DNA from: a virus
Virus record (IMG/VR): IMGVR_UViG_3300049489_000572
Location: 1 to 51,984 of that record
Strand: one strand, 5' to 3'
DNA length: 51,984 nt
The translations under genes were made by a program, and so were the position numbers. Below the pieces are notes generated by a model. It was not told the origin of the DNA and ran no database searches. It saw only the letters and a program-made list of their open reading frames with translations. Below are positions 1 to 51,984 of the stretch, piece by piece (the first letter of the stretch is position 1; each line of letters starts with the position of its first letter).

Positions 1-3000
1 ACTACAAGAGGTCTGGTTAGCTTCTTCTGGAACAGGCCTCTAAGCTCTTCCGTAATGGTCCCGGAACCGATAGAGGAAACAGCCTTGGCTAGGTCTCCAG
101 AAATAACACCCTCTGGTAGATTACCCCTCAAAACCGCGTCTCTAAGAGCGCCAGTAGACCCGACACCTATCTGACTACGGAGAGCATTTCTAACCTCAGC
201 AAGATTTGTAGCAGGACCAAGAGGCTGCAGCCCATTAGCCTCTGCCTCTCTTATTAATTCCTTACCATCAGCCTTAGCCCTGCGAGTTCCTGGGTCAGTA
301 AGAAGAGAGGAAGCTGGCTTTCTTATTGGAAGAGGTGGAGTTCCTATTGCAGAAACGTTTGATGAGGCTTCTACCGGATCAAGCACTTGAGTTCTTGGGC
401 CTGTAGAAGGGGGATTGAGGTCCCTAACGGTCGCGGCAAAACCACGAGCCCTCTCTATTGCAGCCGCCTCCTCTAGGGCAGACAACCTGCTTACAGGACC
501 AGGGAGAAGCTCGGGCTCAAACTCGCCGTAGAAAGGCTTCTTTGGAGCCCCAGCTTGTAGAGATGACGTCCCTATATCACGAGCTCCTGAAGGAACATTA
601 CTGTCATCTAGAATCTTAGAAAGCTCCTTAGCCAGTCCTTGATTCTTAACAGAAGCTTCCTTAGCAAAGAAGTCGTTAAGGGCTTTAATACCCTTAGAAC
701 CAGGAATCTTTGACAATCTAAGCAGCGTTGACTGGCGAGCTCTGAGTTTTAATGCCTCGAGTAGTCCACGACCTTCAAGAGCAGCAGTTCCTCCTCTAGA
801 AGAAGCATTAAAAGCTCCTTTAGAAGATGATAGGGAAGAACCTACAGTTCCTCCTCCAAATGAATCATCGACAACACCTATAGCCTTATTAACAAATCTA
901 GAGCTATTAATATGCTCAGCTAGGTTTTCTGTTCTAAATTGGAACCCAGAGTTGTTTATATGAGCATCAAGAGGGGTCTCAAGAAGAGGACCTGATTTAG
1001 GCAGTCTAATATTCGATACTATACCAGAGAAGGGACTATTAACGCTCCTTCTTCCCTGAGCAGCTCCAACCTGAACAGGTCCTGTAAATGAAGGACCAGT
1101 AGGGGCAGGACCAGTAGGAGGAGGGGTTATGATTGGAGATCCAGCTGGACCTAGATCAATATTATCGAAGGCACCTCCAGAAGGGCCAAGATCTATATTA
1201 TCTACAGCCGAGGATAGGGATGCATTGCGCGAGCGGTTTGCCAAGAAAGATCTAAACCCTTTTAGACCTCTTAGTCCTCCAGGTAGAAGACTCAAAGCAA
1301 CGGCTGCGCCTCCCGAGACAAAAGGAAGTGCTGCTGCACCTAGACCAAGACCTAGACTTCCTGTTACAAGACGTCTTCTAGACCCGGCCTCTCCTAGTAG
1401 TTTATTTCCAACCCTAGAATTCAAAGCCTTGCGGGACAGCTCTGAAATGGCCTGAGAAGCTCTTAGTTTACCTATACCCTCAGGAACAGAGGAAAGATTG
1501 GAATAAAGCCCGCGGCCTGCTTCTTTGGCGACAGCAGCTTTATTTTTTACGGCGGCGGCAGTTCGGCTAGCTAGACCAGCAGCTAATTCTCCTCCAGGTA
1601 TTCTTGAGGCTATCTTACTAGCCCTTGTAGCTATTCCCCCGGCCACAGAAGAAGCGGCGCCTTTAAATGCTCCTGGAGATTTGGCCGCAGCAATAGTTAG
1701 GGCAGTTTCTCCAAGCTTACCTACACCTGAACCAAACTTTTCACCAAACTCTCTAGAGGCCTCTAATCTTAGATCAGAATCGCCCTTTCCTGTGGAAAGG
1801 AATGCTCCAGCCCCTAAAGCTTGGCCTGTTTCTGTGAAACCTTCAGACGCAATTCTAACAGGGGCAACAAGCGCGCCCACTGCAGCTTCTTTCAAGGCTG
1901 CGCCATCGCGGCGGACGACAGCCTTACCTATATCTGCAACACCCGAGACTGTGCCTGTTGCAAGATCAGCGGGAACTGCAGCCAGTCTTAGAGGGGCCCT
2001 AATTAAACCCTTAGCCACATTTCCTCCAACAGAATCCGGCAGCTCTTCTGTTAGGAAATCTAGCTTTGCCCCTAGATTTGTTGGAGCCAGGTTAAACTGC
2101 TTAGCCCTGTGAGCACTAATACCCTTTGCCTCAAGGATTAGCTGCTCTAGGTCAACTCCCTTCAACCTTTCAATTGAACTTGTGAGATCAGAAGAATAAA
2201 CCGCCCCCTTCACAGCTCCCGTGGTTGGATCAATTACTGCATCCTTGCCAAAGTAAGCTTCTCCAACCTGAACAAGATTACCTGTTGCAGGATCTGTGAC
2301 TCTAATAGCATCTCTACGCAAAGAAGTCAAGATACCTCTTACGGCTGAGATATCCGCAATAGCGGCATCAATCTCCTTACCTAGAGTACCCTCATTTATC
2401 TCTGCATCTAGAACATCTCGGCCTTCGGATGACTGGTTTAGGGCTCCTACACGAGTCAAATTACTCAAAGAGGTACTCAACCTGCGAGATAGGTTTGATG
2501 TTCTGCCAGAGATCTGAGAATCTATCTTTCCAAATAGATTTTCACTCTTCTCGTTATCCTGGGCTCTCTTAAACAGATTTTTTATAGCGTTGTCACGAAG
2601 TTTCTCACCTTCCTCGCGCGCCTGCTTGTCCTGGATTAGGGTTCTTCTATTCTTGAAGTCCTTATCAAAGGTCTGCTTATTCTCTAGGTTTATACCAACC
2701 AGGCTGCCATCAAGAGGAATTGCCCCTCCATCAGGGACGTTGGTGAACACAGGCTTCCCGTCATCATCAAATCTTACGGATATCCCTGGAAGGGCCTGTG
2801 AGATTCTGATGCCGCGACCCTTTCTCCACAACTGAAGCTTGGCCTCAACATCATCGGCAATAAGACCCTTCAATGTATTAACGTCTTGGGTGCTATTGAT
2901 TGCTATGTTAGCAAGACCAAGCGCCTTGTCGCTTCTCTCGAGATCGTCTTCGTAAATTGAGCCTATAAATGGTAGGTTTGCGACCTTTCTTCCCTTACCA

Positions 3001-6000
3001 ACAACGCCACCCTCCTTGAATCCAGGAATAACCCCCTGATTCAAAGCCGATAGCATTGGAAGGCCGATCTTCTTTACAGCGCTAGCCTGCATGACAAACT
3101 CACCAGAGCTTGCCATTAGAGGAACCTTATCGGACTTAGGACCTCCTGGTCCGGTAATTAGGCCGCCAGCAGCCTTCTTCGCACCACCAGTAAAGAGGTT
3201 CGCAATATTCTGAAGAGGAGCCAAAGCCTTAGAAATAGTCTCAAAAGAATTAATTAGGCTTGGAAGTTTAGAAATAAACTCGTTTAGGCCCTTCTGCGCT
3301 TCTTCGGACTGCTTATTTGCAGGGTTAGCCTCTAAGATCTTAATGATCTGTTCTATTTTAGCTACAATCTCTTGAGAAGTAGTCTGAAGAGTATCGACAA
3401 TGGGCTGATTTACAAGTTTAGCGTTAGCGGCCTGTTCTTCCTTTTTGGCCTCGGCCGCCAATTCATTAACTCTGCCCCTGACAGACTCCAGACCCTGTAC
3501 ACCTCTAAACTGTAGAACTTCGGAAGCAGGAACCTCTATATCCTGGCCGGTGCGGGGATCCCTAATTGTCCTGCTGCCAACGTCACTTTTAATAACATCT
3601 CCAGCCTGCTCTAGGTCATCCCTTAGAGAGTCGGCTAATTCTTTAGCCTGCCCTGCCAGGGATGAGCCGCTTGTGCTAAAATCTGCAAGCCTGTTCATAA
3701 CCTGCTGAGCTGCAGAAACTTCTGCCTGGAAACGATCAGTTTCCCTCTTCTGAGCAAGAGCTATGATTTCTTCATTATTATCAAATTCTGATCTCTGGCG
3801 CGCGACTGTCGCATCTTGCTGAGAAATCTCCCCGGAGCGCAGCTTGAAATCAATACTAGCGTTATCTCTCTCGAACTTTGTTAGACGGCCGCCCTGACCC
3901 TGCTGGAACTGTTCAAATGTTGGACGGGTGAAAGAGAATGGCGTCTTTCCAAGAGCACTATCAATGGAAGTCGTGTCAAATTCAAACTCCTTCTGACGGT
4001 CAAATGTGCGGAATAGGTTCTCTACATCAACTCGCAGCTGGTTTATGGAATCTAGTTTATTAAAGGCGTCCCCTAGACGTCCGAGCCCATCGGCCAAACC
4101 ATTAGCCTGTGCCCTCAGAAGATCCTGCTGAGATCCCAACTGTTTTAGGGTCTCAGTTGCAGCAGCAGCTCCCGCTGTATCGCCGGATGCTACAGCCTCA
4201 TCTCTAATCTGCTTTATTTTCTGCTCTTCCTTTGCAAGAGCCTGTATTGCTTCCTTGTTTCCAGAAAGAGCAGTATTAAGGTCCTCGTTGGCAGCTACTA
4301 GATTCTGATTTTCTCGCTCCGTAAGCTCTCTACCAGAGAGAGCAATCTTACCTGACCCATCTAGGAAAGATTTACCAGTATTAGAGCTTATAGACCTAAC
4401 ACCTGCAAGGGCCCCAGACTGTGTGGAAGCTCCGAGAGAGCCCAGAGCCCTAGAGGATAATATAGAGGTAATACTATTAGCAAGGGAGTCACGAACACCT
4501 GTCATAGCGATAGAGGCTTCCTGCCCCAATCTATGAAGGGCCGCCTGGGCAGCCTTCACAGGCTCAATCATCTTCTTCAGGGCTACCGTTGCTATATTTA
4601 AGATCTCTGTGTGTCTTTGGATCGTCTTATTTTCTTCGTCTACAGTCCTCTCCCTCTCCTTTTCTGGAACAGAAGATGACCCAGACGGAAGAATACGGGT
4701 GCTCTGAATAGCCCTTTTGAACTGCTCAATCAGGTCTTTATTACCATCTCTTATACCTTCTTCAATTCTCTCCCCTGCATCTGAGGTATTGTCGGAGTCA
4801 GACCTCTTCAGAACAGCGGCAAACTCAAGAGCAGCGTCCTTAGCCACCTTGTCTGTTATCTCTCCAGAAGTCTGGGAGAACTTGCTAAAGATGGCAGCAA
4901 TTTCATTTCTCTGAGGCTTAGCCAGAGACTCTATAGCTTTGGCCGAATCCTTAAGAGACTTAGCTTCATCGCTCTTATCTCCAGAAGGTATAAGTTCTCC
5001 CGCGACCCTCGCGGCCGCAATTGAAGCCTGGCGAGAGATGAGCTCATTTCTCACATTCTGAGGAGTGTTGCCTTGAAGAGCCTTGGCGGCGGCGACTAAC
5101 GAGCTGGTATCTTTTATACCAGCCAGCTTCTCTGGGCTTAAGGTGGATAGCTGTCTTCCAAAATCCTCAAGGGCTTTAGGACCCAGCTTGCTAGAAAACT
5201 CTGCCCCAGCAGCAATTCCTCCGGCGAGACTTTCTGGGCTCTTACTCTCGTCAACAAGCTTTTGAAGAAGGTCTGTCTGCTTCTTTGCCTCATCCCTAGA
5301 CTCTTCCGCAATAGCAAGCTGTAGATTTTCTGTCGCAGTAGCGCCGGCCTCTGCTCTCTCTGTTGCAGCCCTAGTTAGTTCTGTAATTAATCTAGGATCT
5401 CTTACTCCGCCAGACTGGGCCTTATTAAATTCACCGGTAGCCAGACTGATGCTTCTGGCCAAATCAACACGGTTTGCCAGGAACTCACCTATGGCCTTTT
5501 CCCCATCTACAATACTATTGGAAGCCGAGATGATACCTTTAGCAGATGTCTGGAATATTTGGTCAGCACTAAGCTCTGAGCGGAGCTGTGGAGTGCCTGC
5601 CCTATTATCTATAGCGCCTGCACCTGCTCCTAGAATTCCAGAAAACTGGGCCTTGATAGTATCTTTAATCTTCTGAGAATCAATCTGATCTAAGGACTGT
5701 TCAAATGCAAGACCTACAGCTTCAATCTCAGATCTGAACTTAAAGATTGTGTCTAGTGTATCCTGTCTTACAGCAAGTTTATTAAATGCGTCAACAGTCT
5801 CAATGCTAATATTAGCATCGCCTTCGTCAATCTTCGTCTTAAACGTTTCTCTAGAGGTAGCTACATCCTGACGAGCCTCTAGAACATCACTCGTAAGCAA
5901 CTGGTCTCTCAAAGATGCTGCCTGCTGGCCTGTGGACTGGAATCTTCTTAGATTACCAAGATTCAAATCAGTATCAATGAGCGCACCTCTAGCACCACCT

Positions 6001-9000
6001 GATACCACTCGTCCTAGCTCCAAAGCTACGGTGTCCAGCTGCTTCTTTAACTTAGTTGTATCAAATACCTCAATATCTCTAAGATTTCCCTCTTGAATTA
6101 ACTCAGAAAGAGGTCTAAGTTTTATCTTCCCTGTAGTCTCATCAATAAACCTTGCTAATCTAGTACCAAACTCATCAACCACCACTTGGACCTGATCAGG
6201 CGTACCTAAGAGGCCTTCCAAGATTACAAGTTCTCCACCTTTTAGTCCTGATAGTTTTTGTTCTACATCATTACGAACATCAATAGTGGCCTGGAGGATT
6301 CCCTTCTCGTTTAATTGGGCGCGGGTCTCTGCCCCACCAAATCCTATGTTATTTCTTACACCACGAAGAGCAGAACTATTCTGAAGCAGGAGCTGCTGAC
6401 TAAAATCACCCGATGTAACTCTGGTTCCCGACTCCGCGCTCAGGCGCCTGGACTCTAAGGCCGCCAGATCTCTAAAGCTGCTGGACTGGAATAGCTGGCC
6501 GATGGCATCTTCCGGAATATTTCCAATCTCTGCACGTATCTTCTGAACCACTTCAGATAACTTGGCTCCTGCTGCTTGAAGTTCCTTGGCCTTGTTGTCA
6601 AACTCCTTAGCAAAATCCTCACCCTCAGTAATAGACAAGTCTATGTTTAGACGTTTGGCTTCCTTTACGCGAGGATCATTTTGTATTTGTTCGAACGCCG
6701 CCTGTCTTTCCTTAAAAATAGTCTGCGCATCATCTCCAAAATCTGCTAGTAGGTTGTCATTCACACCTGGAAGGCCGCCGACAAACTTACCAACACTTTG
6801 AATTGCGGATCTTCCAAGCCTCTTAAGGGGCCCGTCAGATGCATCACCATCTAGGTCTCTAGCGAATGCCTCTACTACTTTTACCTGTGTAGCGGCCAGT
6901 ATCTGTGTCTGGGCGGAGGTTGCAGCCTGAGCAAGAACATCAAAAGCTTGAGCGCTTCTAAGGATAGCGTTACCAAACTCGTCCACTCCCTGAATTAACT
7001 CTGGGTTAGCAAACCCAACACTGTTGTCTAGCTCAATTTGCGACTTATTAAGCCTCTGCTCGTCTAGAAGAGGAGAACGAAACTTACCTCTTCTAATATC
7101 CTCGTCTATAATGTCCCTATCAGTAGAAGCGACTCTTGCAGCGTTCAAGGCAGCCCTGGATCTGCTTCTGCTTAGAGCGTCTACCTCTGTCTGCTGCTTC
7201 TTAATTGCCTTGATAGTTTCATTTCTAGCAGCGATTTCTTCCTTCAGATCTTCTCTAACACTTTCACCGTTCTCAGTGATAGCATCCTTAATTGCACCAA
7301 ACAAGGCAATACCGCCCGCTATCAATGCAAAGGAGGCCCCTAGCTTCACTATATCAGTTGCAAGAAGTCCTACTGCGCTAGAGGTGGCCCCTATTCTGTT
7401 AGCAAGAAAATCAATACCCTTTCCTACACCAGCAAAGGAAGCAAGAGCATTAGACATCTTAAGAACTGTACCTGCAAGCTTCCCAAACCCGCCGTTTAAG
7501 GCTGCTATACCAAGAGCGGTGCGGTCTAGGGCCTTACCTGTATCATCAAACTTAGAAGCAACTCCAAGACCCCTTGTAACGGCAGCAAACTTCGTCAAGC
7601 CTTTTGTATTCTCTACAATCTTTCCATTAGAGTCGACAAGCTTTAGATTAGCCTTTCCGAGGACACTTACGAAATCTTCTACCTCAGAAACAGGCTTCTT
7701 AAATGAGAAGTCGGAAAGAGTTCTAGCCAAAAGAACCCCAGGAGCAGAGCTACCAAACTTAGCAAAAGATGCAGGATCTCTGTCTCTCTGATTGTCTATG
7801 CTTGTGCCTGCGCCCTTCAATCCTGTAGCAATGGATCTAAAGATACCTCCTCCGCCACTACTGTCAAATAGATCAATAAAATTGACCATCTGATCACTAA
7901 ACTTAGTAAAGGCAACAAGAGCTAGCGTAAACGAGGTACCAACGAAAGTTACAGCGGTTGGTAGACCACTAATAACGTCAAAGAACTCCCTAGCTACAAC
8001 TGTAGCTCCCTTCAACGTTGGAAGAAAGGCCTCACCTACAGAAACAGCTGCAGAAGAGATAGAGTTCTTCAGCTGCTGAATTTTAAACTGAGCAGTTTCA
8101 GCAATCCTGCTCTGCTCTCGTAAGGCCGATCCTGCGGAGTTGGTGCTGTCTGCTGCAGATAACTGGAACTGAGAAAAGTTCTTAATAAGAGCAAGGAAGG
8201 TGTTATACCTATGGGCGCCGGCAACCGAGATAGCAACCTGGTTTTGCTGTGCCTCAGATAGTGTATCAAAAGCTGCACTTAGGTCAGAAACAATCTCTAC
8301 GAAAGGCCTCATCCCTCCCTCAGCGTCGCGCACGGCTACGCCCACGCGCGCGAGGCCCTTCTCCGCTTCAGGTGTATTGATGCGAGAGAAGACGAACTTT
8401 AGAGCGGTACCAATTTCCGAACCAGTCTGACGGGTCTGCTGAGAAATAGCAGCCACAATACCATTGAACTGATCTAGGTCTACGCCTGCGTTAACAGCAG
8501 CGTTACCGGCTCTCTTTAGAGCTTCAGCGAGCTGGGTCTCTGTTACAGCGGCGTTGTTGGCTACGTTGTTGAATTTATCAACGATAGAGGTTGCGTTCTC
8601 TACCGGAATATTAAACTGCTCAGTAACAGACGTCAAAACACTGCCTGCAGTAGGCTGATCTAGTGTCGTAACATTAGCAGCAAGAGCAGACGCCTCAGTT
8701 AACCTGGTAACCTGAGCTAGGTTCTTACCTTGCTGGGCGAATGTAATCATGGTGTCGATTACATCCTTCAAAGGCTGTCCAAACTGCTGTGAAATAGCGA
8801 TGGCCGTGTCCGTAGCTGACTTCTTAAATCCCGCGAAGTCGGCCTGGGCCTCGTCCATAACCTTAGCAAGAGAGGCGATAGAGAACTCTGTGTCTGTTAC
8901 TGTCTGCACACCACTCTTAAAGGCACTTACGGCCCCGAAGATGATTCCGGCAGCGGCGCCCCAGACAGCAACACGCTGTAGGGCTGTACGAACACTCGCC

Positions 9001-10700
9001 CTATCAAACATGTTATCTGACACTTCTTTAGCCTTTACTCTTACAGTGTCCAGGGTTGAACCTAGCTGCTTGAGCTCGACATGTACTCTTCTAATATTTC
9101 CTGAAGCATCGGTAAACGATATATTTTCGCTTAGAGGCGCACCAGTGCGTGCTACTTGCTCACGGAGCTGATTAATACGAAATACTCCGAAGGCTCCAGA
9201 GGCGGCGCCTGCTGCTACGTTACTAGGCCCTCTGACAACACCCGAACTAGAACGATTAATCTTTAGAAGACCCTGAAGTTCATCAAATCTCTTCCTAGTT
9301 ATAGGATCAAAACCTTCTTCGGTATTCTTGAAAGCGACCCTTACGGCCCTTAGATTACCTTCTAGATTCCCCATATCAGTAGCCAGTAGATCAAACAACT
9401 TTGTAGCTACCGATAACGGCTGAGACGTCTTGATAGAATTGATACCCAGATTTACAATGGCCTGCTGAAGCTTAGTAAGATCGATTTGTGTCTGCGCAGG
9501 ATTAATTTCCTGTAGAAGCTGGGGCCTAAAGTCCAGACGGCGGCCACCCTCATCCACTAGACCAGAAAAGGTTTCTCTTCTAGTATTCCCAAGCTCTCTA
9601 GCAAAAACATTTCTAAGCTTTGTAATGCTAGAACCCATAGAGTCAGCAAAAGCGTTAAACTCCTGGGATCCTTCCTTCAAAACACCTTCAGCATTATTAA
9701 TGGCAGATGTGATAAGGTCAAAAGTATGGACAATCTCTGCAGCACTAAAGGACTCTGCAAACTTTTTCTGGTCAAATCTTAAGCCTGTGGTGCCTCCAGC
9801 CCTGGCAGTCTCAAGCCTCTCCTGGATGTTTTTTCTAAGATTGCTAAGGATCCTGCCGATATCATCATCCAATCCAGAATTTGAAAGCTTATTAAGCTCT
9901 TTCCTAATGGCCGACTCAATCTCAGACTGTAGATGGCGCGCGGCATTCTGTGCATCACTGGCAAGGCCTTTAGTGTCTATATCAAAGAAATCTCCTAAGC
10001 TATCCTGAAGCTTAGTCGCGCGCTGGCGGAAAGTTGAATCATTAGCAACGGGGGCAAGAACCTTATTAAGCAGCTGAGCAGGGTTTAGACGGCCACCTAT
10101 TCTGTTATTTATATCAGCAAGGGTGTTACCGCTCTCTTCTAGAATTTCTGTAGTGCCTTCTACAGAGCTGGCTACCTTCTGGAAGTGCTTGTGTAGCTCT
10201 GCAAGAGTTGATCCAATTTTGCCAGAGGCGGCGTCTGCCTTAGCAGCCTGCTCGGCCTCTTCCTTCAAAGCAGCTGTTCTTTCCTCAGAAGCCTTAGTAG
10301 AATCCCTTGTGGCGTCGGCATTAGCGGAGGCAGCAGCCGCAGCTGCTTTTTCAGCATCCACTCTCTGGGATGTAGCAGCCGTTAGAGGACGACCGCCTGC
10401 ATCAACTAAACCAGAAGAGGTCTTTGGTGACCCTGTAGACGCAACATTAGCCGCCGCTGCAGCAGTTCCCTGCTTCAACGTGGCTACGATGTTATTTACT
10501 TGTGTTATAGAAGAGGTGAGTGCCTTGAATCCAGAAAGAAGAGAATTAAACTCTTTCTTAAACGAAGAAATGTCTATGCTTACATCAGAGCCTGTGCCGC
10601 CCTTAGACGAACCTCCGCCACCTCCAGAGCCCGAACTTCCTCCCTGGATTAGATTCATTGCTTCAAACTGTACTATAATCTTATATACAGAGTCAGCCAT
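1..10700 (-). CDS. Tail tape measure protein, TP901 family, giant, 3' end outside window
   Basis: One uninterrupted minus-strand frame of 3566 codons runs from an ATG at 10700 to the left edge, so the C-terminus is missing. An in-frame TGA lies three codons upstream of the ATG and fixes the start. Tape measure proteins fill the tail tube lumen, set tail length and help DNA entry. After a Gly/Ser-rich linker (about residues 16-31) come long Ala/Glu/Gln/Lys-rich helical stretches. A TP901-type core at about residues 510-900 contains the segment QTRQTGSEIGTALKFVFSRI. Hydrophobic segments lie near residues 915-940, 1120-1140 and 3120. The motif typical of tape measure C-termini (SSGEFVMQASAVKKIG) sits near residue 2530, yet more than 1000 residues follow, including two copies of NIDLGP and a Pro-rich stretch near residues 3170-3200. 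Its place after tube and chaperone genes fits. Confidence 0.96.
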   Translation of the reverse strand, partial: MADSVYKIIVQFEAMNLIQGGSSGSGGGGGSSKGGTGSDVSIDISSFKKEFNSLLSGFKALTSSITQVNNIVATLKQGTAAAAANVASTGSPKTSSGLVDAGGRPLTAATSQRVDAEKAAAAAASANADATRDSTKASEERTAALKEEAEQAAKADAASGKIGSTLAELHKHFQKVASSVEGTTEILEESGNTLADINNRIGGRLNPAQLLNKVLAPVANDSTFRQRATKLQDSLGDFFDIDTKGLASDAQNAARHLQSEIESAIRKELNKLSNSGLDDDIGRILSNLRKNIQERLETARAGGTTGLRFDQKKFAESFSAAEIVHTFDLITSAINNAEGVLKEGSQEFNAFADSMGSSITKLRNVFARELGNTRRETFSGLVDEGGRRLDFRPQLLQEINPAQTQIDLTKLQQAIVNLGINSIKTSQPLSVATKLFDLLATDMGNLEGNLRAVRVAFKNTEEGFDPITRKRFDELQGLLKINRSSSGVVRGPSNVAAGAASGAFGVFRINQLREQVARTGAPLSENISFTDASGNIRRVHVELKQLGSTLDTVRVKAKEVSDNMFDRASVRTALQRVAVWGAAAGIIFGAVSAFKSGVQTVTDTEFSIASLAKVMDEAQADFAGFKKSATDTAIAISQQFGQPLKDVIDTMITFAQQGKNLAQVTRLTEASALAANVTTLDQPTAGSVLTSVTEQFNIPVENATSIVDKFNNVANNAAVTETQLAEALKRAGNAAVNAGVDLDQFNGIVAAISQQTRQTGSEIGTALKFVFSRINTPEAEKGLARVGVAVRDAEGGMRPFVEIVSDLSAAFDTLSEAQQNQVAISVAGAHRYNTFLALIKNFSQFQLSAADSTNSAGSALREQSRIAETAQFKIQQLKNSISSAAVSVGEAFLPTLKGATVVAREFFDVISGLPTAVTFVGTSFTLALVAFTKFSDQMVNFIDLFDSSGGGGIFRSIATGLKGAGTSIDNQRDRDPASFAKFGSSAPGVLLARTLSDFSFKKPVSEVEDFVSVLGKANLKLVDSNGKIVENTKGLTKFAAVTRGLGVASKFDDTGKALDRTALGIAALNGGFGKLAGTVLKMSNALASFAGVGKGIDFLANRIGATSSAVGLLATDIVKLGASFALIAGGIALFGAIKDAITENGESVREDLKEEIAARNETIKAIKKQQTEVDALSRSRSRAALNAARVASTDRDIIDEDIRRGKFRSPLLDEQRLNKSQIELDNSVGFANPELIQGVDEFGNAILRSAQAFDVLAQAATSAQTQILAATQVKVVEAFARDLDGDASDGPLKRLGRSAIQSVGKFVGGLPGVNDNLLADFGDDAQTIFKERQAAFEQIQNDPRVKEAKRLNIDLSITEGEDFAKEFDNKAKELQAAGAKLSEVVQKIRAEIGNIPEDAIGQLFQSSSFRDLAALESRRLSAESGTRVTSGDFSQQLLLQNSSALRGVRNNIGFGGAETRAQLNEKGILQATIDVRNDVEQKLSGLKGGELVILEGLLGTPDQVQVVVDEFGTRLARFIDETTGKIKLRPLSELIQEGNLRDIEVFDTTKLKKQLDTVALELGRVVSGGARGALIDTDLNLGNLRRFQSTGQQAASLRDQLLTSDVLEARQDVATSRETFKTKIDEGDANISIETVDAFNKLAVRQDTLDTIFKFRSEIEAVGLAFEQSLDQIDSQKIKDTIKAQFSGILGAGAGAIDNRAGTPQLRSELSADQIFQTSAKGIISASNSIVDGEKAIGEFLANRVDLARSISLATGEFNKAQSGGVRDPRLITELTRAATERAEAGATATENLQLAIAEESRDEAKKQTDLLQKLVDESKSPESLAGGIAAGAEFSSKLGPKALEDFGRQLSTLSPEKLAGIKDTSSLVAAAKALQGNTPQNVRNELISRQASIAAARVAGELIPSGDKSDEAKSLKDSAKAIESLAKPQRNEIAAIFSKFSQTSGEITDKVAKDAALEFAAVLKRSDSDNTSDAGERIEEGIRDGNKDLIEQFKRAIQSTRILPSGSSSVPEKERERTVDEENKTIQRHTEILNIATVALKKMIEPVKAAQAALHRLGQEASIAMTGVRDSLANSITSILSSRALGSLGASTQSGALAGVRSISSNTGKSFLDGSGKIALSGRELTERENQNLVAANEDLNTALSGNKEAIQALAKEEQKIKQIRDEAVASGDTAGAAAATETLKQLGSQQDLLRAQANGLADGLGRLGDAFNKLDSINQLRVDVENLFRTFDRQKEFEFDTTSIDSALGKTPFSFTRPTFEQFQQGQGGRLTKFERDNASIDFKLRSGEISQQDATVARQRSEFDNNEEIIALAQKRETDRFQAEVSAAQQVMNRLADFSTSGSSLAGQAKELADSLRDDLEQAGDVIKSDVGSRTIRDPRTGQDIEVPASEVLQFRGVQGLESVRGRVNELAAEAKKEEQAANAKLVNQPIVDTLQTTSQEIVAKIEQIIKILEANPANKQSEEAQKGLNEFISKLPSLINSFETISKALAPLQNIANLFTGGAKKAAGGLITGPGGPKSDKVPLMASSGEFVMQASAVKKIGLPMLSALNQGVIPGFKEGGVVGKGRKVANLPFIGSIYEDDLERSDKALGLANIAINSTQDVNTLKGLIADDVEAKLQLWRKGRGIRISQALPGISVRFDDDGKPVFTNVPDGGAIPLDGSLVGINLENKQTFDKDFKNRRTLIQDKQAREEGEKLRDNAIKNLFKRAQDNEKSENLFGKIDSQISGRTSNLSRRLSTSLSNLTRVGALNQSSEGRDVLDAEINEGTLGKEIDAAIADISAVRGILTSLRRDAIRVTDPATGNLVQVGEAYFGKDAVIDPTTGAVKGAVYSSDLTSSIERLKGVDLEQLILEAKGISAHRAKQFNLAPTNLGAKLDFLTEELPDSVGGNVAKGLIRAPLRLAAVPADLATGTVSGVADIGKAVVRRDGAALKEAAVGALVAPVRIASEGFTETGQALGAGAFLSTGKGDSDLRLEASREFGEKFGSGVGKLGETALTIAAAKSPGAFKGAASSVAGGIATRASKIASRIPGGELAAGLASRTAAAVKNKAAVAKEAGRGLYSNLSSVPEGIGKLRASQAISELSRKALNSRVGNKLLGEAGSRRRLVTGSLGLGLGAAALPFVSGGAAVALSLLPGGLRGLKGFRSFLANRSRNASLSSAVDNIDLGPSGGAFDNIDLGPAGSPIITPPPTGPAPTGPSFTGPVQVGAAQGRRSVNSPFSGIVSNIRLPKSGPLLETPLDAHINNSGFQFRTENLAEHINSSRFVNKAIGVVDDSFGGGTVGSSLSSSKGAFNASSRGGTAALEGRGLLEALKLRARQSTLLRLSKIPGSKGIKALNDFFAKEASVKNQGLAKELSKILDDSNVPSGARDIGTSSLQAGAPKKPFYGEFEPELLPGPVSRLSALEEAAAIERARGFAATVRDLNPPSTGPRTQVLDPVEASSNVSAIGTPPLPIRKPASSLLTDPGTRRAKADGKELIREAEANGLQPLGPATNLAEVRNALRSQIGVGSTGALRDAVLRGNLPEGVISGDLAKAVSSIGSGTITEELRGLFQKKLTRPLV

Positions 10701-10715
10701 TCCGTTTCATTTCCC

Positions 10716-10729
10716 CTGTTTTAAAACAG
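10716..10729. other. 14-bp perfect palindrome upstream of the tape measure gene
   Basis: CTGTTTTAAAACAG is a perfect palindrome lying 16 bp before the tape measure start and just after the stop of the preceding gene. It has no loop, so it is more like a DNA-binding site or chance than an RNA hairpin. Between it and the start lies a GGGGA followed by a five-codon mini-ORF (MKRNG) whose stop overlaps the tape measure ATG, which could couple translation. Confidence 0.3.
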
Positions 10730-10748
10730 TGAAAAACCAGAAAACCCT

Positions 10749-11786
10749 TTACCGTTTTTTACCGCGTGTCATAGGCGCGGCATCCTGAGCAGTCTCTGCT
10801 TTGGAGCCCTTCTCCTTTAGAGTTTTTGAATAATCTACATCCTCAAAAACATCATTGGAGCGCATCACTAAAGTCTCATTATAGTCCCACGCTGTAGGAG
10901 CACCGTACTTACTTTTAGATCTAGAGGCTGTATCTCCTCTACTCTTCTCCGCCATCCAATCCTTCATGTATGCATCCAAGGCGGCATCGTCTTCAATAAT
11001 AGATTCTGGAGGACGATCATCTGGAAGCATCTCATAAATTGACTGGTAATAATGACTCCAATAAATGAGCATTAACTGGTCTGGAGTGTAGTCAGGTATT
11101 GGACGACCAAATAAGCTTTCGCTCGTTTTAAGGGCTGTGGTATAACGAATTCTCCACAATCCAGAACGGGCAATAGCCCTTATAGTCTTCTGCTCTACAC
11201 CATAGTGGTATATAGTGTATTCCACAAATACCCTTTTACGGAATACGTAATCTTTCTCTGACTTAAAATCATCATATGTTCGCCAGTAAAGATTCCCACT
11301 GAAAGGATCTAAAGAACCTGCCCAAGCAAGATAGAGCATCTTCTCTTCCGCAGATTTTCTCTCTCGAGTAAAATCAAAAAGACGCTCCTTCTTAAGCCTC
11401 AACTCAAGAATAGCTCTATCAAGGTTCTCAATAATGTCCTTAATTCGATCTCTCTTTGCAGGGACCCTGGTAGTCTTAGCTAAAATAACTCTCTGTCCTT
11501 CTCTTTTGGACTCAAGTTTTTCCAGCTTTTCCTGATCTACCTTACTAAAAAGTCCACGCTCTTTTATCAGAGTCTCCATCTCAGAAATAGTAGGAAGTTC
11601 TGCTTCCTCTGCCTCTTTTAGAGCCCTCTTGTATATAAAAGTGGAGAGTTCTTTATCTCGATAAGACGCATGTCTAAAAAGAAGAGGTATTTGAACACCC
11701 TTACCATCCTCTACATAGACTAGCTTCTTACCTGCGCAAATCTCACCTATGTAGCGCTCGAGCTCTTCATAGCTAAGATCGGACAT
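10749..11786 (-). CDS. Putative tail assembly chaperone, second paralogue
   Basis: This 345-residue, highly charged protein has no recognised catalytic motif. It shares its architecture with the gene immediately upstream (11796-12542): an IYK/IYN-KAL segment, a Glu-rich helix, then W(K/R)(T/S)YDDF followed by a helix ending in a (Y/Q)G motif (residues about 165-200). In tailed phages the position between tail tube and tape measure genes is held by tail assembly chaperones, which coat the tape measure protein before tube polymerisation. Many phages make the long form by ribosomal frameshift. Here two separate genes exist and I see no slippery heptamer at the junction. The C-terminal 100 residues have no match in the paralogue. 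The start has GAGGGG five bases upstream. The function rests on position and paralogy. Confidence 0.6.
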   Translation of the reverse strand: MSDLSYEELERYIGEICAGKKLVYVEDGKGVQIPLLFRHASYRDKELSTFIYKRALKEAEEAELPTISEMETLIKERGLFSKVDQEKLEKLESKREGQRVILAKTTRVPAKRDRIKDIIENLDRAILELRLKKERLFDFTRERKSAEEKMLYLAWAGSLDPFSGNLYWRTYDDFKSEKDYVFRKRVFVEYTIYHYGVEQKTIRAIARSGLWRIRYTTALKTSESLFGRPIPDYTPDQLMLIYWSHYYQSIYEMLPDDRPPESIIEDDAALDAYMKDWMAEKSRGDTASRSKSKYGAPTAWDYNETLVMRSNDVFEDVDYSKTLKEKGSKAETAQDAAPMTRGKKR

Positions 11787-11795
11787 ATGCCCCTC

Positions 11796-12542
11796 TTATG
11801 AGCTCTTCTTAGATCTCTTCTTCTTGCTGGCGACAGTTACACTTTCTTCAGCATTCTGAACAGCAGCATCTGCCATCTGCTCAGCTTCCTGGGCTGCAGC
11901 CTGGAGTGCCTTAGCCTCAGCACGAGCCGTGCGGCCATCAACAACGTCCTTGATTACAGCGTCTTCTGGAGTCTTTAGAATGTCTGCAGTATAACCCTGT
12001 GTCCAGAGAATAACCTCAAAGCGTGCCTTAACTAGAAGAGCGGCGTCCTGTTCGGCGACAAAATCATCATAACTCTTCCAGAGGGGTGCACCATCGGCCT
12101 TCCTAACAGCGACGGAAGTGATATACTCTGTGCGGGCATCCTCAGCCATTCTCTCACAGGTATTGCCAAGGGGGCCGGTGACCCTAAGGTTCCATTGATA
12201 AAGCTTATTCCTAAGCTCCTTAATCTCAAGAGCCAGCTTCATCTTCTCTAGATCATCAGTTAGATCGTCCATGTAGGTGATCTTTGCTGCAATATCTACC
12301 TGAAGGTTATCAAGCTCCTTCAGATACTCGGGGCTGTAGATATTTCGGGACTTCAAAATATCCAACATCTCAGCCTCGGTGGCCACACCTTCAACGAGGG
12401 CCTTGTTGTAAATTTTAGAATAGTGCCAATCAGCCTTCCTAATCTGATCCGCTGATGGCAGCTCTAGATAGTACGTAGTTGTACCATCCTCTCCAATGAA
12501 TTCAAACGATCTACGCTCATCAACCTTATCGACCTGACTCAT
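11796..12542 (-). CDS. Putative tail assembly chaperone, first paralogue
   Basis: This is a 248-residue acidic protein, mostly predicted helix, with a Lys/Ser-rich tail (KKKRSKKSS). It is paralogous to the next gene through IYNKAL, a Leu/Lys-rich helix and WKSYDDF. It lies upstream of the paralogue with a 9-bp gap, and a GGA-type ribosome site precedes the ATG. The order tube, small protein, chaperone, chaperone, tape measure matches the gpG/gpGT position of lambda-like tails, but this is inference from position. Weak similarity to known chaperones cannot be tested here. Confidence 0.6.
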   Translation of the reverse strand: MSQVDKVDERRSFEFIGEDGTTTYYLELPSADQIRKADWHYSKIYNKALVEGVATEAEMLDILKSRNIYSPEYLKELDNLQVDIAAKITYMDDLTDDLEKMKLALEIKELRNKLYQWNLRVTGPLGNTCERMAEDARTEYITSVAVRKADGAPLWKSYDDFVAEQDAALLVKARFEVILWTQGYTADILKTPEDAVIKDVVDGRTARAEAKALQAAAQEAEQMADAAVQNAEESVTVASKKKRSKKSS

Positions 12543-12553
12543 ATGCCTATCCT

Positions 12554-12820
12554 TTACTTTCTCTTTGTTACGACAACGACATCTTCAGAGATCTCGCACT
12601 GGACAGTATATTTACTATCTAGTTCCTTTAGGATCTCTCTTTTTGCGTCGTTTCCGAGTTTCAATATTCTGGAACGCAAGGCTTTCCACCTCTCTGGACT
12701 ATCAACCGCAACTTCTGCATAGTCTAGAATTCCAGAAAAGAGTTTTGTAATTTCCGCGTCAATATAACGCTTAAACTTCTCCTTAGACCATTCCGTAACA
12801 CGCTGACTACTGTTTTCCAT
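12554..12820 (-). CDS. Small helical protein, unknown function
   Basis: This encodes 88 residues starting MENSSQRVTEW. The ATG at 12820 is preferred over an upstream GTG at 12835 because AAAGGGA lies four bases before the ATG and overlaps the alternative start. The protein is charged and mainly helical, with a short beta-rich end (CEISEDVVVVTKRK). It lies between the tail tube terminator and the chaperone genes, so a tail-assembly role is likely, but no family was recognised. Confidence 0.75.
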   Translation of the reverse strand: MENSSQRVTEWSKEKFKRYIDAEITKLFSGILDYAEVAVDSPERWKALRSRILKLGNDAKREILKELDSKYTVQCEISEDVVVVTKRK

Positions 12821-12839
12821 AATTCCCTTTACCACACAG

Positions 12840-12874
12840 AAATAGGGGGCGGAAGAACCAGTCTTCCGCCCCCT
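12840..12874 (-). terminator. Strong hairpin after the tail tube gene
   Basis: A perfect 13-bp stem (AGGGGGCGGAAGA with its complement, 12844-12874) with a 5-base loop begins 10 bases after the tail tube stop. The tract after it is only moderately U-rich (AUUUCUGUG), so it may terminate partially or protect the 3' end of the abundant tube mRNA. The downstream tail genes have no clear promoter of their own, so some read-through is expected. Confidence 0.8.
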
Positions 12875-12884
12875 AAATAACTAC

Positions 12885-14480
12885 TTAGTTAGTCTCAAAT
12901 CCAGGCTCTAGTAGCAAGCGGTCGAATGGTACATAACCCTTTACCATGAACATCTTGTTAGTAGAACGGAACGCGAACGACTGGGTAGCATTCTGGCCCT
13001 GGGACAGGTTATAAGCCTCACTTGTCGCCTTTAGGTCAGGGATGATAACAGTCTTGAGTGGGTACTCACGCTCTGGGCTTGCAAGGTTAATAGCTGCGTA
13101 GGTCGACATAGTACCGTCAACCCAGTAGTTCTTACCAGCCATCTCTGCATTAAGGACCTTACGACGAGCACCAGTCTCGTTTCCGGCCTCCACGTCAGTC
13201 TGATCATAGATCATGACAACGAGGATTAGATTGTCCTTAGCAAGGAGGTGGTCAATTGCAAGATCAACGAGTGATCCGCTCTCGAACTCAGCTTCCTTAC
13301 CAGCAAACTTAGCAAACGTCGCTAGATCGCCTGCAGTCGCTTCTACAGTTGTGTTAATCTCGATTGGGAAGGTTACTGGACGGTCATAAGGCTTAAGGTG
13401 ACCGAGCTCAGAAAGGGCTTCACGATTTAGAGTTACCGCAACAGATACAGACTGTAGACGGAGTGACAACTCGTAGTCAGTAGAGGCATCTGGGTCGACG
13501 AGATAAATCTCGATCTGTCCCTGACGCAAACCACCTACGTTGGAGTGATCACCAGTGTTGGCATCAGTAGCTGCAGTAAAGTAGTTAGCCTTCTGCAGAT
13601 CTGAATCACCATCAGTTCCGTTTGCATACTCAGAAGAGGCGTAACGGATCTTTACAGTGTCGTTGGCTCCTACGACTGTGCCTGCTGGTAGAGTTACCAC
13701 GTTGGTGGTATCGCTATAACCGGCCTCAGTAGCAGTTGCGGCGCCGTCTACGATTGGCACATACTCACGGGCGCCTGATGCGCGGTCAATTACAACCGAG
13801 CGGCGGCCAGTAGTTGGGTCAATGTATAGGAACGCCCTGTTGCTGTCAGCAAGTGAAGCAACCTCGGCAGAGCCATCAGGTAGTCCTAGGTCATAAGAAA
13901 GACCTGAGACGGTGGTCCACTCCTCCTGAGAGACAAAACGACCATCGTTTAGGAACCAGGTCTTGTTGTCGGTCTCGGCGGTGTAGTTCTCCGTGGCCTC
14001 ACCACCCGTTGAGTAGCTCAGGTTAATACCTGTAGCGAAGCAGCGGGACATGAACACGGTCTGGTCAATCTCATCGTCAGCCGAACCTAGAGCTGCCTCG
14101 GACTGAACTGGAGCCCAAAGATCGAACTCAGAACCAGATACGCCATAATTCGATAGCGCTACACCATGGTAGTAAGCGATGCTTGTGGTTCCAGACACAA
14201 CTGCGAGGGTTGCGTTAGATACAGTAGCGGTTGAGTCAAATGCTGCAGTGGAAATATGTGCCAGTGCAGCAGCAGTACGTACAGTACCCCAATCGTTAGT
14301 GTCAAGTGTTAGAGCAACGGTTGGAACGTCATCTACGACGTCAATAACATCCTGCTGGCCCAACTCGAAGAGGTCTGTCGAATTAAAAGTCGTCGAAGAC
14401 CCTAGAGTTTGGACACGATACAGGAAGTCCCCGTCAACAATCACACTCTGACTAGCGTAAATAATACGGTTTCTAGCCAT
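12885..14480 (-). CDS. Major tail tube protein (virion structural)
   Basis: This 531-residue protein is rich in Thr, Ser, Ala and Asp with few Cys, as usual for abundant beta-rich virion proteins. It starts MARNRIIYASQSVIVDGDFL after an AAGGAGG site. It is followed by a strong hairpin terminator, the same arrangement as the major capsid gene, which suggests very high expression. The gene order (completion protein, this gene, chaperones, tape measure) makes it the tail tube subunit. At 531 residues it is two to three times the usual tube protein, so extra surface domains are likely, for example the central region around residues 180-300. No tail sheath gene is next to it, which supports a non-contractile tail. 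Confidence 0.75.
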   Translation of the reverse strand: MARNRIIYASQSVIVDGDFLYRVQTLGSSTTFNSTDLFELGQQDVIDVVDDVPTVALTLDTNDWGTVRTAAALAHISTAAFDSTATVSNATLAVVSGTTSIAYYHGVALSNYGVSGSEFDLWAPVQSEAALGSADDEIDQTVFMSRCFATGINLSYSTGGEATENYTAETDNKTWFLNDGRFVSQEEWTTVSGLSYDLGLPDGSAEVASLADSNRAFLYIDPTTGRRSVVIDRASGAREYVPIVDGAATATEAGYSDTTNVVTLPAGTVVGANDTVKIRYASSEYANGTDGDSDLQKANYFTAATDANTGDHSNVGGLRQGQIEIYLVDPDASTDYELSLRLQSVSVAVTLNREALSELGHLKPYDRPVTFPIEINTTVEATAGDLATFAKFAGKEAEFESGSLVDLAIDHLLAKDNLILVVMIYDQTDVEAGNETGARRKVLNAEMAGKNYWVDGTMSTYAAINLASPEREYPLKTVIIPDLKATSEAYNLSQGQNATQSFAFRSTNKMFMVKGYVPFDRLLLEPGFETN

Positions 14481-14610
14481 TTAGGGCCTCCTTATAAGGG
14501 TTGTTTGGCTTATATCAATTTACTTTGCGCGCGTTTTAATACTCATTCAATACAAGCAACAATGGTCTTTGCAGGGAGGCGTTCCTACGCGTACCTTAGC
14601 GTTGCGTACT

Positions 14611-15372
14611 TCAGTCCTTGTACACTTCAAATACAAAATCTAACTTACTTCTGTGTCTATTTAATTCAGACCATGAAAATCGGTCGGATACATAAGAAGC
14701 TTTTACTTCCTTAAAAAATCCGCTTGAAATTCCGGAAACTGTTGTGGGTGTAAACCCAGTATAACTACCGTTGTAATCAAGGTAATCCCCTTGATGCCAG
14801 TTATTAATTGGCAGGGACCTATTATAGAGAGACTGGTAGATTAAGTCAGTAATATCCTTCTTTTCTGCCTCACTTGTAGCAAAAATATGGATAGTACCCT
14901 TAACTATATCCTTTGATCCACCACCCAACTGAAATCCCGTAATACTAGTGGAGTCTATGTCTAGAGCCACACAAGGGAGAGGGGGAGGCTCTGTACCAGG
15001 CCAGCCTTGAATTACAGAAACATAATACCAACGATACGTTATAGAAGTTGGCGTAGTGTTAGGGTTTAACACACGCCCTCTAGCATAGTCTATGGTATAA
15101 GAGCTAGCGCCATTAACTGTAATCTGGGAGGACTGCTCGGCGGTTGTATCGGCGACCAGCCTGCCATTTACCGTTTCTTCATCAAATAAAACAAGCCCCC
15201 TACCATGGCTAAATGGAGAAGGATCCCTCGATGAATTAATCACATAGCTGCTACTCTTCTGATCGTATACAAGCGGCTCATTCTGAGCCTGCTCGGAGTA
15301 ATGAAGCGGAATCACTTCATGACGCAGGTAGTTATATATAGAGGAGTCATACAACCGGAGATATGGAAGCAT
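14611..15372 (-). CDS. Putative tail completion/terminator or neck protein
   Basis: A 253-residue beta-rich protein with many Tyr and Ser and no catalytic motif. It is the first gene behind the promoter at 15431-15459 and directly precedes the tail tube gene. That is the usual place of tail terminator proteins, which cap the tube and join it to the head. The segment FATSEAEKKDITDLIYQSLY (about residues 165-184) looks like the core helix of a compact alpha/beta fold. The function is inferred from position only. The 130 bp between its stop and the tube gene contain no ORF. A weak promoter-like TATTAA lies there, but I see no convincing -35 box. Confidence 0.6.
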   Translation of the reverse strand: MLPYLRLYDSSIYNYLRHEVIPLHYSEQAQNEPLVYDQKSSSYVINSSRDPSPFSHGRGLVLFDEETVNGRLVADTTAEQSSQITVNGASSYTIDYARGRVLNPNTTPTSITYRWYYVSVIQGWPGTEPPPLPCVALDIDSTSITGFQLGGGSKDIVKGTIHIFATSEAEKKDITDLIYQSLYNRSLPINNWHQGDYLDYNGSYTGFTPTTVSGISSGFFKEVKASYVSDRFSWSELNRHRSKLDFVFEVYKD

Positions 15373-15430
15373 GGACGGCCTCTCCTAACCTATGTAAATT
15401 ATTGGTTTTTGTGTATAGAACTTCATACTA

Positions 15431-15459
15431 ATTATAATACAAGAAAATGTTATTGTAAA
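15431..15459 (-). promoter_or_regulatory. Promoter TTTACA-N17-TATAAT for the tail genes
   Basis: Reading on the minus strand, TTTACA (15459-15454) and TATAAT (15436-15431) are separated by exactly 17 bp, and TTGTAT abuts the -10 box. The predicted start leaves a leader of about 50 bases before the gene at 15372. The same layout recurs at 27527, 38188, 38423, 41583 and 46237. Confidence 0.85.
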
Positions 15460-15484
15460 CTCTATAAGTTATTGAATCCTGCAC

Positions 15485-16168
15485 TTATTTTATGAGTTTG
15501 AGGTTTTTAATTGTCTGTTCGACGGCTTCTGTTAAATATTTAGAATAATTAAAGTTTTCAATAACATCCTTGAATCCTTTAAACTCTTTTTGGCCTGAGA
15601 TGGGATGGCGTATATCCTCAAACTTAACCCCAGTACCTTCTTCCCATTTCTCTTTTATGTAACTCTCTTTTGAAATCAAGAACCCAGCACCAAAACGTCC
15701 TAATGAAGGCTTACGATGCCTCATAAGTTCATAAAGTCCCTGGCTTATAAATCCAAACTCACCAATCACACCTGTTAGATAGTAATACAGAATGTCCAAA
15801 CTAAGCTGCGAGTCTTCTGAAACACCTTCAAACCCCCACATAGTCTTGTCTCCAATATCTATGTGGAGTTTGCCATCAATTATTTTTGCGGCGGCGAGCT
15901 CAGACTCAATCTGATTGACAAACAAGGGCCTTAAATTCTTCAAGGATGTAGGGTCGCGGCCGCGAGCGACCGGGCCAAATTCTGACTCCTCAGCCTCAGC
16001 GAAAGAATCATAGACATTAATTAAGGCGTTACCGAGATCAGCCTTTAACCCTTCTCTAAAGCTATTTACTATATTCTTGAAGAGAGCTCTCTTAATGGCA
16101 GGATTAAGCTTACTTCTGATGTGCTTTTCGACAGCCCGAGCAACTTCCCTAACATTAACTTCAGACAT
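15485..16168 (-). CDS. Putative neck/connector protein, unknown family
   Basis: This 227-residue mixed alpha/beta protein begins with a helical basic region (KHIRSKLNPAIKRALFKNIV) and ends in a helix (YLTEAVEQTIKNLKLIK). An AGAGGT site precedes the ATG. It overlaps nothing but sits 1 bp from the zinc-binding protein gene upstream. The size, the position just before the tail operon and the helical ends resemble the minor tail/connector proteins called gp10-like in other siphoviruses, but I see no signature motif. Confidence 0.6.
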   Translation of the reverse strand: MSEVNVREVARAVEKHIRSKLNPAIKRALFKNIVNSFREGLKADLGNALINVYDSFAEAEESEFGPVARGRDPTSLKNLRPLFVNQIESELAAAKIIDGKLHIDIGDKTMWGFEGVSEDSQLSLDILYYYLTGVIGEFGFISQGLYELMRHRKPSLGRFGAGFLISKESYIKEKWEEGTGVKFEDIRHPISGQKEFKGFKDVIENFNYSKYLTEAVEQTIKNLKLIK

Positions 16169-16169
16169 A

Positions 16170-16721
16170 TTACCTCTTTACATCACTACCCACTTCTGTA
16201 GCCAAGAGGAAAGCGACCACTAACTCTTCTTGAACACCAAGTCCTCTGATGGTAGGGGGCTTGTTTATAACACACTTAACCCCATCTACTGTAAAATACT
16301 CTGCCCCTACTAGGGTATTAAAATCTGCCCTCAGAACTTTAATACGAACCATAGGCTCGCCTTCGCGGCCGGCGGGGGTAGCTTTTATTTCATCAGTAGA
16401 GCCTTTTGGATTCCACTTGACGAGGGCCTTTAGCTTCCTTGTTACAGGGCTTGCTAGATAGCCAACTCCCGAACACACAGGACAACGGCCTCTTGTGAAA
16501 GAAGAGGGGGAGATTACGTTTCCAAATATGGTAATAGGGGAAACAAAGCTGCTATCAAACGTCCCTGATGACTTACCATTAACAGAATCCCAAACACAGT
16601 TAGGGCAATCTTCCTTATCGGGAGGCATGTGGGCAAAGATAACCTTATGCAGGTCCTCTACCACCTGGTGTATAAGTTCTTTGTATATCTTTCTGATTGC
16701 TGGAGTGACAATTTTTCCCAT
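16170..16721 (-). CDS. Zinc-ribbon virion or neck protein
   Basis: This encodes 183 residues. Two Cys pairs, CPNC near residue 39 and CPVCSGVGY near residue 81, form a likely zinc ribbon; the second pair resembles the CxxCxGxG repeats of DnaJ. The C-terminal half is beta-rich (GAEYFTVDGVKCVINKPPTI). The ATG overlaps the stop of the upstream gene by one base. In many myo- and siphophages a zinc-binding protein of this size sits among the neck genes, but the role here is inferred from position. Confidence 0.65.
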   Translation of the reverse strand: MGKIVTPAIRKIYKELIHQVVEDLHKVIFAHMPPDKEDCPNCVWDSVNGKSSGTFDSSFVSPITIFGNVISPSSFTRGRCPVCSGVGYLASPVTRKLKALVKWNPKGSTDEIKATPAGREGEPMVRIKVLRADFNTLVGAEYFTVDGVKCVINKPPTIRGLGVQEELVVAFLLATEVGSDVKR

Positions 16722-17635
16722 TAGTCCACCAGTACCCCGAATATATCGGAGTCATCACCATCAATACCGTCTATGATGGCTTGTTTATCGGCTAGGAGTC
16801 TTTTAAGATTAGCAAACCGACTATCCAGCCCAGTCTTAGGATTAATCCTAATCTCCTCAAAAATATCAACTTCAACTCCGGAGTTCGCGCTAGCTACGCC
16901 AAGCTCAGCGGACAGGAGCTCGATGGCGGTGCAAATAATCTTCAGTTCAAAAGTTACGTCTTCAGCATCTAGCGGATAAGGAGGCAGAAGGGCATTGAAC
17001 GTATATAGTATTTCAGAATCTGAATACCTAAAGTGGTAGTACCAAACATCAAGGGTACCACTGATTGTGCTTATTTGAGTGCCACTAAATGTTACAAATT
17101 GATACCCATTAACGCTTGGTTCACTCAGGGTGGTGTACTCAAACCCATCCAAGTTGATAGATAGGGGCCAGCCTTTAGGATTACTTAGGGTATGAGTATA
17201 ACCATCAACAGAGATACTGCTGTATCCTGTATCTGCTGAAACGTAATCTCTAGTAAGCTCTTTGCTATCACCTATTAAGGTTCTAACCTTACTGACCACT
17301 AGGCGGTCATAACTGGTATATACTCCCTCTTCGGGGTATGTAGTAACCTTATAGTTTGTGTCTGTAAACTCTCCCTGAAAAGAAGTACTATAGGATGTCT
17401 CTGCTGGGGTATTAGAGTCGTAAAAGGTTGTTCTATACCAGTGAGTTGTGGTGCCATTTGTGTCAATAAATTCATACACGCTTACGCCGGGCTGCAGTAC
17501 AACCATTATAGAGGGGGTAGTAATTTCAAAAAACCCTGTCAGCTCCTCCGGAGAACGGTATATTTTTATGTGGGTATACCCAAGAGATATTGTGCTAGTT
17601 ATATCTGCAACAGTTATGGTTAGTTTTACAGACAT
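16721..17635 (-). CDS. Virion protein with N-terminal Ig/fibronectin-like domain
   Basis: This encodes 304 residues. The first 90 residues have the alternating hydrophobic pattern of a fibronectin-type-III or Ig fold (YTHIKIYRSPEEL, then VYEFIDTNGTTTHWYRTTFY). A central beta-rich region follows, and the C-terminal 90 residues are helical (FELKIICTAIELLSAELG and SRFANLKRLLADKQAIID), like an adaptor protein. A head-tail adaptor with a decoration domain would fit between the decoration genes and the tail operon. No family can be assigned with certainty. Confidence 0.6.
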   Translation of the reverse strand: MSVKLTITVADITSTISLGYTHIKIYRSPEELTGFFEITTPSIMVVLQPGVSVYEFIDTNGTTTHWYRTTFYDSNTPAETSYSTSFQGEFTDTNYKVTTYPEEGVYTSYDRLVVSKVRTLIGDSKELTRDYVSADTGYSSISVDGYTHTLSNPKGWPLSINLDGFEYTTLSEPSVNGYQFVTFSGTQISTISGTLDVWYYHFRYSDSEILYTFNALLPPYPLDAEDVTFELKIICTAIELLSAELGVASANSGVEVDIFEEIRINPKTGLDSRFANLKRLLADKQAIIDGIDGDDSDIFGVLVD

Positions 17636-17650
17636 TTTTCCTCCACAGAG

Positions 17651-18118
17651 CTAGTCAACAAGATCTGGTTCCACTGTAGGTAAAAGGGTTGTGTCATCGT
17701 CATTAGGTAAAAGATTTGAATCACCATCATGTGCCAGCCCAACATTGACAGTACTTATCATATGTATTTTAGATGGGTCATCTGGGATGAGATCTACCTC
17801 TATCGAAGAATCGTTAAGTACTGCTGGTGGACTATTAGATAGCCCCTGATCTGGCATGTTTGAAAGCACCTGCACAGGAGTAGAAGATAACCTGCCTGGT
17901 TGGTTTATAGTATTACCAATTAGTTGAGCAGCGGCATAGTTGGTAAAGAAAACGGGAGGTGCCGCTATTGGTACAGGAGTGATAAACCCTGGAACAAAGT
18001 CTCCTGGTACATCAAAAACAGGAAGACGGAAGTATAGAAAGCCCCAAGATATTAGGGTTAGAGTTGGATAATAACCTGGAGTGACCTTACCTCTGGTGAG
18101 AAGTCCGACTGCCTCCAT
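17651..18118 (-). CDS. Unknown virion-region protein, Pro/Asp-rich
   Basis: This encodes 155 residues with a hydrophobic, Pro-rich N-terminal half (FLYFRLPVFDVPGDFVPGF) and an acidic C-terminus (NDDDTTLLPTVEPDLVD). There is no Cys and no catalytic motif. It lies co-directionally within the structural block, with 12- to 15-bp gaps on each side and a GGA-type site upstream. No family was recognised. Confidence 0.65.
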   Translation of the reverse strand: MEAVGLLTRGKVTPGYYPTLTLISWGFLYFRLPVFDVPGDFVPGFITPVPIAAPPVFFTNYAAAQLIGNTINQPGRLSSTPVQVLSNMPDQGLSNSPPAVLNDSSIEVDLIPDDPSKIHMISTVNVGLAHDGDSNLLPNDDDTTLLPTVEPDLVD

Positions 18119-18130
18119 TGTATCCTTTCG

Positions 18131-18628
18131 TTACTCTCTAACAACGGTATATTTTATTAGTTTGTTCCCATCATAAACAGCAGATACTGTCCAGGTATCT
18201 AGTAGCCCTAAAAGTCCTGCCGCTTCTGCATGAATCTTACTATCGTAGTGACGTATCCTACTGCTTAGTAGGCCACCGCCGGAGTTATATGTGTTACTGT
18301 CAATTACTGTGTTGTCGTGAGTTAGACCTAGAATTCTTAGGATGTTGGTCTTGTCTGCAGATGCCTCTATTGATTCTGCCTCAATATTAAAGTCTGCAAT
18401 TTCTGTGAATAAATTATCTTTAAATATCTGATAGACAGCCGTGTAGTGTCCCTCGGTATTGAATGTATGGGAAGCACCATATAACCCGTTATCAATGTGG
18501 ACTAAAGATAAGGTAACAGCCACAGTTCCGGAGTCGTCGTAGACTTTGACCCGGCCATAAAGATCTGTTTGCCCATTACTTAATTGTATTTGTAATGGTA
18601 TTGGTTCCCCTAGCGTCGCCCTCAACAT
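18131..18628 (-). CDS. Unknown virion-region protein with beta-sandwich-like N-terminus
   Basis: This encodes 165 residues. Residues 1-90 look like a beta-sandwich (PIPLQIQLSNGQTDLYGRVKVYD, then YTAVYQIFKDNLFTEIADF), the pattern seen in carboxypeptidase-regulatory-like domains. Residues 90-165 are different, with a conserved-looking SSRIRHYDSKIHAEAAG segment. The ATG follows the small membrane-protein gene by 3 bp. It may be a head or neck accessory protein, but its function is unknown. Confidence 0.65.
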   Translation of the reverse strand: MLRATLGEPIPLQIQLSNGQTDLYGRVKVYDDSGTVAVTLSLVHIDNGLYGASHTFNTEGHYTAVYQIFKDNLFTEIADFNIEAESIEASADKTNILRILGLTHDNTVIDSNTYNSGGGLLSSRIRHYDSKIHAEAAGLLGLLDTWTVSAVYDGNKLIKYTVVRE

Positions 18629-18631
18629 GAA

Positions 18632-18829
18632 TTACCACCACCAGTGACCACATAAAAGTCCCATACTAAAGGACACAATCATAATCAAAGGCATCCACTT
18701 CTTACCAGCAGCCCTAATAACTGCGGAATATGTGTTCGCTTTAACCTTGTCTAGTGCGAGATATGTATCAAATCCAATAATTCCTAAAATTAGAACGATG
18801 ATTAACACCGCGACTGCTGTAGGACTCAT
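18632..18829 (-). CDS. Small protein with two membrane segments, possible holin-like
   Basis: This encodes 65 residues with two hydrophobic segments, residues 3-26 (AVAVLIIVLILGIIGF) and 46-64 (WMPLIMIVSFSMGLLCGHWW), joined by a basic loop (KVKANTYSAVIRAAGKK). AGGTGAG precedes the ATG. Size and topology fit a class II holin, but there is no endolysin beside it and it is embedded in virion genes, so a membrane-associated virion or entry protein is equally possible. Confidence 0.7.
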   Translation of the reverse strand: MSPTAVAVLIIVLILGIIGFDTYLALDKVKANTYSAVIRAAGKKWMPLIMIVSFSMGLLCGHWWW

Positions 18830-18839
18830 ATTATCTCAC

Positions 18840-19715
18840 CTATTCCGTTTCACTTAAACAATACAGGGTTGCCGTACCAAACTCTCCTCCAAATGGAACA
18901 TCGTGCTGTAGGCTAATTCGTATCTCCATTCCAGCAGCAGAACTGAGCGGTGTCATGGCTGCATAATTCCATGGAAATACCATAATACCGTTTTTAATAC
19001 CCCTCCACCCTGAGCCGCCTATTGGATTAATATGTGGTAGGGCCCCATTAGACTCTGCCTGAAAATCGTACATAGTCTTATAACGAGTAGTTGCAAGAGG
19101 TATTTTAGTCAGAGAGGGGTAAGGCCCTCCATTACTCTGCAAATACTGGGGAGCAAAAACATCAACATAACCATACGCCACAAAATTTACAGTATCTGTC
19201 ATCACTACGTCAGTTGAAAATTGAACTTCAACATTTCTGATCTTTAGTAATTTGCCAGCTATTGGCTTTATAACAAATTCACTAGATCCAGCATAGTGGT
19301 ATGTAACGCGAACAGACGCATCAACTGGTATTTCAGGGGTAAAAGTAATTGTACCAGATACATATGTTATAAGGTAATCCCCTTGGTCAGTATGTGGGTC
19401 TCGCTCTGTCTTAGTGACCCACCCCTCTCCCTCGTCAACCTGAACCACTACCCTATAACTATTACCACTTGAATCTTTTAGATTATCCTCATCCCACAGT
19501 TTTCCATGGTAAGTATCTACAACAAAGGGGTGTGAAAGTTGATAGACGGAACCTGATACCACAGCTGTTGGGGTTTCGTTTACTACCCTGGTAGATTTTT
19601 GATACCAAGTTGTCTTATCGGTCCAGCTATGAGTTACAAGAGTGGCTCTATTCCCTTCTGTGGGCCATACAGCAACAATCTGTTTACCATCAGATGTACG
19701 AGAATCTCTACTCAT
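18840..19715 (-). CDS. Virion structural protein, unknown, beta-rich
   Basis: This encodes 291 residues starting MSRDSRTSDGK. I place the start at 19715 rather than 19736 because GGGAGG lies ten bases upstream of it and the ATGA overlaps the stop of the preceding gene, which signals translational coupling. The protein is beta-rich throughout (for example FVIKPIAGKLLKIRNVEVQF) with many aromatic and Thr residues, typical of capsid decoration or fibre proteins. No catalytic motif was seen. Confidence 0.7.
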   Translation of the reverse strand: MSRDSRTSDGKQIVAVWPTEGNRATLVTHSWTDKTTWYQKSTRVVNETPTAVVSGSVYQLSHPFVVDTYHGKLWDEDNLKDSSGNSYRVVVQVDEGEGWVTKTERDPHTDQGDYLITYVSGTITFTPEIPVDASVRVTYHYAGSSEFVIKPIAGKLLKIRNVEVQFSTDVVMTDTVNFVAYGYVDVFAPQYLQSNGGPYPSLTKIPLATTRYKTMYDFQAESNGALPHINPIGGSGWRGIKNGIMVFPWNYAAMTPLSSAAGMEIRISLQHDVPFGGEFGTATLYCLSETE

Positions 19716-20068
19716 TGCAACACACCCTCCCAACATCCTGTCATATGCAAAGGTCCAGACTTGTCCCCATTAATAAGTCTAATTACTAATGAAGAAGAAC
19801 CATTTCCTTCAAAGTCCCGAGTTAAAGCTATTTGAGAGGTAGTACCTGCAGCATACATTACAGCTACTAGATTATCTGTACCCCCCACACGCCATACTAA
19901 TTCAATACGGCACTCACTTGTAGAATGCTCATGTCCTGCTGTAAATCTAGAAACTCTAAGATACTTTCCTGAAGGAATAACATATATATCTTCATCCACA
20001 GAAACGGTGTTGCCAGTACTTTTTGCAACGTCTTCTGAATGTATTTGTGTAATAAATTCTCTTGACAT
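19712..20068 (-). CDS. Small virion protein sharing a C-terminal domain with its neighbour
   Basis: This encodes 118 residues. From residue 28 on it aligns by eye with the last 100 residues of the 563-residue protein encoded next to it: YVIPSGK-L-(V/I)SRF--G-E near the start, and W-(E/S)G at the very end. It is therefore a stand-alone copy of that domain, probably from tandem duplication. The domain is likely a beta-barrel displayed on the virion; its ligand is unknown. It sits 1 bp after the upstream gene with a GGGAAG site. Confidence 0.75.
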   Translation of the reverse strand: MSREFITQIHSEDVAKSTGNTVSVDEDIYVIPSGKYLRVSRFTAGHEHSTSECRIELVWRVGGTDNLVAVMYAAGTTSQIALTRDFEGNGSSSLVIRLINGDKSGPLHMTGCWEGVLQ

Positions 20069-20069
20069 A

Positions 20070-21761
20070 TTATTCTTCCCTAAATCCTGACCAGAAAGCA
20101 GCTACTTCGTCAGAGGCACCGTCGAGGCGCTCTCTTCTCATTCTAATAGCTTTTGTACCATCTCCAGTTACCTGGTAATCTAAGCCAAACTCCCAGTTAT
20201 TACCACTAAGGTACATTAATCTTATAGTATCCATACCAGAGCCAGTACCAAGAGGGTCATAAAACAAAGAAACCTTACTAACTTTTCCACTGTTTCCTTC
20301 AGCTCCGCCAGCAAATCTAGATATCGTAAGCTTCTTCCCTGATGGTATAACATAGACTAAATCATCAGTTCCAGTCAAATCAGAAACGTCTGACTGTTCT
20401 ACAGCCACAGACGCTGCTGGAACAATCGTAGCGTTAGCTGAAACAACTAGACGGTTGGCACTATCTACAGCAACTGTACGACCAGATCCGCCACCATCAG
20501 TAATCTTTATTCTACCTATGTTGTTATCACCATAGGGAAGGGCGTCGTTGATCCTTTTAATGCCTTGGTTATCTCTGAGATCAATTACACTTTTATTAAT
20601 ACCTGATAGTGTTGTCTCTGTGGCTGCGCCTGAGGGAAGGGGCATTACCTGATCAGAGGCAATCACAATTGGAGTACTATTAGCCATCGTCTTCTGGCCA
20701 AAAGTATTAATTCTGGAAGTAAACGTGGTACCTGATAATAATGTTACTTGAGTAGACTCTGTAGCTGCCCCAGTAGGAAGAGGCCAAGAAGTAGCATCTA
20801 CAGTAATACTTCCACCATTATCATTAACCGGAATAACAGTTTGATTGGCTGCGATACTTACAGGAATGCCAGAAGCAAGAGTCGCCTGACCAAGGAGTGG
20901 AAACTTCTGATCAATACTAGCAAGCCTGTTAATCTCAAGAGTCTGATTGGCAGAAGTTGAGGCACCTGCAGGCAGAGGCCAGGAACTGGCATCTACAGTC
21001 AAACTTCCACCCGCATCAGATACTGGTTGTGTATCTGCTGGCTCTGTCTTTTGCTGAAGCTCTGTAAGTATATTTGCTAGTGTTGTTTGTGTAGCAAAAT
21101 CTTCTGCAGCGATGGAGGCTAATGTGGCTTCCGTAGCTGCTCCGGTTGGCAGGGGCAGAGAGACAGCAGAAATTGGTTGTGTATCTGTAGCATCAGTCTT
21201 ATCCTGCAACTCAGTTAGAATATCTGAAAGTGTAGACTGGGTAGCAAAGTCTTCTGAGGCCAAGGACAAGAGAGTAGATTCTGTAGCTGCACCTGCAGGT
21301 AGGGGCAGAGATACTACACTAACAGGCTGGGTAGTTGATCCTGTAGAATCTACTCTGATCGGGGTAGATTCTATACCTATCTCTGTTCCTGAGGTAGTTA
21401 CAAGAGCAGTACTCGCAGCGTCTTTTCCAAAAACAGATACATTAACATTTGTAAATGAAGGAGAAGATCCCCCAACTACCCAAGAAACTAAAACGGCAGA
21501 ACTAATAGAAGGAATTCTAATTGTACTGATTCCAACACCTGTTAATGGCCCTGTAGTTGCTATAGGACCTACTACCGTGGCCTCATCTACAGGATCAACA
21601 CTCTGTATAGTAAAGGTAAGAGTAGGAGAGCCTCCAGTAGGAGCGCTCTTTATATTAACAAGAAGTACTACTTCTCGTTCTGAAAAGCTATGAAAAGCTC
21701 TTGACCCGTTTGCGTCAATTGTAGCTAACTCATGTACCTTATAGATTGTGGGTGCTGACAT
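20070..21761 (-). CDS. Repeat-containing virion fibre/decoration protein
   Basis: This encodes 563 residues. The start is placed at 21761 (MSAPTIYKV), just after the stop of the upstream gene, with GGAG ten bases upstream. Residues about 140-270 carry near-identical repeats of about 50 residues with the pattern (V/A)SLPLP(A/T)GAATE(S/A)TL, EDFATQ(S/T)TL, ILTELQ(D/Q)KT, D-TQP(V/I)S. Further partial copies (WPLP-GA-T) follow to about residue 360. Such collagen-free repeats usually form a trimeric shaft. The C-terminal domain (VYVIPSGKKLTISRFAGG) is shared with the 118-residue protein next door. A head or tail fibre, or a surface-exposed decoration protein, is likely. Confidence 0.75.
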   Translation of the reverse strand: MSAPTIYKVHELATIDANGSRAFHSFSEREVVLLVNIKSAPTGGSPTLTFTIQSVDPVDEATVVGPIATTGPLTGVGISTIRIPSISSAVLVSWVVGGSSPSFTNVNVSVFGKDAASTALVTTSGTEIGIESTPIRVDSTGSTTQPVSVVSLPLPAGAATESTLLSLASEDFATQSTLSDILTELQDKTDATDTQPISAVSLPLPTGAATEATLASIAAEDFATQTTLANILTELQQKTEPADTQPVSDAGGSLTVDASSWPLPAGASTSANQTLEINRLASIDQKFPLLGQATLASGIPVSIAANQTVIPVNDNGGSITVDATSWPLPTGAATESTQVTLLSGTTFTSRINTFGQKTMANSTPIVIASDQVMPLPSGAATETTLSGINKSVIDLRDNQGIKRINDALPYGDNNIGRIKITDGGGSGRTVAVDSANRLVVSANATIVPAASVAVEQSDVSDLTGTDDLVYVIPSGKKLTISRFAGGAEGNSGKVSKVSLFYDPLGTGSGMDTIRLMYLSGNNWEFGLDYQVTGDGTKAIRMRRERLDGASDEVAAFWSGFREE

Positions 21762-21762
21762 A

Positions 21763-22986
21763 TTATCTGATCTCCACCCAAGCAAGTGAAGCCTTCATCA
21801 AGGTTGTGCCAGCGGCCTCGTTTATAGCAAATATAGAAATTATTGGTTGTATTGAACCAAAAGCATCAAGATGTAGTTTTCTTCCGTGTTGTGAAAATAA
21901 TCCTTCACAGGAGATTACACCGCTACTGTCATTTGAGTTTGCAAGAAATCCTCTAATAACTGTGGATCCTCCTGTAAATGCAGTCGCGGAAACGTCATAC
22001 TCAACACCTGAGGTGGAATCTACAGAAGTCCAACTTGCCCCAGTTAAAGTGTGCCCAATAACAACACGATATCCCGCTCTAGACCCTTCTGTACTAATAG
22101 AGAGACATTTAGGAAGAACGGTCATCCTATTAGTTAAACCATTAAACGTTGTCTTTGGTCTGATAGATAATACAGGTCTTTCCGTAGTTGTCACTGACAC
22201 ATCTGAAGCATTATAGGCACCAAAAGAAAGATCTGGAGCATCCTGGCCCCCATTAACTATAACGGTAGCACAGATAGCCGTAAACCCAGAAGAACTAGAA
22301 GATCCGGTATTTACTATCTCGTACTCCATAGGAAGAACAGCTGTCTTCATGTACGGGACGGCTAGTAAATTTTCGTTGACCTCCTCATGAACCAAAATAC
22401 CATTTACTCTATAACGAATTGGTCCAACACCAAACCATTGAAATTCAACTTCAAAAATGTTACCCTTAGTAATATCTAGTGTGATGCCGGACGAACCAGT
22501 CCCATCCAACTTGTCCTTATTCCAACTGGATTGTGCCACCGCATTATCAACAGGGGATCCTGAAGTAGATGTTCTTCTAACGACACGCAGTGTGGTTCCG
22601 TTTAGTTCCCAGAATGTTCCATCACTATCATCAAACAACCCCCATCGGCGAATCTGATTACTCTGCCCTGTGTCTGTATGGTACACTGACATTTTGGTAG
22701 TTAAACTTTTACCAGATTGGTATCTATAAAATGTATGGGAGCGAAGAACCGCTCTAGAAGCATTAGTTCCATTAACTGAAAGCCGAACAGCACTTTCATT
22801 TGGCAAGTGAGTGAGGGCTCCTCCAGTAGCAGTTAAAGTTCCCCACACACTGGAATCAATATCGTACTTAAAATTATGGTCCGCCAACGTATAAGGATTT
22901 GCTACGTGAAGAGAGCCAAATAAACCAATATGTACTGGATTACCTTGTGGATCATATAATATAGCGGCAGGTGAATCACTAGACAT
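21763..22986 (-). CDS. Large beta-rich virion surface protein
   Basis: This encodes 407 residues. Residues about 100-240 resemble a lectin-like jelly roll of the kind found in phage surface proteins (RRWGLFDDSDGTFWELNGTT, then FEVEFQWFGVGPIRYRVNG). The C-terminal third repeats short beta motifs. There is no catalytic triad. The ATG overlaps the stop of the upstream gene by one base. A carbohydrate- or host-binding decoration role is plausible from the fold pattern but unproven. Confidence 0.7.
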   Translation of the reverse strand: MSSDSPAAILYDPQGNPVHIGLFGSLHVANPYTLADHNFKYDIDSSVWGTLTATGGALTHLPNESAVRLSVNGTNASRAVLRSHTFYRYQSGKSLTTKMSVYHTDTGQSNQIRRWGLFDDSDGTFWELNGTTLRVVRRTSTSGSPVDNAVAQSSWNKDKLDGTGSSGITLDITKGNIFEVEFQWFGVGPIRYRVNGILVHEEVNENLLAVPYMKTAVLPMEYEIVNTGSSSSSGFTAICATVIVNGGQDAPDLSFGAYNASDVSVTTTERPVLSIRPKTTFNGLTNRMTVLPKCLSISTEGSRAGYRVVIGHTLTGASWTSVDSTSGVEYDVSATAFTGGSTVIRGFLANSNDSSGVISCEGLFSQHGRKLHLDAFGSIQPIISIFAINEAAGTTLMKASLAWVEIR

Positions 22987-23582
22987 TAAGCTATTGCCCT
23001 TGTGCGCGACGACTCAAAAACATTATTTATATATGTAATCGAATCAGTTACAGTAGTTAAAACAGTGGTTCCGTCTACATCATACATTTTCCACTGTATT
23101 TGAGACGGGGATACACCATTGTATGTAAGAGTTTTCTCTACTATTTTTTGCGTTTTGGCGGCAGACTCCCACCATATCACAGAGGTCGGAAAAGGACTTC
23201 CTGCAGGTAAAATCTCTTTATAAGCACCTGTCGCAAACCCTTCGGCCGGTCCTTCATTTATAAAATGTATAAGTTGCCTCAAAGCTGAGTGCTGTACCTC
23301 AGAAAGGCCTCCAGCTCCAGCATATAAATCATTCAAGGTAACTTCTGCACCAACAGTCTTATCTCTAAATACTAAATCATCGCCATTACGAACTGCATAA
23401 ACATCTTCATCGTTGGCTTGGCCGCCAGTGGCATCTTGAAAAAACACCCCCTGAACCTCCGGAGCATCCTCCGAAGGATCAAGGGGCTTATCTTGATAAA
23501 AATCGTCATTATCTGAAGGGTCACCGCCACCAGCAGTACTTTCTCTTTTATAAATCTGTACTTTATCTGCCGGCTTGGACAC
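22986..23582 (-). CDS. Virion-associated protein, unknown, acidic N-terminus
   Basis: This encodes 198 residues beginning at a GTG with GGAGGG just upstream. The first 45 residues are acidic and low complexity (DPSDNDDFYQDKPLDPSEDA) and probably disordered. The rest is compact with a helix (EVQHSALRQLIHFINEG) and a beta-rich end (QKIVEKTLTYNGVSPSQIQWK). The layout resembles a virion-anchoring head for a fibre protein. Its neighbours are fibre-like genes. Confidence 0.65.
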   Translation of the reverse strand: MSKPADKVQIYKRESTAGGGDPSDNDDFYQDKPLDPSEDAPEVQGVFFQDATGGQANDEDVYAVRNGDDLVFRDKTVGAEVTLNDLYAGAGGLSEVQHSALRQLIHFINEGPAEGFATGAYKEILPAGSPFPTSVIWWESAAKTQKIVEKTLTYNGVSPSQIQWKMYDVDGTTVLTTVTDSITYINNVFESSRTRAIA

Positions 23583-23610
23583 TGACCCTCCAAATAACTT
23601 GCTTCATTTA

Positions 23611-25020
23611 TTACGCGTTACGACCGAGGAAGTTGATCTCGACGTGTAGATCGGTAGCATTAATAGCCCAACCAATAAGGGTAATACGGGCCTGGCCGCC
23701 GGCTGGACGAGTAAACGTTAGTCCGCCTGCTGCATCAAGATACACGTAAGCTCCAGCGGTTGCACCTGTTAGGACGCCGTTTAGTCTACCGTCTGATACA
23801 ATATCTACAGAAGTAGTGGCACCAACAGAGGTCTTAGCAACACCGATAACCTTATTAGCTGTATCGTTGGTGTTAAGGGCCTTTAGAACAGTGGCGTTGC
23901 CACTGAAATAAACAGGGTCACCTGCAGTAACACCAGCGCCACCCGTTGTGTAGGTATTAGTTACACGTAGAGCGTCTGATACACCGGCGTGGCTGTGAAG
24001 TGAAGTTACACCACCACCAGTTAGCTCATCAAGGTTATCTGCGGTTACGTTTGCACTAACTGCGTCATCATTGATCTTGAATAGTGATGGTAGACCAACA
24101 ACCTTAAGACCGTCAGCATCAACATCAAGGGTATCTGGTGAGTTATCAAGCTCAAGTAGAAGACCAGAAGCACCTCTCTGGATACCACCTGAACCATCTA
24201 CCCTGACACGAAGCTGACCACTGGCGCCGGTTACATCAAACTCAAGGCCGGACGAACCACCGTCCTGTCCTGCGCTCTGGGCGTCGGCATCTGTGTCAAG
24301 CTCCACTGCAACGTCATTAGCGTTAGACACAATACCCGCGCCACCACCAACATCAAGGGTATCACCCGTCTTGGTTAGACCAAGGCCTGCAGTGATACGA
24401 GCAGCTCCGGAGAACTGCGCCCACTCAATAGCAGTAGAGTTGAGGGTGATTGGGTCGTCTGTTACTACACACCATACTGTATCTGCGTGTACGGTTCCCT
24501 CTGTAACAAATACGCAAGAACCTGCAAGGGCCTCGGAGTCTGCATCAAAGTCGGATGCGCGGTCCCAGGTAGTAGGAGTAGCTGTCGCAACGTAGATACC
24601 ATTCTCCACGTGAGAAGCAACACCGCCCTGATCCTTAACAAGGATTCTGTTACCAGCAGCGAGAGTTACGCCGTTGATTGGGTTTGGTGCGTTTGTAAAC
24701 TGTCCAGTGCCGCCTGCACCACCGGAGGAGCTATAAGAAGTGCTGCCGCCTCCAACGTGAGCAGTAAGATCAACACCAGAAGTTGTAACACGAACAGCCT
24801 GCTTAGGTGATAGTCCCTGAGCAACACTATCTACATAAAGCTTATTAGCTGCCTGGTCGTTAGATGTTGGTGTTGGAAGGCCATTAACAGTTCCAGACAC
24901 CATCGTAATACCTGCTGTACCATTAACTGTAATAGCCTGAAAAGCTACTGAATCAGAGCCTGGGCTCATCTCAGTTGGAAAGCCATCTGCATCTATAAAG
25001 AGCGGTTTACGAAGTGCCAT
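23611..25020 (-). CDS. Fibre-like virion protein
   Basis: This encodes 469 residues rich in Gly, Thr, Ala and Asp. Residues about 55-200 carry a module common in phage fibres: ANKLYVDSVAQGLSPKQAVR, then ILVKDQ and NGIYVATATPTTWDRASDFD. The middle is made of repeated Asp/Gly-rich strands (GAGIVSNANDVAVELDTDAD, GLEFDVTGASGQLRVRVDG). The C-terminal domain (AGDPVYFSGNATVLKALN, VIGVAKT) resembles small capsid-decoration folds. GGAG precedes the ATG. It is likely a head or tail fibre; the receptor is unknown. Confidence 0.75.
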   Translation of the reverse strand: MALRKPLFIDADGFPTEMSPGSDSVAFQAITVNGTAGITMVSGTVNGLPTPTSNDQAANKLYVDSVAQGLSPKQAVRVTTSGVDLTAHVGGGSTSYSSSGGAGGTGQFTNAPNPINGVTLAAGNRILVKDQGGVASHVENGIYVATATPTTWDRASDFDADSEALAGSCVFVTEGTVHADTVWCVVTDDPITLNSTAIEWAQFSGAARITAGLGLTKTGDTLDVGGGAGIVSNANDVAVELDTDADAQSAGQDGGSSGLEFDVTGASGQLRVRVDGSGGIQRGASGLLLELDNSPDTLDVDADGLKVVGLPSLFKINDDAVSANVTADNLDELTGGGVTSLHSHAGVSDALRVTNTYTTGGAGVTAGDPVYFSGNATVLKALNTNDTANKVIGVAKTSVGATTSVDIVSDGRLNGVLTGATAGAYVYLDAAGGLTFTRPAGGQARITLIGWAINATDLHVEINFLGRNA

Positions 25021-25050
25021 TATTTTCTCCGTCTATTTTTTGGGTTAAAT

Positions 25051-25452
25051 TCAATCTATAATACGTACGACTCCTGTTTCATGGTCAATAAAACAATCCT
25101 TAAGAAACACTTCAACAGGGATGCCAAGCGCGGCGGCCGCTTTAAGCTGGGCCCCTCTTAGAAGGCTCGCATACTCTTTTAACTGTGCTCTTAAAGCCTC
25201 ATCCTGTGCCATGAGGTCTACTACTTTTTTATATTTAGGATCAGATAATTCTGTCTTCAATTCCTTAGAAGCTATACTATGCTCAAGGAGCATCTTTTCA
25301 TACTCTGCTGTTTTGGCTCTATACTCCCAAAACAACTCCCCATGTAGGGCCTTAGCAGGAAGGGGTGCGTTATCTTGTTCGGTTACAACTTTATCCGACT
25401 TTTTTGACTTCTTTGCCTTTGGTTCTTTTACAGCTTTAGTCTTTTTAACCAT
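25051..25452 (-). CDS. Lys-rich protein with coiled coil, unknown
   Basis: This encodes 133 residues. The first 30 residues are almost entirely Lys, Ala, Glu and Ser (KKTKAVKEPKAKKSKKSDK), likely disordered and nucleic-acid binding. Residues 40-110 form charged helices. The C-terminus (IPVEVFLKDCFIDHETGVV) is compact. It is not a known family by eye. It may be a DNA-binding head protein, given its place among capsid-associated genes. Confidence 0.65.
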   Translation of the reverse strand: MVKKTKAVKEPKAKKSKKSDKVVTEQDNAPLPAKALHGELFWEYRAKTAEYEKMLLEHSIASKELKTELSDPKYKKVVDLMAQDEALRAQLKEYASLLRGAQLKAAAALGIPVEVFLKDCFIDHETGVVRIID

Positions 25453-25469
25453 AATCCCTCTTTTAATAA

Positions 25470-25880
25470 CTAACCAGTCTTAACCAAGACAACCTGGTCT
25501 AAGACAATAACTAACTTGTTAACTCCTGTGCTATAACCTACAAACTGGACGGCGGCGGAGCCACCTAGAGGAGCATCAGGAACGCTCAGCGTTAACAATC
25601 CGGCTTCATCTATAAAGTATCTTTTTCCGACTACAAGATTTTGTGTGGTAGTAATCTCACCAGCAACCCTAACTTTACAGAAAGTAGAAGAGTATTTACT
25701 GATTACGACTCCAAATACAGGCAAAGTAGATAGGTCAGTAATATCAACCAAATCTACTTGAATAATATCATCTTCGTTGCCTGTAATGTATACAAAATTA
25801 CCAACAGCTACATAGGAGGGGCATCCTACGTCGTGATCAATTTCAGCGTCTGTAGTTTTCTTTTTAAGATTAACTACCAC
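25470..25880 (-). CDS. Small beta-barrel virion protein, decoration-like
   Basis: This encodes 136 residues with strand-rich segments (YVAVGNFVYITGNEDDIIQVDLVD, GKRYFIDEAGLLTLS, AAVQFVGYSTGVNKLVIVLDQVV). This is the pattern of head decoration or fibre-tip domains, where a GKRYFI-like strand is followed by a hydrophobic closing strand. There is no catalytic motif. It is probably trimeric on the capsid or a fibre base, inferred from fold pattern and position. Confidence 0.65.
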   Translation of the reverse strand: MVVNLKKKTTDAEIDHDVGCPSYVAVGNFVYITGNEDDIIQVDLVDITDLSTLPVFGVVISKYSSTFCKVRVAGEITTTQNLVVGKRYFIDEAGLLTLSVPDAPLGGSAAVQFVGYSTGVNKLVIVLDQVVLVKTG

Positions 25881-25927
25881 TTAGTACCCCACCTTTAAGT
25901 CAAACCCTTAAATACGATTACCGTTAA

Positions 25928-26368
25928 TTAGAGGGCACGAAGAAGGCCAGATGCATTCCAGGAAACAGTTATATCACCACCATTGGTGGCCGTATCTGTA
26001 AGATCCATGTATGCAATTAAAGGACTATCACCATCGTTAGTGACCTCCTTTACCAGAATAGCCCCACCTATTGTAGCACCAGTCCCGAGCGCTGACCATA
26101 CAAGGTCTGTCGCATCAAAATAAGCTAGATTTGAAGAATCATCTTCAGTGAACGACTTTCCAGACAAGGTTTTACGCCCCGATCCAGAAAACCCTCCAGT
26201 GTAACCAGACACAGAAAGCTCGTTGCTGCTAACATCTGATATAAAGTTGTGGTCGACATCAAAGGTATAACTAGTAGTTACAAGTATAACTTTAATGGTG
26301 TCGCTATTTAAATCAACACCCCCAGATAATACCTGATACTTCCCTTTATTATACCATGCGCTAGCCAT
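25928..26368 (-). CDS. Virion structural protein, widespread small phage family
   Basis: This encodes 146 residues starting MASAWYNKGKYQVLSGGVDL after an AAAGGA site. The pattern AWYN(K/R)G, hydrophobic strand IKVILVTTSYTFDVDHNFI and ELSVSGYT is, from memory, characteristic of a small structural protein found in many phages, but I cannot name it. It ends in a beta-rich segment (GGDITVSWNASGLLRAL). Confidence 0.75.
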   Translation of the reverse strand: MASAWYNKGKYQVLSGGVDLNSDTIKVILVTTSYTFDVDHNFISDVSSNELSVSGYTGGFSGSGRKTLSGKSFTEDDSSNLAYFDATDLVWSALGTGATIGGAILVKEVTNDGDSPLIAYMDLTDTATNGGDITVSWNASGLLRAL

Positions 26369-26386
26369 AATATTTCCTTTATCGCT

Positions 26387-26716
26387 TTAGGGAATTACAG
26401 GTGCATTTCCGGCCAATCGTACAAATTCCTTCTGCTCAAAATCCATGGTCCATTGACCTTCGCCGAGGGACTCAAGATCATACTTAGCAACTAAGGCTCT
26501 TCTCTTTTCTGCTAATGCGCCTTCAGTCTCGTTTGCAAGTCTCGTAAGGTTATTCAAAACCTGCACAATCCTGCCCATCTCTTGCCTATACTTTGCTAGG
26601 GCATCATTGTACTGCTGGACCTCCATAAGAGCCTCATGATCCTCTTCCCTAATCTTTATAGGATCATGATAAGGACTAACTGGGACAACATCTGAATGAA
26701 CATCAAGAAGACTCAT
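26387..26716 (-). CDS. Short coiled-coil protein, unknown
   Basis: This encodes 109 residues, almost all predicted coiled coil from residue 20 to 85 (EEDHEALMEVQQYNDALAKY, NNLTRLANETEGALAEKRRA). It ends in a short strand region. A GAGG site precedes the ATG. The size and fold resemble small head or tail assembly proteins, but no family was recognised. Confidence 0.65.
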   Translation of the reverse strand: MSLLDVHSDVVPVSPYHDPIKIREEDHEALMEVQQYNDALAKYRQEMGRIVQVLNNLTRLANETEGALAEKRRALVAKYDLESLGEGQWTMDFEQKEFVRLAGNAPVIP

Positions 26717-26722
26717 AAAACC

Positions 26723-27034
26723 TCACTTTGAGTAGAACTTATCAAAGTACTTATCATTTATATTGTGTAAATAGTTGGCTGCCCTATGAAGGAACAACCA
26801 TAGAACAAAGAAAGATAGAAGCTGGGGCATTAGGCTCTGGCTTATAGAAAGAAGCAGAGCAAAGGGTCCTGCGGCCCAAACGGATGTGCAATACCCACAA
26901 GAGATTAAGTCCTTAGTAAATTGACTTCTTCCTTTAAGGTATTCTCTAAAATCAGAGAAAAACAAGGACTTGGTCAAGAGCTCAGTTAAAGACTCTACCG
27001 CTACGACAGCTAAAAGGACCCAAATAAAGAACAT
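26723..27034 (-). CDS. DUF1360-like membrane protein
   Basis: This encodes 103 residues with an N-terminal hydrophobic helix (residues 1-17), then LISCGYCTSVWAAGPFALLL, where the CxYC-x2-W signature leads into a membrane segment, and a third hydrophobic segment (LLSFFVLWLFLHRAANYLH). This CxxCxxxW arrangement is typical of the DUF1360 family, small membrane proteins of unknown function in bacteria and phages. It lies 2 bp from the upstream gene. A role in the host envelope is inferred from topology only. Confidence 0.7.
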   Translation of the reverse strand: MFFIWVLLAVVAVESLTELLTKSLFFSDFREYLKGRSQFTKDLISCGYCTSVWAAGPFALLLSISQSLMPQLLSFFVLWLFLHRAANYLHNINDKYFDKFYSK

Positions 27035-27036
27035 CG

Positions 27037-27510
27037 TTACCCCAATTCTTTAATTCTATGCCTAATTATAGTTGCCAACATACTCTTCCTCGAATCATCT
27101 AGACAAAGAGTAAGGGCCCTACGGAGCTTATGAACACTATATACCTGTTTGATTACCCTCTTTGGGTTATCTTTAATACGAAGATTATAAATATCCCTCG
27201 CCGTTAGGTTTTCTATAACCTGCACGGGGGCATACTCGAGGCTCTCCTTGTCATCCTCTTGGGGGGACATTAGATCTTCTGGAGTAACGGTTGATGGATC
27301 TAGAGGCTCCTCAAACTCCTCTTCGACTGACAATTCCCATCCCAAAGGAAGGCGTTGTTTGAGCCAATCTACAAATACAGAATCATCCTCGATCTTGTTA
27401 GAGAGGACTTCATACACATGCGAAAGGGGGACTTTTTGGCCCGGATAGACTGTTCGCTTAAATATATGTTTTGACTTACCAGAATTGTTTATTACATGAC
27501 CTTTAATCAT
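27037..27510 (-). CDS. Unknown protein at the head of the decoration operon
   Basis: This encodes 157 residues starting MIKGHVINNSGKSKH. An ORF reading to 27579 exists, but the promoter at 27527-27555 lies inside that extension, so the ATG at 27510 is the start. The predicted mRNA leader is only about 10 bases with a poor ribosome site (GGGTGCTGG). The protein has a basic N-terminus, an acidic middle (EEEFEEPLDPSTVTPEDL) and a C-terminal helical region with basic residues (SVHKLRRALTLCLDDSRKS). No family was recognised. Confidence 0.7.
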   Translation of the reverse strand: MIKGHVINNSGKSKHIFKRTVYPGQKVPLSHVYEVLSNKIEDDSVFVDWLKQRLPLGWELSVEEEFEEPLDPSTVTPEDLMSPQEDDKESLEYAPVQVIENLTARDIYNLRIKDNPKRVIKQVYSVHKLRRALTLCLDDSRKSMLATIIRHRIKELG

Positions 27511-27526
27511 ACACCAGCACCCTATA

Positions 27527-27555
27527 ATTATAAGAGAAAACTTATAATTTGTAAA
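27527..27555 (-). promoter_or_regulatory. Promoter TTTACA-N17-TATAAT after the capsid terminator
   Basis: Minus-strand TTTACA (27555-27550), 17 bp, TATAAT (27532-27527). It restarts transcription 27 bp after the capsid terminator. The predicted start point is near 27520, giving an almost leaderless message for the gene starting at 27510. Confidence 0.85.
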
Positions 27556-27581
27556 TAACTTCCCGTTCCTAAAGCGCATAT

Positions 27582-27625
27582 AAAAAAGGGGGAGGAGGAC
27601 CAGAAATCTGTTTCCTCCTCCCCCT
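27582..27625 (-). terminator. Intrinsic terminator after the major capsid gene
   Basis: A perfect 13-bp stem (AGGGGGAGGAGGA with its complement, 27587-27625) is followed on the minus strand by six T residues. It lies 20 bp after the capsid stop and should end the packaging-capsid operon efficiently. Confidence 0.95.
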
Positions 27626-27646
27626 ATTTCTATTGCTTAATTCTAA

Positions 27647-28726
27647 TTATAGGCTACGATCGATGACACCCATGGAGAGCATACGGCTGTCGAGGACGGC
27701 GAAGCCAACCTCTTCCCAACCGTAGATACCCTGCTGCTGCTTACGATGTAGGGTAGGATCGTCGAATACCTGGAACTCCTGACGGATAGGCATTACGAGC
27801 GAGTCGTTAACGGTCTTATCAAAGCCCCAGATCTGGGTCTCGCCAGCGGTTGTGACCTGACCGTTTGCGTCAACAACGTTCGCATTGGTGAGGGTATAAT
27901 CGTTGAACGAACCAGCGGAATCCTTGAAGATACCGTAAGACGAGGTCTGATCGTTGATGTTGAACTTACCAACGGCGCCGAGGTGCTTCAGCTCGGTGAT
28001 CTGGACGTTCCAGATGCGGCCCATACCGGCAGCGGTAAAGATTTCGCGGCGGGTAACTGGGTCGATGTCGGTGTCAGTCCACTCACGAATGTCAGCAGCG
28101 TCCTCTGGGGAAACCCATAGGTCGGTGAGCTGACGGTCGTTACGAACCATTCCTACCATCATCTTGTTGATGAGCTCCTTCGAGAGGTATCCGGCGCCTG
28201 GGGCAGCGGATGCAACCTCGAAGATTGGGGCGGAGCGAGCCTTTAGAAGGCCCTGGCCCGAGAAGTCAGTGGTACCAGCGGGTACAAGTACGCGCCAGCC
28301 CGACTCCTCCTCATACTCAGCGATAGCACGGGCTACGTTCTTTGCGGCGCGAGTAGCAATATCAACGCGACCATCACGAGCGTAGGTTAGCTTCCACTGA
28401 GCAGATGCATCGATGGAGAAGGTTGGGACGTATACGTCCTCGCCAACGCCTTCGATGAAGTTCTGGGCAGCATAGCCAAGACCAGGAAGTACCCAAACTG
28501 GTACCTCAAAGTCATCAGCTACTGGATATACAGCCTGGGCTCCTGGTCCAAGACGCTCCTCGGCAAATAGCCCACGAACTACTGAGCGGAGCTTGATCTC
28601 CTGGAGAATTGGCACTGTAAGAGCAGCCGCAAACTCCTTAAATGCGGCCTTACCCTCGGCTGTCTCATGGCAAGCAGCGGTTGCCTTAAATAGCTGCTGC
28701 ATTTCTTCGAGCTTCATGTCACTCAT
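27647..28726 (-). CDS. Major capsid protein, HK97-like fold
   Basis: This 359-residue protein has a codon-biased, high-expression look and sits between scaffold/decoration genes and a strong terminator. The N-terminus is helical. The body has the usual order: a helix near residues 120-145 (ATRAAKNVARAIAEYEEESG), a 190-220 region (ELINKMMVGMVRNDRQLTDL) that would be the P-domain spine helix, then WVSPEDAADI. The C-terminal segment QQGIYGWEEVGFAVLDSRML is typical of HK97-fold capsid proteins of large phages. AAGGAG precedes the ATG. About 360 residues is normal for the family. The assignment rests on context and these segments. Confidence 0.92.
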   Translation of the reverse strand: MSDMKLEEMQQLFKATAACHETAEGKAAFKEFAAALTVPILQEIKLRSVVRGLFAEERLGPGAQAVYPVADDFEVPVWVLPGLGYAAQNFIEGVGEDVYVPTFSIDASAQWKLTYARDGRVDIATRAAKNVARAIAEYEEESGWRVLVPAGTTDFSGQGLLKARSAPIFEVASAAPGAGYLSKELINKMMVGMVRNDRQLTDLWVSPEDAADIREWTDTDIDPVTRREIFTAAGMGRIWNVQITELKHLGAVGKFNINDQTSSYGIFKDSAGSFNDYTLTNANVVDANGQVTTAGETQIWGFDKTVNDSLVMPIRQEFQVFDDPTLHRKQQQGIYGWEEVGFAVLDSRMLSMGVIDRSL

Positions 28727-28758
28727 TTTACAATCTCCTTATTCGCGCAGTAGGCGTA

Positions 28759-29268
28759 TTAGATAAGAGCCTTGATGCGAAGCATCTTGCCAGCAGCCGC
28801 CTCAGCAGCAGTTAGGCCGTTTAGAGCAACAGCAGCAGCGGCCGCAGCGGAATCCGCGTTGGTATCTGATAGCTTGCCGTCGTCGTCACAATAAAGCAGA
28901 GTACCAGCGGCAATGCCGTCAGAACCCTCGTCTACATACTGATCGGTCTCGTAGACTGCTCCTGGTCCCATTGCAACAGCAACTGGATCGCCGACGTAAG
29001 CGTCGGAAGAACCCATGTCGCTGAGGAAACGGAAGCCTGGAGGCATCTCAGAAGACTCGAGCTTAACCTTCTGCATCAACCAGCCGAGGACGGTTGGCTG
29101 AGCAGAAATATCACTAACAACATCTACCTTGGCGCGGCCATCATCGGTCTCGCCTGTAATACGTACCAGTCTTCCTGCAGGAACAGGAGCCGAGTTCGCC
29201 TCAGTGCTAGCTGAATCGAAGCTGCAGAACTGGTTTTCTACCATTGGGTGTCTAACTAGAAATGTCAT
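28759..29268 (-). CDS. Head decoration / capsid stabilising protein
   Basis: This encodes 169 residues with strand-rich segments (GRLVRITGETDDGRAKVDVV, GDPVAVAMGPGAVYETDQY, GTLLYCDDDGKLSDT) and an Ala-rich end (SAAAAAAVALNGLTAAEAAA). It lies directly upstream of the major capsid gene, where lambda gpD-type and DUF2190-type decoration proteins sit. The beta-barrel pattern agrees. Function is inferred from position and fold pattern. Confidence 0.75.
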   Translation of the reverse strand: MTFLVRHPMVENQFCSFDSASTEANSAPVPAGRLVRITGETDDGRAKVDVVSDISAQPTVLGWLMQKVKLESSEMPPGFRFLSDMGSSDAYVGDPVAVAMGPGAVYETDQYVDEGSDGIAAGTLLYCDDDGKLSDTNADSAAAAAAVALNGLTAAEAAAGKMLRIKALI

Positions 29269-29283
29269 CTTTTATTCTCCTAA

Positions 29284-30015
29284 TTATTTATTATCCATTA
29301 GCTTTGCTAGGCTATGGGCAAATTCTAGATACTTCTTCTTTAGGGTTGGAGTTTCAACAGTCTCAACATCCAAAGCGCCAGCTGCAGCTGCCTCTTCCTT
29401 CTTAATAGCGGGAGGAGCTACTTCTACAACTTCCTCTGTCTCAACATTGGTTTCGTCAGCTACTTCAGCAGCAACCTCAGTAGTGGTCTCGGCTAGAGAT
29501 GCAGCCAACTCGGCACGAAGCTCAACCAGCTCATCACGATAAGAAGCGAACTCCTCATCAGTCATGGCGCCAATCTTGCTCTTCTGTGCTTCGAGCTTCT
29601 CTCCAGACTTAAGAACCTTTGCCTCAGCCAGCTCAGCAACTCGTGCATCTAGTACACGGGCAGCCTCTGCTGCATTAACAACGGTCTCAGCAGCAAAAGC
29701 ACGCTGCTCAGCAGAAGCAAGCTTCTCTTCAAGGCTCTTTAGTTCAGCCTCCTGGGAAGCGATCTGCTCCTCTAGCTCCTTGGTCTTGGCAAGGATATCC
29801 TCAACCTGCTTCTGTAGTGCCTTGTTCTCGTCACCGGACTTCGCGAGCTCCTCCTCCTTATTGGTCAACTTCTGGATCAGCTCACCTACCGTAGCCTCGG
29901 CAGACTGGAGTACCTCCCCGATCTTATCGAGCTGGGCGGCCTCTGGGAGACCACTCAAAGCATCCTTTAGGACCTTTGTAATCTCCTTCTTGACATCGTC
30001 ATGTATCGTCATCAT
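29284..30015 (-). CDS. Capsid scaffolding protein
   Basis: This encodes 243 residues, acidic and almost wholly coiled coil from residue 40 to 165 (for example KTKELEEQIASQEAELKSLE). A flexible Glu/Val/Thr-rich stretch follows, then a basic C-terminal helix (KKKYLEFAHSLAKLMDNK) of the kind that binds the capsid protein. It lies between the protease and capsid genes, the standard scaffold position. AGGAG precedes two successive ATG codons (30015 and 30012), so the start may be one residue shorter. Confidence 0.85.
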   Translation of the reverse strand: MMTIHDDVKKEITKVLKDALSGLPEAAQLDKIGEVLQSAEATVGELIQKLTNKEEELAKSGDENKALQKQVEDILAKTKELEEQIASQEAELKSLEEKLASAEQRAFAAETVVNAAEAARVLDARVAELAEAKVLKSGEKLEAQKSKIGAMTDEEFASYRDELVELRAELAASLAETTTEVAAEVADETNVETEEVVEVAPPAIKKEEAAAAGALDVETVETPTLKKKYLEFAHSLAKLMDNK

Positions 30016-30028
30016 AATCTCCTATGGC

Positions 30029-30319
30029 TTAAATAATAATCTGGTAAGTAATCTGCCCCGTGCCAGTTCCAGAGATAATAACGTAGCCATCGAAAGCAGC
30101 ATAGTTAAGCGAGGAAGCTCCGCCATGCTTTGGTGTAGCGACAACGCCGCTGGTGCTCTTGATGCCAGCGCCGGACACTACTGCACGGCCGCTTGTCATC
30201 GTAGTCACACCAGTTAGCATAACTTCTACGCCACCCTTCCCGAGTGCTTCTAGATCTCCGTCTGCATCGAGGAGGACAACTCTCTTCTTTGGAATATTCT
30301 TATAGAAGTCTCTCGACAT
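30029..30319 (-). CDS. Small beta-rich head protein, unknown
   Basis: This encodes 96 residues starting MSRDFYKNIPKKRVVLLDAD. The ATG at 30319 is preferred over the GTG one codon upstream because AGGAGG lies five bases before it. It is strand-rich and Gly/Ser/Thr-rich with no catalytic motif (AFDGYVIISGTGTGQITYQI). It lies between the protease and scaffold genes, so a capsid accessory role is likely. Confidence 0.7.
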   Translation of the reverse strand: MSRDFYKNIPKKRVVLLDADGDLEALGKGGVEVMLTGVTTMTSGRAVVSGAGIKSTSGVVATPKHGGASSLNYAAFDGYVIISGTGTGQITYQIII

Positions 30320-30383
30320 CACTTCCTCCTAGTTGTTGTATTCATTGTTGTTTTTTTGCCAATCCTAGTTAAATATTATTGAC

Positions 30384-30409
30384 AGTATTCAGCGCCTCTT
30401 CCGAATACT
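30384..30409. other. Stem-loop between protease and head-protein genes
   Basis: A 7-bp perfect stem (AGTATTC with GAATACT) and a 12-base loop lie in the 101-bp gap after the protease gene. No U-tract follows on either strand, so it is probably not an intrinsic terminator. It may be an mRNA processing or stability element. Confidence 0.4.
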
Positions 30410-30420
30410 ATCCCTGTGCC

Positions 30421-31656
30421 TTACTGTCTAAATTTTCTCGCCTCATCAAGAAGGTGCTGCAGACTTACAAGAGACTGCTGACCTTCCCTAATCTTCCTTA
30501 CAACTGTCTCATAATCCGCAAGTTCGTCTTTGACAGTTGAAGCAAATACATTTCTCCAACATTCAGGGGCTGTAGCATTTCCAGGACGAGCAGAACACTC
30601 AATGTCGAATAGGTTGCAGTGATGCTCCTTTACGACAGTCGAACCTGGAGGATTAGAATCAATGCCTCCTGGAAGGGAATATAGAGGATACTGGCTAAGA
30701 TCGGTCGCGGGCTCCTCGGTTGAAGGAGCTGGGTAGTTTACAACTTGCTTCTTGTAATGGACGCATGTACCAGGGCGCATCTCATTATAAGGCATTCCTG
30801 CCTTCTCGATCTCCTCACGAATAACCTTGCGTACGACATCTGCTATATTCTCAGTGGGCACGTTAGGCTCCTTCTCAATAGTAGTAATGTCGGCGAGGTT
30901 TATAACAGAAGCATGTTCCTTATTAGAATTGACAAAATCATTAAGGGCGGCGGCTTCGAGAATAACTGAACGCTCATTCGCTGGATTCTTAACAATACCT
31001 ACACCACAGAAGGTAATGTCTCGAAGAACTCTGCCTACCAAATGATAGCCAAGCTCCTTATCTCCGTCCTTCAAATGAACTACGGAACCAACAAGCTTGT
31101 CATAACCGAGCTGTGAGGCCTGGTCGCGAGGGATTACAAGGTCTCCTACCTTAACATCGTAGTCCCTGTAGTAGGCTTCCATAGAAACCATCCACTCGCC
31201 ATTTAGAATATCCATTGCAATCTCAGGAAAGCGGGCCTTGTGAACGATTGCCGAAATAGCAATGTCCATGTCCATCATGTCCATCTGATTGGCCGACATC
31301 TCCTTGAGGAGCTTGTCTGCATCCAGGATCTCTCCGGCGCGGTCGAGGTATACACAATCCATTATCTGACCGATGACCATTCTCTCGTCGTGCTCAATAT
31401 CTACTGCCTTGTTGGCAATAGACTTGCGGGCCTTACAAAGCTCGGAGCCAAAGAAAACGGCACCATTTTTGTTCATTCCAGAAGAAACAAAAATAGCTGT
31501 TAGGTACTGTAGGTCTGGCTGACGATCCTCTTCTGGAGGAAGACCAAGAGAGGCGGCTGCCTTTGAAAGTGAAGCCTTCTCTACCTTTAGAGGAGCGAGT
31601 ACAGTTATCTTTTCGAACTTATTTTCTGTCGCTGTCAAGGGCTTCCTCGCTTTCAA
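30421..31656 (-). CDS. Prohead maturation protease
   Basis: This encodes 411 residues. Residues about 50-240 form the protease domain: a likely catalytic His in VDIEHDERMVIGQI (His89) and a likely catalytic Ser in GEWMVSMEAYY (Ser158), followed by GVGIVKNPANERSV. This His/Ser pattern is that of the herpesvirus-like/HK97-like prohead protease fold that cleaves scaffold and capsid precursors. The C-terminal 170 residues (after about 240) are an extension with Cys residues, including HHCNLFDIECSA. The frame opens at a TTG (31656); a second TTG at 31638, behind GAGGAAG, is an alternative start. It overlaps the small upstream gene by 38 bp. Confidence 0.85.
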   Translation of the reverse strand: MKARKPLTATENKFEKITVLAPLKVEKASLSKAAASLGLPPEEDRQPDLQYLTAIFVSSGMNKNGAVFFGSELCKARKSIANKAVDIEHDERMVIGQIMDCVYLDRAGEILDADKLLKEMSANQMDMMDMDIAISAIVHKARFPEIAMDILNGEWMVSMEAYYRDYDVKVGDLVIPRDQASQLGYDKLVGSVVHLKDGDKELGYHLVGRVLRDITFCGVGIVKNPANERSVILEAAALNDFVNSNKEHASVINLADITTIEKEPNVPTENIADVVRKVIREEIEKAGMPYNEMRPGTCVHYKKQVVNYPAPSTEEPATDLSQYPLYSLPGGIDSNPPGSTVVKEHHCNLFDIECSARPGNATAPECWRNVFASTVKDELADYETVVRKIREGQQSLVSLQHLLDEARKFRQ

Positions 31657-31756
31657 TCGGTTCGATTTCGTCTATGCCTAACTCGCAGCACAGCCTCTTA
31701 AATACCACTAACGCTTCCCCAAGTTCTTTCTCTATCTGAAAGTCTTCTTCTAGCAT
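31619..31756 (-). CDS. Small acidic protein between portal and protease, unknown
   Basis: This encodes 45 residues starting MLEEDFQIEKELGEALVVF. AGGAG lies seven bases before the ATG, and the frame closes with TAA inside the start of the protease gene. It is acidic (13 Asp/Glu in the last 30 residues) with a CysCys pair. It is easily missed because of its length. The overlap suggests translational coupling to the protease. No family was recognised. Confidence 0.7.
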   Translation of the reverse strand: MLEEDFQIEKELGEALVVFKRLCCELGIDEIEPIESEEALDSDRK

Positions 31757-31773
31757 TGTGGACTCCTGAAGGT

Positions 31774-33633
31774 TCAGGACTTCTTTGGTACCTTCTTTTT
31801 TGCCGCCTTAATCTTCTTTAGTGCGGCTTCTAGATCATTAAGATCAGTGATGCCAAGTTTCTCCAGTAATTGGCTCATCGCTGCCTCGGCCGATACTTCT
31901 GGCTTCGATGGAACCGTCTCATCTTTCGCATCTGGAGTCTTGGCGGGTCTCCCACGAGGCCTTCCCTCAGAAGGAGTTCCCTTTGGTGTACCTTGTACGG
32001 GCTGCTTAGCACTTTGCTGGAAAGGAGATCCTATAATTCCTAGAACTCCGTCCTCAACCAGCTGCATCTCTTCCTTCATCTGAGAGATCTCAGTATCAGG
32101 ATCAAACCCAAGCTTCTTCTGGCCCGTTGCGTAAGAAATCATTCTTCTATCAACGAGACCCTGGATGATAGTCATCATCTGAATCTCATCACGAAGAGCC
32201 ATGTCGTCGAAGCGGACCTTTGGAATTCTATCAAATCCCATTGACTGCGCTATTGATCTATACTCATTATAGATCCAACGCTGTACCTGACGACGTGCGT
32301 AGTTGATTTCTTCTATTACAGACTTGATCGCCCAGTCAACAGAGGTGTCGGACCCATCTCCCAAACCGTCAATGAGGGCCCTCACGAGGCCGATACCAGC
32401 AGTTATATCACCATTAACCTGGGCATACTTTTCTGGTCCAAGAATCTGGCCGACTTCTGGGGTAGTAATCTTTTCTACGTTTAGAGTGTGGTTCCAGACA
32501 ACTTTGAAAGACTTCGATACAGTATCGAACATCTCACCGACACGCTCCAAAACTTCCTGCTTGTTAACTGGATACTGATCATTACCAACTGTTATCTTAA
32601 GGATGTAATTGGTAATACCATCAAGAGTGCTATAGTCAGCATTCCTGAGCTCATTCTTGAACTCTAGAGCCTCAAAAGCACGAGATCCTCTTGGGAGAGG
32701 ATACCTTTCATAAGGCATCTTACGATAGTCGACCTCGCCAAGCAGGGCAGGATCAAGAGGAATATCTTTGCCATCTTTGATGGCCCTCTTCCATTCCGCA
32801 GGTAGGTTTTGTAGGATCTTCTTCTGGAAATCTGACAATTCAGAAGAAGGCATCTCCATCATCTTCTTGATATCCTCTCCAGCCTTAGCCTTCAAGTAAG
32901 TGACAGCCTGGCCAAAGAGCATGCTGCCTTTAATATCAATTAGAGTTGGATTTAAAACTGTATAGTGAATAGGAATAAAGGTATTTGAATACCTATTCTT
33001 CTTCAATGAGGTCTCTTTAAGAACGCTAGCAGAAACCTTAGGAGCCTTCTGCCCCGGAACGCTTGCATTAAATCCTACCTTAGGCTCATACTTACCAAGG
33101 AGCTTGTAGGTACGAACCATACCCACGCGGAAGAAATCAAAGAATATCTTCTCTACGATGTCGTCAAAATTAGTGTCGACTACCCATGAGTCAAAGAAGT
33201 TCTTAATGGTCAAATCATCAATGTCGTTCTCAAATCCCTTTGCTGCAAAATTTGTGAGGACATTAATAGAAGCACCATATACATCTTTAACACGGTAGTA
33301 GTTGATCGATCTTTCGTAGAGTTCCTGGGGGCTGGCCTTCAATACAGAAGACTTTGCCAAATCCAAATCATCTCTCGAAAGAGGATCAACACTGATGGTT
33401 CTTAGAGAAGACATCTCTCTGTTAAGAGCGGAAACCTCTCCTACAGTATCCGACACGTAGGATGTTTCTCTATCTACAATTTCCACGCCCTCTGGGAGGG
33501 TAGGGGCATCAGGACCGCCTTTTACAGCTACCTGCATACTCAAAGAGCCGTTCTTCAATTCTGCAGAACGGATTTCTAGGTTATCGTACTTCTTCCCTAG
33601 CGTCTTGAGTGTTTTCTCTAAATCCTTATCCAT
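31774..33633 (-). CDS. Portal protein, with AT-hook-like C-terminus
   Basis: This 619-residue protein follows the large terminase gene by 3 bp and precedes the protease, the standard portal position. Portal proteins form the dodecameric DNA channel at one capsid vertex. The middle (YYRVKDVYGASINVLTNFA; ALEFKNELRNADYSTLDGIT) and the helical region near 440-530 (VIEEINYARRQVQRWIYNEY) fit the wing and stem/clip layout. Near residue 560 a basic segment RPRGRPAKTP, with an RGRP core, matches an AT-hook, a minor-groove DNA-binding motif unusual in portals. The last 60 residues are a helical Lys-rich tail. Confidence 0.9.
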   Translation of the reverse strand: MDKDLEKTLKTLGKKYDNLEIRSAELKNGSLSMQVAVKGGPDAPTLPEGVEIVDRETSYVSDTVGEVSALNREMSSLRTISVDPLSRDDLDLAKSSVLKASPQELYERSINYYRVKDVYGASINVLTNFAAKGFENDIDDLTIKNFFDSWVVDTNFDDIVEKIFFDFFRVGMVRTYKLLGKYEPKVGFNASVPGQKAPKVSASVLKETSLKKNRYSNTFIPIHYTVLNPTLIDIKGSMLFGQAVTYLKAKAGEDIKKMMEMPSSELSDFQKKILQNLPAEWKRAIKDGKDIPLDPALLGEVDYRKMPYERYPLPRGSRAFEALEFKNELRNADYSTLDGITNYILKITVGNDQYPVNKQEVLERVGEMFDTVSKSFKVVWNHTLNVEKITTPEVGQILGPEKYAQVNGDITAGIGLVRALIDGLGDGSDTSVDWAIKSVIEEINYARRQVQRWIYNEYRSIAQSMGFDRIPKVRFDDMALRDEIQMMTIIQGLVDRRMISYATGQKKLGFDPDTEISQMKEEMQLVEDGVLGIIGSPFQQSAKQPVQGTPKGTPSEGRPRGRPAKTPDAKDETVPSKPEVSAEAAMSQLLEKLGITDLNDLEAALKKIKAAKKKVPKKS

Positions 33634-33636
33634 GCC

Positions 33637-35397
33637 TTACTTCCCAGTAGGTTTAAATGTTTTCCTAAATGCCCAACTATTCACTGGAGAATTGATAACA
33701 TCAAGTTCTCTACTCAGATTATTAGTTGATGTAGGAAGAGCTGGTAGCTTAATATTCTCTACTATCCCCAACTCAAGAAGCCCTTTTACTTCCTGGTTGT
33801 ACATGTTTAAATCGTAAGTCTTCTTGGCCGCCAAGATAAATGCGGTATAAAGGTCCTTCTTCTGCGAGGCGTGACCTCCACCAGAAGGAACGTCAAAGTG
33901 AGCTACACCTGATTTACTCTGAGTAATCTCAATAAGCATCAACTGGCGAAGCATCTTGGTGACTGTTTCGTACGCTAGCTCTTTTTCTTCTAACTCCTCT
34001 ATAGAACCAGAAAACGATTGAGGAGGCTGAGGGAATGAAATCCAATCATTCTCCATCAAGTTGACAGAAGCGTAAACAGCATCAGCGTTTGACTGGGGGC
34101 TGGGCTTAAATAGATGGAGCATTCTCCTACCATTCAAACCTACTGTCGTATCGTCATCGACATCAAGAAGACAATCATTATGGAATCTTCTCTCTTCAGC
34201 TAGAAGATCCTTAAGGGCGAGACCACCACCACCTGCACCAGCATCAAGATGGACCGCAACAACATTGTAGTCTCTGCAGATGTCTATAACTTCTTTTGCC
34301 ATTGCAGGGAACTCTTTGTTGTAGTGCTCCCACGCGCGTACTACTTGTCCCGGCTGTCCTAGCTCAATAAGACACATTGCAAATCCGTCGGAGGCGCGGG
34401 CGGGGTCGACTCCTAGTACGTACTGCTTTCCAGGCTCACCCTTTAACTTTATAGTGTGCTTACCTAGACGCCTGCAGTGCTCTATTAGGGACGCCTTAAA
34501 GATGCCTGCTGAGTCTGCTTCCCATAGAGCCTCATACTCCATGTTGAATTGGATCTTAGACATGTTGGCGCGGGCGTTCTTGATGTTATCTTCATCAAGG
34601 AAGCCCGGAGGCATAGTTCTGTAGGAGATTTCATGCACCGCGTACTTATCATCCCCAGAAAGTTCAAGCTCTTTATAGTTCTTGAGAATGTCGTACATAT
34701 GATTGAAGGTGAAGTATGCCGAAGAAGACATGATAATCTTGTTGGCGTTACCTTCTTCAAATTCTTCCCTAGTGGCCTTACCGGCCTTAACCAGTGCTTC
34801 AATCCTACGAAGCCTCTTGACATTCTCCATGGGCTCCGCTACAGTAGCACCCATGGGACGAATAACAGTGTTAAAGATCTCGGCCGGGATCTGTGCAAAC
34901 TCATCTGCCATGATGCAGTAGTAACGAGCACCACGAATCTTTGCTCCGTCTCCGAGAGGAATCGCCTCAATCATTGAGGGAGCAGCATATCCTGCCTGCT
35001 TAAAATTCAGGTAACATCTATCGCTTGCGCGTGTAGGCTTCTGAACAGTGGCTTCCTGCAGAAGAGGGGCTTTTGACCAAATCTTATCCACCTCTGCAAA
35101 AATCAATTTAGCCTGACGAAAGGAAGGAGCGAGAAGACCAATCTTCTGGCCTGGCCAGAGTAGGGCCCACAAACAAGCAAAAGTGGCCTGCAGATAGGTC
35201 TTACCACAACCACGACCAGCACTCACAATCACATAGTTCTTGAACCACATGTCCTCAAAAATCTTCTGCTGAGGAACAGCAAGTTCAACTCTTAGTAGGT
35301 CTTCAGCGGCTATAACAGGATTCTCTCGATAAAACTTTATAAGTTCTATCTCTTTCTTAAGATCAAGAGTGTCCTGGGTCGTTAGGCCGTTATTCAA
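33637..35397 (-). CDS. terL: Terminase large subunit
   Basis: This encodes 586 residues. It packages DNA into the prohead by ATP hydrolysis and cuts concatemers. Walker A is SAGRGCGKT (residues 59-67). Walker B is CIMADEF, with Asp165-Glu166. The nuclease domain has YVLGVDPARASDG (Asp331) and AVHLDAGAGGGG (Asp385). A third acidic residue probably lies in KKDLYTAF near the C-terminus. Length and motif order are normal for the family. The reading frame opens at a TTG at 35397, overlapping the small-subunit stop by 8 bp, with GGAAA upstream; no nearby ATG or GTG fits better. Confidence 0.97.
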   Translation of the reverse strand: MNNGLTTQDTLDLKKEIELIKFYRENPVIAAEDLLRVELAVPQQKIFEDMWFKNYVIVSAGRGCGKTYLQATFACLWALLWPGQKIGLLAPSFRQAKLIFAEVDKIWSKAPLLQEATVQKPTRASDRCYLNFKQAGYAAPSMIEAIPLGDGAKIRGARYYCIMADEFAQIPAEIFNTVIRPMGATVAEPMENVKRLRRIEALVKAGKATREEFEEGNANKIIMSSSAYFTFNHMYDILKNYKELELSGDDKYAVHEISYRTMPPGFLDEDNIKNARANMSKIQFNMEYEALWEADSAGIFKASLIEHCRRLGKHTIKLKGEPGKQYVLGVDPARASDGFAMCLIELGQPGQVVRAWEHYNKEFPAMAKEVIDICRDYNVVAVHLDAGAGGGGLALKDLLAEERRFHNDCLLDVDDDTTVGLNGRRMLHLFKPSPQSNADAVYASVNLMENDWISFPQPPQSFSGSIEELEEKELAYETVTKMLRQLMLIEITQSKSGVAHFDVPSGGGHASQKKDLYTAFILAAKKTYDLNMYNQEVKGLLELGIVENIKLPALPTSTNNLSRELDVINSPVNSWAFRKTFKPTGK

Positions 35398-36130
35398 TCA
35401 AATTTCCGTTCTCGTCGCGGAGAGGAGGTTGAAAGCTTTCTCTCTCCTTTTCCAAGTCGTCCATTCTCTTCTTGAAGTCCAGCTTCTTTTGTTCATCAAG
35501 ATGGGCGGCGAGGTCCACAATACTAAGTGCAGGCTTTGTCTTTAAATCAATCCTGTCTACGCGGCGGTTAGCTAGGTTCTGCTTAACCTTATCTGAGTGT
35601 TTACGAAATCTCTCGATTGTGCCGCTTGCTTCAAGGACAAGCTTGTCGCCCTTCAAAGCTGTAGTTAGGATTCTAATCTCAAGTACCCTATTTAAAGCAA
35701 GGGTGACAATGTCGTCTATGTCAGAAAAAGATAGCTCTTTGAAATCAAAGTCTTTTACGAACGCCTTGATAGTATTATAGAACACCTCCTGCTCGTTTCG
35801 GTCCTTCAGAACCTTTCGTGCAGGCAAGATGTTCTCAATAATGGATATATCGAAATCTGGACCTAAAATAGTTGAAGGATCTATGTCTTCTTCTACTTCA
35901 ACAACCTTTAGATTATCGATGGCCTTTTGCTTGGCTTCTTTAGATCTCTTATTATACTGAGCCAGATTCTTCCTTGAATTAGGATTATTTCTGGCTTTTG
36001 GATGGGAGGGCTCTTCCTTTGCGAGTTCTTCCTCGGTAGGAGGCTCTACAACCTTCCAATCTTTTTCTATGATCTCTTCTACCTTTTCTGTTCCTAGCTT
36101 TTCTTCAAGGTCCTTGATTATGGTAGACAT
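35390..36130 (-). CDS. Putative terminase small subunit
   Basis: This 246-residue, strongly charged helical protein lies immediately before the large terminase and overlaps it by 8 bp, the usual place of the small subunit that recognises the packaging site. The N-terminal region has ARNNPNSRKNLAQYNKRS, a basic segment of the kind seen in small terminases. The centre is helical (FDFKELSFSDIDDIVTLALN). I see no clear helix-turn-helix motif, so the call rests mainly on position. Confidence 0.7.
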   Translation of the reverse strand: MSTIIKDLEEKLGTEKVEEIIEKDWKVVEPPTEEELAKEEPSHPKARNNPNSRKNLAQYNKRSKEAKQKAIDNLKVVEVEEDIDPSTILGPDFDISIIENILPARKVLKDRNEQEVFYNTIKAFVKDFDFKELSFSDIDDIVTLALNRVLEIRILTTALKGDKLVLEASGTIERFRKHSDKVKQNLANRRVDRIDLKTKPALSIVDLAAHLDEQKKLDFKKRMDDLEKERESFQPPLRDENGNLIE

Positions 36131-36138
36131 CGATTTAC

Positions 36139-36669
36139 CTATAGTGTTCTTCTATCTATAACATCTAGATCTTCTGGACTAAATACAAACTTCATAGTCT
36201 TATTTGACACATTCATGTCAACACGAACCGTATTTGATGAAATATCTATTACAGTACCTGTGTTGCCCGAGAATACACCACCATTGACCCTAACGGCGTC
36301 GCCAACATGAAACTTCTTAACCGCCTCGTTGTTGACCACTTCTAATTTCTGCAAACTGTTTACAGAAACGAGGTCGGCCGGCGTGCAGGGCCCTACATAA
36401 GTACTAATGAATGGATGCTTATTCAGCTTTAACCAAACCTTTGGATTCTTCTCGTCGTGAGCGTACTGAAGAAACATATACCCAGAATAAAGAGGAACCT
36501 TGCTCTTCTTCGCTTCTCCGCTCTTAAGAACTCGCTCTTTCGTTACGGTGGGGTAAAGGACTTGCTTTACCTCTGGAACGCTTTCTTCAATGTACTTCTT
36601 AACTGTATCAAACTTCCCAGTTTTTACAGACCAGACAAACCACTGAAGCTTCTCTGAATTACTTTCCAC
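36139..36669 (-). CDS. NusG-like transcription elongation factor
   Basis: This encodes 176 residues. NusG family proteins bind the RNA polymerase clamp and change pausing and termination. Residues 9-95 form a NusG N-terminal domain (LQWFVWSVKTGKFDTVKKYI, then YSGYMFLQYA). Residues 118-173 form a KOW domain (VGDAVRVNGGVFSGNTGTVI). I place the start at a GTG at 36669 because GGAGAG lies five bases upstream and the protein then begins like other NusGs; longer forms from 36702 or 36726 exist. It overlaps the upstream gene by 11 bp. It sits between a zinc-ribbon gene and the terminase genes in the long late operon, so an operon-specific antiterminator like RfaH or LoaP is an attractive inference. 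Confidence 0.88.
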   Translation of the reverse strand: MESNSEKLQWFVWSVKTGKFDTVKKYIEESVPEVKQVLYPTVTKERVLKSGEAKKSKVPLYSGYMFLQYAHDEKNPKVWLKLNKHPFISTYVGPCTPADLVSVNSLQKLEVVNNEAVKKFHVGDAVRVNGGVFSGNTGTVIDISSNTVRVDMNVSNKTMKFVFSPEDLDVIDRRTL

Positions 36670-37015
36670 TAATACTCTCCAAGTAAGCTTCGAGGGCTTC
36701 ATCAGTCTCGAACCTATTCTCTTCATCTACGCGGAAGTAGGCTCGGCATTGAGTGCATGTAGTACCACAGGTATTCTTGTTAACCATACAGACATTACGA
36801 CACTCAGTACAGACAGCAGCGATGTCTCTTCTAGGCTGAGTACTTTTAGGAGGCTTAATAAATGTAAAAGGAAGGTTCTTCTGATCAGCGGCTTTATTGC
36901 CCTTCTGAATCATTTCCTTATACTTCTTTGAGCCCTTGGCATGCTTATTAGGGGCTTCTCGGTTTTTACTGTCCGAGTAAGAAGTGCCTCTACCTGTCAA
37001 ATCTCTTACTACCAT
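36659..37015 (-). CDS. Zinc-ribbon protein, unknown
   Basis: This encodes 118 residues. A CxxC-x13-CxxC-type zinc ribbon sits near residues 70-90 (CTECRNVCM, then CGTTCTQC). Before it lies a basic linker (NKHAKGSKKYKEMIQKGNKA), suggesting nucleic-acid binding. It may be a small transcription or DNA-processing factor, next to the NusG-like gene. No family name can be given. Confidence 0.7.
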   Translation of the reverse strand: MVVRDLTGRGTSYSDSKNREAPNKHAKGSKKYKEMIQKGNKAADQKNLPFTFIKPPKSTQPRRDIAAVCTECRNVCMVNKNTCGTTCTQCRAYFRVDEENRFETDEALEAYLESISGK

Positions 37016-37017
37016 GA

Positions 37018-37227
37018 TTACCTGATTGGAATGTCTACGTCGGGACGAGGCTTCTTATCCTTGATAGGATCTTCACCATCATCATATCCGTCCTTAAGAG
37101 GATCCTCTCTCAGACGTCTCTTGTTCTCATCCAGAGTGTTATCATTTACATGCACTTGTGAGCGATTAGATCCGCCCATAGGCATCTTTTCTGACTTCCT
37201 CTTTTTAATTATTGGATAATCTGACAT
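37018..37227 (-). CDS. Small charged protein, unknown
   Basis: This encodes 69 residues, all charged and apparently disordered (RRLREDPLKDGYDDGEDPIK). It overlaps the dNMP kinase gene by 19 bp and precedes the zinc-ribbon gene by 2 bp. No function can be inferred. Confidence 0.6.
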   Translation of the reverse strand: MSDYPIIKKRKSEKMPMGGSNRSQVHVNDNTLDENKRRLREDPLKDGYDDGEDPIKDKKPRPDVDIPIR

Positions 37228-37898
37228 AGTTGGTTCTCCTCAAGGAATTTATCAACTTTAGAGTATAAATCCTCAATTGAAGAAGCGTCATTAACTATTG
37301 TCGCGTCCCAATCTGACCAGCTTGAAAGAGCTACTTCAGATTCGTGCCTGTGAACTACAGAATGTTCTAGATCAGGTCTTTCTATCTTAATAAGAGCGCC
37401 ATTGAAATCTTTTATCACCTGCGCTTCATTTGGGAATCTAACGTCTGTCACAACCCAGTTACCCTCTTGACTACTTAAGAACGTCTTAAGGACGTCAGTA
37501 TGATAAGTGGGAATTATGTATCGACAGAAATCTGTTCCAACAAACTGGAGAATCTCTCTGGGAGTTTCGAATGACTTCCCTGCAACGCTTAGAAAGAATT
37601 CCTTCAAAGTTTCTTTTGATGGAGATTCAGGAGAAAGATTCTTATGAGTCCTGGTCATCCATACAAGAATGGCTCCCACATGACTACTATTCAGTATCAG
37701 AGGAGCATTAAATTTAGATTTTTTCCCATTGTGATCAGATACTTCATACTCTGAAAGTTTGAAGACTGCTTTAACGAGATCTTTGAGGTTCCTTGCGAAA
37801 GAGGTCTTTCCAGTCCAGCCTCGTTTCTCAATCAGGAAGTCCGCTACGGTGTCCTTCCCAGAACCAGCATACCCACTAAGACCTATTACTGATCTCAT
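37209..37898 (-). CDS. Deoxynucleoside monophosphate kinase
   Basis: This encodes 229 residues. The P-loop is GYAGSGKD (residues 9-16). The motifs TPREILQFVGTDFCR (about 115-130) and VVTDVRFPNEAQVI are those of the phage dNMP kinase family (T4 gene 1 type), which phosphorylates deoxynucleoside monophosphates for phage DNA synthesis. Length is normal. The ATG overlaps the upstream stop by 4 bp. It lies at the start of the packaging operon, an unusual mix of nucleotide metabolism and head genes. Confidence 0.92.
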   Translation of the reverse strand: MRSVIGLSGYAGSGKDTVADFLIEKRGWTGKTSFARNLKDLVKAVFKLSEYEVSDHNGKKSKFNAPLILNSSHVGAILVWMTRTHKNLSPESPSKETLKEFFLSVAGKSFETPREILQFVGTDFCRYIIPTYHTDVLKTFLSSQEGNWVVTDVRFPNEAQVIKDFNGALIKIERPDLEHSVVHRHESEVALSSWSDWDATIVNDASSIEDLYSKVDKFLEENQLCQIIQ

Positions 37899-38158
37899 TT
37901 GAAGAACCCTTTCTTAGAAAGAGTCTTGAGTTTATCAGTAAGATTCTTCAATCGGGGATCTAAAGTGCTAACTGCACTATCAGAAGTCTCGGGTCCCGAC
38001 CTATCTACAGGGGTAATACTCAAAAAGCTTTCCTTGCATGGAAGATCTTGCGCAGCTCGGAGTGGGCAGGTTTTCCAGAACCCATCTTTGCATTGACAGA
38101 ACTCACCAGTATCTTCATCATAGAAAACAACTCTAAAAATTCTGGTGGTTTCCGTCAT
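37895..38158 (-). CDS. Small Cys-containing protein, unknown, first gene of the late operon
   Basis: This encodes 87 residues. The first part is strand-rich with spaced Cys residues (FCQCKDGFWKTCPLRAAQDL), possibly a metal site. The second half is Ser/Asp-rich and then basic (KNLTDKLKTLSKKGFFK). It is the first gene behind the promoter at 38188-38216 and overlaps the dNMP kinase by 4 bp. There is no obvious ribosome site in its short leader. Confidence 0.7.
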   Translation of the reverse strand: MTETTRIFRVVFYDEDTGEFCQCKDGFWKTCPLRAAQDLPCKESFLSITPVDRSGPETSDSAVSTLDPRLKNLTDKLKTLSKKGFFK

Positions 38159-38187
38159 ACAAATGCTACATGTAATTGAACAGCATA

Positions 38188-38216
38188 ATTATAATACAAA
38201 ATATATGTAAAGTAAA
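38188..38216 (-). promoter_or_regulatory. Promoter TTTACT-N17-TATAAT, proximal
   Basis: Minus-strand TTTACT (38216-38211), 17 bp, TATAAT (38193-38188). It carries the same TTGTATTATAAT context as the promoters at 15431 and 41583. It would start transcription about 23 bases before the gene at 38158, downstream of the folded element at 38275-38333. Confidence 0.8.
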
Positions 38217-38274
38217 GAATATGCTCAATCAAGTGCGAATTTTCGTGCAAACCTGAGAAGGCCTGCTTAAAATG

Positions 38275-38333
38275 GTCCCCAGTCCGGATCGGTGAGGGGA
38301 CTTTGGATGGGAGGTCATCGTCCCCCACCGGAT
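38275..38333 (-). ncRNA. Candidate attenuator or small RNA with two exclusive hairpins
   Basis: The stretch is GC-rich inside AT-rich flanks. On the minus strand, hairpin 1 pairs 38333-38320 with 38301-38288 (about 13 bp with two bulges, 18-base loop). Hairpin 2 pairs 38301-38296 with 38280-38275 (GTCCCC/GGGGAC, with an inner CCG/CGG) and is followed by CATTTTAA. The segment 38301-38291 belongs to both, so the two exclude each other, as in transcription attenuators. The loop of hairpin 1 reads GATGACCTCCCAT, close to the 3' end of 16S rRNA, so it could also pair with ribosome sites. A 29-codon ORF (38229-38318) starts in this loop. It lies between two promoters, ahead of the late operon. No known RNA family was recognised. 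Confidence 0.5.
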
Positions 38334-38422
38334 AGATCTTGTATTCTACAAAGAGTTTATTGTATATTCTAGTCTTTATTCTCTATAAAGACACGATACA
38401 TGTATCTTCGTTATTCCCTGTA

Positions 38423-38451
38423 TTAGTAATACTATAGATCGACTTTGTAAA
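38423..38451 (-). promoter_or_regulatory. Promoter TTTACA-N17-TACTAA, distal
   Basis: Minus-strand TTTACA (38451-38446), 17 bp, TACTAA (38428-38423). The predicted transcript reads through the folded element at 38275-38333 towards the late operon, or ends there as a small RNA. Confidence 0.7.
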
Positions 38452-38463
38452 GCAACTACCTAG

Positions 38464-38483
38464 AAAAAAGTTGCAACTATTTT
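38464..38483. promoter_or_regulatory. 20-bp near-palindrome, possible operator
   Basis: AGTTGCAACT (38469-38478) is a perfect palindrome flanked by A- and T-tracts, giving 20 bp of dyad symmetry with one mismatched pair. It lies 13 bp upstream of the -35 box of the distal promoter. It has no loop, so a repressor/activator site is more likely than a terminator. Confidence 0.4.
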
Positions 38484-38515
38484 TGCAGTCCTAATTAATA
38501 CAGTACTTTAGGTAA

Positions 38516-38552
38516 ATAAAAAAGGGGACGGAGAATTAACTCCGTCCCCTTT
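38516..38552 (-). terminator. Intrinsic terminator after the 55-residue gene
   Basis: A perfect 13-bp stem (AAAGGGGACGGAG with its complement, 6-base loop, 38521-38552) ends in a T-run on the minus strand. It lies 18 bp after the stop of the small gene at 38570 and closes the operon that begins at 41611. Confidence 0.95.
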
Positions 38553-38569
38553 GCTCCTACTGGAAGTTA

Positions 38570-38737
38570 TTACTTGCCAGTTACAGCAGAGTAAGCGCCA
38601 GGGGTCTTGTTAGTTACGCCCTGATCACCAGCTGGGTTACCGTGAGGAAGGTTCTTCTTGATCTCAGGGTTGGTGTTACCAGTCTTGGTGACTGCTAGTA
38701 CTGTGCCGTTCATGAAGCGGTGATATGCAGCTGCCAT
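38570..38737 (-). CDS. 55-residue protein directly before a strong terminator, unknown
   Basis: This encodes 55 residues starting MAAAYHRFMNGTVLAVTKTG and ending in GAYSAVTGK. AAGGAG lies eight bases before the ATG, and a perfect terminator follows the TAA. No family was recognised; it is Asn/Thr/Gly-rich, with no Cys or hydrophobic segment. Strong ribosome site, frequent-codon use and a private terminator suggest high expression, as for the capsid and tube genes. It may be a small virion or nucleoid protein. It is the last gene of the operon with the aminopeptidase, protease and cold-shock genes, 3 bp from the coiled-coil gene upstream. Confidence 0.8.
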   Translation of the reverse strand: MAAAYHRFMNGTVLAVTKTGNTNPEIKKNLPHGNPAGDQGVTNKTPGAYSAVTGK

Positions 38738-38740
38738 AGT

Positions 38741-39175
38741 TCATTCTCCTTTTCTAATTTGGGGACCGGTCCCCAAAGTTGTTGTAATATCAACATCTAT
38801 TGCCCAATTGGCTTTTTCTATACTGTTCTTAAGTAAACTCTTAAGCTTGCTATATACATCCAACTGACCAAAGACCTGGTCTCCTACCTCGGTAGGCAGA
38901 TCTTTTCTGTTTTGAAGGTTTGTCAGTAGATTAAGTTTATCTTCAACGTAATCTAGAGTTGTGTATATAAAGTTTAACGAGCTACCCGCTATAAGCGTCT
39001 CAGATCGCGTCTTAGAGATGGCGTTCTGTAGACGCTGCCTCTCCTCTAAGAGAACGTTAACCTCGTCTATAAAAGAGGAGATTGAATCTAGAGAGCAATC
39101 AGAGAGACGAGTCTCGAGAAGGGTTAACCTCTCGTTGATGTCCTTTACCCTATTATGTGCTTCAGCTAGCTTCAT
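38741..39175 (-). CDS. Coiled-coil protein, unknown
   Basis: This encodes 144 residues, helical through most of the length (VKDINERLTLLETRLSD, EVNVLLEERQRLQNAIS). It overlaps the upstream gene by 4 bp (ATGA). It ends with a short TTLGTGPQIRKGE segment. There is no motif for a function; a structural or assembly role is possible. Confidence 0.65.
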   Translation of the reverse strand: MKLAEAHNRVKDINERLTLLETRLSDCSLDSISSFIDEVNVLLEERQRLQNAISKTRSETLIAGSSLNFIYTTLDYVEDKLNLLTNLQNRKDLPTEVGDQVFGQLDVYSKLKSLLKNSIEKANWAIDVDITTTLGTGPQIRKGE

Positions 39176-39744
39176 TTGAATTCTTTTTTAAGAGCACTTA
39201 GTAGATCTGAGTAGTTAGTATTTTTTACCAAGAAACTCAGTTCTTCAATATACCTATCTGCTAAGTCCTCCCTGCCTCTGCTTTTAGCGTCTTTAAAGGC
39301 ATTGAGGATTGCAAAGAATGCAGATTCTGAATTACAGAAATATTCCACCACGGCAACCGATGCTCGTGCAGCGGAAGCCGTAAGGGATTTAGAATCATCC
39401 TTGAACGTAAAGTATTTGCCGTAGGAGTTTCTAATCTCCAATACAACATCCACCTCAGATGCGGTACCCTTCGTCTTTGCTTTTACAAAGAAGTTTACCA
39501 GCTCTAAACCGTTCAATGATGGGAACTGATTTCTAAAATGATCTTTAAGACCTGAAAAAATAGCGTCAACTATACCTACACCGGTGGCTTCAATAACTAA
39601 ACCATCGTGAAGGCATAACTGAACGCTACATTTCCCGTTCTCAAGGTCATCAAGAACGGATAGGCTATTGATCTTTACATCCAGATAGGACTTACCAAGA
39701 ATTCTCTTTATGAGTAATAGGTTGTCCTCTGGAACTGTGGTCAT
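39172..39744 (-). CDS. Unknown alpha/beta protein
   Basis: This encodes 190 residues. Residues 15-95 show alternating strands (KINSLSVLDDLENGKCSVQL, EVDVVLEIRNSYGKYFTF), and the C-terminus is helical (LADRYIEELSFLVKNTNYSD). There is no Cys-rich or catalytic motif. It is co-transcribed with the cold-shock gene upstream, with a 9-bp gap. No family was recognised. Confidence 0.65.
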   Translation of the reverse strand: MTTVPEDNLLLIKRILGKSYLDVKINSLSVLDDLENGKCSVQLCLHDGLVIEATGVGIVDAIFSGLKDHFRNQFPSLNGLELVNFFVKAKTKGTASEVDVVLEIRNSYGKYFTFKDDSKSLTASAARASVAVVEYFCNSESAFFAILNAFKDAKSRGREDLADRYIEELSFLVKNTNYSDLLSALKKEFK

Positions 39745-39753
39745 TGTGCTTAC

Positions 39754-39960
39754 TTAAGGTAGGCGACGAACACCTACCGCCGTAGGGCCCTTAGGCCCCT
39801 CTTCAAGAGAGAACTCAACGGCCTCGCCTTCCTTTAAGGACTTATACCCATCCATCTCGATGGCGGAGTAGTGGACAAAGATGTCCCTAGTCTCACCATC
39901 TGCATTGATGAATCCATAACCCTTGGAGGCATTAAACCACTTAACTTTACCCTTCTTCAT
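39754..39960 (-). CDS. Cold-shock domain protein
   Basis: This encodes 68 residues, the full length of a single cold-shock domain. RNP1 is KGYGFI (residues 13-18) and RNP2 is DIFVHY (26-31). It starts [17 protein letters not shown], like bacterial CspA-type proteins that bind single-stranded RNA or DNA and melt mRNA secondary structure. A phage copy could keep late mRNA translatable or act as an antiterminator. It lies in the operon with the methionine aminopeptidase and protease genes. Confidence 0.95.
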
Positions 39961-39988
39961 AATCTACTTCTCCACTTAGTCTTAAGAC

Positions 39989-40783
39989 TTAATTCTTAGC
40001 TTCCTTGACGGCGCGCTGAAGCTCTTTTAGCGCGGGTCCATAACTAGCATGCTCATATCTAGTAGAGCCCGCCGTATGAAGTCCAATAAGTTTTCCCTTG
40101 TAGTAAATGCCCGAACCGGAATAACCACCTACACCGGCAAAGCCGTAGTAGGCGAATCCTTCCATATGTGTTGCGCTGGTATCCTGGATACCTGCTACAA
40201 CATCAATATCTGTATATCCAAAGAACCTGCCTTCGGCCATTGATACAAGGAAGTCCCCCCACTGACCTAGCGGAGCACCTACAACCTGTACCTGTGCCCC
40301 TCTTGGAGGCATCTGGTCTGCAAACTCAGCATGGGATGCAAAAACATGCTTAACCTTCACCATGCAAGTATCTGCTGCTTTACTACTATACACCACCTTC
40401 AGAACTGGAATTCGCTTCTGATCGGGAGTGATTACAACCTGCTCGTCCTCAATAACCTCATAACTTTGGAACAAGTCTTCCTGCTTTAATCCAACAGGGT
40501 AGCGGTCACATACGTGCCAGGCTGTCAGAATAGTACTGGTTCCCTCTCCCTCATTAACCCCCACCACTACACCACTGCCTGAACTCTTCATTCCGGCAAT
40601 TGAGGGGGCCCCCTCGGCAAAGTCAGTTATTAAGACTGTAACTGTTTCTTCAAACTTTACTGCATTATTCATCAGCCTCTGTGCGTAGGCAGCCTCCCTA
40701 TCACCTCTTGAGTCGGTGTATGGAGTTTTTACTGCTGCACAAGAAGACAACAGAAGGGAAAGGGCGATTAGCAGTTTCTTCAT
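39989..40783 (-). CDS. Secreted lipoprotein serine protease, trypsin-like
   Basis: This encodes 264 residues. A signal peptide (residues 1-14, MKKLLIALSLLLSS) ends in a lipobox LSSC with Cys15, so the mature protein would be lipid-anchored outside the inner membrane. The catalytic triad of the chymotrypsin-like fold is visible: His90 in TAWHV, Asp138 in SKAADTCMV, Ser222 in GGYSGSG. Two Cys (92 and 140) may form a disulfide. It has no PDZ domain, unlike DegP. A phage-encoded envelope protease could modify surface proteins of the infected cell, for example in superinfection exclusion. It is co-transcribed with the methionine aminopeptidase upstream. Confidence 0.88.
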   Translation of the reverse strand: MKKLLIALSLLLSSCAAVKTPYTDSRGDREAAYAQRLMNNAVKFEETVTVLITDFAEGAPSIAGMKSSGSGVVVGVNEGEGTSTILTAWHVCDRYPVGLKQEDLFQSYEVIEDEQVVITPDQKRIPVLKVVYSSKAADTCMVKVKHVFASHAEFADQMPPRGAQVQVVGAPLGQWGDFLVSMAEGRFFGYTDIDVVAGIQDTSATHMEGFAYYGFAGVGGYSGSGIYYKGKLIGLHTAGSTRYEHASYGPALKELQRAVKEAKN

Positions 40784-40818
40784 TTTGTTCCTTTACAACA
40801 TAATGACCCTGCTACTCC

Positions 40819-41559
40819 TTACCAACGGGTAATGATTTCAGGACCAGTTTCTGTAATTATGATGGTATCCTCAAAATGGGCGGATAACACATCATGCTTA
40901 GACTGGATTGTCCAGCCGTCTATATTTAGCCAGACATCTTGTGGTCCATCGAAAACTACAGGTTCTATTGCTAAACAGCTTCCTTCTGTTAACAAAGTAC
41001 CCTGAAGTGGAGGGCCATAGTTAGGCACGCAAGGATCCTGGTGAAGAGCCAGTCCTATACCGTGACCTGTAAAATCTAAACTCACAGAAAACCCCTTCCG
41101 CTCTACATGCTTTTGTATAGCGTAGGATATGTTTCCTGTGTAAGAACCTACTAAGGCGGCTTGAATACCTTTGTCCAAAGACTCCTTAGTAGTCTTAATT
41201 AATTTCTCTACTCTACCCGGGACATTGCCGATTGCCACAGTTCTTGCGGCGTCGGAGAAATGTTCCTTGTAGATAACTCCACAATCAAAGCTTACAATAT
41301 CTCCTTCTTTCAAAGGAGTATGATTGGGTATACCATGTACAACATCTGTATTAACTGAAATACAGGCTGCAGCAGGGAATCCCTTATAGCCTAAAAAGGC
41401 AGGGTAAGCTCCTTCATGTGAAAGGATTGCTTCCTCTGCCTTCTTTGACACCTCGAAGGGTGTTGCACCGGGAACCAACCACTCTCTGCACGCTACGTCT
41501 ATAACCTCTGCAAGAATTCTCCCGCTCGCGCGCATGAGGCTAAGGTCTAATGTTCCCAT
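40819..41559 (-). CDS. map: Methionine aminopeptidase, type I
   Basis: This encodes 246 residues. The enzyme removes the initiator Met from nascent proteins with two metal ions. All ligands are present in family order: Asp92, Asp103, His166, Glu199 and Glu230, plus His75, each exactly five residues lower than in the E. coli enzyme. The start is placed at the ATG at 41559; a frame opening at a TTG at 41577 would begin at or before the predicted transcription start. The leader is about 15-20 bases without a clear ribosome site. No zinc-finger extension is present. Confidence 0.95.
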   Translation of the reverse strand: MGTLDLSLMRASGRILAEVIDVACREWLVPGATPFEVSKKAEEAILSHEGAYPAFLGYKGFPAAACISVNTDVVHGIPNHTPLKEGDIVSFDCGVIYKEHFSDAARTVAIGNVPGRVEKLIKTTKESLDKGIQAALVGSYTGNISYAIQKHVERKGFSVSLDFTGHGIGLALHQDPCVPNYGPPLQGTLLTEGSCLAIEPVVFDGPQDVWLNIDGWTIQSKHDVLSAHFEDTIIITETGPEIITRW

Positions 41560-41582
41560 GGGTTTATAATTTGTCAAGATAA

Positions 41583-41611
41583 ATTATAATACAATTATAG
41601 TTTATTGTAAA
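41583..41611 (-). promoter_or_regulatory. Promoter TTTACA-N17-TATAAT for the map-protease operon
   Basis: Minus-strand TTTACA (41611-41606), 17 bp, TATAAT (41588-41583), with TTGTAT abutting the -10 box. It lies 24 bp before the methionine aminopeptidase ATG, so the message has a very short leader. Confidence 0.88.
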
Positions 41612-41619
41612 TCCAATAA

Positions 41620-42105
41620 TTACAACGTGATCCTCTTGGCCATCAGCTCGGACCAGCGGGCATTGATCTGCCCCTTTAGATCAGGATATAACTCATTGAT
41701 TTTTATGAAATCTTCCCTATCTAATGCTGTCTTTAGGGCAACAATAGCCTGATCGGGAGTTACGCCAGGCATCGCCATGTTTTCATAGTTAGCCACAGCA
41801 ACAAGGGATACCACATGAAATTGACGCATGGCGTCAGTCATCTGACCATACATTCTTTCAAGTTCAACCCCTGCCATATTAAGCTGCTCGTTATTACGAG
41901 ACATAATATCGTCGAAAGTTAGGGACTTCGCCTCATTAAAAGCCTGACGCGGATCAGGAGGCATGCCTTTAGGGTCAGGAACAAATGTTCTTTCAGTTGT
42001 CATGGTAGGTTGGGGAGCGTCTCTGGTCTTATCCACATCTCCTCCTACTACAACTCTTGGTGCATGTCTTAAAGAAGCCTTATTTCCGCAATTGTTACAA
42101 CTCAT
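41620..42105 (-). CDS. Unknown protein with N-terminal Cys pair
   Basis: This encodes 161 residues. The N-terminus has CNNC (MSCNNCGNKASLRHA), then a Pro-rich linker (DPKGMPPDPRQAF) and a helical C-terminal domain (FNEAKSLTFDDIMSRNNEQ, QAIVALKTALDREDFIKINE). It is the last gene before the promoter at 41583. No family was recognised. Confidence 0.65.
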   Translation of the reverse strand: MSCNNCGNKASLRHAPRVVVGGDVDKTRDAPQPTMTTERTFVPDPKGMPPDPRQAFNEAKSLTFDDIMSRNNEQLNMAGVELERMYGQMTDAMRQFHVVSLVAVANYENMAMPGVTPDQAIVALKTALDREDFIKINELYPDLKGQINARWSELMAKRITL

Positions 42106-42106
42106 A

Positions 42107-42394
42107 TTACTTTTCCCACTTTATATAGATTTGCTCTGGTCCAAAGATAAGTATTCCATCTTCCAGCTTAGAGTTCTCTATGGTTTGAAATCCCCAAGCA
42201 CTATTAACAGAAGTCTTTGTAATAGCGTTTCGATCAAGCTCTAAAATAGCCTTATCTAAGGTGGATCTGTTTCCTTGTATAACATATACCTTAGGATCTT
42301 TAGGGTAGCCAAGACCACAATACTCTTGATAAGAATCAAGAATGCTGATAGCTACTTTATTCCCCTTTATCTTTAGTGTCGTTTTGAATTGCAT
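42107..42394 (-). CDS. Small protein, unknown
   Basis: This encodes 95 residues starting MQFKTTLKIKGNKVAISIL. The ATG at 42394 is chosen over a GTG at 42427 because it is the first ATG, with GAGCAGG about ten bases upstream. The protein alternates short strands (VYVIQGNRSTLDKAILEL, ILIFGPEQIYIKW). It overlaps the upstream gene by 38 bp. No known family. Confidence 0.6.
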   Translation of the reverse strand: MQFKTTLKIKGNKVAISILDSYQEYCGLGYPKDPKVYVIQGNRSTLDKAILELDRNAITKTSVNSAWGFQTIENSKLEDGILIFGPEQIYIKWEK

Positions 42395-42629
42395 CTTTAA
42401 TAACCTGCTCTGTAAAGCTAGAGACACATCTCATACACTCAAAGGTAGGATTTAGCATCTTTGAAGTTTCTGCTTTGTCCTTACCATCTGTGCAGTATAA
42501 GACTACTTCCCCATCTTTAACTTCAGGTGCAAGCTTACATAAACCCGCCTGCCTCATGTAAAGTTCTCTTGGAGTAACCCCCAGCTTGGTGTACTTCTCA
42601 TCCCACACAGGGAATGGGCTATCAGTCAC
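42357..42629 (-). CDS. Small Cys-containing protein, unknown
   Basis: This encodes 90 residues with Cys at spaced positions (AGLCKLAPEVKDGEVVLYCT, then FECMRCVSSF), compatible with a metal-binding fold. It overlaps both neighbours (8 bp and 38 bp), so it is translationally coupled. Function unknown. Confidence 0.6.
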   Translation of the reverse strand: MTDSPFPVWDEKYTKLGVTPRELYMRQAGLCKLAPEVKDGEVVLYCTDGKDKAETSKMLNPTFECMRCVSSFTEQVIKDAIQNDTKDKGE

Positions 42630-42807
42630 GAAGCGCCTCTCTCAAGAACAATAACTGCTTTGCCTGAGGTTGTTTCTTCAACCACTCAAAGAAGAACTCC
42701 ACAACCTGAAACTTCGACAGAGCCACCCCTTCCTCAGCTTCTTTAGCTTCAATATAAGCTATAGCCTCTGGATCTACTAGGATGGCGTCTGTGTCAGTAA
42801 GAGACAT
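42622..42807 (-). CDS. Small helical protein, unknown
   Basis: This encodes 61 residues (AIAYIEAKEAEEGVALSKFQ, then VVEFFFEWLKKQPQAKQLLF), mostly helix. Its ATG overlaps the stop of the clamp-loader gene by one base, so it is coupled to it. It may be a replication accessory factor, inferred from position only. Confidence 0.6.
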   Translation of the reverse strand: MSLTDTDAILVDPEAIAYIEAKEAEEGVALSKFQVVEFFFEWLKKQPQAKQLLFLREALRD

Positions 42808-43847
42808 TACTTAGCCTGCTTTATTAGCTTGTGCGTCTTGGCTAGAGCCAACATTAACTGGTTCTCACCGAGTTTTCCATCATCGAAGGGAACGACAAAG
42901 AACTCAAGAGCAGCAGAATACAACATAAAGGAGTTCCAGTCTCGGGAAGACGTTAATTTGGACCTGAACATTCCTGCGAGAGACATCCCAAGACCTGTAG
43001 GTCCCATGTCTTTAAAATCAGCGTAGCCTTCTACAATGTTAGACCAAGTAGATGTCTTACTTATGATCAACATAAAGTACTTAAAGAAGTCTTCGCCGCC
43101 GGCCTCCTCAGTCTCCAGCAGACGAGTGATTTCATCCTCCTTAGTTGAGGATAGCTGTAGGACTTGCTGTAAGTTGACCAGGGCTTTTCTTGGCGACCCG
43201 GATGAGTGGTCTGCTACTAACTGTAAAGTCTTCTTGGAGAGGTCTACAGCCTCATAGGCACACACCTCTTCTAGCAGTGAGACTATTTCGTTTGTCGTTA
43301 GGTTCTTGAACTTAAACTGCTGGCACCTGGTCTTAACCGTTGGAAGAATCTTCTCAGGATTAGTAGTGCAGAGAATAATAAAAACGTTCTTAGGAGCCTC
43401 TTCCAAGACCTTTAGTAAGGAAGTTTGTGCCTCCTTAGTCATCTGGTGAAACTCGTCAAGGATGTAGACCTTATTCTTCAGCTGCATGGGCATCATTGAC
43501 ATCTTAGAAGAGATCTCTCTTACAGAGTCAATTCCTCTATGGTCTGCAGCATTAATTTCGTAAAGGTCCACACATGATCCAGAGATGATTGTTTTACAAG
43601 ATCTGCACTCTAGGCAGGGGTCTCCTTCTGCGTCCTTGTTGTCACAGTTTAAAGACAAGGCTATAATTCTGGCCGAGGAGGTCTTTCCAGTACCGGAATC
43701 ACCTGTAAGCAGGTAGACTTGTGAGGGGTGGTCAGAAGTTATAGCCTTCTTAAGGCTCTTAACTACTTCTTTATGACCGGAGATCTCGCTAAACTTGCGA
43801 GGTCTATACTTGTGATATAAATCACCTTCACTGTGTGGTAATACCAT
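42807..43847 (-). CDS. Clamp-loader ATPase, DNA polymerase III gamma/tau-like
   Basis: This encodes 346 residues. It loads the sliding clamp on primer-template DNA. It has YHKYRPRKFSEISGH, Walker A GDSGTGKT (residues 49-56), a four-Cys zinc module (Cys68, 78, 81, 84), Walker B ILDEFHQM, the LLKVLEEAP segment and TRCQQF in place of the usual SRC arginine-finger motif. Length corresponds to domains I-III of bacterial gamma. The tau-specific tail is absent. Many large phages carry T4-type clamp loaders, so a bacterial-type copy is noteworthy. The sliding clamp and polymerase are not in the window. GGAG precedes the ATG. Confidence 0.92.
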   Translation of the reverse strand: MVLPHSEGDLYHKYRPRKFSEISGHKEVVKSLKKAITSDHPSQVYLLTGDSGTGKTSSARIIALSLNCDNKDAEGDPCLECRSCKTIISGSCVDLYEINAADHRGIDSVREISSKMSMMPMQLKNKVYILDEFHQMTKEAQTSLLKVLEEAPKNVFIILCTTNPEKILPTVKTRCQQFKFKNLTTNEIVSLLEEVCAYEAVDLSKKTLQLVADHSSGSPRKALVNLQQVLQLSSTKEDEITRLLETEEAGGEDFFKYFMLIISKTSTWSNIVEGYADFKDMGPTGLGMSLAGMFRSKLTSSRDWNSFMLYSAALEFFVVPFDDGKLGENQLMLALAKTHKLIKQAK

Positions 43848-43862
43848 AATGCTCCAACACCC

Positions 43863-44129
43863 TTATCCGATGGGGTTTCCACCTACAAAGAGGATACCGT
43901 CCTTTACGTAACCTCTACCTGCGGCCCATTCTATAAATAAGCCTAAAACTGTCTCTACGTCATCTGTAGAAACACCAACCACTAGAGGTACACCCTCTAC
44001 AGTCTTATTTGCTATATACTTATTTACTATATAGGTTATCGCTTCATCAGGAATATCCACCTCCACCGTCTTTGAATTAACGGAGTGGGGGTTTCCTAAT
44101 TGAATTGTCTTCTTGTTCTTCTTTGCCAT
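43863..44129 (-). CDS. Small protein, unknown
   Basis: This encodes 88 residues (KKTIQLGNPHSVNSKTVEVD, then VETVLGLFIEWAAGRGYV) with a Lys-rich start and a compact alpha/beta end. AGAGAAG precedes the ATG. It overlaps the upstream gene by 53 bp in another frame, which is long for this genome. No family was recognised. Confidence 0.6.
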   Translation of the reverse strand: MAKKNKKTIQLGNPHSVNSKTVEVDIPDEAITYIVNKYIANKTVEGVPLVVGVSTDDVETVLGLFIEWAAGRGYVKDGILFVGGNPIG

Positions 44130-44496
44130 TATACTTCTCTAGTTTAAAGAAATCTTCTATAGCCTTGTTTATGATAGCGTCAAGAGTACTTTGTGATGGA
44201 ACCATTATATTATGAGGCAGTACTTCTACCATTAGATACTCATCACTCTTCTTTGTAATCTCTGGGATAGATTGCCAACCCCATTTAGACGCCCTGATGT
44301 TGCCAGAAGGTGTTATAGCTTCCTTCTTATCTGAGAATAGGCCTTTAAACTGCCAAACCTCTTCCACAAGAATAAGGGACTTAGTATTGATGAACCTATT
44401 TATAATAAGGCCCTGAGCAGGAGTTATGTGAGGGTTAATGAAATTCTGGGGAAGGATAAAAGCGCATTTACTCCCAATACCAAGAGTTAGCACCAT
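44077..44496 (-). CDS. Unknown alpha/beta protein
   Basis: This encodes 139 residues with strands and helices (FILPQNFINPHITPAQGLII, SLILVEEVWQFKGL, LDAIINKAIEDFFKLEKY) and a charged C-terminal tail that reads into the next gene. AAGGAA precedes the ATG. There are no motifs. Function unknown. Confidence 0.6.
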   Translation of the reverse strand: MVLTLGIGSKCAFILPQNFINPHITPAQGLIINRFINTKSLILVEEVWQFKGLFSDKKEAITPSGNIRASKWGWQSIPEITKKSDEYLMVEVLPHNIMVPSQSTLDAIINKAIEDFFKLEKYNGKEEQEDNSIRKPPLR

Positions 44497-44508
44497 TTTT
44501 ATTTTTCC

Positions 44509-45051
44509 TTATGTATCACTCTTCCAGTTATCCCAATCATCTTCTAGGGCTGTCTGAGTAAGCAGGTTAGCGGAGGGAATCATCTTATAAAACTCCCTCT
44601 CTTGAACTGTATAATGTGTCAAACATCCAAAAGCCCACGCAGGTACCTGGCTTATACCCCCAGGTAAATCAATCCAAGCAAATACTGGGGTGTTCAGCAT
44701 TCTGGCTACTGTTAACTCTCCAAAAGTTCCAGCACCGCTTAGAACACCCTCATCTATCTTAACAACAACTATATCTGCTTTCTTTAAGATGGATAGGTCT
44801 GTGTCTACTACAGTACTACAGGCCTTCTGATACTCATCTACTTTCCCTACCTTCTGTAAAGAAAGAAGACTGTCACGGGAAATACCAGTCAATCTTGGTT
44901 GATCAAATACAGGATTAAACAGCCTATATCCTAGGCTATAGAGATGGGGAGTGATGTCTGCTCTCCAGGCCATCCCACCATCCTTCGCAGCCATAATGGA
45001 GCCAGCCAAGTATACAAGAGGTTTTTGTTTTATAGATCCGTCTTCAAACAT
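44509..45051 (-). CDS. Nucleoside 2-deoxyribosyltransferase-like enzyme
   Basis: This encodes 180 residues. VYLAGSIMAAKDGGMAWRAD (residues 13-32) is the nucleotide-binding loop of the family, and ADIVVVKIDEGVLSGAGTFG-EL (about 92-112) contains the likely catalytic Glu112. These enzymes break or exchange the base-deoxyribose bond, here probably for nucleotide salvage during infection. The length and motif order are normal. It overlaps the upstream zinc-finger gene by 8 bp. Confidence 0.82.
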   Translation of the reverse strand: MFEDGSIKQKPLVYLAGSIMAAKDGGMAWRADITPHLYSLGYRLFNPVFDQPRLTGISRDSLLSLQKVGKVDEYQKACSTVVDTDLSILKKADIVVVKIDEGVLSGAGTFGELTVARMLNTPVFAWIDLPGGISQVPAWAFGCLTHYTVQEREFYKMIPSANLLTQTALEDDWDNWKSDT

Positions 45052-45223
45052 CTTCCTTCTCCTTTAAAAAGCAATCAGGGCATAGGAAGATCTTTTCTTC
45101 ATGATCAAACCTTCCACAACTCTCGCAGGTAGGCGAGTCACACTCTTCACAAAACCAATCACCCGTGTCTTGGATCCAGCGAACGCAATGCTCACACTCG
45201 TATCCATCGTCCTCATGGTTCAT
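45044..45223 (-). CDS. Small multi-Cys zinc-finger protein
   Basis: This encodes 59 residues. Four Cys pairs (CEHC near residue 10, CEEC near 25, CESC near 33, CPDC near 48) suggest a double zinc ribbon or a RING/treble-clef-like fold. It starts MNHEDDGYECEHCVRWIQ, with GGAG eight bases before the ATG, overlaps the upstream gene by 11 bp and the downstream enzyme by 8 bp. It could bind nucleic acid or protein; no family was recognised. Confidence 0.8.
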   Translation of the reverse strand: MNHEDDGYECEHCVRWIQDTGDWFCEECDSPTCESCGRFDHEEKIFLCPDCFLKEKEDV

Positions 45224-45458
45224 CTGTATTCTCCACAGGACGGGGTCTCTTATTCTTTTGTATTAACAACTTCAGTCTGTGCTGAAACTCATCACTATCA
45301 TACTTGATCCGCTGAAAGACATTACTTAATTCCCAGCTGATCTGAGCAACCCAACTGGCAATTTCTTCCTGAGAAAATTCCCCACTAAGGATAAGCTTCT
45401 CTAGGCAATCCAGCTCTTTGACGCAGTTGGTAATGCTTGTATGTGTTAATCTGTCCAT
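45213..45458 (-). CDS. Small helical protein, unknown
   Basis: This encodes 81 residues, mostly helix (NCVKELDCLEKLILSGEFSQ, AQISWELSNVFQRIKYDSDE), with a basic C-terminus (IQKNKRPRPVENTDEP). It overlaps neighbours by 11-13 bp. No known family. Confidence 0.6.
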   Translation of the reverse strand: MDRLTHTSITNCVKELDCLEKLILSGEFSQEEIASWVAQISWELSNVFQRIKYDSDEFQHRLKLLIQKNKRPRPVENTDEP

Positions 45459-45658
45459 ATATAGCCTGAAAGGCCTACCTCTTCCTCTGATACATCTTCT
45501 TCTGATCCACCAGCAGGGAACTTCATGTAGGTAACTACATTAGTTTCGGTGTCCTTTGATACTGGGATGTAAAACCAAACCCGGTCATCAATTCGGCCCT
45601 GGCTATCTATGTGGGGACCCTTTTCTATGTACTTGAATAGAGAGTATAGCCCAACCAT
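45446..45658 (-). CDS. Small protein, unknown
   Basis: This encodes 70 residues with AGGAG before the ATG. A beta-rich core (RVWFYIPVSKDTETNVVTYM) is followed by an acidic linker (GGSEEDVSEEEVG). It lies 3 bp after thioredoxin. Function unknown. Confidence 0.6.
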   Translation of the reverse strand: MVGLYSLFKYIEKGPHIDSQGRIDDRVWFYIPVSKDTETNVVTYMKFPAGGSEEDVSEEEVGLSGYIWTD

Positions 45659-45661
45659 AAC

Positions 45662-45979
45662 TTACTCCTCTGCAAAAGAAGAAAGCTCGGCCCGGGAGAT
45701 GGCGCCGGTAGCTGTCTTAATCAGACTGCCGTTCTTTACCCTAACGAAGGTTGGCACAGACCTAACACCATAATCTTTAAGGATGTCAAAGATCCCATCC
45801 CCTTCTACATCAACTGCAAGAACTTTAGTTTGTGGATTGTTCCTTGCAAAGTCCTCAACAATAGGCTTCATCGCTTTACAAGGAGAGCACCAGTCTGCCT
45901 CGAACTTAATAACAATATTTTCTGCGTTTTCTACTTCCGCTTGAAAGGTCTTCAGATCATTGACTGTTTTGACAGGCAT
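45662..45979 (-). CDS. Thioredoxin
   Basis: This encodes 105 residues, the length of a single thioredoxin domain. The active site is WCSPC (Cys31 and Cys34), and the cis-Pro is in VRSVPTF (Pro76). The usual GP at the active site is SP here. Phage thioredoxins may reduce ribonucleotide reductase or act as a polymerase processivity factor as in T7. AGGAG precedes the ATG. Confidence 0.95.
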   Translation of the reverse strand: MPVKTVNDLKTFQAEVENAENIVIKFEADWCSPCKAMKPIVEDFARNNPQTKVLAVDVEGDGIFDILKDYGVRSVPTFVRVKNGSLIKTATGAISRAELSSFAEE

Positions 45980-45988
45980 TAGTTTCTC

Positions 45989-46201
45989 CTAGCGGGCAGT
46001 AGTAGAATTGTTTGAAAGCATTACGCATATCTGAGCTAGTAATTCTATATCGTAAGTATGTGATAGAAATTTACTATTTACAGCGTCGTAAACTATGGTA
46101 CCGCGTCTTTTAAACTTTCCATAGTCGGCAATAAAGCCAATCTTGTTCAGGCCCGGTCTTCTATACATGAGGCCGGTTATGAGTACACTTAGGGGTTTCA
46201 T
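45989..46201 (-). CDS. Small basic protein, unknown
   Basis: This encodes 70 residues (LITGLMYRRPGLNKIGFIAD, then VYDAVNSKFLSHTYDIELLA). It is the first gene behind the promoter at 46237-46265, with a leader of about 30 bases. No known family. Confidence 0.6.
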   Translation of the reverse strand: MKPLSVLITGLMYRRPGLNKIGFIADYGKFKRRGTIVYDAVNSKFLSHTYDIELLAQICVMLSNNSTTAR

Positions 46202-46236
46202 TTGTTAGGGTCTCCATAAGAGGAAACTACTATATA

Positions 46237-46265
46237 AATATACAACAACTTACAACCTTTGTAAA
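46237..46265 (-). promoter_or_regulatory. Promoter TTTACA-N17-TATATT
   Basis: Minus-strand TTTACA (46265-46260), 17 bp, TATATT (46242-46237). It precedes the thioredoxin-clamp loader gene block by about 36 bp and matches the other promoters at both boxes except for one base in the -10. Confidence 0.75.
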
Positions 46266-46282
46266 CCCCGAAACCATTGATA

Positions 46283-46516
46283 CTAAAAGGAACCAGACTC
46301 AAGTTTCCGATCAAGAAATTCCCTTACATTGGAAAGTATCTCGCCGACATCTTCTTCATCGGCGTTTACTAATTCCTCAAGATACTGGCGGGCTTCCTCT
46401 AGTAGACCTTCAAGCCTCCAGTTTTCTTCCTGTACCTTCTCCACTTGATCATGGAGGTCCGTAGTGGACATTCCTTCGAGCTCATCAGACTCTATATAAT
46501 CTATAGAACGAGACAT
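46283..46516 (-). CDS. Acidic coiled-coil protein, unknown
   Basis: This encodes 77 residues, acidic and nearly all helix (EKVQEENWRLEGLLEEARQY, VGEILSNVREFLDRKLESG). GAGG lies before the ATG. It is the first gene after the tRNA array terminator. A regulator or assembly role is possible, but no motif is visible. Confidence 0.6.
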   Translation of the reverse strand: MSRSIDYIESDELEGMSTTDLHDQVEKVQEENWRLEGLLEEARQYLEELVNADEEDVGEILSNVREFLDRKLESGSF

Positions 46517-46552
46517 AAATCACTTTACCTCTTTACTAAAACGGTAGATATA

Positions 46553-46581
46553 ATAATAAGACAAAAGAAGGTATTTGTCTT
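46553..46581 (-). promoter_or_regulatory. Weak promoter candidate AAGACA-N17-TATTAT
   Basis: It lies between the array terminator and the gene at 46516. Its -35 box is two mismatches from the TTGACA consensus and the -10 one from TATAAT. The spacing is right but the match is poorer than at the other promoters. Confidence 0.35.
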
Positions 46582-46595
46582 CGGCCCCTAAACGC

Positions 46596-46635
46596 AAAAA
46601 GCCCATGACCACAATGAAGTAGTCACAGGCTTTTT
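46596..46635 (-). terminator. Terminator at the end of the tRNA array
   Basis: A stem formed by AAAAAGCC and GGCTTTTT, with TGAC/GTCA above a small internal loop, ends in five T residues on the minus strand. It follows tRNA-Phe by 5 bp. The A/T symmetry makes it potentially active on both strands. Confidence 0.9.
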
Positions 46636-46640
46636 AAACT

Positions 46641-46716
46641 TGGTCCCACCCGTCTGAATCGAACAGACACCTTCGGGGCTTCAACCCAACGCGCACACCA
46701 GATACGCCAGAGTGGG
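46641..46716 (-). tRNA. tRNA-Phe (GAA)
   Basis: A full cloverleaf: acceptor CCCACTC/GGGTGGG, discriminator A and encoded CCA. The D-loop contains GG. The anticodon loop is TTGAAGC, the T-loop TTCGATT. It is the last tRNA of the array. Confidence 0.92.
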
Positions 46717-46725
46717 ATATTTAAT

Positions 46726-46801
46726 TGGGGTAGCTGACGGGACTTGAACCCGCTTTACTGGTGTCACAGACCAGCGCCTCGACCTCTTCGGCATCAGCCA
46801 C
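46726..46801 (-). tRNA. tRNA-His (GTG), without encoded G-1
   Basis: Acceptor GTGGCTG/CAGCTAC, C73 as in bacterial tRNA-His, CCA encoded, anticodon loop CTGTGAC, T-loop TTCAAGT. The base before position 1 is T, so the universal extra G at -1 that would pair with C73 is missing from the gene. Confidence 0.9.
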
Positions 46802-46835
46802 ATCTTGCCACCGGAGAAACACAGTGGACTTAAAT

Positions 46836-46911
46836 TGGAGCCCCCATCTGGACTTTAACCAGATCCTAAAGTTTACGAAACTATTGTTCTAGACAGTTAA
46901 ACTATAGGGGC
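46836..46911 (-). tRNA. tRNA-Thr (CGT), atypical
   Basis: Acceptor GCCCCTA/TGGGGGC, discriminator T, CCA encoded, anticodon loop TTCGTAA. The D-loop (AACTGTCTA) lacks GG, the T-loop is TTAAAGT with A in place of C56, and the anticodon stem has a T28-T42 mismatch. The G19-C56 elbow contact is therefore lost. It may be a degenerate or specialised tRNA. Confidence 0.75.
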
Positions 46912-46915
46912 AAAT

Positions 46916-46989
46916 TGGTACGCCGTGAAGGAGTTGGACCCTCATCTTTCGCTAATCAGGCAAACGTTCTACCATTGAACTAACGGCGC
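46916..46989 (-). tRNA. tRNA-Ile (GAT)
   Basis: Acceptor GCGCCGT/ACGGCGT with a G-U first pair, A73, CCA encoded. Anticodon loop CTGATTA. The T-loop is TCCAACT, with C at the usual pseudouridine-55 position. Confidence 0.88.
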
Positions 46990-46998
46990 ATATTAAAT

Positions 46999-47073
46999 TG
47001 GAGCCCTCACCGTGAATCGAACACGGGTTTCAACCTTACCAAGGTCGTGTAATAACCACTATACTATAAGGGC
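46999..47073 (-). tRNA. tRNA-Thr (GGT), overlapping the methyltransferase gene
   Basis: Acceptor GCCCTTA/TGAGGGC, discriminator T, CCA encoded, anticodon loop TTGGTAA, T-loop TTCGATT. Its first ten bases (47073-47064) contain the last codons and the TAG stop of the methyltransferase gene. Confidence 0.93.
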
Positions 47074-47690
47074 GTTATAATCTTTAGGGCTTCTTCAGCC
47101 AGAAACTTTGAGTAGGAAGGTGGGATGGCTTGAGACAGTCTTTCTCTAGACATCCAGTTGATCCCCATAGCAGCACTTTGCACTTCAAGGGGGATTCTCC
47201 AGACACCCACTTCTACTGTATAACGAAGATTGGGACGATTTGTAGAATTTGGGAATCGTCTTGTCCAGATATTATGTTGGCATTTTGGCTGGGCCACAGG
47301 GAAATTTGTTTCAAATATCCTATGCCTTTTTACATCCAGACCAAACATAGACCCACAAAGAGTTATTGGGTTTTCCAACGGAGCCTTAGGTACATTCTCT
47401 ATAACGTAAGGCCCTCCCCATTTTTTCAGCTTCTCTCTAATAGCTGGGATAAGATTTTCTGCGGGAGCAACGTGGTTGGCCCTATTCCTGTAGGCGGTAA
47501 AGGCCTGGCAGGGTGGACTTGCCCATACAAAGTCATAACCTTCTATGGGAAAGTCTACTGCATCACCTACAGTCATAGGGAAGGGGTATTCACTGAATGA
47601 GTACTTGTCAACACCGTGTACTTCAAATCCCGCCATAGAAAGGCCCATTGAAGCACCACCAGCCCCACAAAATAAATCTAATGCCTTCAT
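47064..47690 (-). CDS. Short DNA cytosine-C5 methyltransferase
   Basis: This encodes 208 residues. Motif I is DLFCGAGGASMG (residues 5-16), motif IV SPPCQ with the catalytic Cys61, motif VI ENV (98-100), motif VIII RHR (122-124), and motif X resembles QAIPPSYSKFLAEE. All catalytic motifs are present, yet bacterial C5 methyltransferases have over 320 residues. The target-recognition region between motifs VIII and X is only about 60 residues, so recognition is probably short. It follows the HNH gene without a gap (TAA-ATG), and its stop lies inside tRNA-Thr (GGT). It probably protects phage DNA from restriction. Confidence 0.92.
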   Translation of the reverse strand: MKALDLFCGAGGASMGLSMAGFEVHGVDKYSFSEYPFPMTVGDAVDFPIEGYDFVWASPPCQAFTAYRNRANHVAPAENLIPAIREKLKKWGGPYVIENVPKAPLENPITLCGSMFGLDVKRHRIFETNFPVAQPKCQHNIWTRRFPNSTNRPNLRYTVEVGVWRIPLEVQSAAMGINWMSRERLSQAIPPSYSKFLAEEALKIITPL

Positions 47691-48221
47691 TTACTCTTCA
47701 TCAAGCTCTGTGTTCCAGTAGAGGTAATCTCTCCAAGCATCTGGAACTGAGGTCTGATTGAGCCTGATTACGAAAGCAGGGATCCAATCCGGTCTAACTG
47801 GTCTTTTCTTAAGAACCATCTTAGCCTCTTCTGGAGTCCTGTTATTCTTCTTAGAATTACATGGAACACAGCAGGTAACGATGTTCTCCCAGTTTGTCTT
47901 ACCTCCCCTTGACCTTGGAACAACGTGGTCAAAGGTGAACTCCTTCATCTTCTTCTTTACGCCACAATACTGGCAAGAAAAATCATCCCTAGAGTAAATA
48001 GAAACACGAGAGAACTTAACATTCCTCTTCTTATTTCTACGGAACATGTTTACCAGGCGTACAACGGCAGGCATCTTAATAACTAGAAAAGCAGAACGGA
48101 TGTCATCCTCATACTCTTCTACTACTTCTGCCTTGTCAAGAAAGATCAATCTGATCGCCTCTTGCCAACTAATTACGTCTACTGGTTGGTAGCCCTGGTC
48201 TAATAGCAGGGTGCTTCTCAT
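47691..48221 (-). CDS. HNH endonuclease
   Basis: This encodes 176 residues starting MRSTLLLDQGYQPVDVISWQ. The ATG at 48221 has AAGGAG five bases upstream; a longer frame to 48290 reads into tRNA-Thr and is rejected. The C-terminal half has CQYC (Cys83, 86), FDHVVPRSRGG with His99, Asn113 and a second Cys pair near 118-121, the complete zinc-stabilised HNH core. The N-terminal region (residues 5-60) is the segment shared by a large family of free-standing bacterial and phage HNH proteins. It is not obviously a homing or terminase-linked nuclease. It lies next to the C5 methyltransferase. Confidence 0.92.
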   Translation of the reverse strand: MRSTLLLDQGYQPVDVISWQEAIRLIFLDKAEVVEEYEDDIRSAFLVIKMPAVVRLVNMFRRNKKRNVKFSRVSIYSRDDFSCQYCGVKKKMKEFTFDHVVPRSRGGKTNWENIVTCCVPCNSKKNNRTPEEAKMVLKKRPVRPDWIPAFVIRLNQTSVPDAWRDYLYWNTELDEE

Positions 48222-48259
48222 ACATGCTCCTTGTTTAGGGGACGCTTTACTTCTCGAAC

Positions 48260-48335
48260 TGGAGCCCTCTACCCGACTTGAACGGGTCACCTACGCATTA
48301 CAAGTGCGTTGCTCTACCAGATGAGCTAAGAGGGC
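48260..48335 (-). tRNA. tRNA-Thr (TGT)
   Basis: Acceptor GCCCTCT/AGAGGGC, discriminator T, CCA encoded, anticodon loop CTTGTAA, T-loop TTCAAGT, a normal GG-containing D-loop. It lies between the 73-residue gene and the HNH gene. Confidence 0.94.
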
Positions 48336-48339
48336 ATGT

Positions 48340-48353
48340 GGCCCTTTCGGGCC
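48340..48353 (-). other. Small GNRA-capped hairpin
   Basis: GGCCC-GAAA-GGGCC on the minus strand, between the stop of the 73-residue gene and tRNA-Thr (TGT). A GAAA tetraloop on a 5-bp GC stem is stable but no T-run follows, so it is more likely a processing or stability element than a terminator. Confidence 0.45.
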
Positions 48354-48358
48354 TAAAA

Positions 48359-48580
48359 CTATTCTGAAACGTTTATATAGGCAGTGTTACCTTGTCCCAT
48401 AAACTGTGCCAGCTGTGTGATGACTTCCTTATATGATGTTTCAGTTGATTCTCTGTGCACACCGGAGGAACTGGTCTTATCCGGGTTAGAGAGATAGACA
48501 AATGTACCACCATCAGGTCTCGGCACAACCTTAACAATATCTGTAACTCTGCAGGTGAACTCTTTGAAATATGCAAACAT
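48359..48580 (-). CDS. Small protein, unknown
   Basis: This encodes 73 residues starting MFAYFKEFTCRVTDIVKVV. The ATG at 48580 has AGGAG five bases upstream; a GTG two codons earlier overlaps that site and is rejected. It is beta-rich (GGTFVYLSNPDK) and has no catalytic motif. It lies within the tRNA array. Confidence 0.65.
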   Translation of the reverse strand: MFAYFKEFTCRVTDIVKVVPRPDGGTFVYLSNPDKTSSSGVHRESTETSYKEVITQLAQFMGQGNTAYINVSE

Positions 48581-48608
48581 ACTCACTCCTATCTAATCAG
48601 TCAATCAA

Positions 48609-48633
48609 CCTCTTACCCATCATAGGTAAGAGG
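48609..48633 (-). other. 9-bp hairpin after the class II tRNA
   Basis: CCTCTTACC and GGTAAGAGG form a perfect stem with a 7-base loop, three bases after the CCA of the tRNA at 48637-48728. The tail is TTGATTG, only weakly U-rich. It could end transcription partly or guide 3' processing. Confidence 0.5.
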
Positions 48634-48636
48634 AAC

Positions 48637-48728
48637 TGGTCCGCCGCCCGGGTAACGATCCCGGTCAAGAACGCTAATCTGGCGCTAAAGGGTTTATAAG
48701 ACCCTCCTGACTACCTAGTCTACGGCGG
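48637..48728 (-). tRNA. Class II tRNA with UAU anticodon and reduced D-arm
   Basis: It is 92 bases long: acceptor CCGCCGT/GCGGCGG, A73, CCA encoded, T-stem CCGGG/CCCGG. The anticodon stem AGGGT/ACCCT holds loop CTTATAA, giving anticodon UAU (Ile codon AUA). A 24-base variable region folds into its own stem (AGCGC/GCGTT), a feature of Leu, Ser and Tyr tRNAs, never of Ile. The D-arm is GACT-AGGT-AGTC with a 4-base loop, and the T-loop is ATCGTTA, with the usual T54-A58 contact reversed. It may be a tRNA of non-standard identity or a decayed copy. Confidence 0.6.
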
Positions 48729-48734
48729 GTAAAT

Positions 48735-48811
48735 TGGAGTACGTGATAGGAGTTGAACCTACATTATATCAGGGTTGCAATCTGATGCCTAACCATTCGA
48801 GCCACACGTAC
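48735..48811 (-). tRNA. tRNA-Cys (GCA)
   Basis: Acceptor GTACGTG/CACGTAC, U73 as usual for Cys, CCA encoded, anticodon loop TTGCAAC, T-loop TTCAACT. An A31-C39 mismatch closes the anticodon loop, a feature shared with two Leu-anticodon tRNAs of this array. Confidence 0.9.
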
Positions 48812-48817
48812 GTAATC

Positions 48818-49357
48818 TTAAAAACCTACTCTGTCAAGGAGCTCATTTAGAGCAGAGAAGTCAGAGCTGCATTCCAAAATCTCAACTCCTCGCTTATTTA
48901 AGAAGACTTTTAACTCACTATCAACTTCTTTAGACTGCTCTTCAGTGTGCCATCTTCCGGCTTGGACAAAAGGCTTTGATCTATTTAACCAAACATTAAT
49001 ATGGCGGTGGCCCTCAACCTTGGCCTGCTGATAGTAGCCTTGAACACAAGACTCTACGCCATTTCTAACAAGTGGAGGTGAAACCCTCTCAGCATAGTAG
49101 GCACTTAACCATACGGGACAATCAGTTACGATAGCATCTACTTTCCCAAGTACGAGAGACTCTTTTCTGATCTGCTTACCAAGGAAGTAGAACTGGTCAT
49201 ACACATTAATACTTCTACCCTCCCAGACCCAGTCTTTGATATACTCTCTTACTAATTCAGAGTTTATACCACGTCTCTTTAGTTCGGCGAAGACATATGC
49301 AGAACTTGTTGACTTACCCGCACCAGGACCAGCAAAAAACGAAATCACCGCAGTCAT
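48818..49357 (-). CDS. P-loop kinase / ATPase, probable nucleotide or nicotinamide-type kinase
   Basis: This encodes 179 residues. Walker A is GPGAGKST (residues 10-17) right at the N-terminus, followed by a lid-like basic helix. Walker-B-like strand VDAIVTDCPVWLSAYY contains Asp-Cys-Pro. The HINVWLNRSKPF-x-QAGRWHTEEQS segment carries the Arg residues expected for phosphate binding. This architecture is that of small AAA-type kinases common in large phages, including NadR-like ones. The substrate is unknown. Its ATG overlaps the upstream ORF by 4 bp. Confidence 0.8.
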   Translation of the reverse strand: MTAVISFFAGPGAGKSTSSAYVFAELKRRGINSELVREYIKDWVWEGRSINVYDQFYFLGKQIRKESLVLGKVDAIVTDCPVWLSAYYAERVSPPLVRNGVESCVQGYYQQAKVEGHRHINVWLNRSKPFVQAGRWHTEEQSKEVDSELKVFLNKRGVEILECSSDFSALNELLDRVGF

Positions 49358-49560
49358 TCTAACTCCTCTTTAAAACTTGCGGAAGGAGTGGGACTCGAAC
49401 CCACAAAGCCTTTCGGCCTACACGCTTTCCAAGCGGGCTCCTCATCCAGCCGGATCCCTTCCTTACGTAAAGGACAACTATAACAACGAGGTCCTTTATA
49501 ACTCTCCGGTTTGCCACAATAACATTCCGGTCTTACATGATCTACTACTTTTAGTTTCAT
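49354..49560 (-). CDS. Putative 68-residue ORF running through tRNA-Ser (GGA)
   Basis: The first 34 residues (VRPECYCGKPESYKGPRCYS) carry a CxC and a CxxC and look like a metal-binding protein. The frame then continues through the whole of the tRNA-Ser gene (49380-49462) and ends in an ATGA overlap with the kinase gene. No convincing ribosome site lies in front of the ATG, which follows a tRNA by 5 bp. Either a genuine gene was interrupted by tRNA insertion or the frame is open by chance. Confidence 0.4.
   Translation of the reverse strand: MKLKVVDHVRPECYCGKPESYKGPRCYSCPLRKEGIRLDEEPAWKACRPKGFVGSSPTPSASFKEELE
49380..49462 (-). tRNA. tRNA-Ser (GGA)
   Basis: Acceptor GGAAGGG/TCCTTCC, G73, anticodon loop centred on TTGGAAA, a long variable arm (GTGTAGGCCGAAAGGCTTT) and T-loop TTCGAGT. 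CCA is not encoded (CAA follows the discriminator), unlike most of the array, so the host would add it. Confidence 0.93.
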
Positions 49561-49564
49561 AAAC

Positions 49565-49655
49565 TGGCGGAAGCAACGAGATTCGAACTCGTGGACCCCT
49601 TACGGGGTCGGCGGTTTAGCAAACCACTGGATTAAGCCATCTCTCCCATACTTCC
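49565..49655 (-). tRNA. tRNA-Ser (GCT)
   Basis: Acceptor GGAAGTA/TGCTTCC, G73, CCA encoded, anticodon loop TTGCTAA, a long variable arm with CGACCCC/GGGGTC, T-loop TTCGAAT. It begins 1 bp after the stop of the 61-residue gene. Confidence 0.94.
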
Positions 49656-49656
49656 A

Positions 49657-49842
49657 TTATCTGATTCGAAAAAGACTCAAGAGCCAATCATAAGCGCTTA
49701 ATTGCTTTTTCTTTAGCTCTTCTTGTTCGTCCTTGTCATAACAATCGTAGCAGACCACTCTGCGTTCAGCAGAATAAGGTTTAGTGCGAATCACATCCCC
49801 AACATCTTTCATCTTTTGGCATCGATCACACTTGAAGTCCAC
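49657..49842 (-). CDS. Small zinc-ribbon protein
   Basis: This encodes 61 residues. Two Cys pairs, CDRC (residues 5-8) and CYDC (31-34), form a rubredoxin-like zinc ribbon. The C-terminal half is helical (EELKKKQLSAYDWLLSLF). AGGAG precedes the ATG, and the stop is next to the following tRNA. It is compatible with nucleic-acid binding; no name can be given. Confidence 0.7.
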   Translation of the reverse strand: MDFKCDRCQKMKDVGDVIRTKPYSAERRVVCYDCYDKDEQEELKKKQLSAYDWLLSLFRIR

Positions 49843-49857
49843 TACAATCTCCTAAAC

Positions 49858-49940
49858 TGGCGGAAGGTATAGGAATCGAACCCGACCCGTAGGCACCCGG
49901 TGTTCAAGACCGGTAGCATCCCTTGACGCTCTTACCTTCC
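49858..49940 (-). tRNA. tRNA-Ser (TGA)
   Basis: Acceptor GGAAGGT/ACCTTCC, G73, CCA encoded, anticodon stem CCGGT/ACCGG with loop CTTGAAC, a medium variable arm and T-loop TTCGATT. Two pairs of the T-stem are mismatched as drawn, so the variable-arm/T-stem border is uncertain. Confidence 0.88.
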
Positions 49941-49954
49941 AATAATAATACAAA

Positions 49955-50030
49955 TGGTGACCTTATGGAGAGTCGAACTCCAATTTCCTGCGTGAGAGGC
50001 AGACGTCCTAAGCCATTGGACGATAAGGCC
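49955..50030 (-). tRNA. tRNA-Glu (CTC)
   Basis: Acceptor GGCCTTA/TAAGGTC, A73, CCA encoded, anticodon loop CTCTCAC, T-loop TTCGACT. It reads GAG; a TTC partner for GAA lies at 50200. Confidence 0.92.
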
Positions 50031-50036
50031 TTGAAA

Positions 50037-50113
50037 TGGTACATCCGGAAGGACTCGAACCCTCAACCCCCGAGGTAGAAGCTCGGTGCTCTATCCAGTT
50101 GAGCTACGGATGC
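50037..50113 (-). tRNA. tRNA-Arg (TCT)
   Basis: Acceptor GCATCCG/CGGATGT with a G-U first pair, A73, CCA encoded, anticodon loop CTTCTAC, T-loop TTCGAGT. It reads AGA and AGG, codons common in this phage. Confidence 0.94.
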
Positions 50114-50119
50114 ATAAAT

Positions 50120-50194
50120 TGGCGGTCCTGACGGGAATCGAACCCGCCTCAGCCGATAGACAGTCGGCCAGCCTCACCAGATGCTTACAGAACC
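50120..50194 (-). tRNA. tRNA-Asp (GTC)
   Basis: Acceptor GGTTCTG/CAGGACC, G73 as usual for Asp, CCA encoded, anticodon loop CTGTCTA, T-loop TTCGATT. Confidence 0.94.
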
Positions 50195-50199
50195 ATAAT

Positions 50200-50274
50200 T
50201 GGTAGCCTATGAGAGAATCGAACTCTCGTTGTCGGATTGAAAGTCCGATCTCTTAACCACTAGAGGAATAGGCC
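50200..50274 (-). tRNA. tRNA-Glu (TTC)
   Basis: Acceptor GGCCTAT/ATAGGCT with a G-U first pair, A73, CCA encoded, anticodon loop CTTTCAA, T-loop TTCGATT. Confidence 0.94.
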
Positions 50275-50284
50275 ATAAAAGATT

Positions 50285-50352
50285 TGCCGCGGTATTCATC
50301 CGCTTTCCCTCTCACTGAGGGCGAACGATTTGTGGAATTGTCGTTCCTGGCA
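50285..50352 (-). ncRNA. Cloverleaf-shaped element that is not a standard tRNA
   Basis: TGCC (50285-50288) and GGCA (50349-50352) close a junction from which three perfect hairpins project: 50289-50303 (4 bp, 7-base loop), 50307-50321 (5 bp, 5-base loop) and 50323-50346 (6 bp, 12-base loop). Together they form a four-way junction like a tRNA, but there is no TTC-type T-loop, no CCA end and no U33 in the central loop. The fold is visible on both strands; its place suggests co-transcription with the array on the minus strand. It is either a remnant of a tRNA or a structured RNA of unknown role. Confidence 0.45.
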
Positions 50353-50353
50353 T

Positions 50354-50427
50354 TGGTAGCGGGACTGGGATTCGCACCCAGGTCTAGAGCTTATGAGACT
50401 CTCGAGTTACTTCTTCTCTATCCCGCA
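50354..50427 (-). tRNA. tRNA-Met (CAT), first copy, initiator-like acceptor
   Basis: With U8 in register the acceptor is T1-GCGGGA and TCCCGC-T72, leaving positions 1 and 72 unpaired as in initiator tRNA; A73 and CCA follow. Anticodon loop CTCATAA. The three G-C pairs of initiator anticodon stems are absent (AGAGT/GCTCT), and the D-loop lacks GG. T-loop TGCGAAT. Elongator, initiator and Ile(AUA) identities cannot be separated by eye. Confidence 0.8.
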
Positions 50428-50430
50428 AAT

Positions 50431-50507
50431 TGGTACCAAGAGTGGGAATTGAACCCACGAAACAACGGCTTATGAGACCGTGTCGGAATACCAGCATCCA
50501 TCTTGGT
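50431..50507 (-). tRNA. tRNA-Met or tRNA-Ile2 (CAT), second copy
   Basis: Acceptor ACCAAGA/TCTTGGT, A73, CCA encoded, anticodon stem ACGGT/GCCGT with loop CTCATAA, T-loop TTCAATT. It could be elongator Met or an Ile tRNA needing lysidine at C34. Confidence 0.88.
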
Positions 50508-50510
50508 ATA

Positions 50511-50705
50511 TTAGAAACTGTCTGGCAGCTTCCATTCTTTAAACAGCTGCTTTATTTCTTTATCTGAAAGGCCCTCGGTAGGCACACCCAGCATATTTGC
50601 TATTCCTCTCCAATTGACCCACATTCCAGTATCTTTAGTGTCTCTAAATTCGAGACAAAGCTCACCTTCATTACGGCCACAAATACATGGATTCTGATGC
50701 TTCAT
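50511..50705 (-). CDS. Small Cys-containing protein, unknown
   Basis: This encodes 64 residues. CICGRNEGELC near the N-terminus gives three Cys, and the rest is helical (GMWVNWRGIANMLGVPTEGL, then DKEIKQLFKEWKLPDSF). AGGA lies before the ATG. It sits between two tRNAs. The N-terminal CxC resembles that of the ORF at 49354. Confidence 0.65.
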   Translation of the reverse strand: MKHQNPCICGRNEGELCLEFRDTKDTGMWVNWRGIANMLGVPTEGLSDKEIKQLFKEWKLPDSF

Positions 50706-50721
50706 ATGCTTCCTATAAAAC

Positions 50722-50796
50722 TGGTTCCGGAACTTGGATTCGAACCAAGACTAACGGGGTCAAAGCCCGCCTTCCTGCCAATTAGAAGATTCCGGA
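50722..50796 (-). tRNA. tRNA-Gln (TTG)
   Basis: Acceptor TCCGGAA/TTCCGGA, A73, CCA encoded, anticodon loop CTTTGAC, T-loop TTCGAAT. The acceptor is identical to that of the tRNA-Gln (CTG) at 51565, indicating a common origin. Confidence 0.93.
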
Positions 50797-50803
50797 ATAA
50801 AAT

Positions 50804-50887
50804 TGGAGCCCTTTTCTCCAGCAAGGATGGGCTGCCCTTGTGATACTATCCTCGATCCCTTCTGTTCACTTAGATACCTGGAGTATC
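50804..50887 (-). ncRNA. Folded non-tRNA element with a tRNA-like CCA end
   Basis: It lies between tRNA-Gln (TTG) and tRNA-Leu (GAG) and ends on the minus strand in GGGCTCCA followed by ATTT, like the tRNA genes here. However, there is no matching 5' acceptor strand and no T-loop. CTCCAG and CTGGAG (50883-50878 with 50821-50816) can pair over about 56 bases. AGCCC pairs with GGGCT (50833-50829 with 50811-50807), and GATAC-TCCAG-GTATC forms an alternative small hairpin. A degenerate tRNA or an RNA of unknown role is possible. Confidence 0.35.
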
Positions 50888-50891
50888 AAAT

Positions 50892-50979
50892 TGGTGCACT
50901 TGACAGGACTCGAACCTGCACGGGATTTTCTCCCACTGGACTCTCATTCCAGCGCGTATACCAGTTCCGCCACAAGTGC
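50892..50979 (-). tRNA. tRNA-Leu (GAG)
   Basis: Acceptor GCACTTG/CAAGTGC, A73, CCA encoded, anticodon stem CTGGA/TCCAG with loop ATGAGAG, a long variable arm (GGGA/TCCC), T-loop TTCGAGT. A normal class II tRNA. Confidence 0.92.
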
Positions 50980-50983
50980 TTAG

Positions 50984-51229
50984 TTAAATATCAGATGCCT
51001 CACGCTGCTTTAAATAATCTCTTTCGTGAGCTTCAACCCAATGAGCAGGGCGAGCACTGCCCTTTGATACTACATACCACCCGGAAACCCAAACACCCTT
51101 TACTCTTATGACAAGATGACGTCCGATATGAGCAAACTCACTTGGGATCCAAGCGACATCGATAAGAGTACCAGTTTCAGTAGCCTTGTGCATTGTACAT
51201 TGGGTATAATGTTGATTCTTTTTAGACAT
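50984..51229 (-). CDS. Small basic protein, unknown
   Basis: This encodes 81 residues starting MSKKNQHYTQCTMHKATETG. The ATG at 51229 is preferred; an upstream frame to 51265 reads through the tRNA and is rejected. The core is beta-rich (GRHLVIRVKGVWVSGWYVVS). The end is acidic/basic (EAHERDYLKQREASDI). The ribosome site is weak, since the gene begins 6 bp after a tRNA. Confidence 0.65.
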   Translation of the reverse strand: MSKKNQHYTQCTMHKATETGTLIDVAWIPSEFAHIGRHLVIRVKGVWVSGWYVVSKGSARPAHWVEAHERDYLKQREASDI

Positions 51230-51235
51230 AATATT

Positions 51236-51321
51236 TGGTGCCAAAGGTGGGACTCGAACCCACATGGTCTATGACCGGCTGGTTTTGAATCAGCTACGTA
51301 TGCCAATTCCGTCACTTTGGC
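51236..51321 (-). tRNA. tRNA-Leu (CAA)
   Basis: Acceptor GCCAAAG/CTTTGGC, A73, CCA encoded, anticodon loop TTCAAAA, a long variable arm (GGTC/GACC), T-loop TTCGAGT. An A31-C39 mismatch closes the anticodon loop. Confidence 0.92.
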
Positions 51322-51326
51322 TTAAT

Positions 51327-51401
51327 TGGTGCCGAGGGCAGGATTGGAACCTGCAATAGTACCCTTAAAGGGGGCACCGGTTTGCTTAACTCTACCTCGG
51401 C
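51327..51401 (-). tRNA. tRNA-Lys (TTT)
   Basis: Acceptor GCCGAGG/CCTCGGC, A73, CCA encoded, anticodon stem TGCCC/GGGTA with loop CCTTTAA, T-loop TTCCAAT. The D-arm is unusual and I cannot find a GG in its loop. Confidence 0.88.
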
Positions 51402-51407
51402 GTATCG

Positions 51408-51481
51408 TACCACAGGTCGGATTCGAACCGACACTTGGCGGGGTTTAAATCCGCTGCCTCTACCGATTGGGCTACAGTGGC
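51408..51481 (-). tRNA. Short-variable-loop tRNA with UAA anticodon
   Basis: Acceptor GCCACTG/CTGTGGT with a G-U first pair and a T6-T67 mismatch; A73 is followed by CGA, not CCA. Anticodon loop TTTAAAC gives UAA (Leu codon UUA), closed by an A31-C39 mismatch. The variable loop is only CAAGT, whereas bacterial tRNA-Leu has a long arm. D-loop and T-loop (TTCGAAT) are canonical. Its amino-acid identity is uncertain. Confidence 0.75.
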
Positions 51482-51487
51482 ATAAAC

Positions 51488-51561
51488 TGGTAGGGGATGA
51501 GGGAGTCGAACCCACACTTCTCGGTCCAGAGCCGAGCGTAATGCCATTTTACTAATCCCCA
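51488..51561 (-). tRNA. tRNA-Gln (CTG), first copy, open 1-72 pair
   Basis: With U8 in register the acceptor is T1-GGGGAT and ATCCCC-T72, A73, CCA encoded. Anticodon stem CTCGG/CCGAG, loop CTCTGGA, T-loop TTCGACT. A weak first pair beginning with U1 is a known feature of bacterial tRNA-Gln. Confidence 0.85.
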
Positions 51562-51564
51562 ATA

Positions 51565-51639
51565 TGGTTCCGGAACATGGATTCGAACCACGAATTCCGC
51601 TTTCAGAGAGCGGCGTCCTACCAGTTAGACTATTCCGGA
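51565..51639 (-). tRNA. tRNA-Gln (CTG), second copy
   Basis: Acceptor TCCGGAA/TTCCGGA, A73, CCA encoded, anticodon stem CCGCT/AGCGG with loop CTCTGAA, T-loop TTCGAAT. It resembles the Gln (TTG) tRNA at 50722 more than the other CTG copy next to it. Confidence 0.9.
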
Positions 51640-51670
51640 ATAACCCCACCGGTTTACAAGGCCGGTGGGG
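51640..51670 (-). terminator. Hairpin after the 45-residue gene
   Basis: A 9-bp GC-rich stem (CCCCACCGG with its complement, 51644-51670) starts 8 bp after the stop of the small gene and is followed by TTATT. It may terminate weakly or separate mRNA from the tRNA precursor. Confidence 0.65.
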
Positions 51671-51677
51671 ATAAAGC

Positions 51678-51815
51678 TTATTGTGCTACCTGCTTACCTT
51701 TCCTTTTAGTTGAGCGCTTGATACTCAACTCTTCCAAGATCTCCAGAACCTCTGTGTCTCTGCCTGAGATAATCAAATCTACTACGCTTAGTACGGATAG
51801 ATTATGAGTCTTCAT
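51678..51815 (-). CDS. 45-residue protein, unknown
   Basis: This encodes 45 residues starting MKTHNLSVLSVVDLIISGRD and ending in a basic tail (KRSTKRKGKQVAQ). The first 32 residues are helical. It is too short for routine gene finding, but it fills the space between tRNA-Lys (CTT) and tRNA-Gln (CTG) and is followed by a hairpin. The ribosome site is weak (AGGAAAG, about 10 bases away). Confidence 0.55.
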   Translation of the reverse strand: MKTHNLSVLSVVDLIISGRDTEVLEILEELSIKRSTKRKGKQVAQ

Positions 51816-51890
51816 TGGAGGTCTTCTTTCCTATGAGGAACTTCTTTTACCTCGCTCCCTCAAATTTTAACGAGGGTTACTACTAACATC

Positions 51891-51968
51891 TGGTGCTCCC
51901 GGTAGGATTCGAACCTACACATCTTCCGGTTAAGAGCCGGCTGCTGTATCCAGTTTAGCTACGGAAGC
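51891..51968 (-). tRNA. tRNA-Lys (CTT)
   Basis: Acceptor GCTTCCG/CGGGAGC, A73, CCA encoded, anticodon loop CTCTTAA, T-loop TTCGAATC. The outer anticodon-stem pair is G-A. The array probably continues beyond the right edge. Confidence 0.92.
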
Positions 51969-51984
51969 TTATTTTCTATATAAT

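Follow-up and report, generated by a model that had tools for sequence, protein, structure and literature searches.

A terminase-linked NusG-family protein in a phage packaging-head operon, with a leader hairpin conserved in one subclade

A branch of the NusG family is encoded directly beside the terminase genes in a group of phages. The window analysed here is a 51,984-nt fragment of one such phage genome (IMGVR_UViG_3300049489_000572, positions 1 to 51,984). We propose that its NusG protein is a general processivity or antitermination factor acting on late transcription, and that it would not need the hairpin found in the operon leader; we put the probability of this reading at roughly 0.55. 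The hairpin is part of a promoter cassette that is local to the subclade containing the window.

The window protein belongs to a phage-specific branch of the NusG family

The 176-residue NusG domain protein described in the initial annotation is confirmed. It is read from a GTG start at 36669 and scores above the cut-off of the Pfam NusG model (PF02357, covering the N-terminal NGN domain; 32.6 bits against 22.2, E 1.2e-7). The C-terminal KOW domain is matched by models at 5.6e-6 to 0.005, slightly under the Pfam cut-offs, and by a four-row profile search against NusG chains in the PDB at about 9e-12; a direct PDB sequence search returns matches to NusG and SPT5. The protein corresponds to phrog_6386, ‘transcription antiterminator’, a family matched by 13 of the 13 NusG members tested. 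Structure comparison, named in the initial annotation as a way to overturn the family placement, upholds it: the top PDB matches (Foldseek) of an AlphaFold2 model (pLDDT 79) are only NusG, RfaH and Spt5, and the NGN domain alone aligns with a TM of 0.6-0.7, normalised by target. Two named phage NusG/RfaH entries from UniProt are among the best viral fold matches.

None of the subfamily cut-offs is reached. The scores are 39.8 against 135.7 bits for housekeeping NusG (TIGR00922), 33.7 against 125 for LoaP (NCBIfam NF033641), 23.6 against 144.5 for RfaH (TIGR01955) and 36.4 against 100 for UpxY (NF033644), and the protein is therefore assigned to a separate phage branch of the superfamily. Judged by its sequence and predicted fold, it is a true NusG-family member. 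An alignment of 13 phage NusGs contains an invariant W, a P-Y-G-Y core and the KOW glycines. The core residues predicted to contact the polymerase clamp are likewise conserved, and this motif conservation is partly circular because P[LF]Y[ESA]GY[LMI]F served as the search pattern for NusG homologues. Gene order lay outside the query.

The NusG gene lies within a one-way packaging-head operon

On the minus strand the gene order is p87, DNMK, p69, zinc ribbon, NusG, terS, terL and portal, continuing to the major head protein. The main features are as follows.

37895-38158, minus strand: p87, first gene of the operon, function not assigned
37209-37898, minus strand: deoxynucleoside monophosphate kinase (DNMK)
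37018-37227, minus strand: p69, function not assigned
36659-37015, minus strand: zinc-ribbon protein
36139-36669, minus strand: NusG-family elongation factor, 176 aa, GTG start at 36669
35390-36130, minus strand: putative small terminase (terS), assigned by position and without a family match
33637-35397, minus strand: terminase large subunit (terL)
31774-33633, minus strand: portal protein
27647-28726, minus strand: major head protein
27592-27620, minus strand: T1, strong intrinsic terminator behind the major head gene, U-tract T6
12845-12873, minus strand: T2, strong hairpin within the structural gene block, U-tract poor

The packaging-capsid operon proposed earlier is borne out by the terL, portal and major head protein genes downstream of NusG, the last about 9 kb away. 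The ‘six short genes’ said to precede NusG are in fact four (p87, DNMK, p69 and the zinc ribbon), which puts NusG fifth in line behind the leader. The operon genes, which include genes for nucleotide metabolism, are tightly spaced or overlapping, and the start of NusG overlaps the zinc-ribbon gene by 11 nt. The structural gene block spans ~38 kb in a single direction, contains the two strong hairpins T1 and T2, and ends with a tape measure gene that runs off the contig. Both hairpins annotated as terminators at 27582 and 12840 exist, although the U-tract of T2 is poor. T1 is followed immediately by its own consensus promoter at 27555-27527, an arrangement as compatible with segmented transcription as it is with read-through.

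The tape measure frame (3-10706, minus strand; PF10145, phrog_4211) encodes at least 3,560 aa and is open at the contig end, a size that suggests a very long tail. Stop-codon reassignment was considered for the 1-10.7 kb region and rejected, as the region is one long minus-strand tape-measure frame. At the other end of the window, 24 predicted tRNA genes are clustered at 46641-51968 (minus strand), among them an HNH endonuclease (47691-48290) and a DNA methylase-like fragment (47064-47690).

NusG is linked to the terminase genes throughout the group

In all 43 contigs recovered via NusG homology, NusG adjoins terS and terL on their upstream side; its place within the packaging-capsid operon is thus strictly kept. 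The four-sequence NusG scan yielded 44 loci in at least 42 contigs, and one further contig from a metagenome-assembled genome (MAG) agrees. The zinc-ribbon gene lies directly upstream of NusG wherever a contig reaches both. An Spt4-like partner was considered for this neighbour and rejected, since neither profile nor fold comparison supports it.

The NusG tree has three branches: one containing the window and contigs L172, L002 and L173, a second formed by L175-L177, and a large branch that includes jumbo phages. In the jumbo branch a NUMOD3-like gene mostly sits between NusG and terS. Relatives lacking NusG carry an unrelated NUMOD3-motif protein in the slot between the zinc ribbon and terS, where this is readable. 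The idea that this protein replaces NusG was dropped because most jumbo-clade phages have both.

A first terminase search gave 31 contigs, with NusG only in L002, and a second search added L153 and L156, both NusG carriers. The terminase tree covers 34 phages, namely the four NusG carriers then known, 29 phages without NusG and one distant row, and it joins the window, L002, L153 and L156 in one clade with support 95/85. The 29 related phages show no NusG at the slot, indicating that NusG is not essential to late operons of this kind.

The terL frame of L156 (6393-9557) contains a large insertion resembling an intein, and similarly long terL frames occur in L195, L209 and L241. L241 is a phage contig with the NusG-terS-terL order that was assigned, probably through a binning error, to the MAG of an archaeon (Candidatus Altiarchaeales). 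An archaeal host call was rejected because the sole genome match, which comes from an archaeal MAG, is itself phage-like.

A leader cassette is conserved in the subclade of the window

These elements make up the operon head.

38521-38552, minus strand: T0, intrinsic terminator ending the upstream operon, 13 bp stem and U-run, with counterparts in L002 and L173
38423-38451, minus strand: P1, TTTACA-N17-TACTAA, start of the leader transcript, with a weak -10; the L002 and L173 counterparts have TTGACA/TTGACT
38290-38330, minus strand: leader hairpin 1, -22.1 kcal/mol, kept in L002 and L173 with compensatory changes
38315-38326, minus strand: invariant arm of hairpin 1, GGGGGACGAURA, sole exact copy in the window
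38275-38301, minus strand: alternative hairpin 2, -13.4 kcal/mol, window only
38188-38216, minus strand: P2, TTTACT-N17-TATAAT, strong (10/12), downstream of the hairpin

The order terminator, P1, hairpin, P2, p87 recurs in L002 and L173, giving three phages with the window. Hairpin 1 includes GGGGGACGAU, and its GGGGGACGAURA arm is identical in all three, with an exact common 10-mer; only 8 of 2000 shuffled leader sets share even a 9-mer. The NusG proteins of L002 and L173 are 51-55% identical to that of the window, a distance at which unconstrained DNA should have drifted, and the arm therefore appears to be constrained. The folds suggest compensatory changes in the lower stem (UUCG/CGAA versus UCCG/CGGA; L173, L002) and in the upper stem (GAUA/UAUC versus GAUG/CAUC), read by eye from three sequences only. 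The window stem has an extra UG/CA pair step.

Of the two promoters initially annotated, P2 is strong; P1 has a weak -10 element and is missing from the promoter scan list. Both are sigma-70-like, and the P2 box type TTGTcTTATtAT is that of the relatives' operon promoters. The two hairpins both fold in the window, where they are mutually exclusive because the GUCCCC arm is common to both, and hairpin 2 is followed by UUUU. Hairpin 2 was not found in the L002 or L173 leaders, and an attenuator switch is therefore not supported. The local 91-nt fold is no better than shuffles (z -0.65), while the whole 262-nt leader is more structured than shuffles (z -3.9, 0/200). Rfam gives no leader match above threshold, and a UAG-repeat (TRAP-like) signal was rejected (105 versus a dinucleotide expectation of 101).

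Pattern searches place the cassette within a narrow group. The P2 core pattern has one match in 2.9 million viral contigs, L002. The hairpin pattern has five: the L002 and L173 contigs, which are relatives, and three that were set aside as chance matches on contigs without any gene of this operon. A first leader pattern search returned 117 stretches, among which the L002 contig alone could be identified as a relative. Conservation of the leader thus holds in the two closest NusG relatives with a readable leader but does not extend to other NusG phages in the upstream sequence available. From these sequence comparisons, the cassette is real but local to the window/L002/L173 subclade. Two genes lying upstream on the same strand are also kept in L002 and L173: one for a 55-aa protein just before T0 (38570-38737) and one for a LeuA dimerisation-like domain protein (39172-39744).

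The hairpin is not a general companion of NusG

In NusG contigs outside the window, L002 and L173, the hairpin motif is absent upstream of NusG as far as the sequence reaches, many of these contigs being too short to reach the operon head. The operon promoter outside the subclade is P2-like and lacks such a hairpin. Far upstream of NusG, jumbo-branch phages have a gap of about 90-230 nt, which in L156 precedes thyA, and the P2-type box TTGTCTTAT recurs at these gaps. Within the subclade, P2 transcripts start downstream of the hairpin and bypass it. L175 (4007-4553) and L176 (4006-4548) have a conserved non-coding leader of ~545 nt at the same operon position, with other sequence.

The pairing of leader and NusG, as first put forward, does not survive these comparisons: the motif is absent outside the subclade in the available upstream sequence, P2 bypasses the hairpin and the two-hairpin switch is found in the window only. 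A general leader-NusG pair was accordingly rejected. The hairpin and NusG are nested within a single lineage; a pair would fit this pattern, but it amounts to one evolutionary event.

Two readings of the hairpin can be weighed against this background, neither of them exclusive of the processivity role proposed for NusG. In the first, hairpin 1 would be independent of NusG: host factors would read it, and it would stabilise P1 transcripts at the 5' end, direct their processing or attenuate them. The small number of NusG phages with the hairpin, the alternative hairpin followed by UUUU in the window and the strong structure of the whole leader are all consistent with this. The switch is not conserved, however, and one arm keeps its primary sequence beyond the needs of pairing, which suggests a specific binder; we regard this reading as less likely than not.

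The second reading is a pair of the LoaP or RfaH type, in which NusG would be loaded specifically at the P1-made leader hairpin (GGGGGACGAURA) and carry RNA polymerase through T1 and T2. It draws on the retention of the hairpin with compensatory changes in three phages that all carry NusG, and on phages without NusG, in which no leader separates the adjoining p144-like and p87-like genes, where readable. LoaP itself requires a leader hairpin (PMC12691694). Most NusG phages nevertheless lack the hairpin in the available sequence, P2 begins downstream of it, the window, L002 and L173 leaders contain no UNCG hairpin, and ops-like sites show no excess. Co-occurrence of hairpin and NusG is weak evidence here, as their ancestry may be common, and we consider such loading unlikely.

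A proposed role in late transcription

NusG lowers pausing by RNA polymerase, to whose clamp it binds. Some of its paralogues, RfaH and LoaP among them, act on long operons (PMC7819879, PMC12691694). What is understood of the family, together with a 38 kb one-way operon holding two strong internal hairpins, points to a processivity or antitermination role for the phage protein. It would be made together with the packaging-head operon, whose late timing is assumed from gene content, and its NGN domain would dock on the clamp of the RNA polymerase reading the late genes, most likely the host enzyme. Pausing and termination would be reduced over the ~38-kb structural block with its internal terminators. 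The subclade of the window would have an added cassette (terminator, weak P1, conserved hairpin, strong P2) at the operon head, in which P1 transcripts would begin with a structured leader owing to the hairpin, which may be a loading or control site. Against this role weigh the nucleotide-metabolism genes of the operon, the promoter immediately behind T1 and the 29 related phages without NusG.

The KOW and NGN domains could instead serve Rho or ribosome contacts. A related alternative is anti-silencing, in which the protein would compete with host NusG and so protect phage transcripts across the genome from Rho-dependent termination. Some NusG paralogues, RfaH for one, oppose Rho (PMC5449661), and the KOW domain is retained in the phage protein; the strict terminase-adjacent position points to late genes and not to early takeover, which leaves anti-silencing improbable.

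The polymerase partner

The initial annotation had the phage using its own NusG ‘instead of a new sigma factor or polymerase’, a contrast that the jumbo relatives contradict for the group. Two of them (295,848 and 297,725 bp) have genes for a sigma factor as well as for two RNA polymerases. The sigma factor contains regions 2 and 4 (L225 5962-6906; L227 6421-7338). One polymerase is a single chain of 1,057-1,120 aa with both barrels (beta-like and beta'-like domains) in one frame and the motif NLDFDGD (L224 8725-11895; L226 8930-12289). In four relatives the tape measure protein has a long N-terminal polymerase-like extension with DFDGD or DLDGD (DxDGD), at L237 760-14712, L238 2787-15329, L228 7072-19998 and L239+L240; the fused proteins of the jumbo relatives are 4,181-4,651 aa long.

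The window tape measure is homologous to the jumbo ones and lacks the N-terminal polymerase extension. Its DLDGD was rejected as a sign of a polymerase, lying beyond the conserved tape-measure region with no N-terminal module, and no RNA polymerase was seen within the 52-kb window. The late genes of Thermus phage P23-45 are transcribed by host RNA polymerase (PMC10770324). This precedent and the missing extension together make host RNA polymerase the likely target of the window NusG. That NusG works with phage-encoded polymerases and not with the host enzyme, as the single-chain and tape-fused polymerases and the sigma factor of the jumbo relatives might suggest, is quite unlikely given the window tape measure without a polymerase module, the absence of any polymerase seen in 52 kb, the sigma-70-like promoters and the host-read late genes of P23-45 with its similar polymerases (PMC10770324).

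Relation to known systems

The phage protein resembles several NusG paralogues without matching any of them. LoaP of Bacillus velezensis is likewise a NusG paralogue that serves long operons with internal terminators and has a leader hairpin; the phage protein, in contrast, is far below the LoaP cut-off and is encoded inside its own operon, and its hairpin is not general. A LoaP-type leader was rejected, as no UNCG-loop hairpin is found in the window, L002 or L173 leaders. RfaH also serves long operons and is a fold match to the window model, but the phage protein is below its cut-off and ops-like sites are at chance level: allowing up to 2 mismatches there are 7, where 6.2 would be expected, and the leader has none. 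UpxY of Bacteroides is encoded with the operon it serves, as here, but the phage NusG reaches only 36.4 of the 100-bit cut-off. The tape-fused and separate RNA polymerases of the jumbo relatives are of the same kind as those of P23-45, from which the window differs in having no polymerase part in its tape measure; the P23-45 paper makes no mention of NusG (PMC10770324).

Phage NusG proteins are already named in databases: PHROG 6386 and the UniProt phage NusG/RfaH entries are the same protein family as the window NusG, as database names only. In the literature searched, with partial coverage, we found neither the terminase linkage across a phage group nor the subclade hairpin, and no papers joining NusG with terminase and portal.

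The most far-reaching interpretation is that a whole lineage of large phages drives late transcription with a terminase-linked NusG of its own, that the subclade hairpin (GGGGGACGAURA) loads NusG as RNA or DNA, and that jumbo members add a phage sigma factor and two RNA polymerases to give a nearly complete viral elongation system; taken as a whole, we think it rather improbable.

To our knowledge, no transcription regulators other than those of the NusG family are universally conserved, and the more familiar phage strategy is to borrow the NusG of the host (lambda N, Q). The findings raise a testable question, namely whether host or phage RNA polymerase is served and whether a leader signal is needed. 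A NusG branch fixed beside the terminase genes suggests that the late operons of some large phages own an elongation factor.
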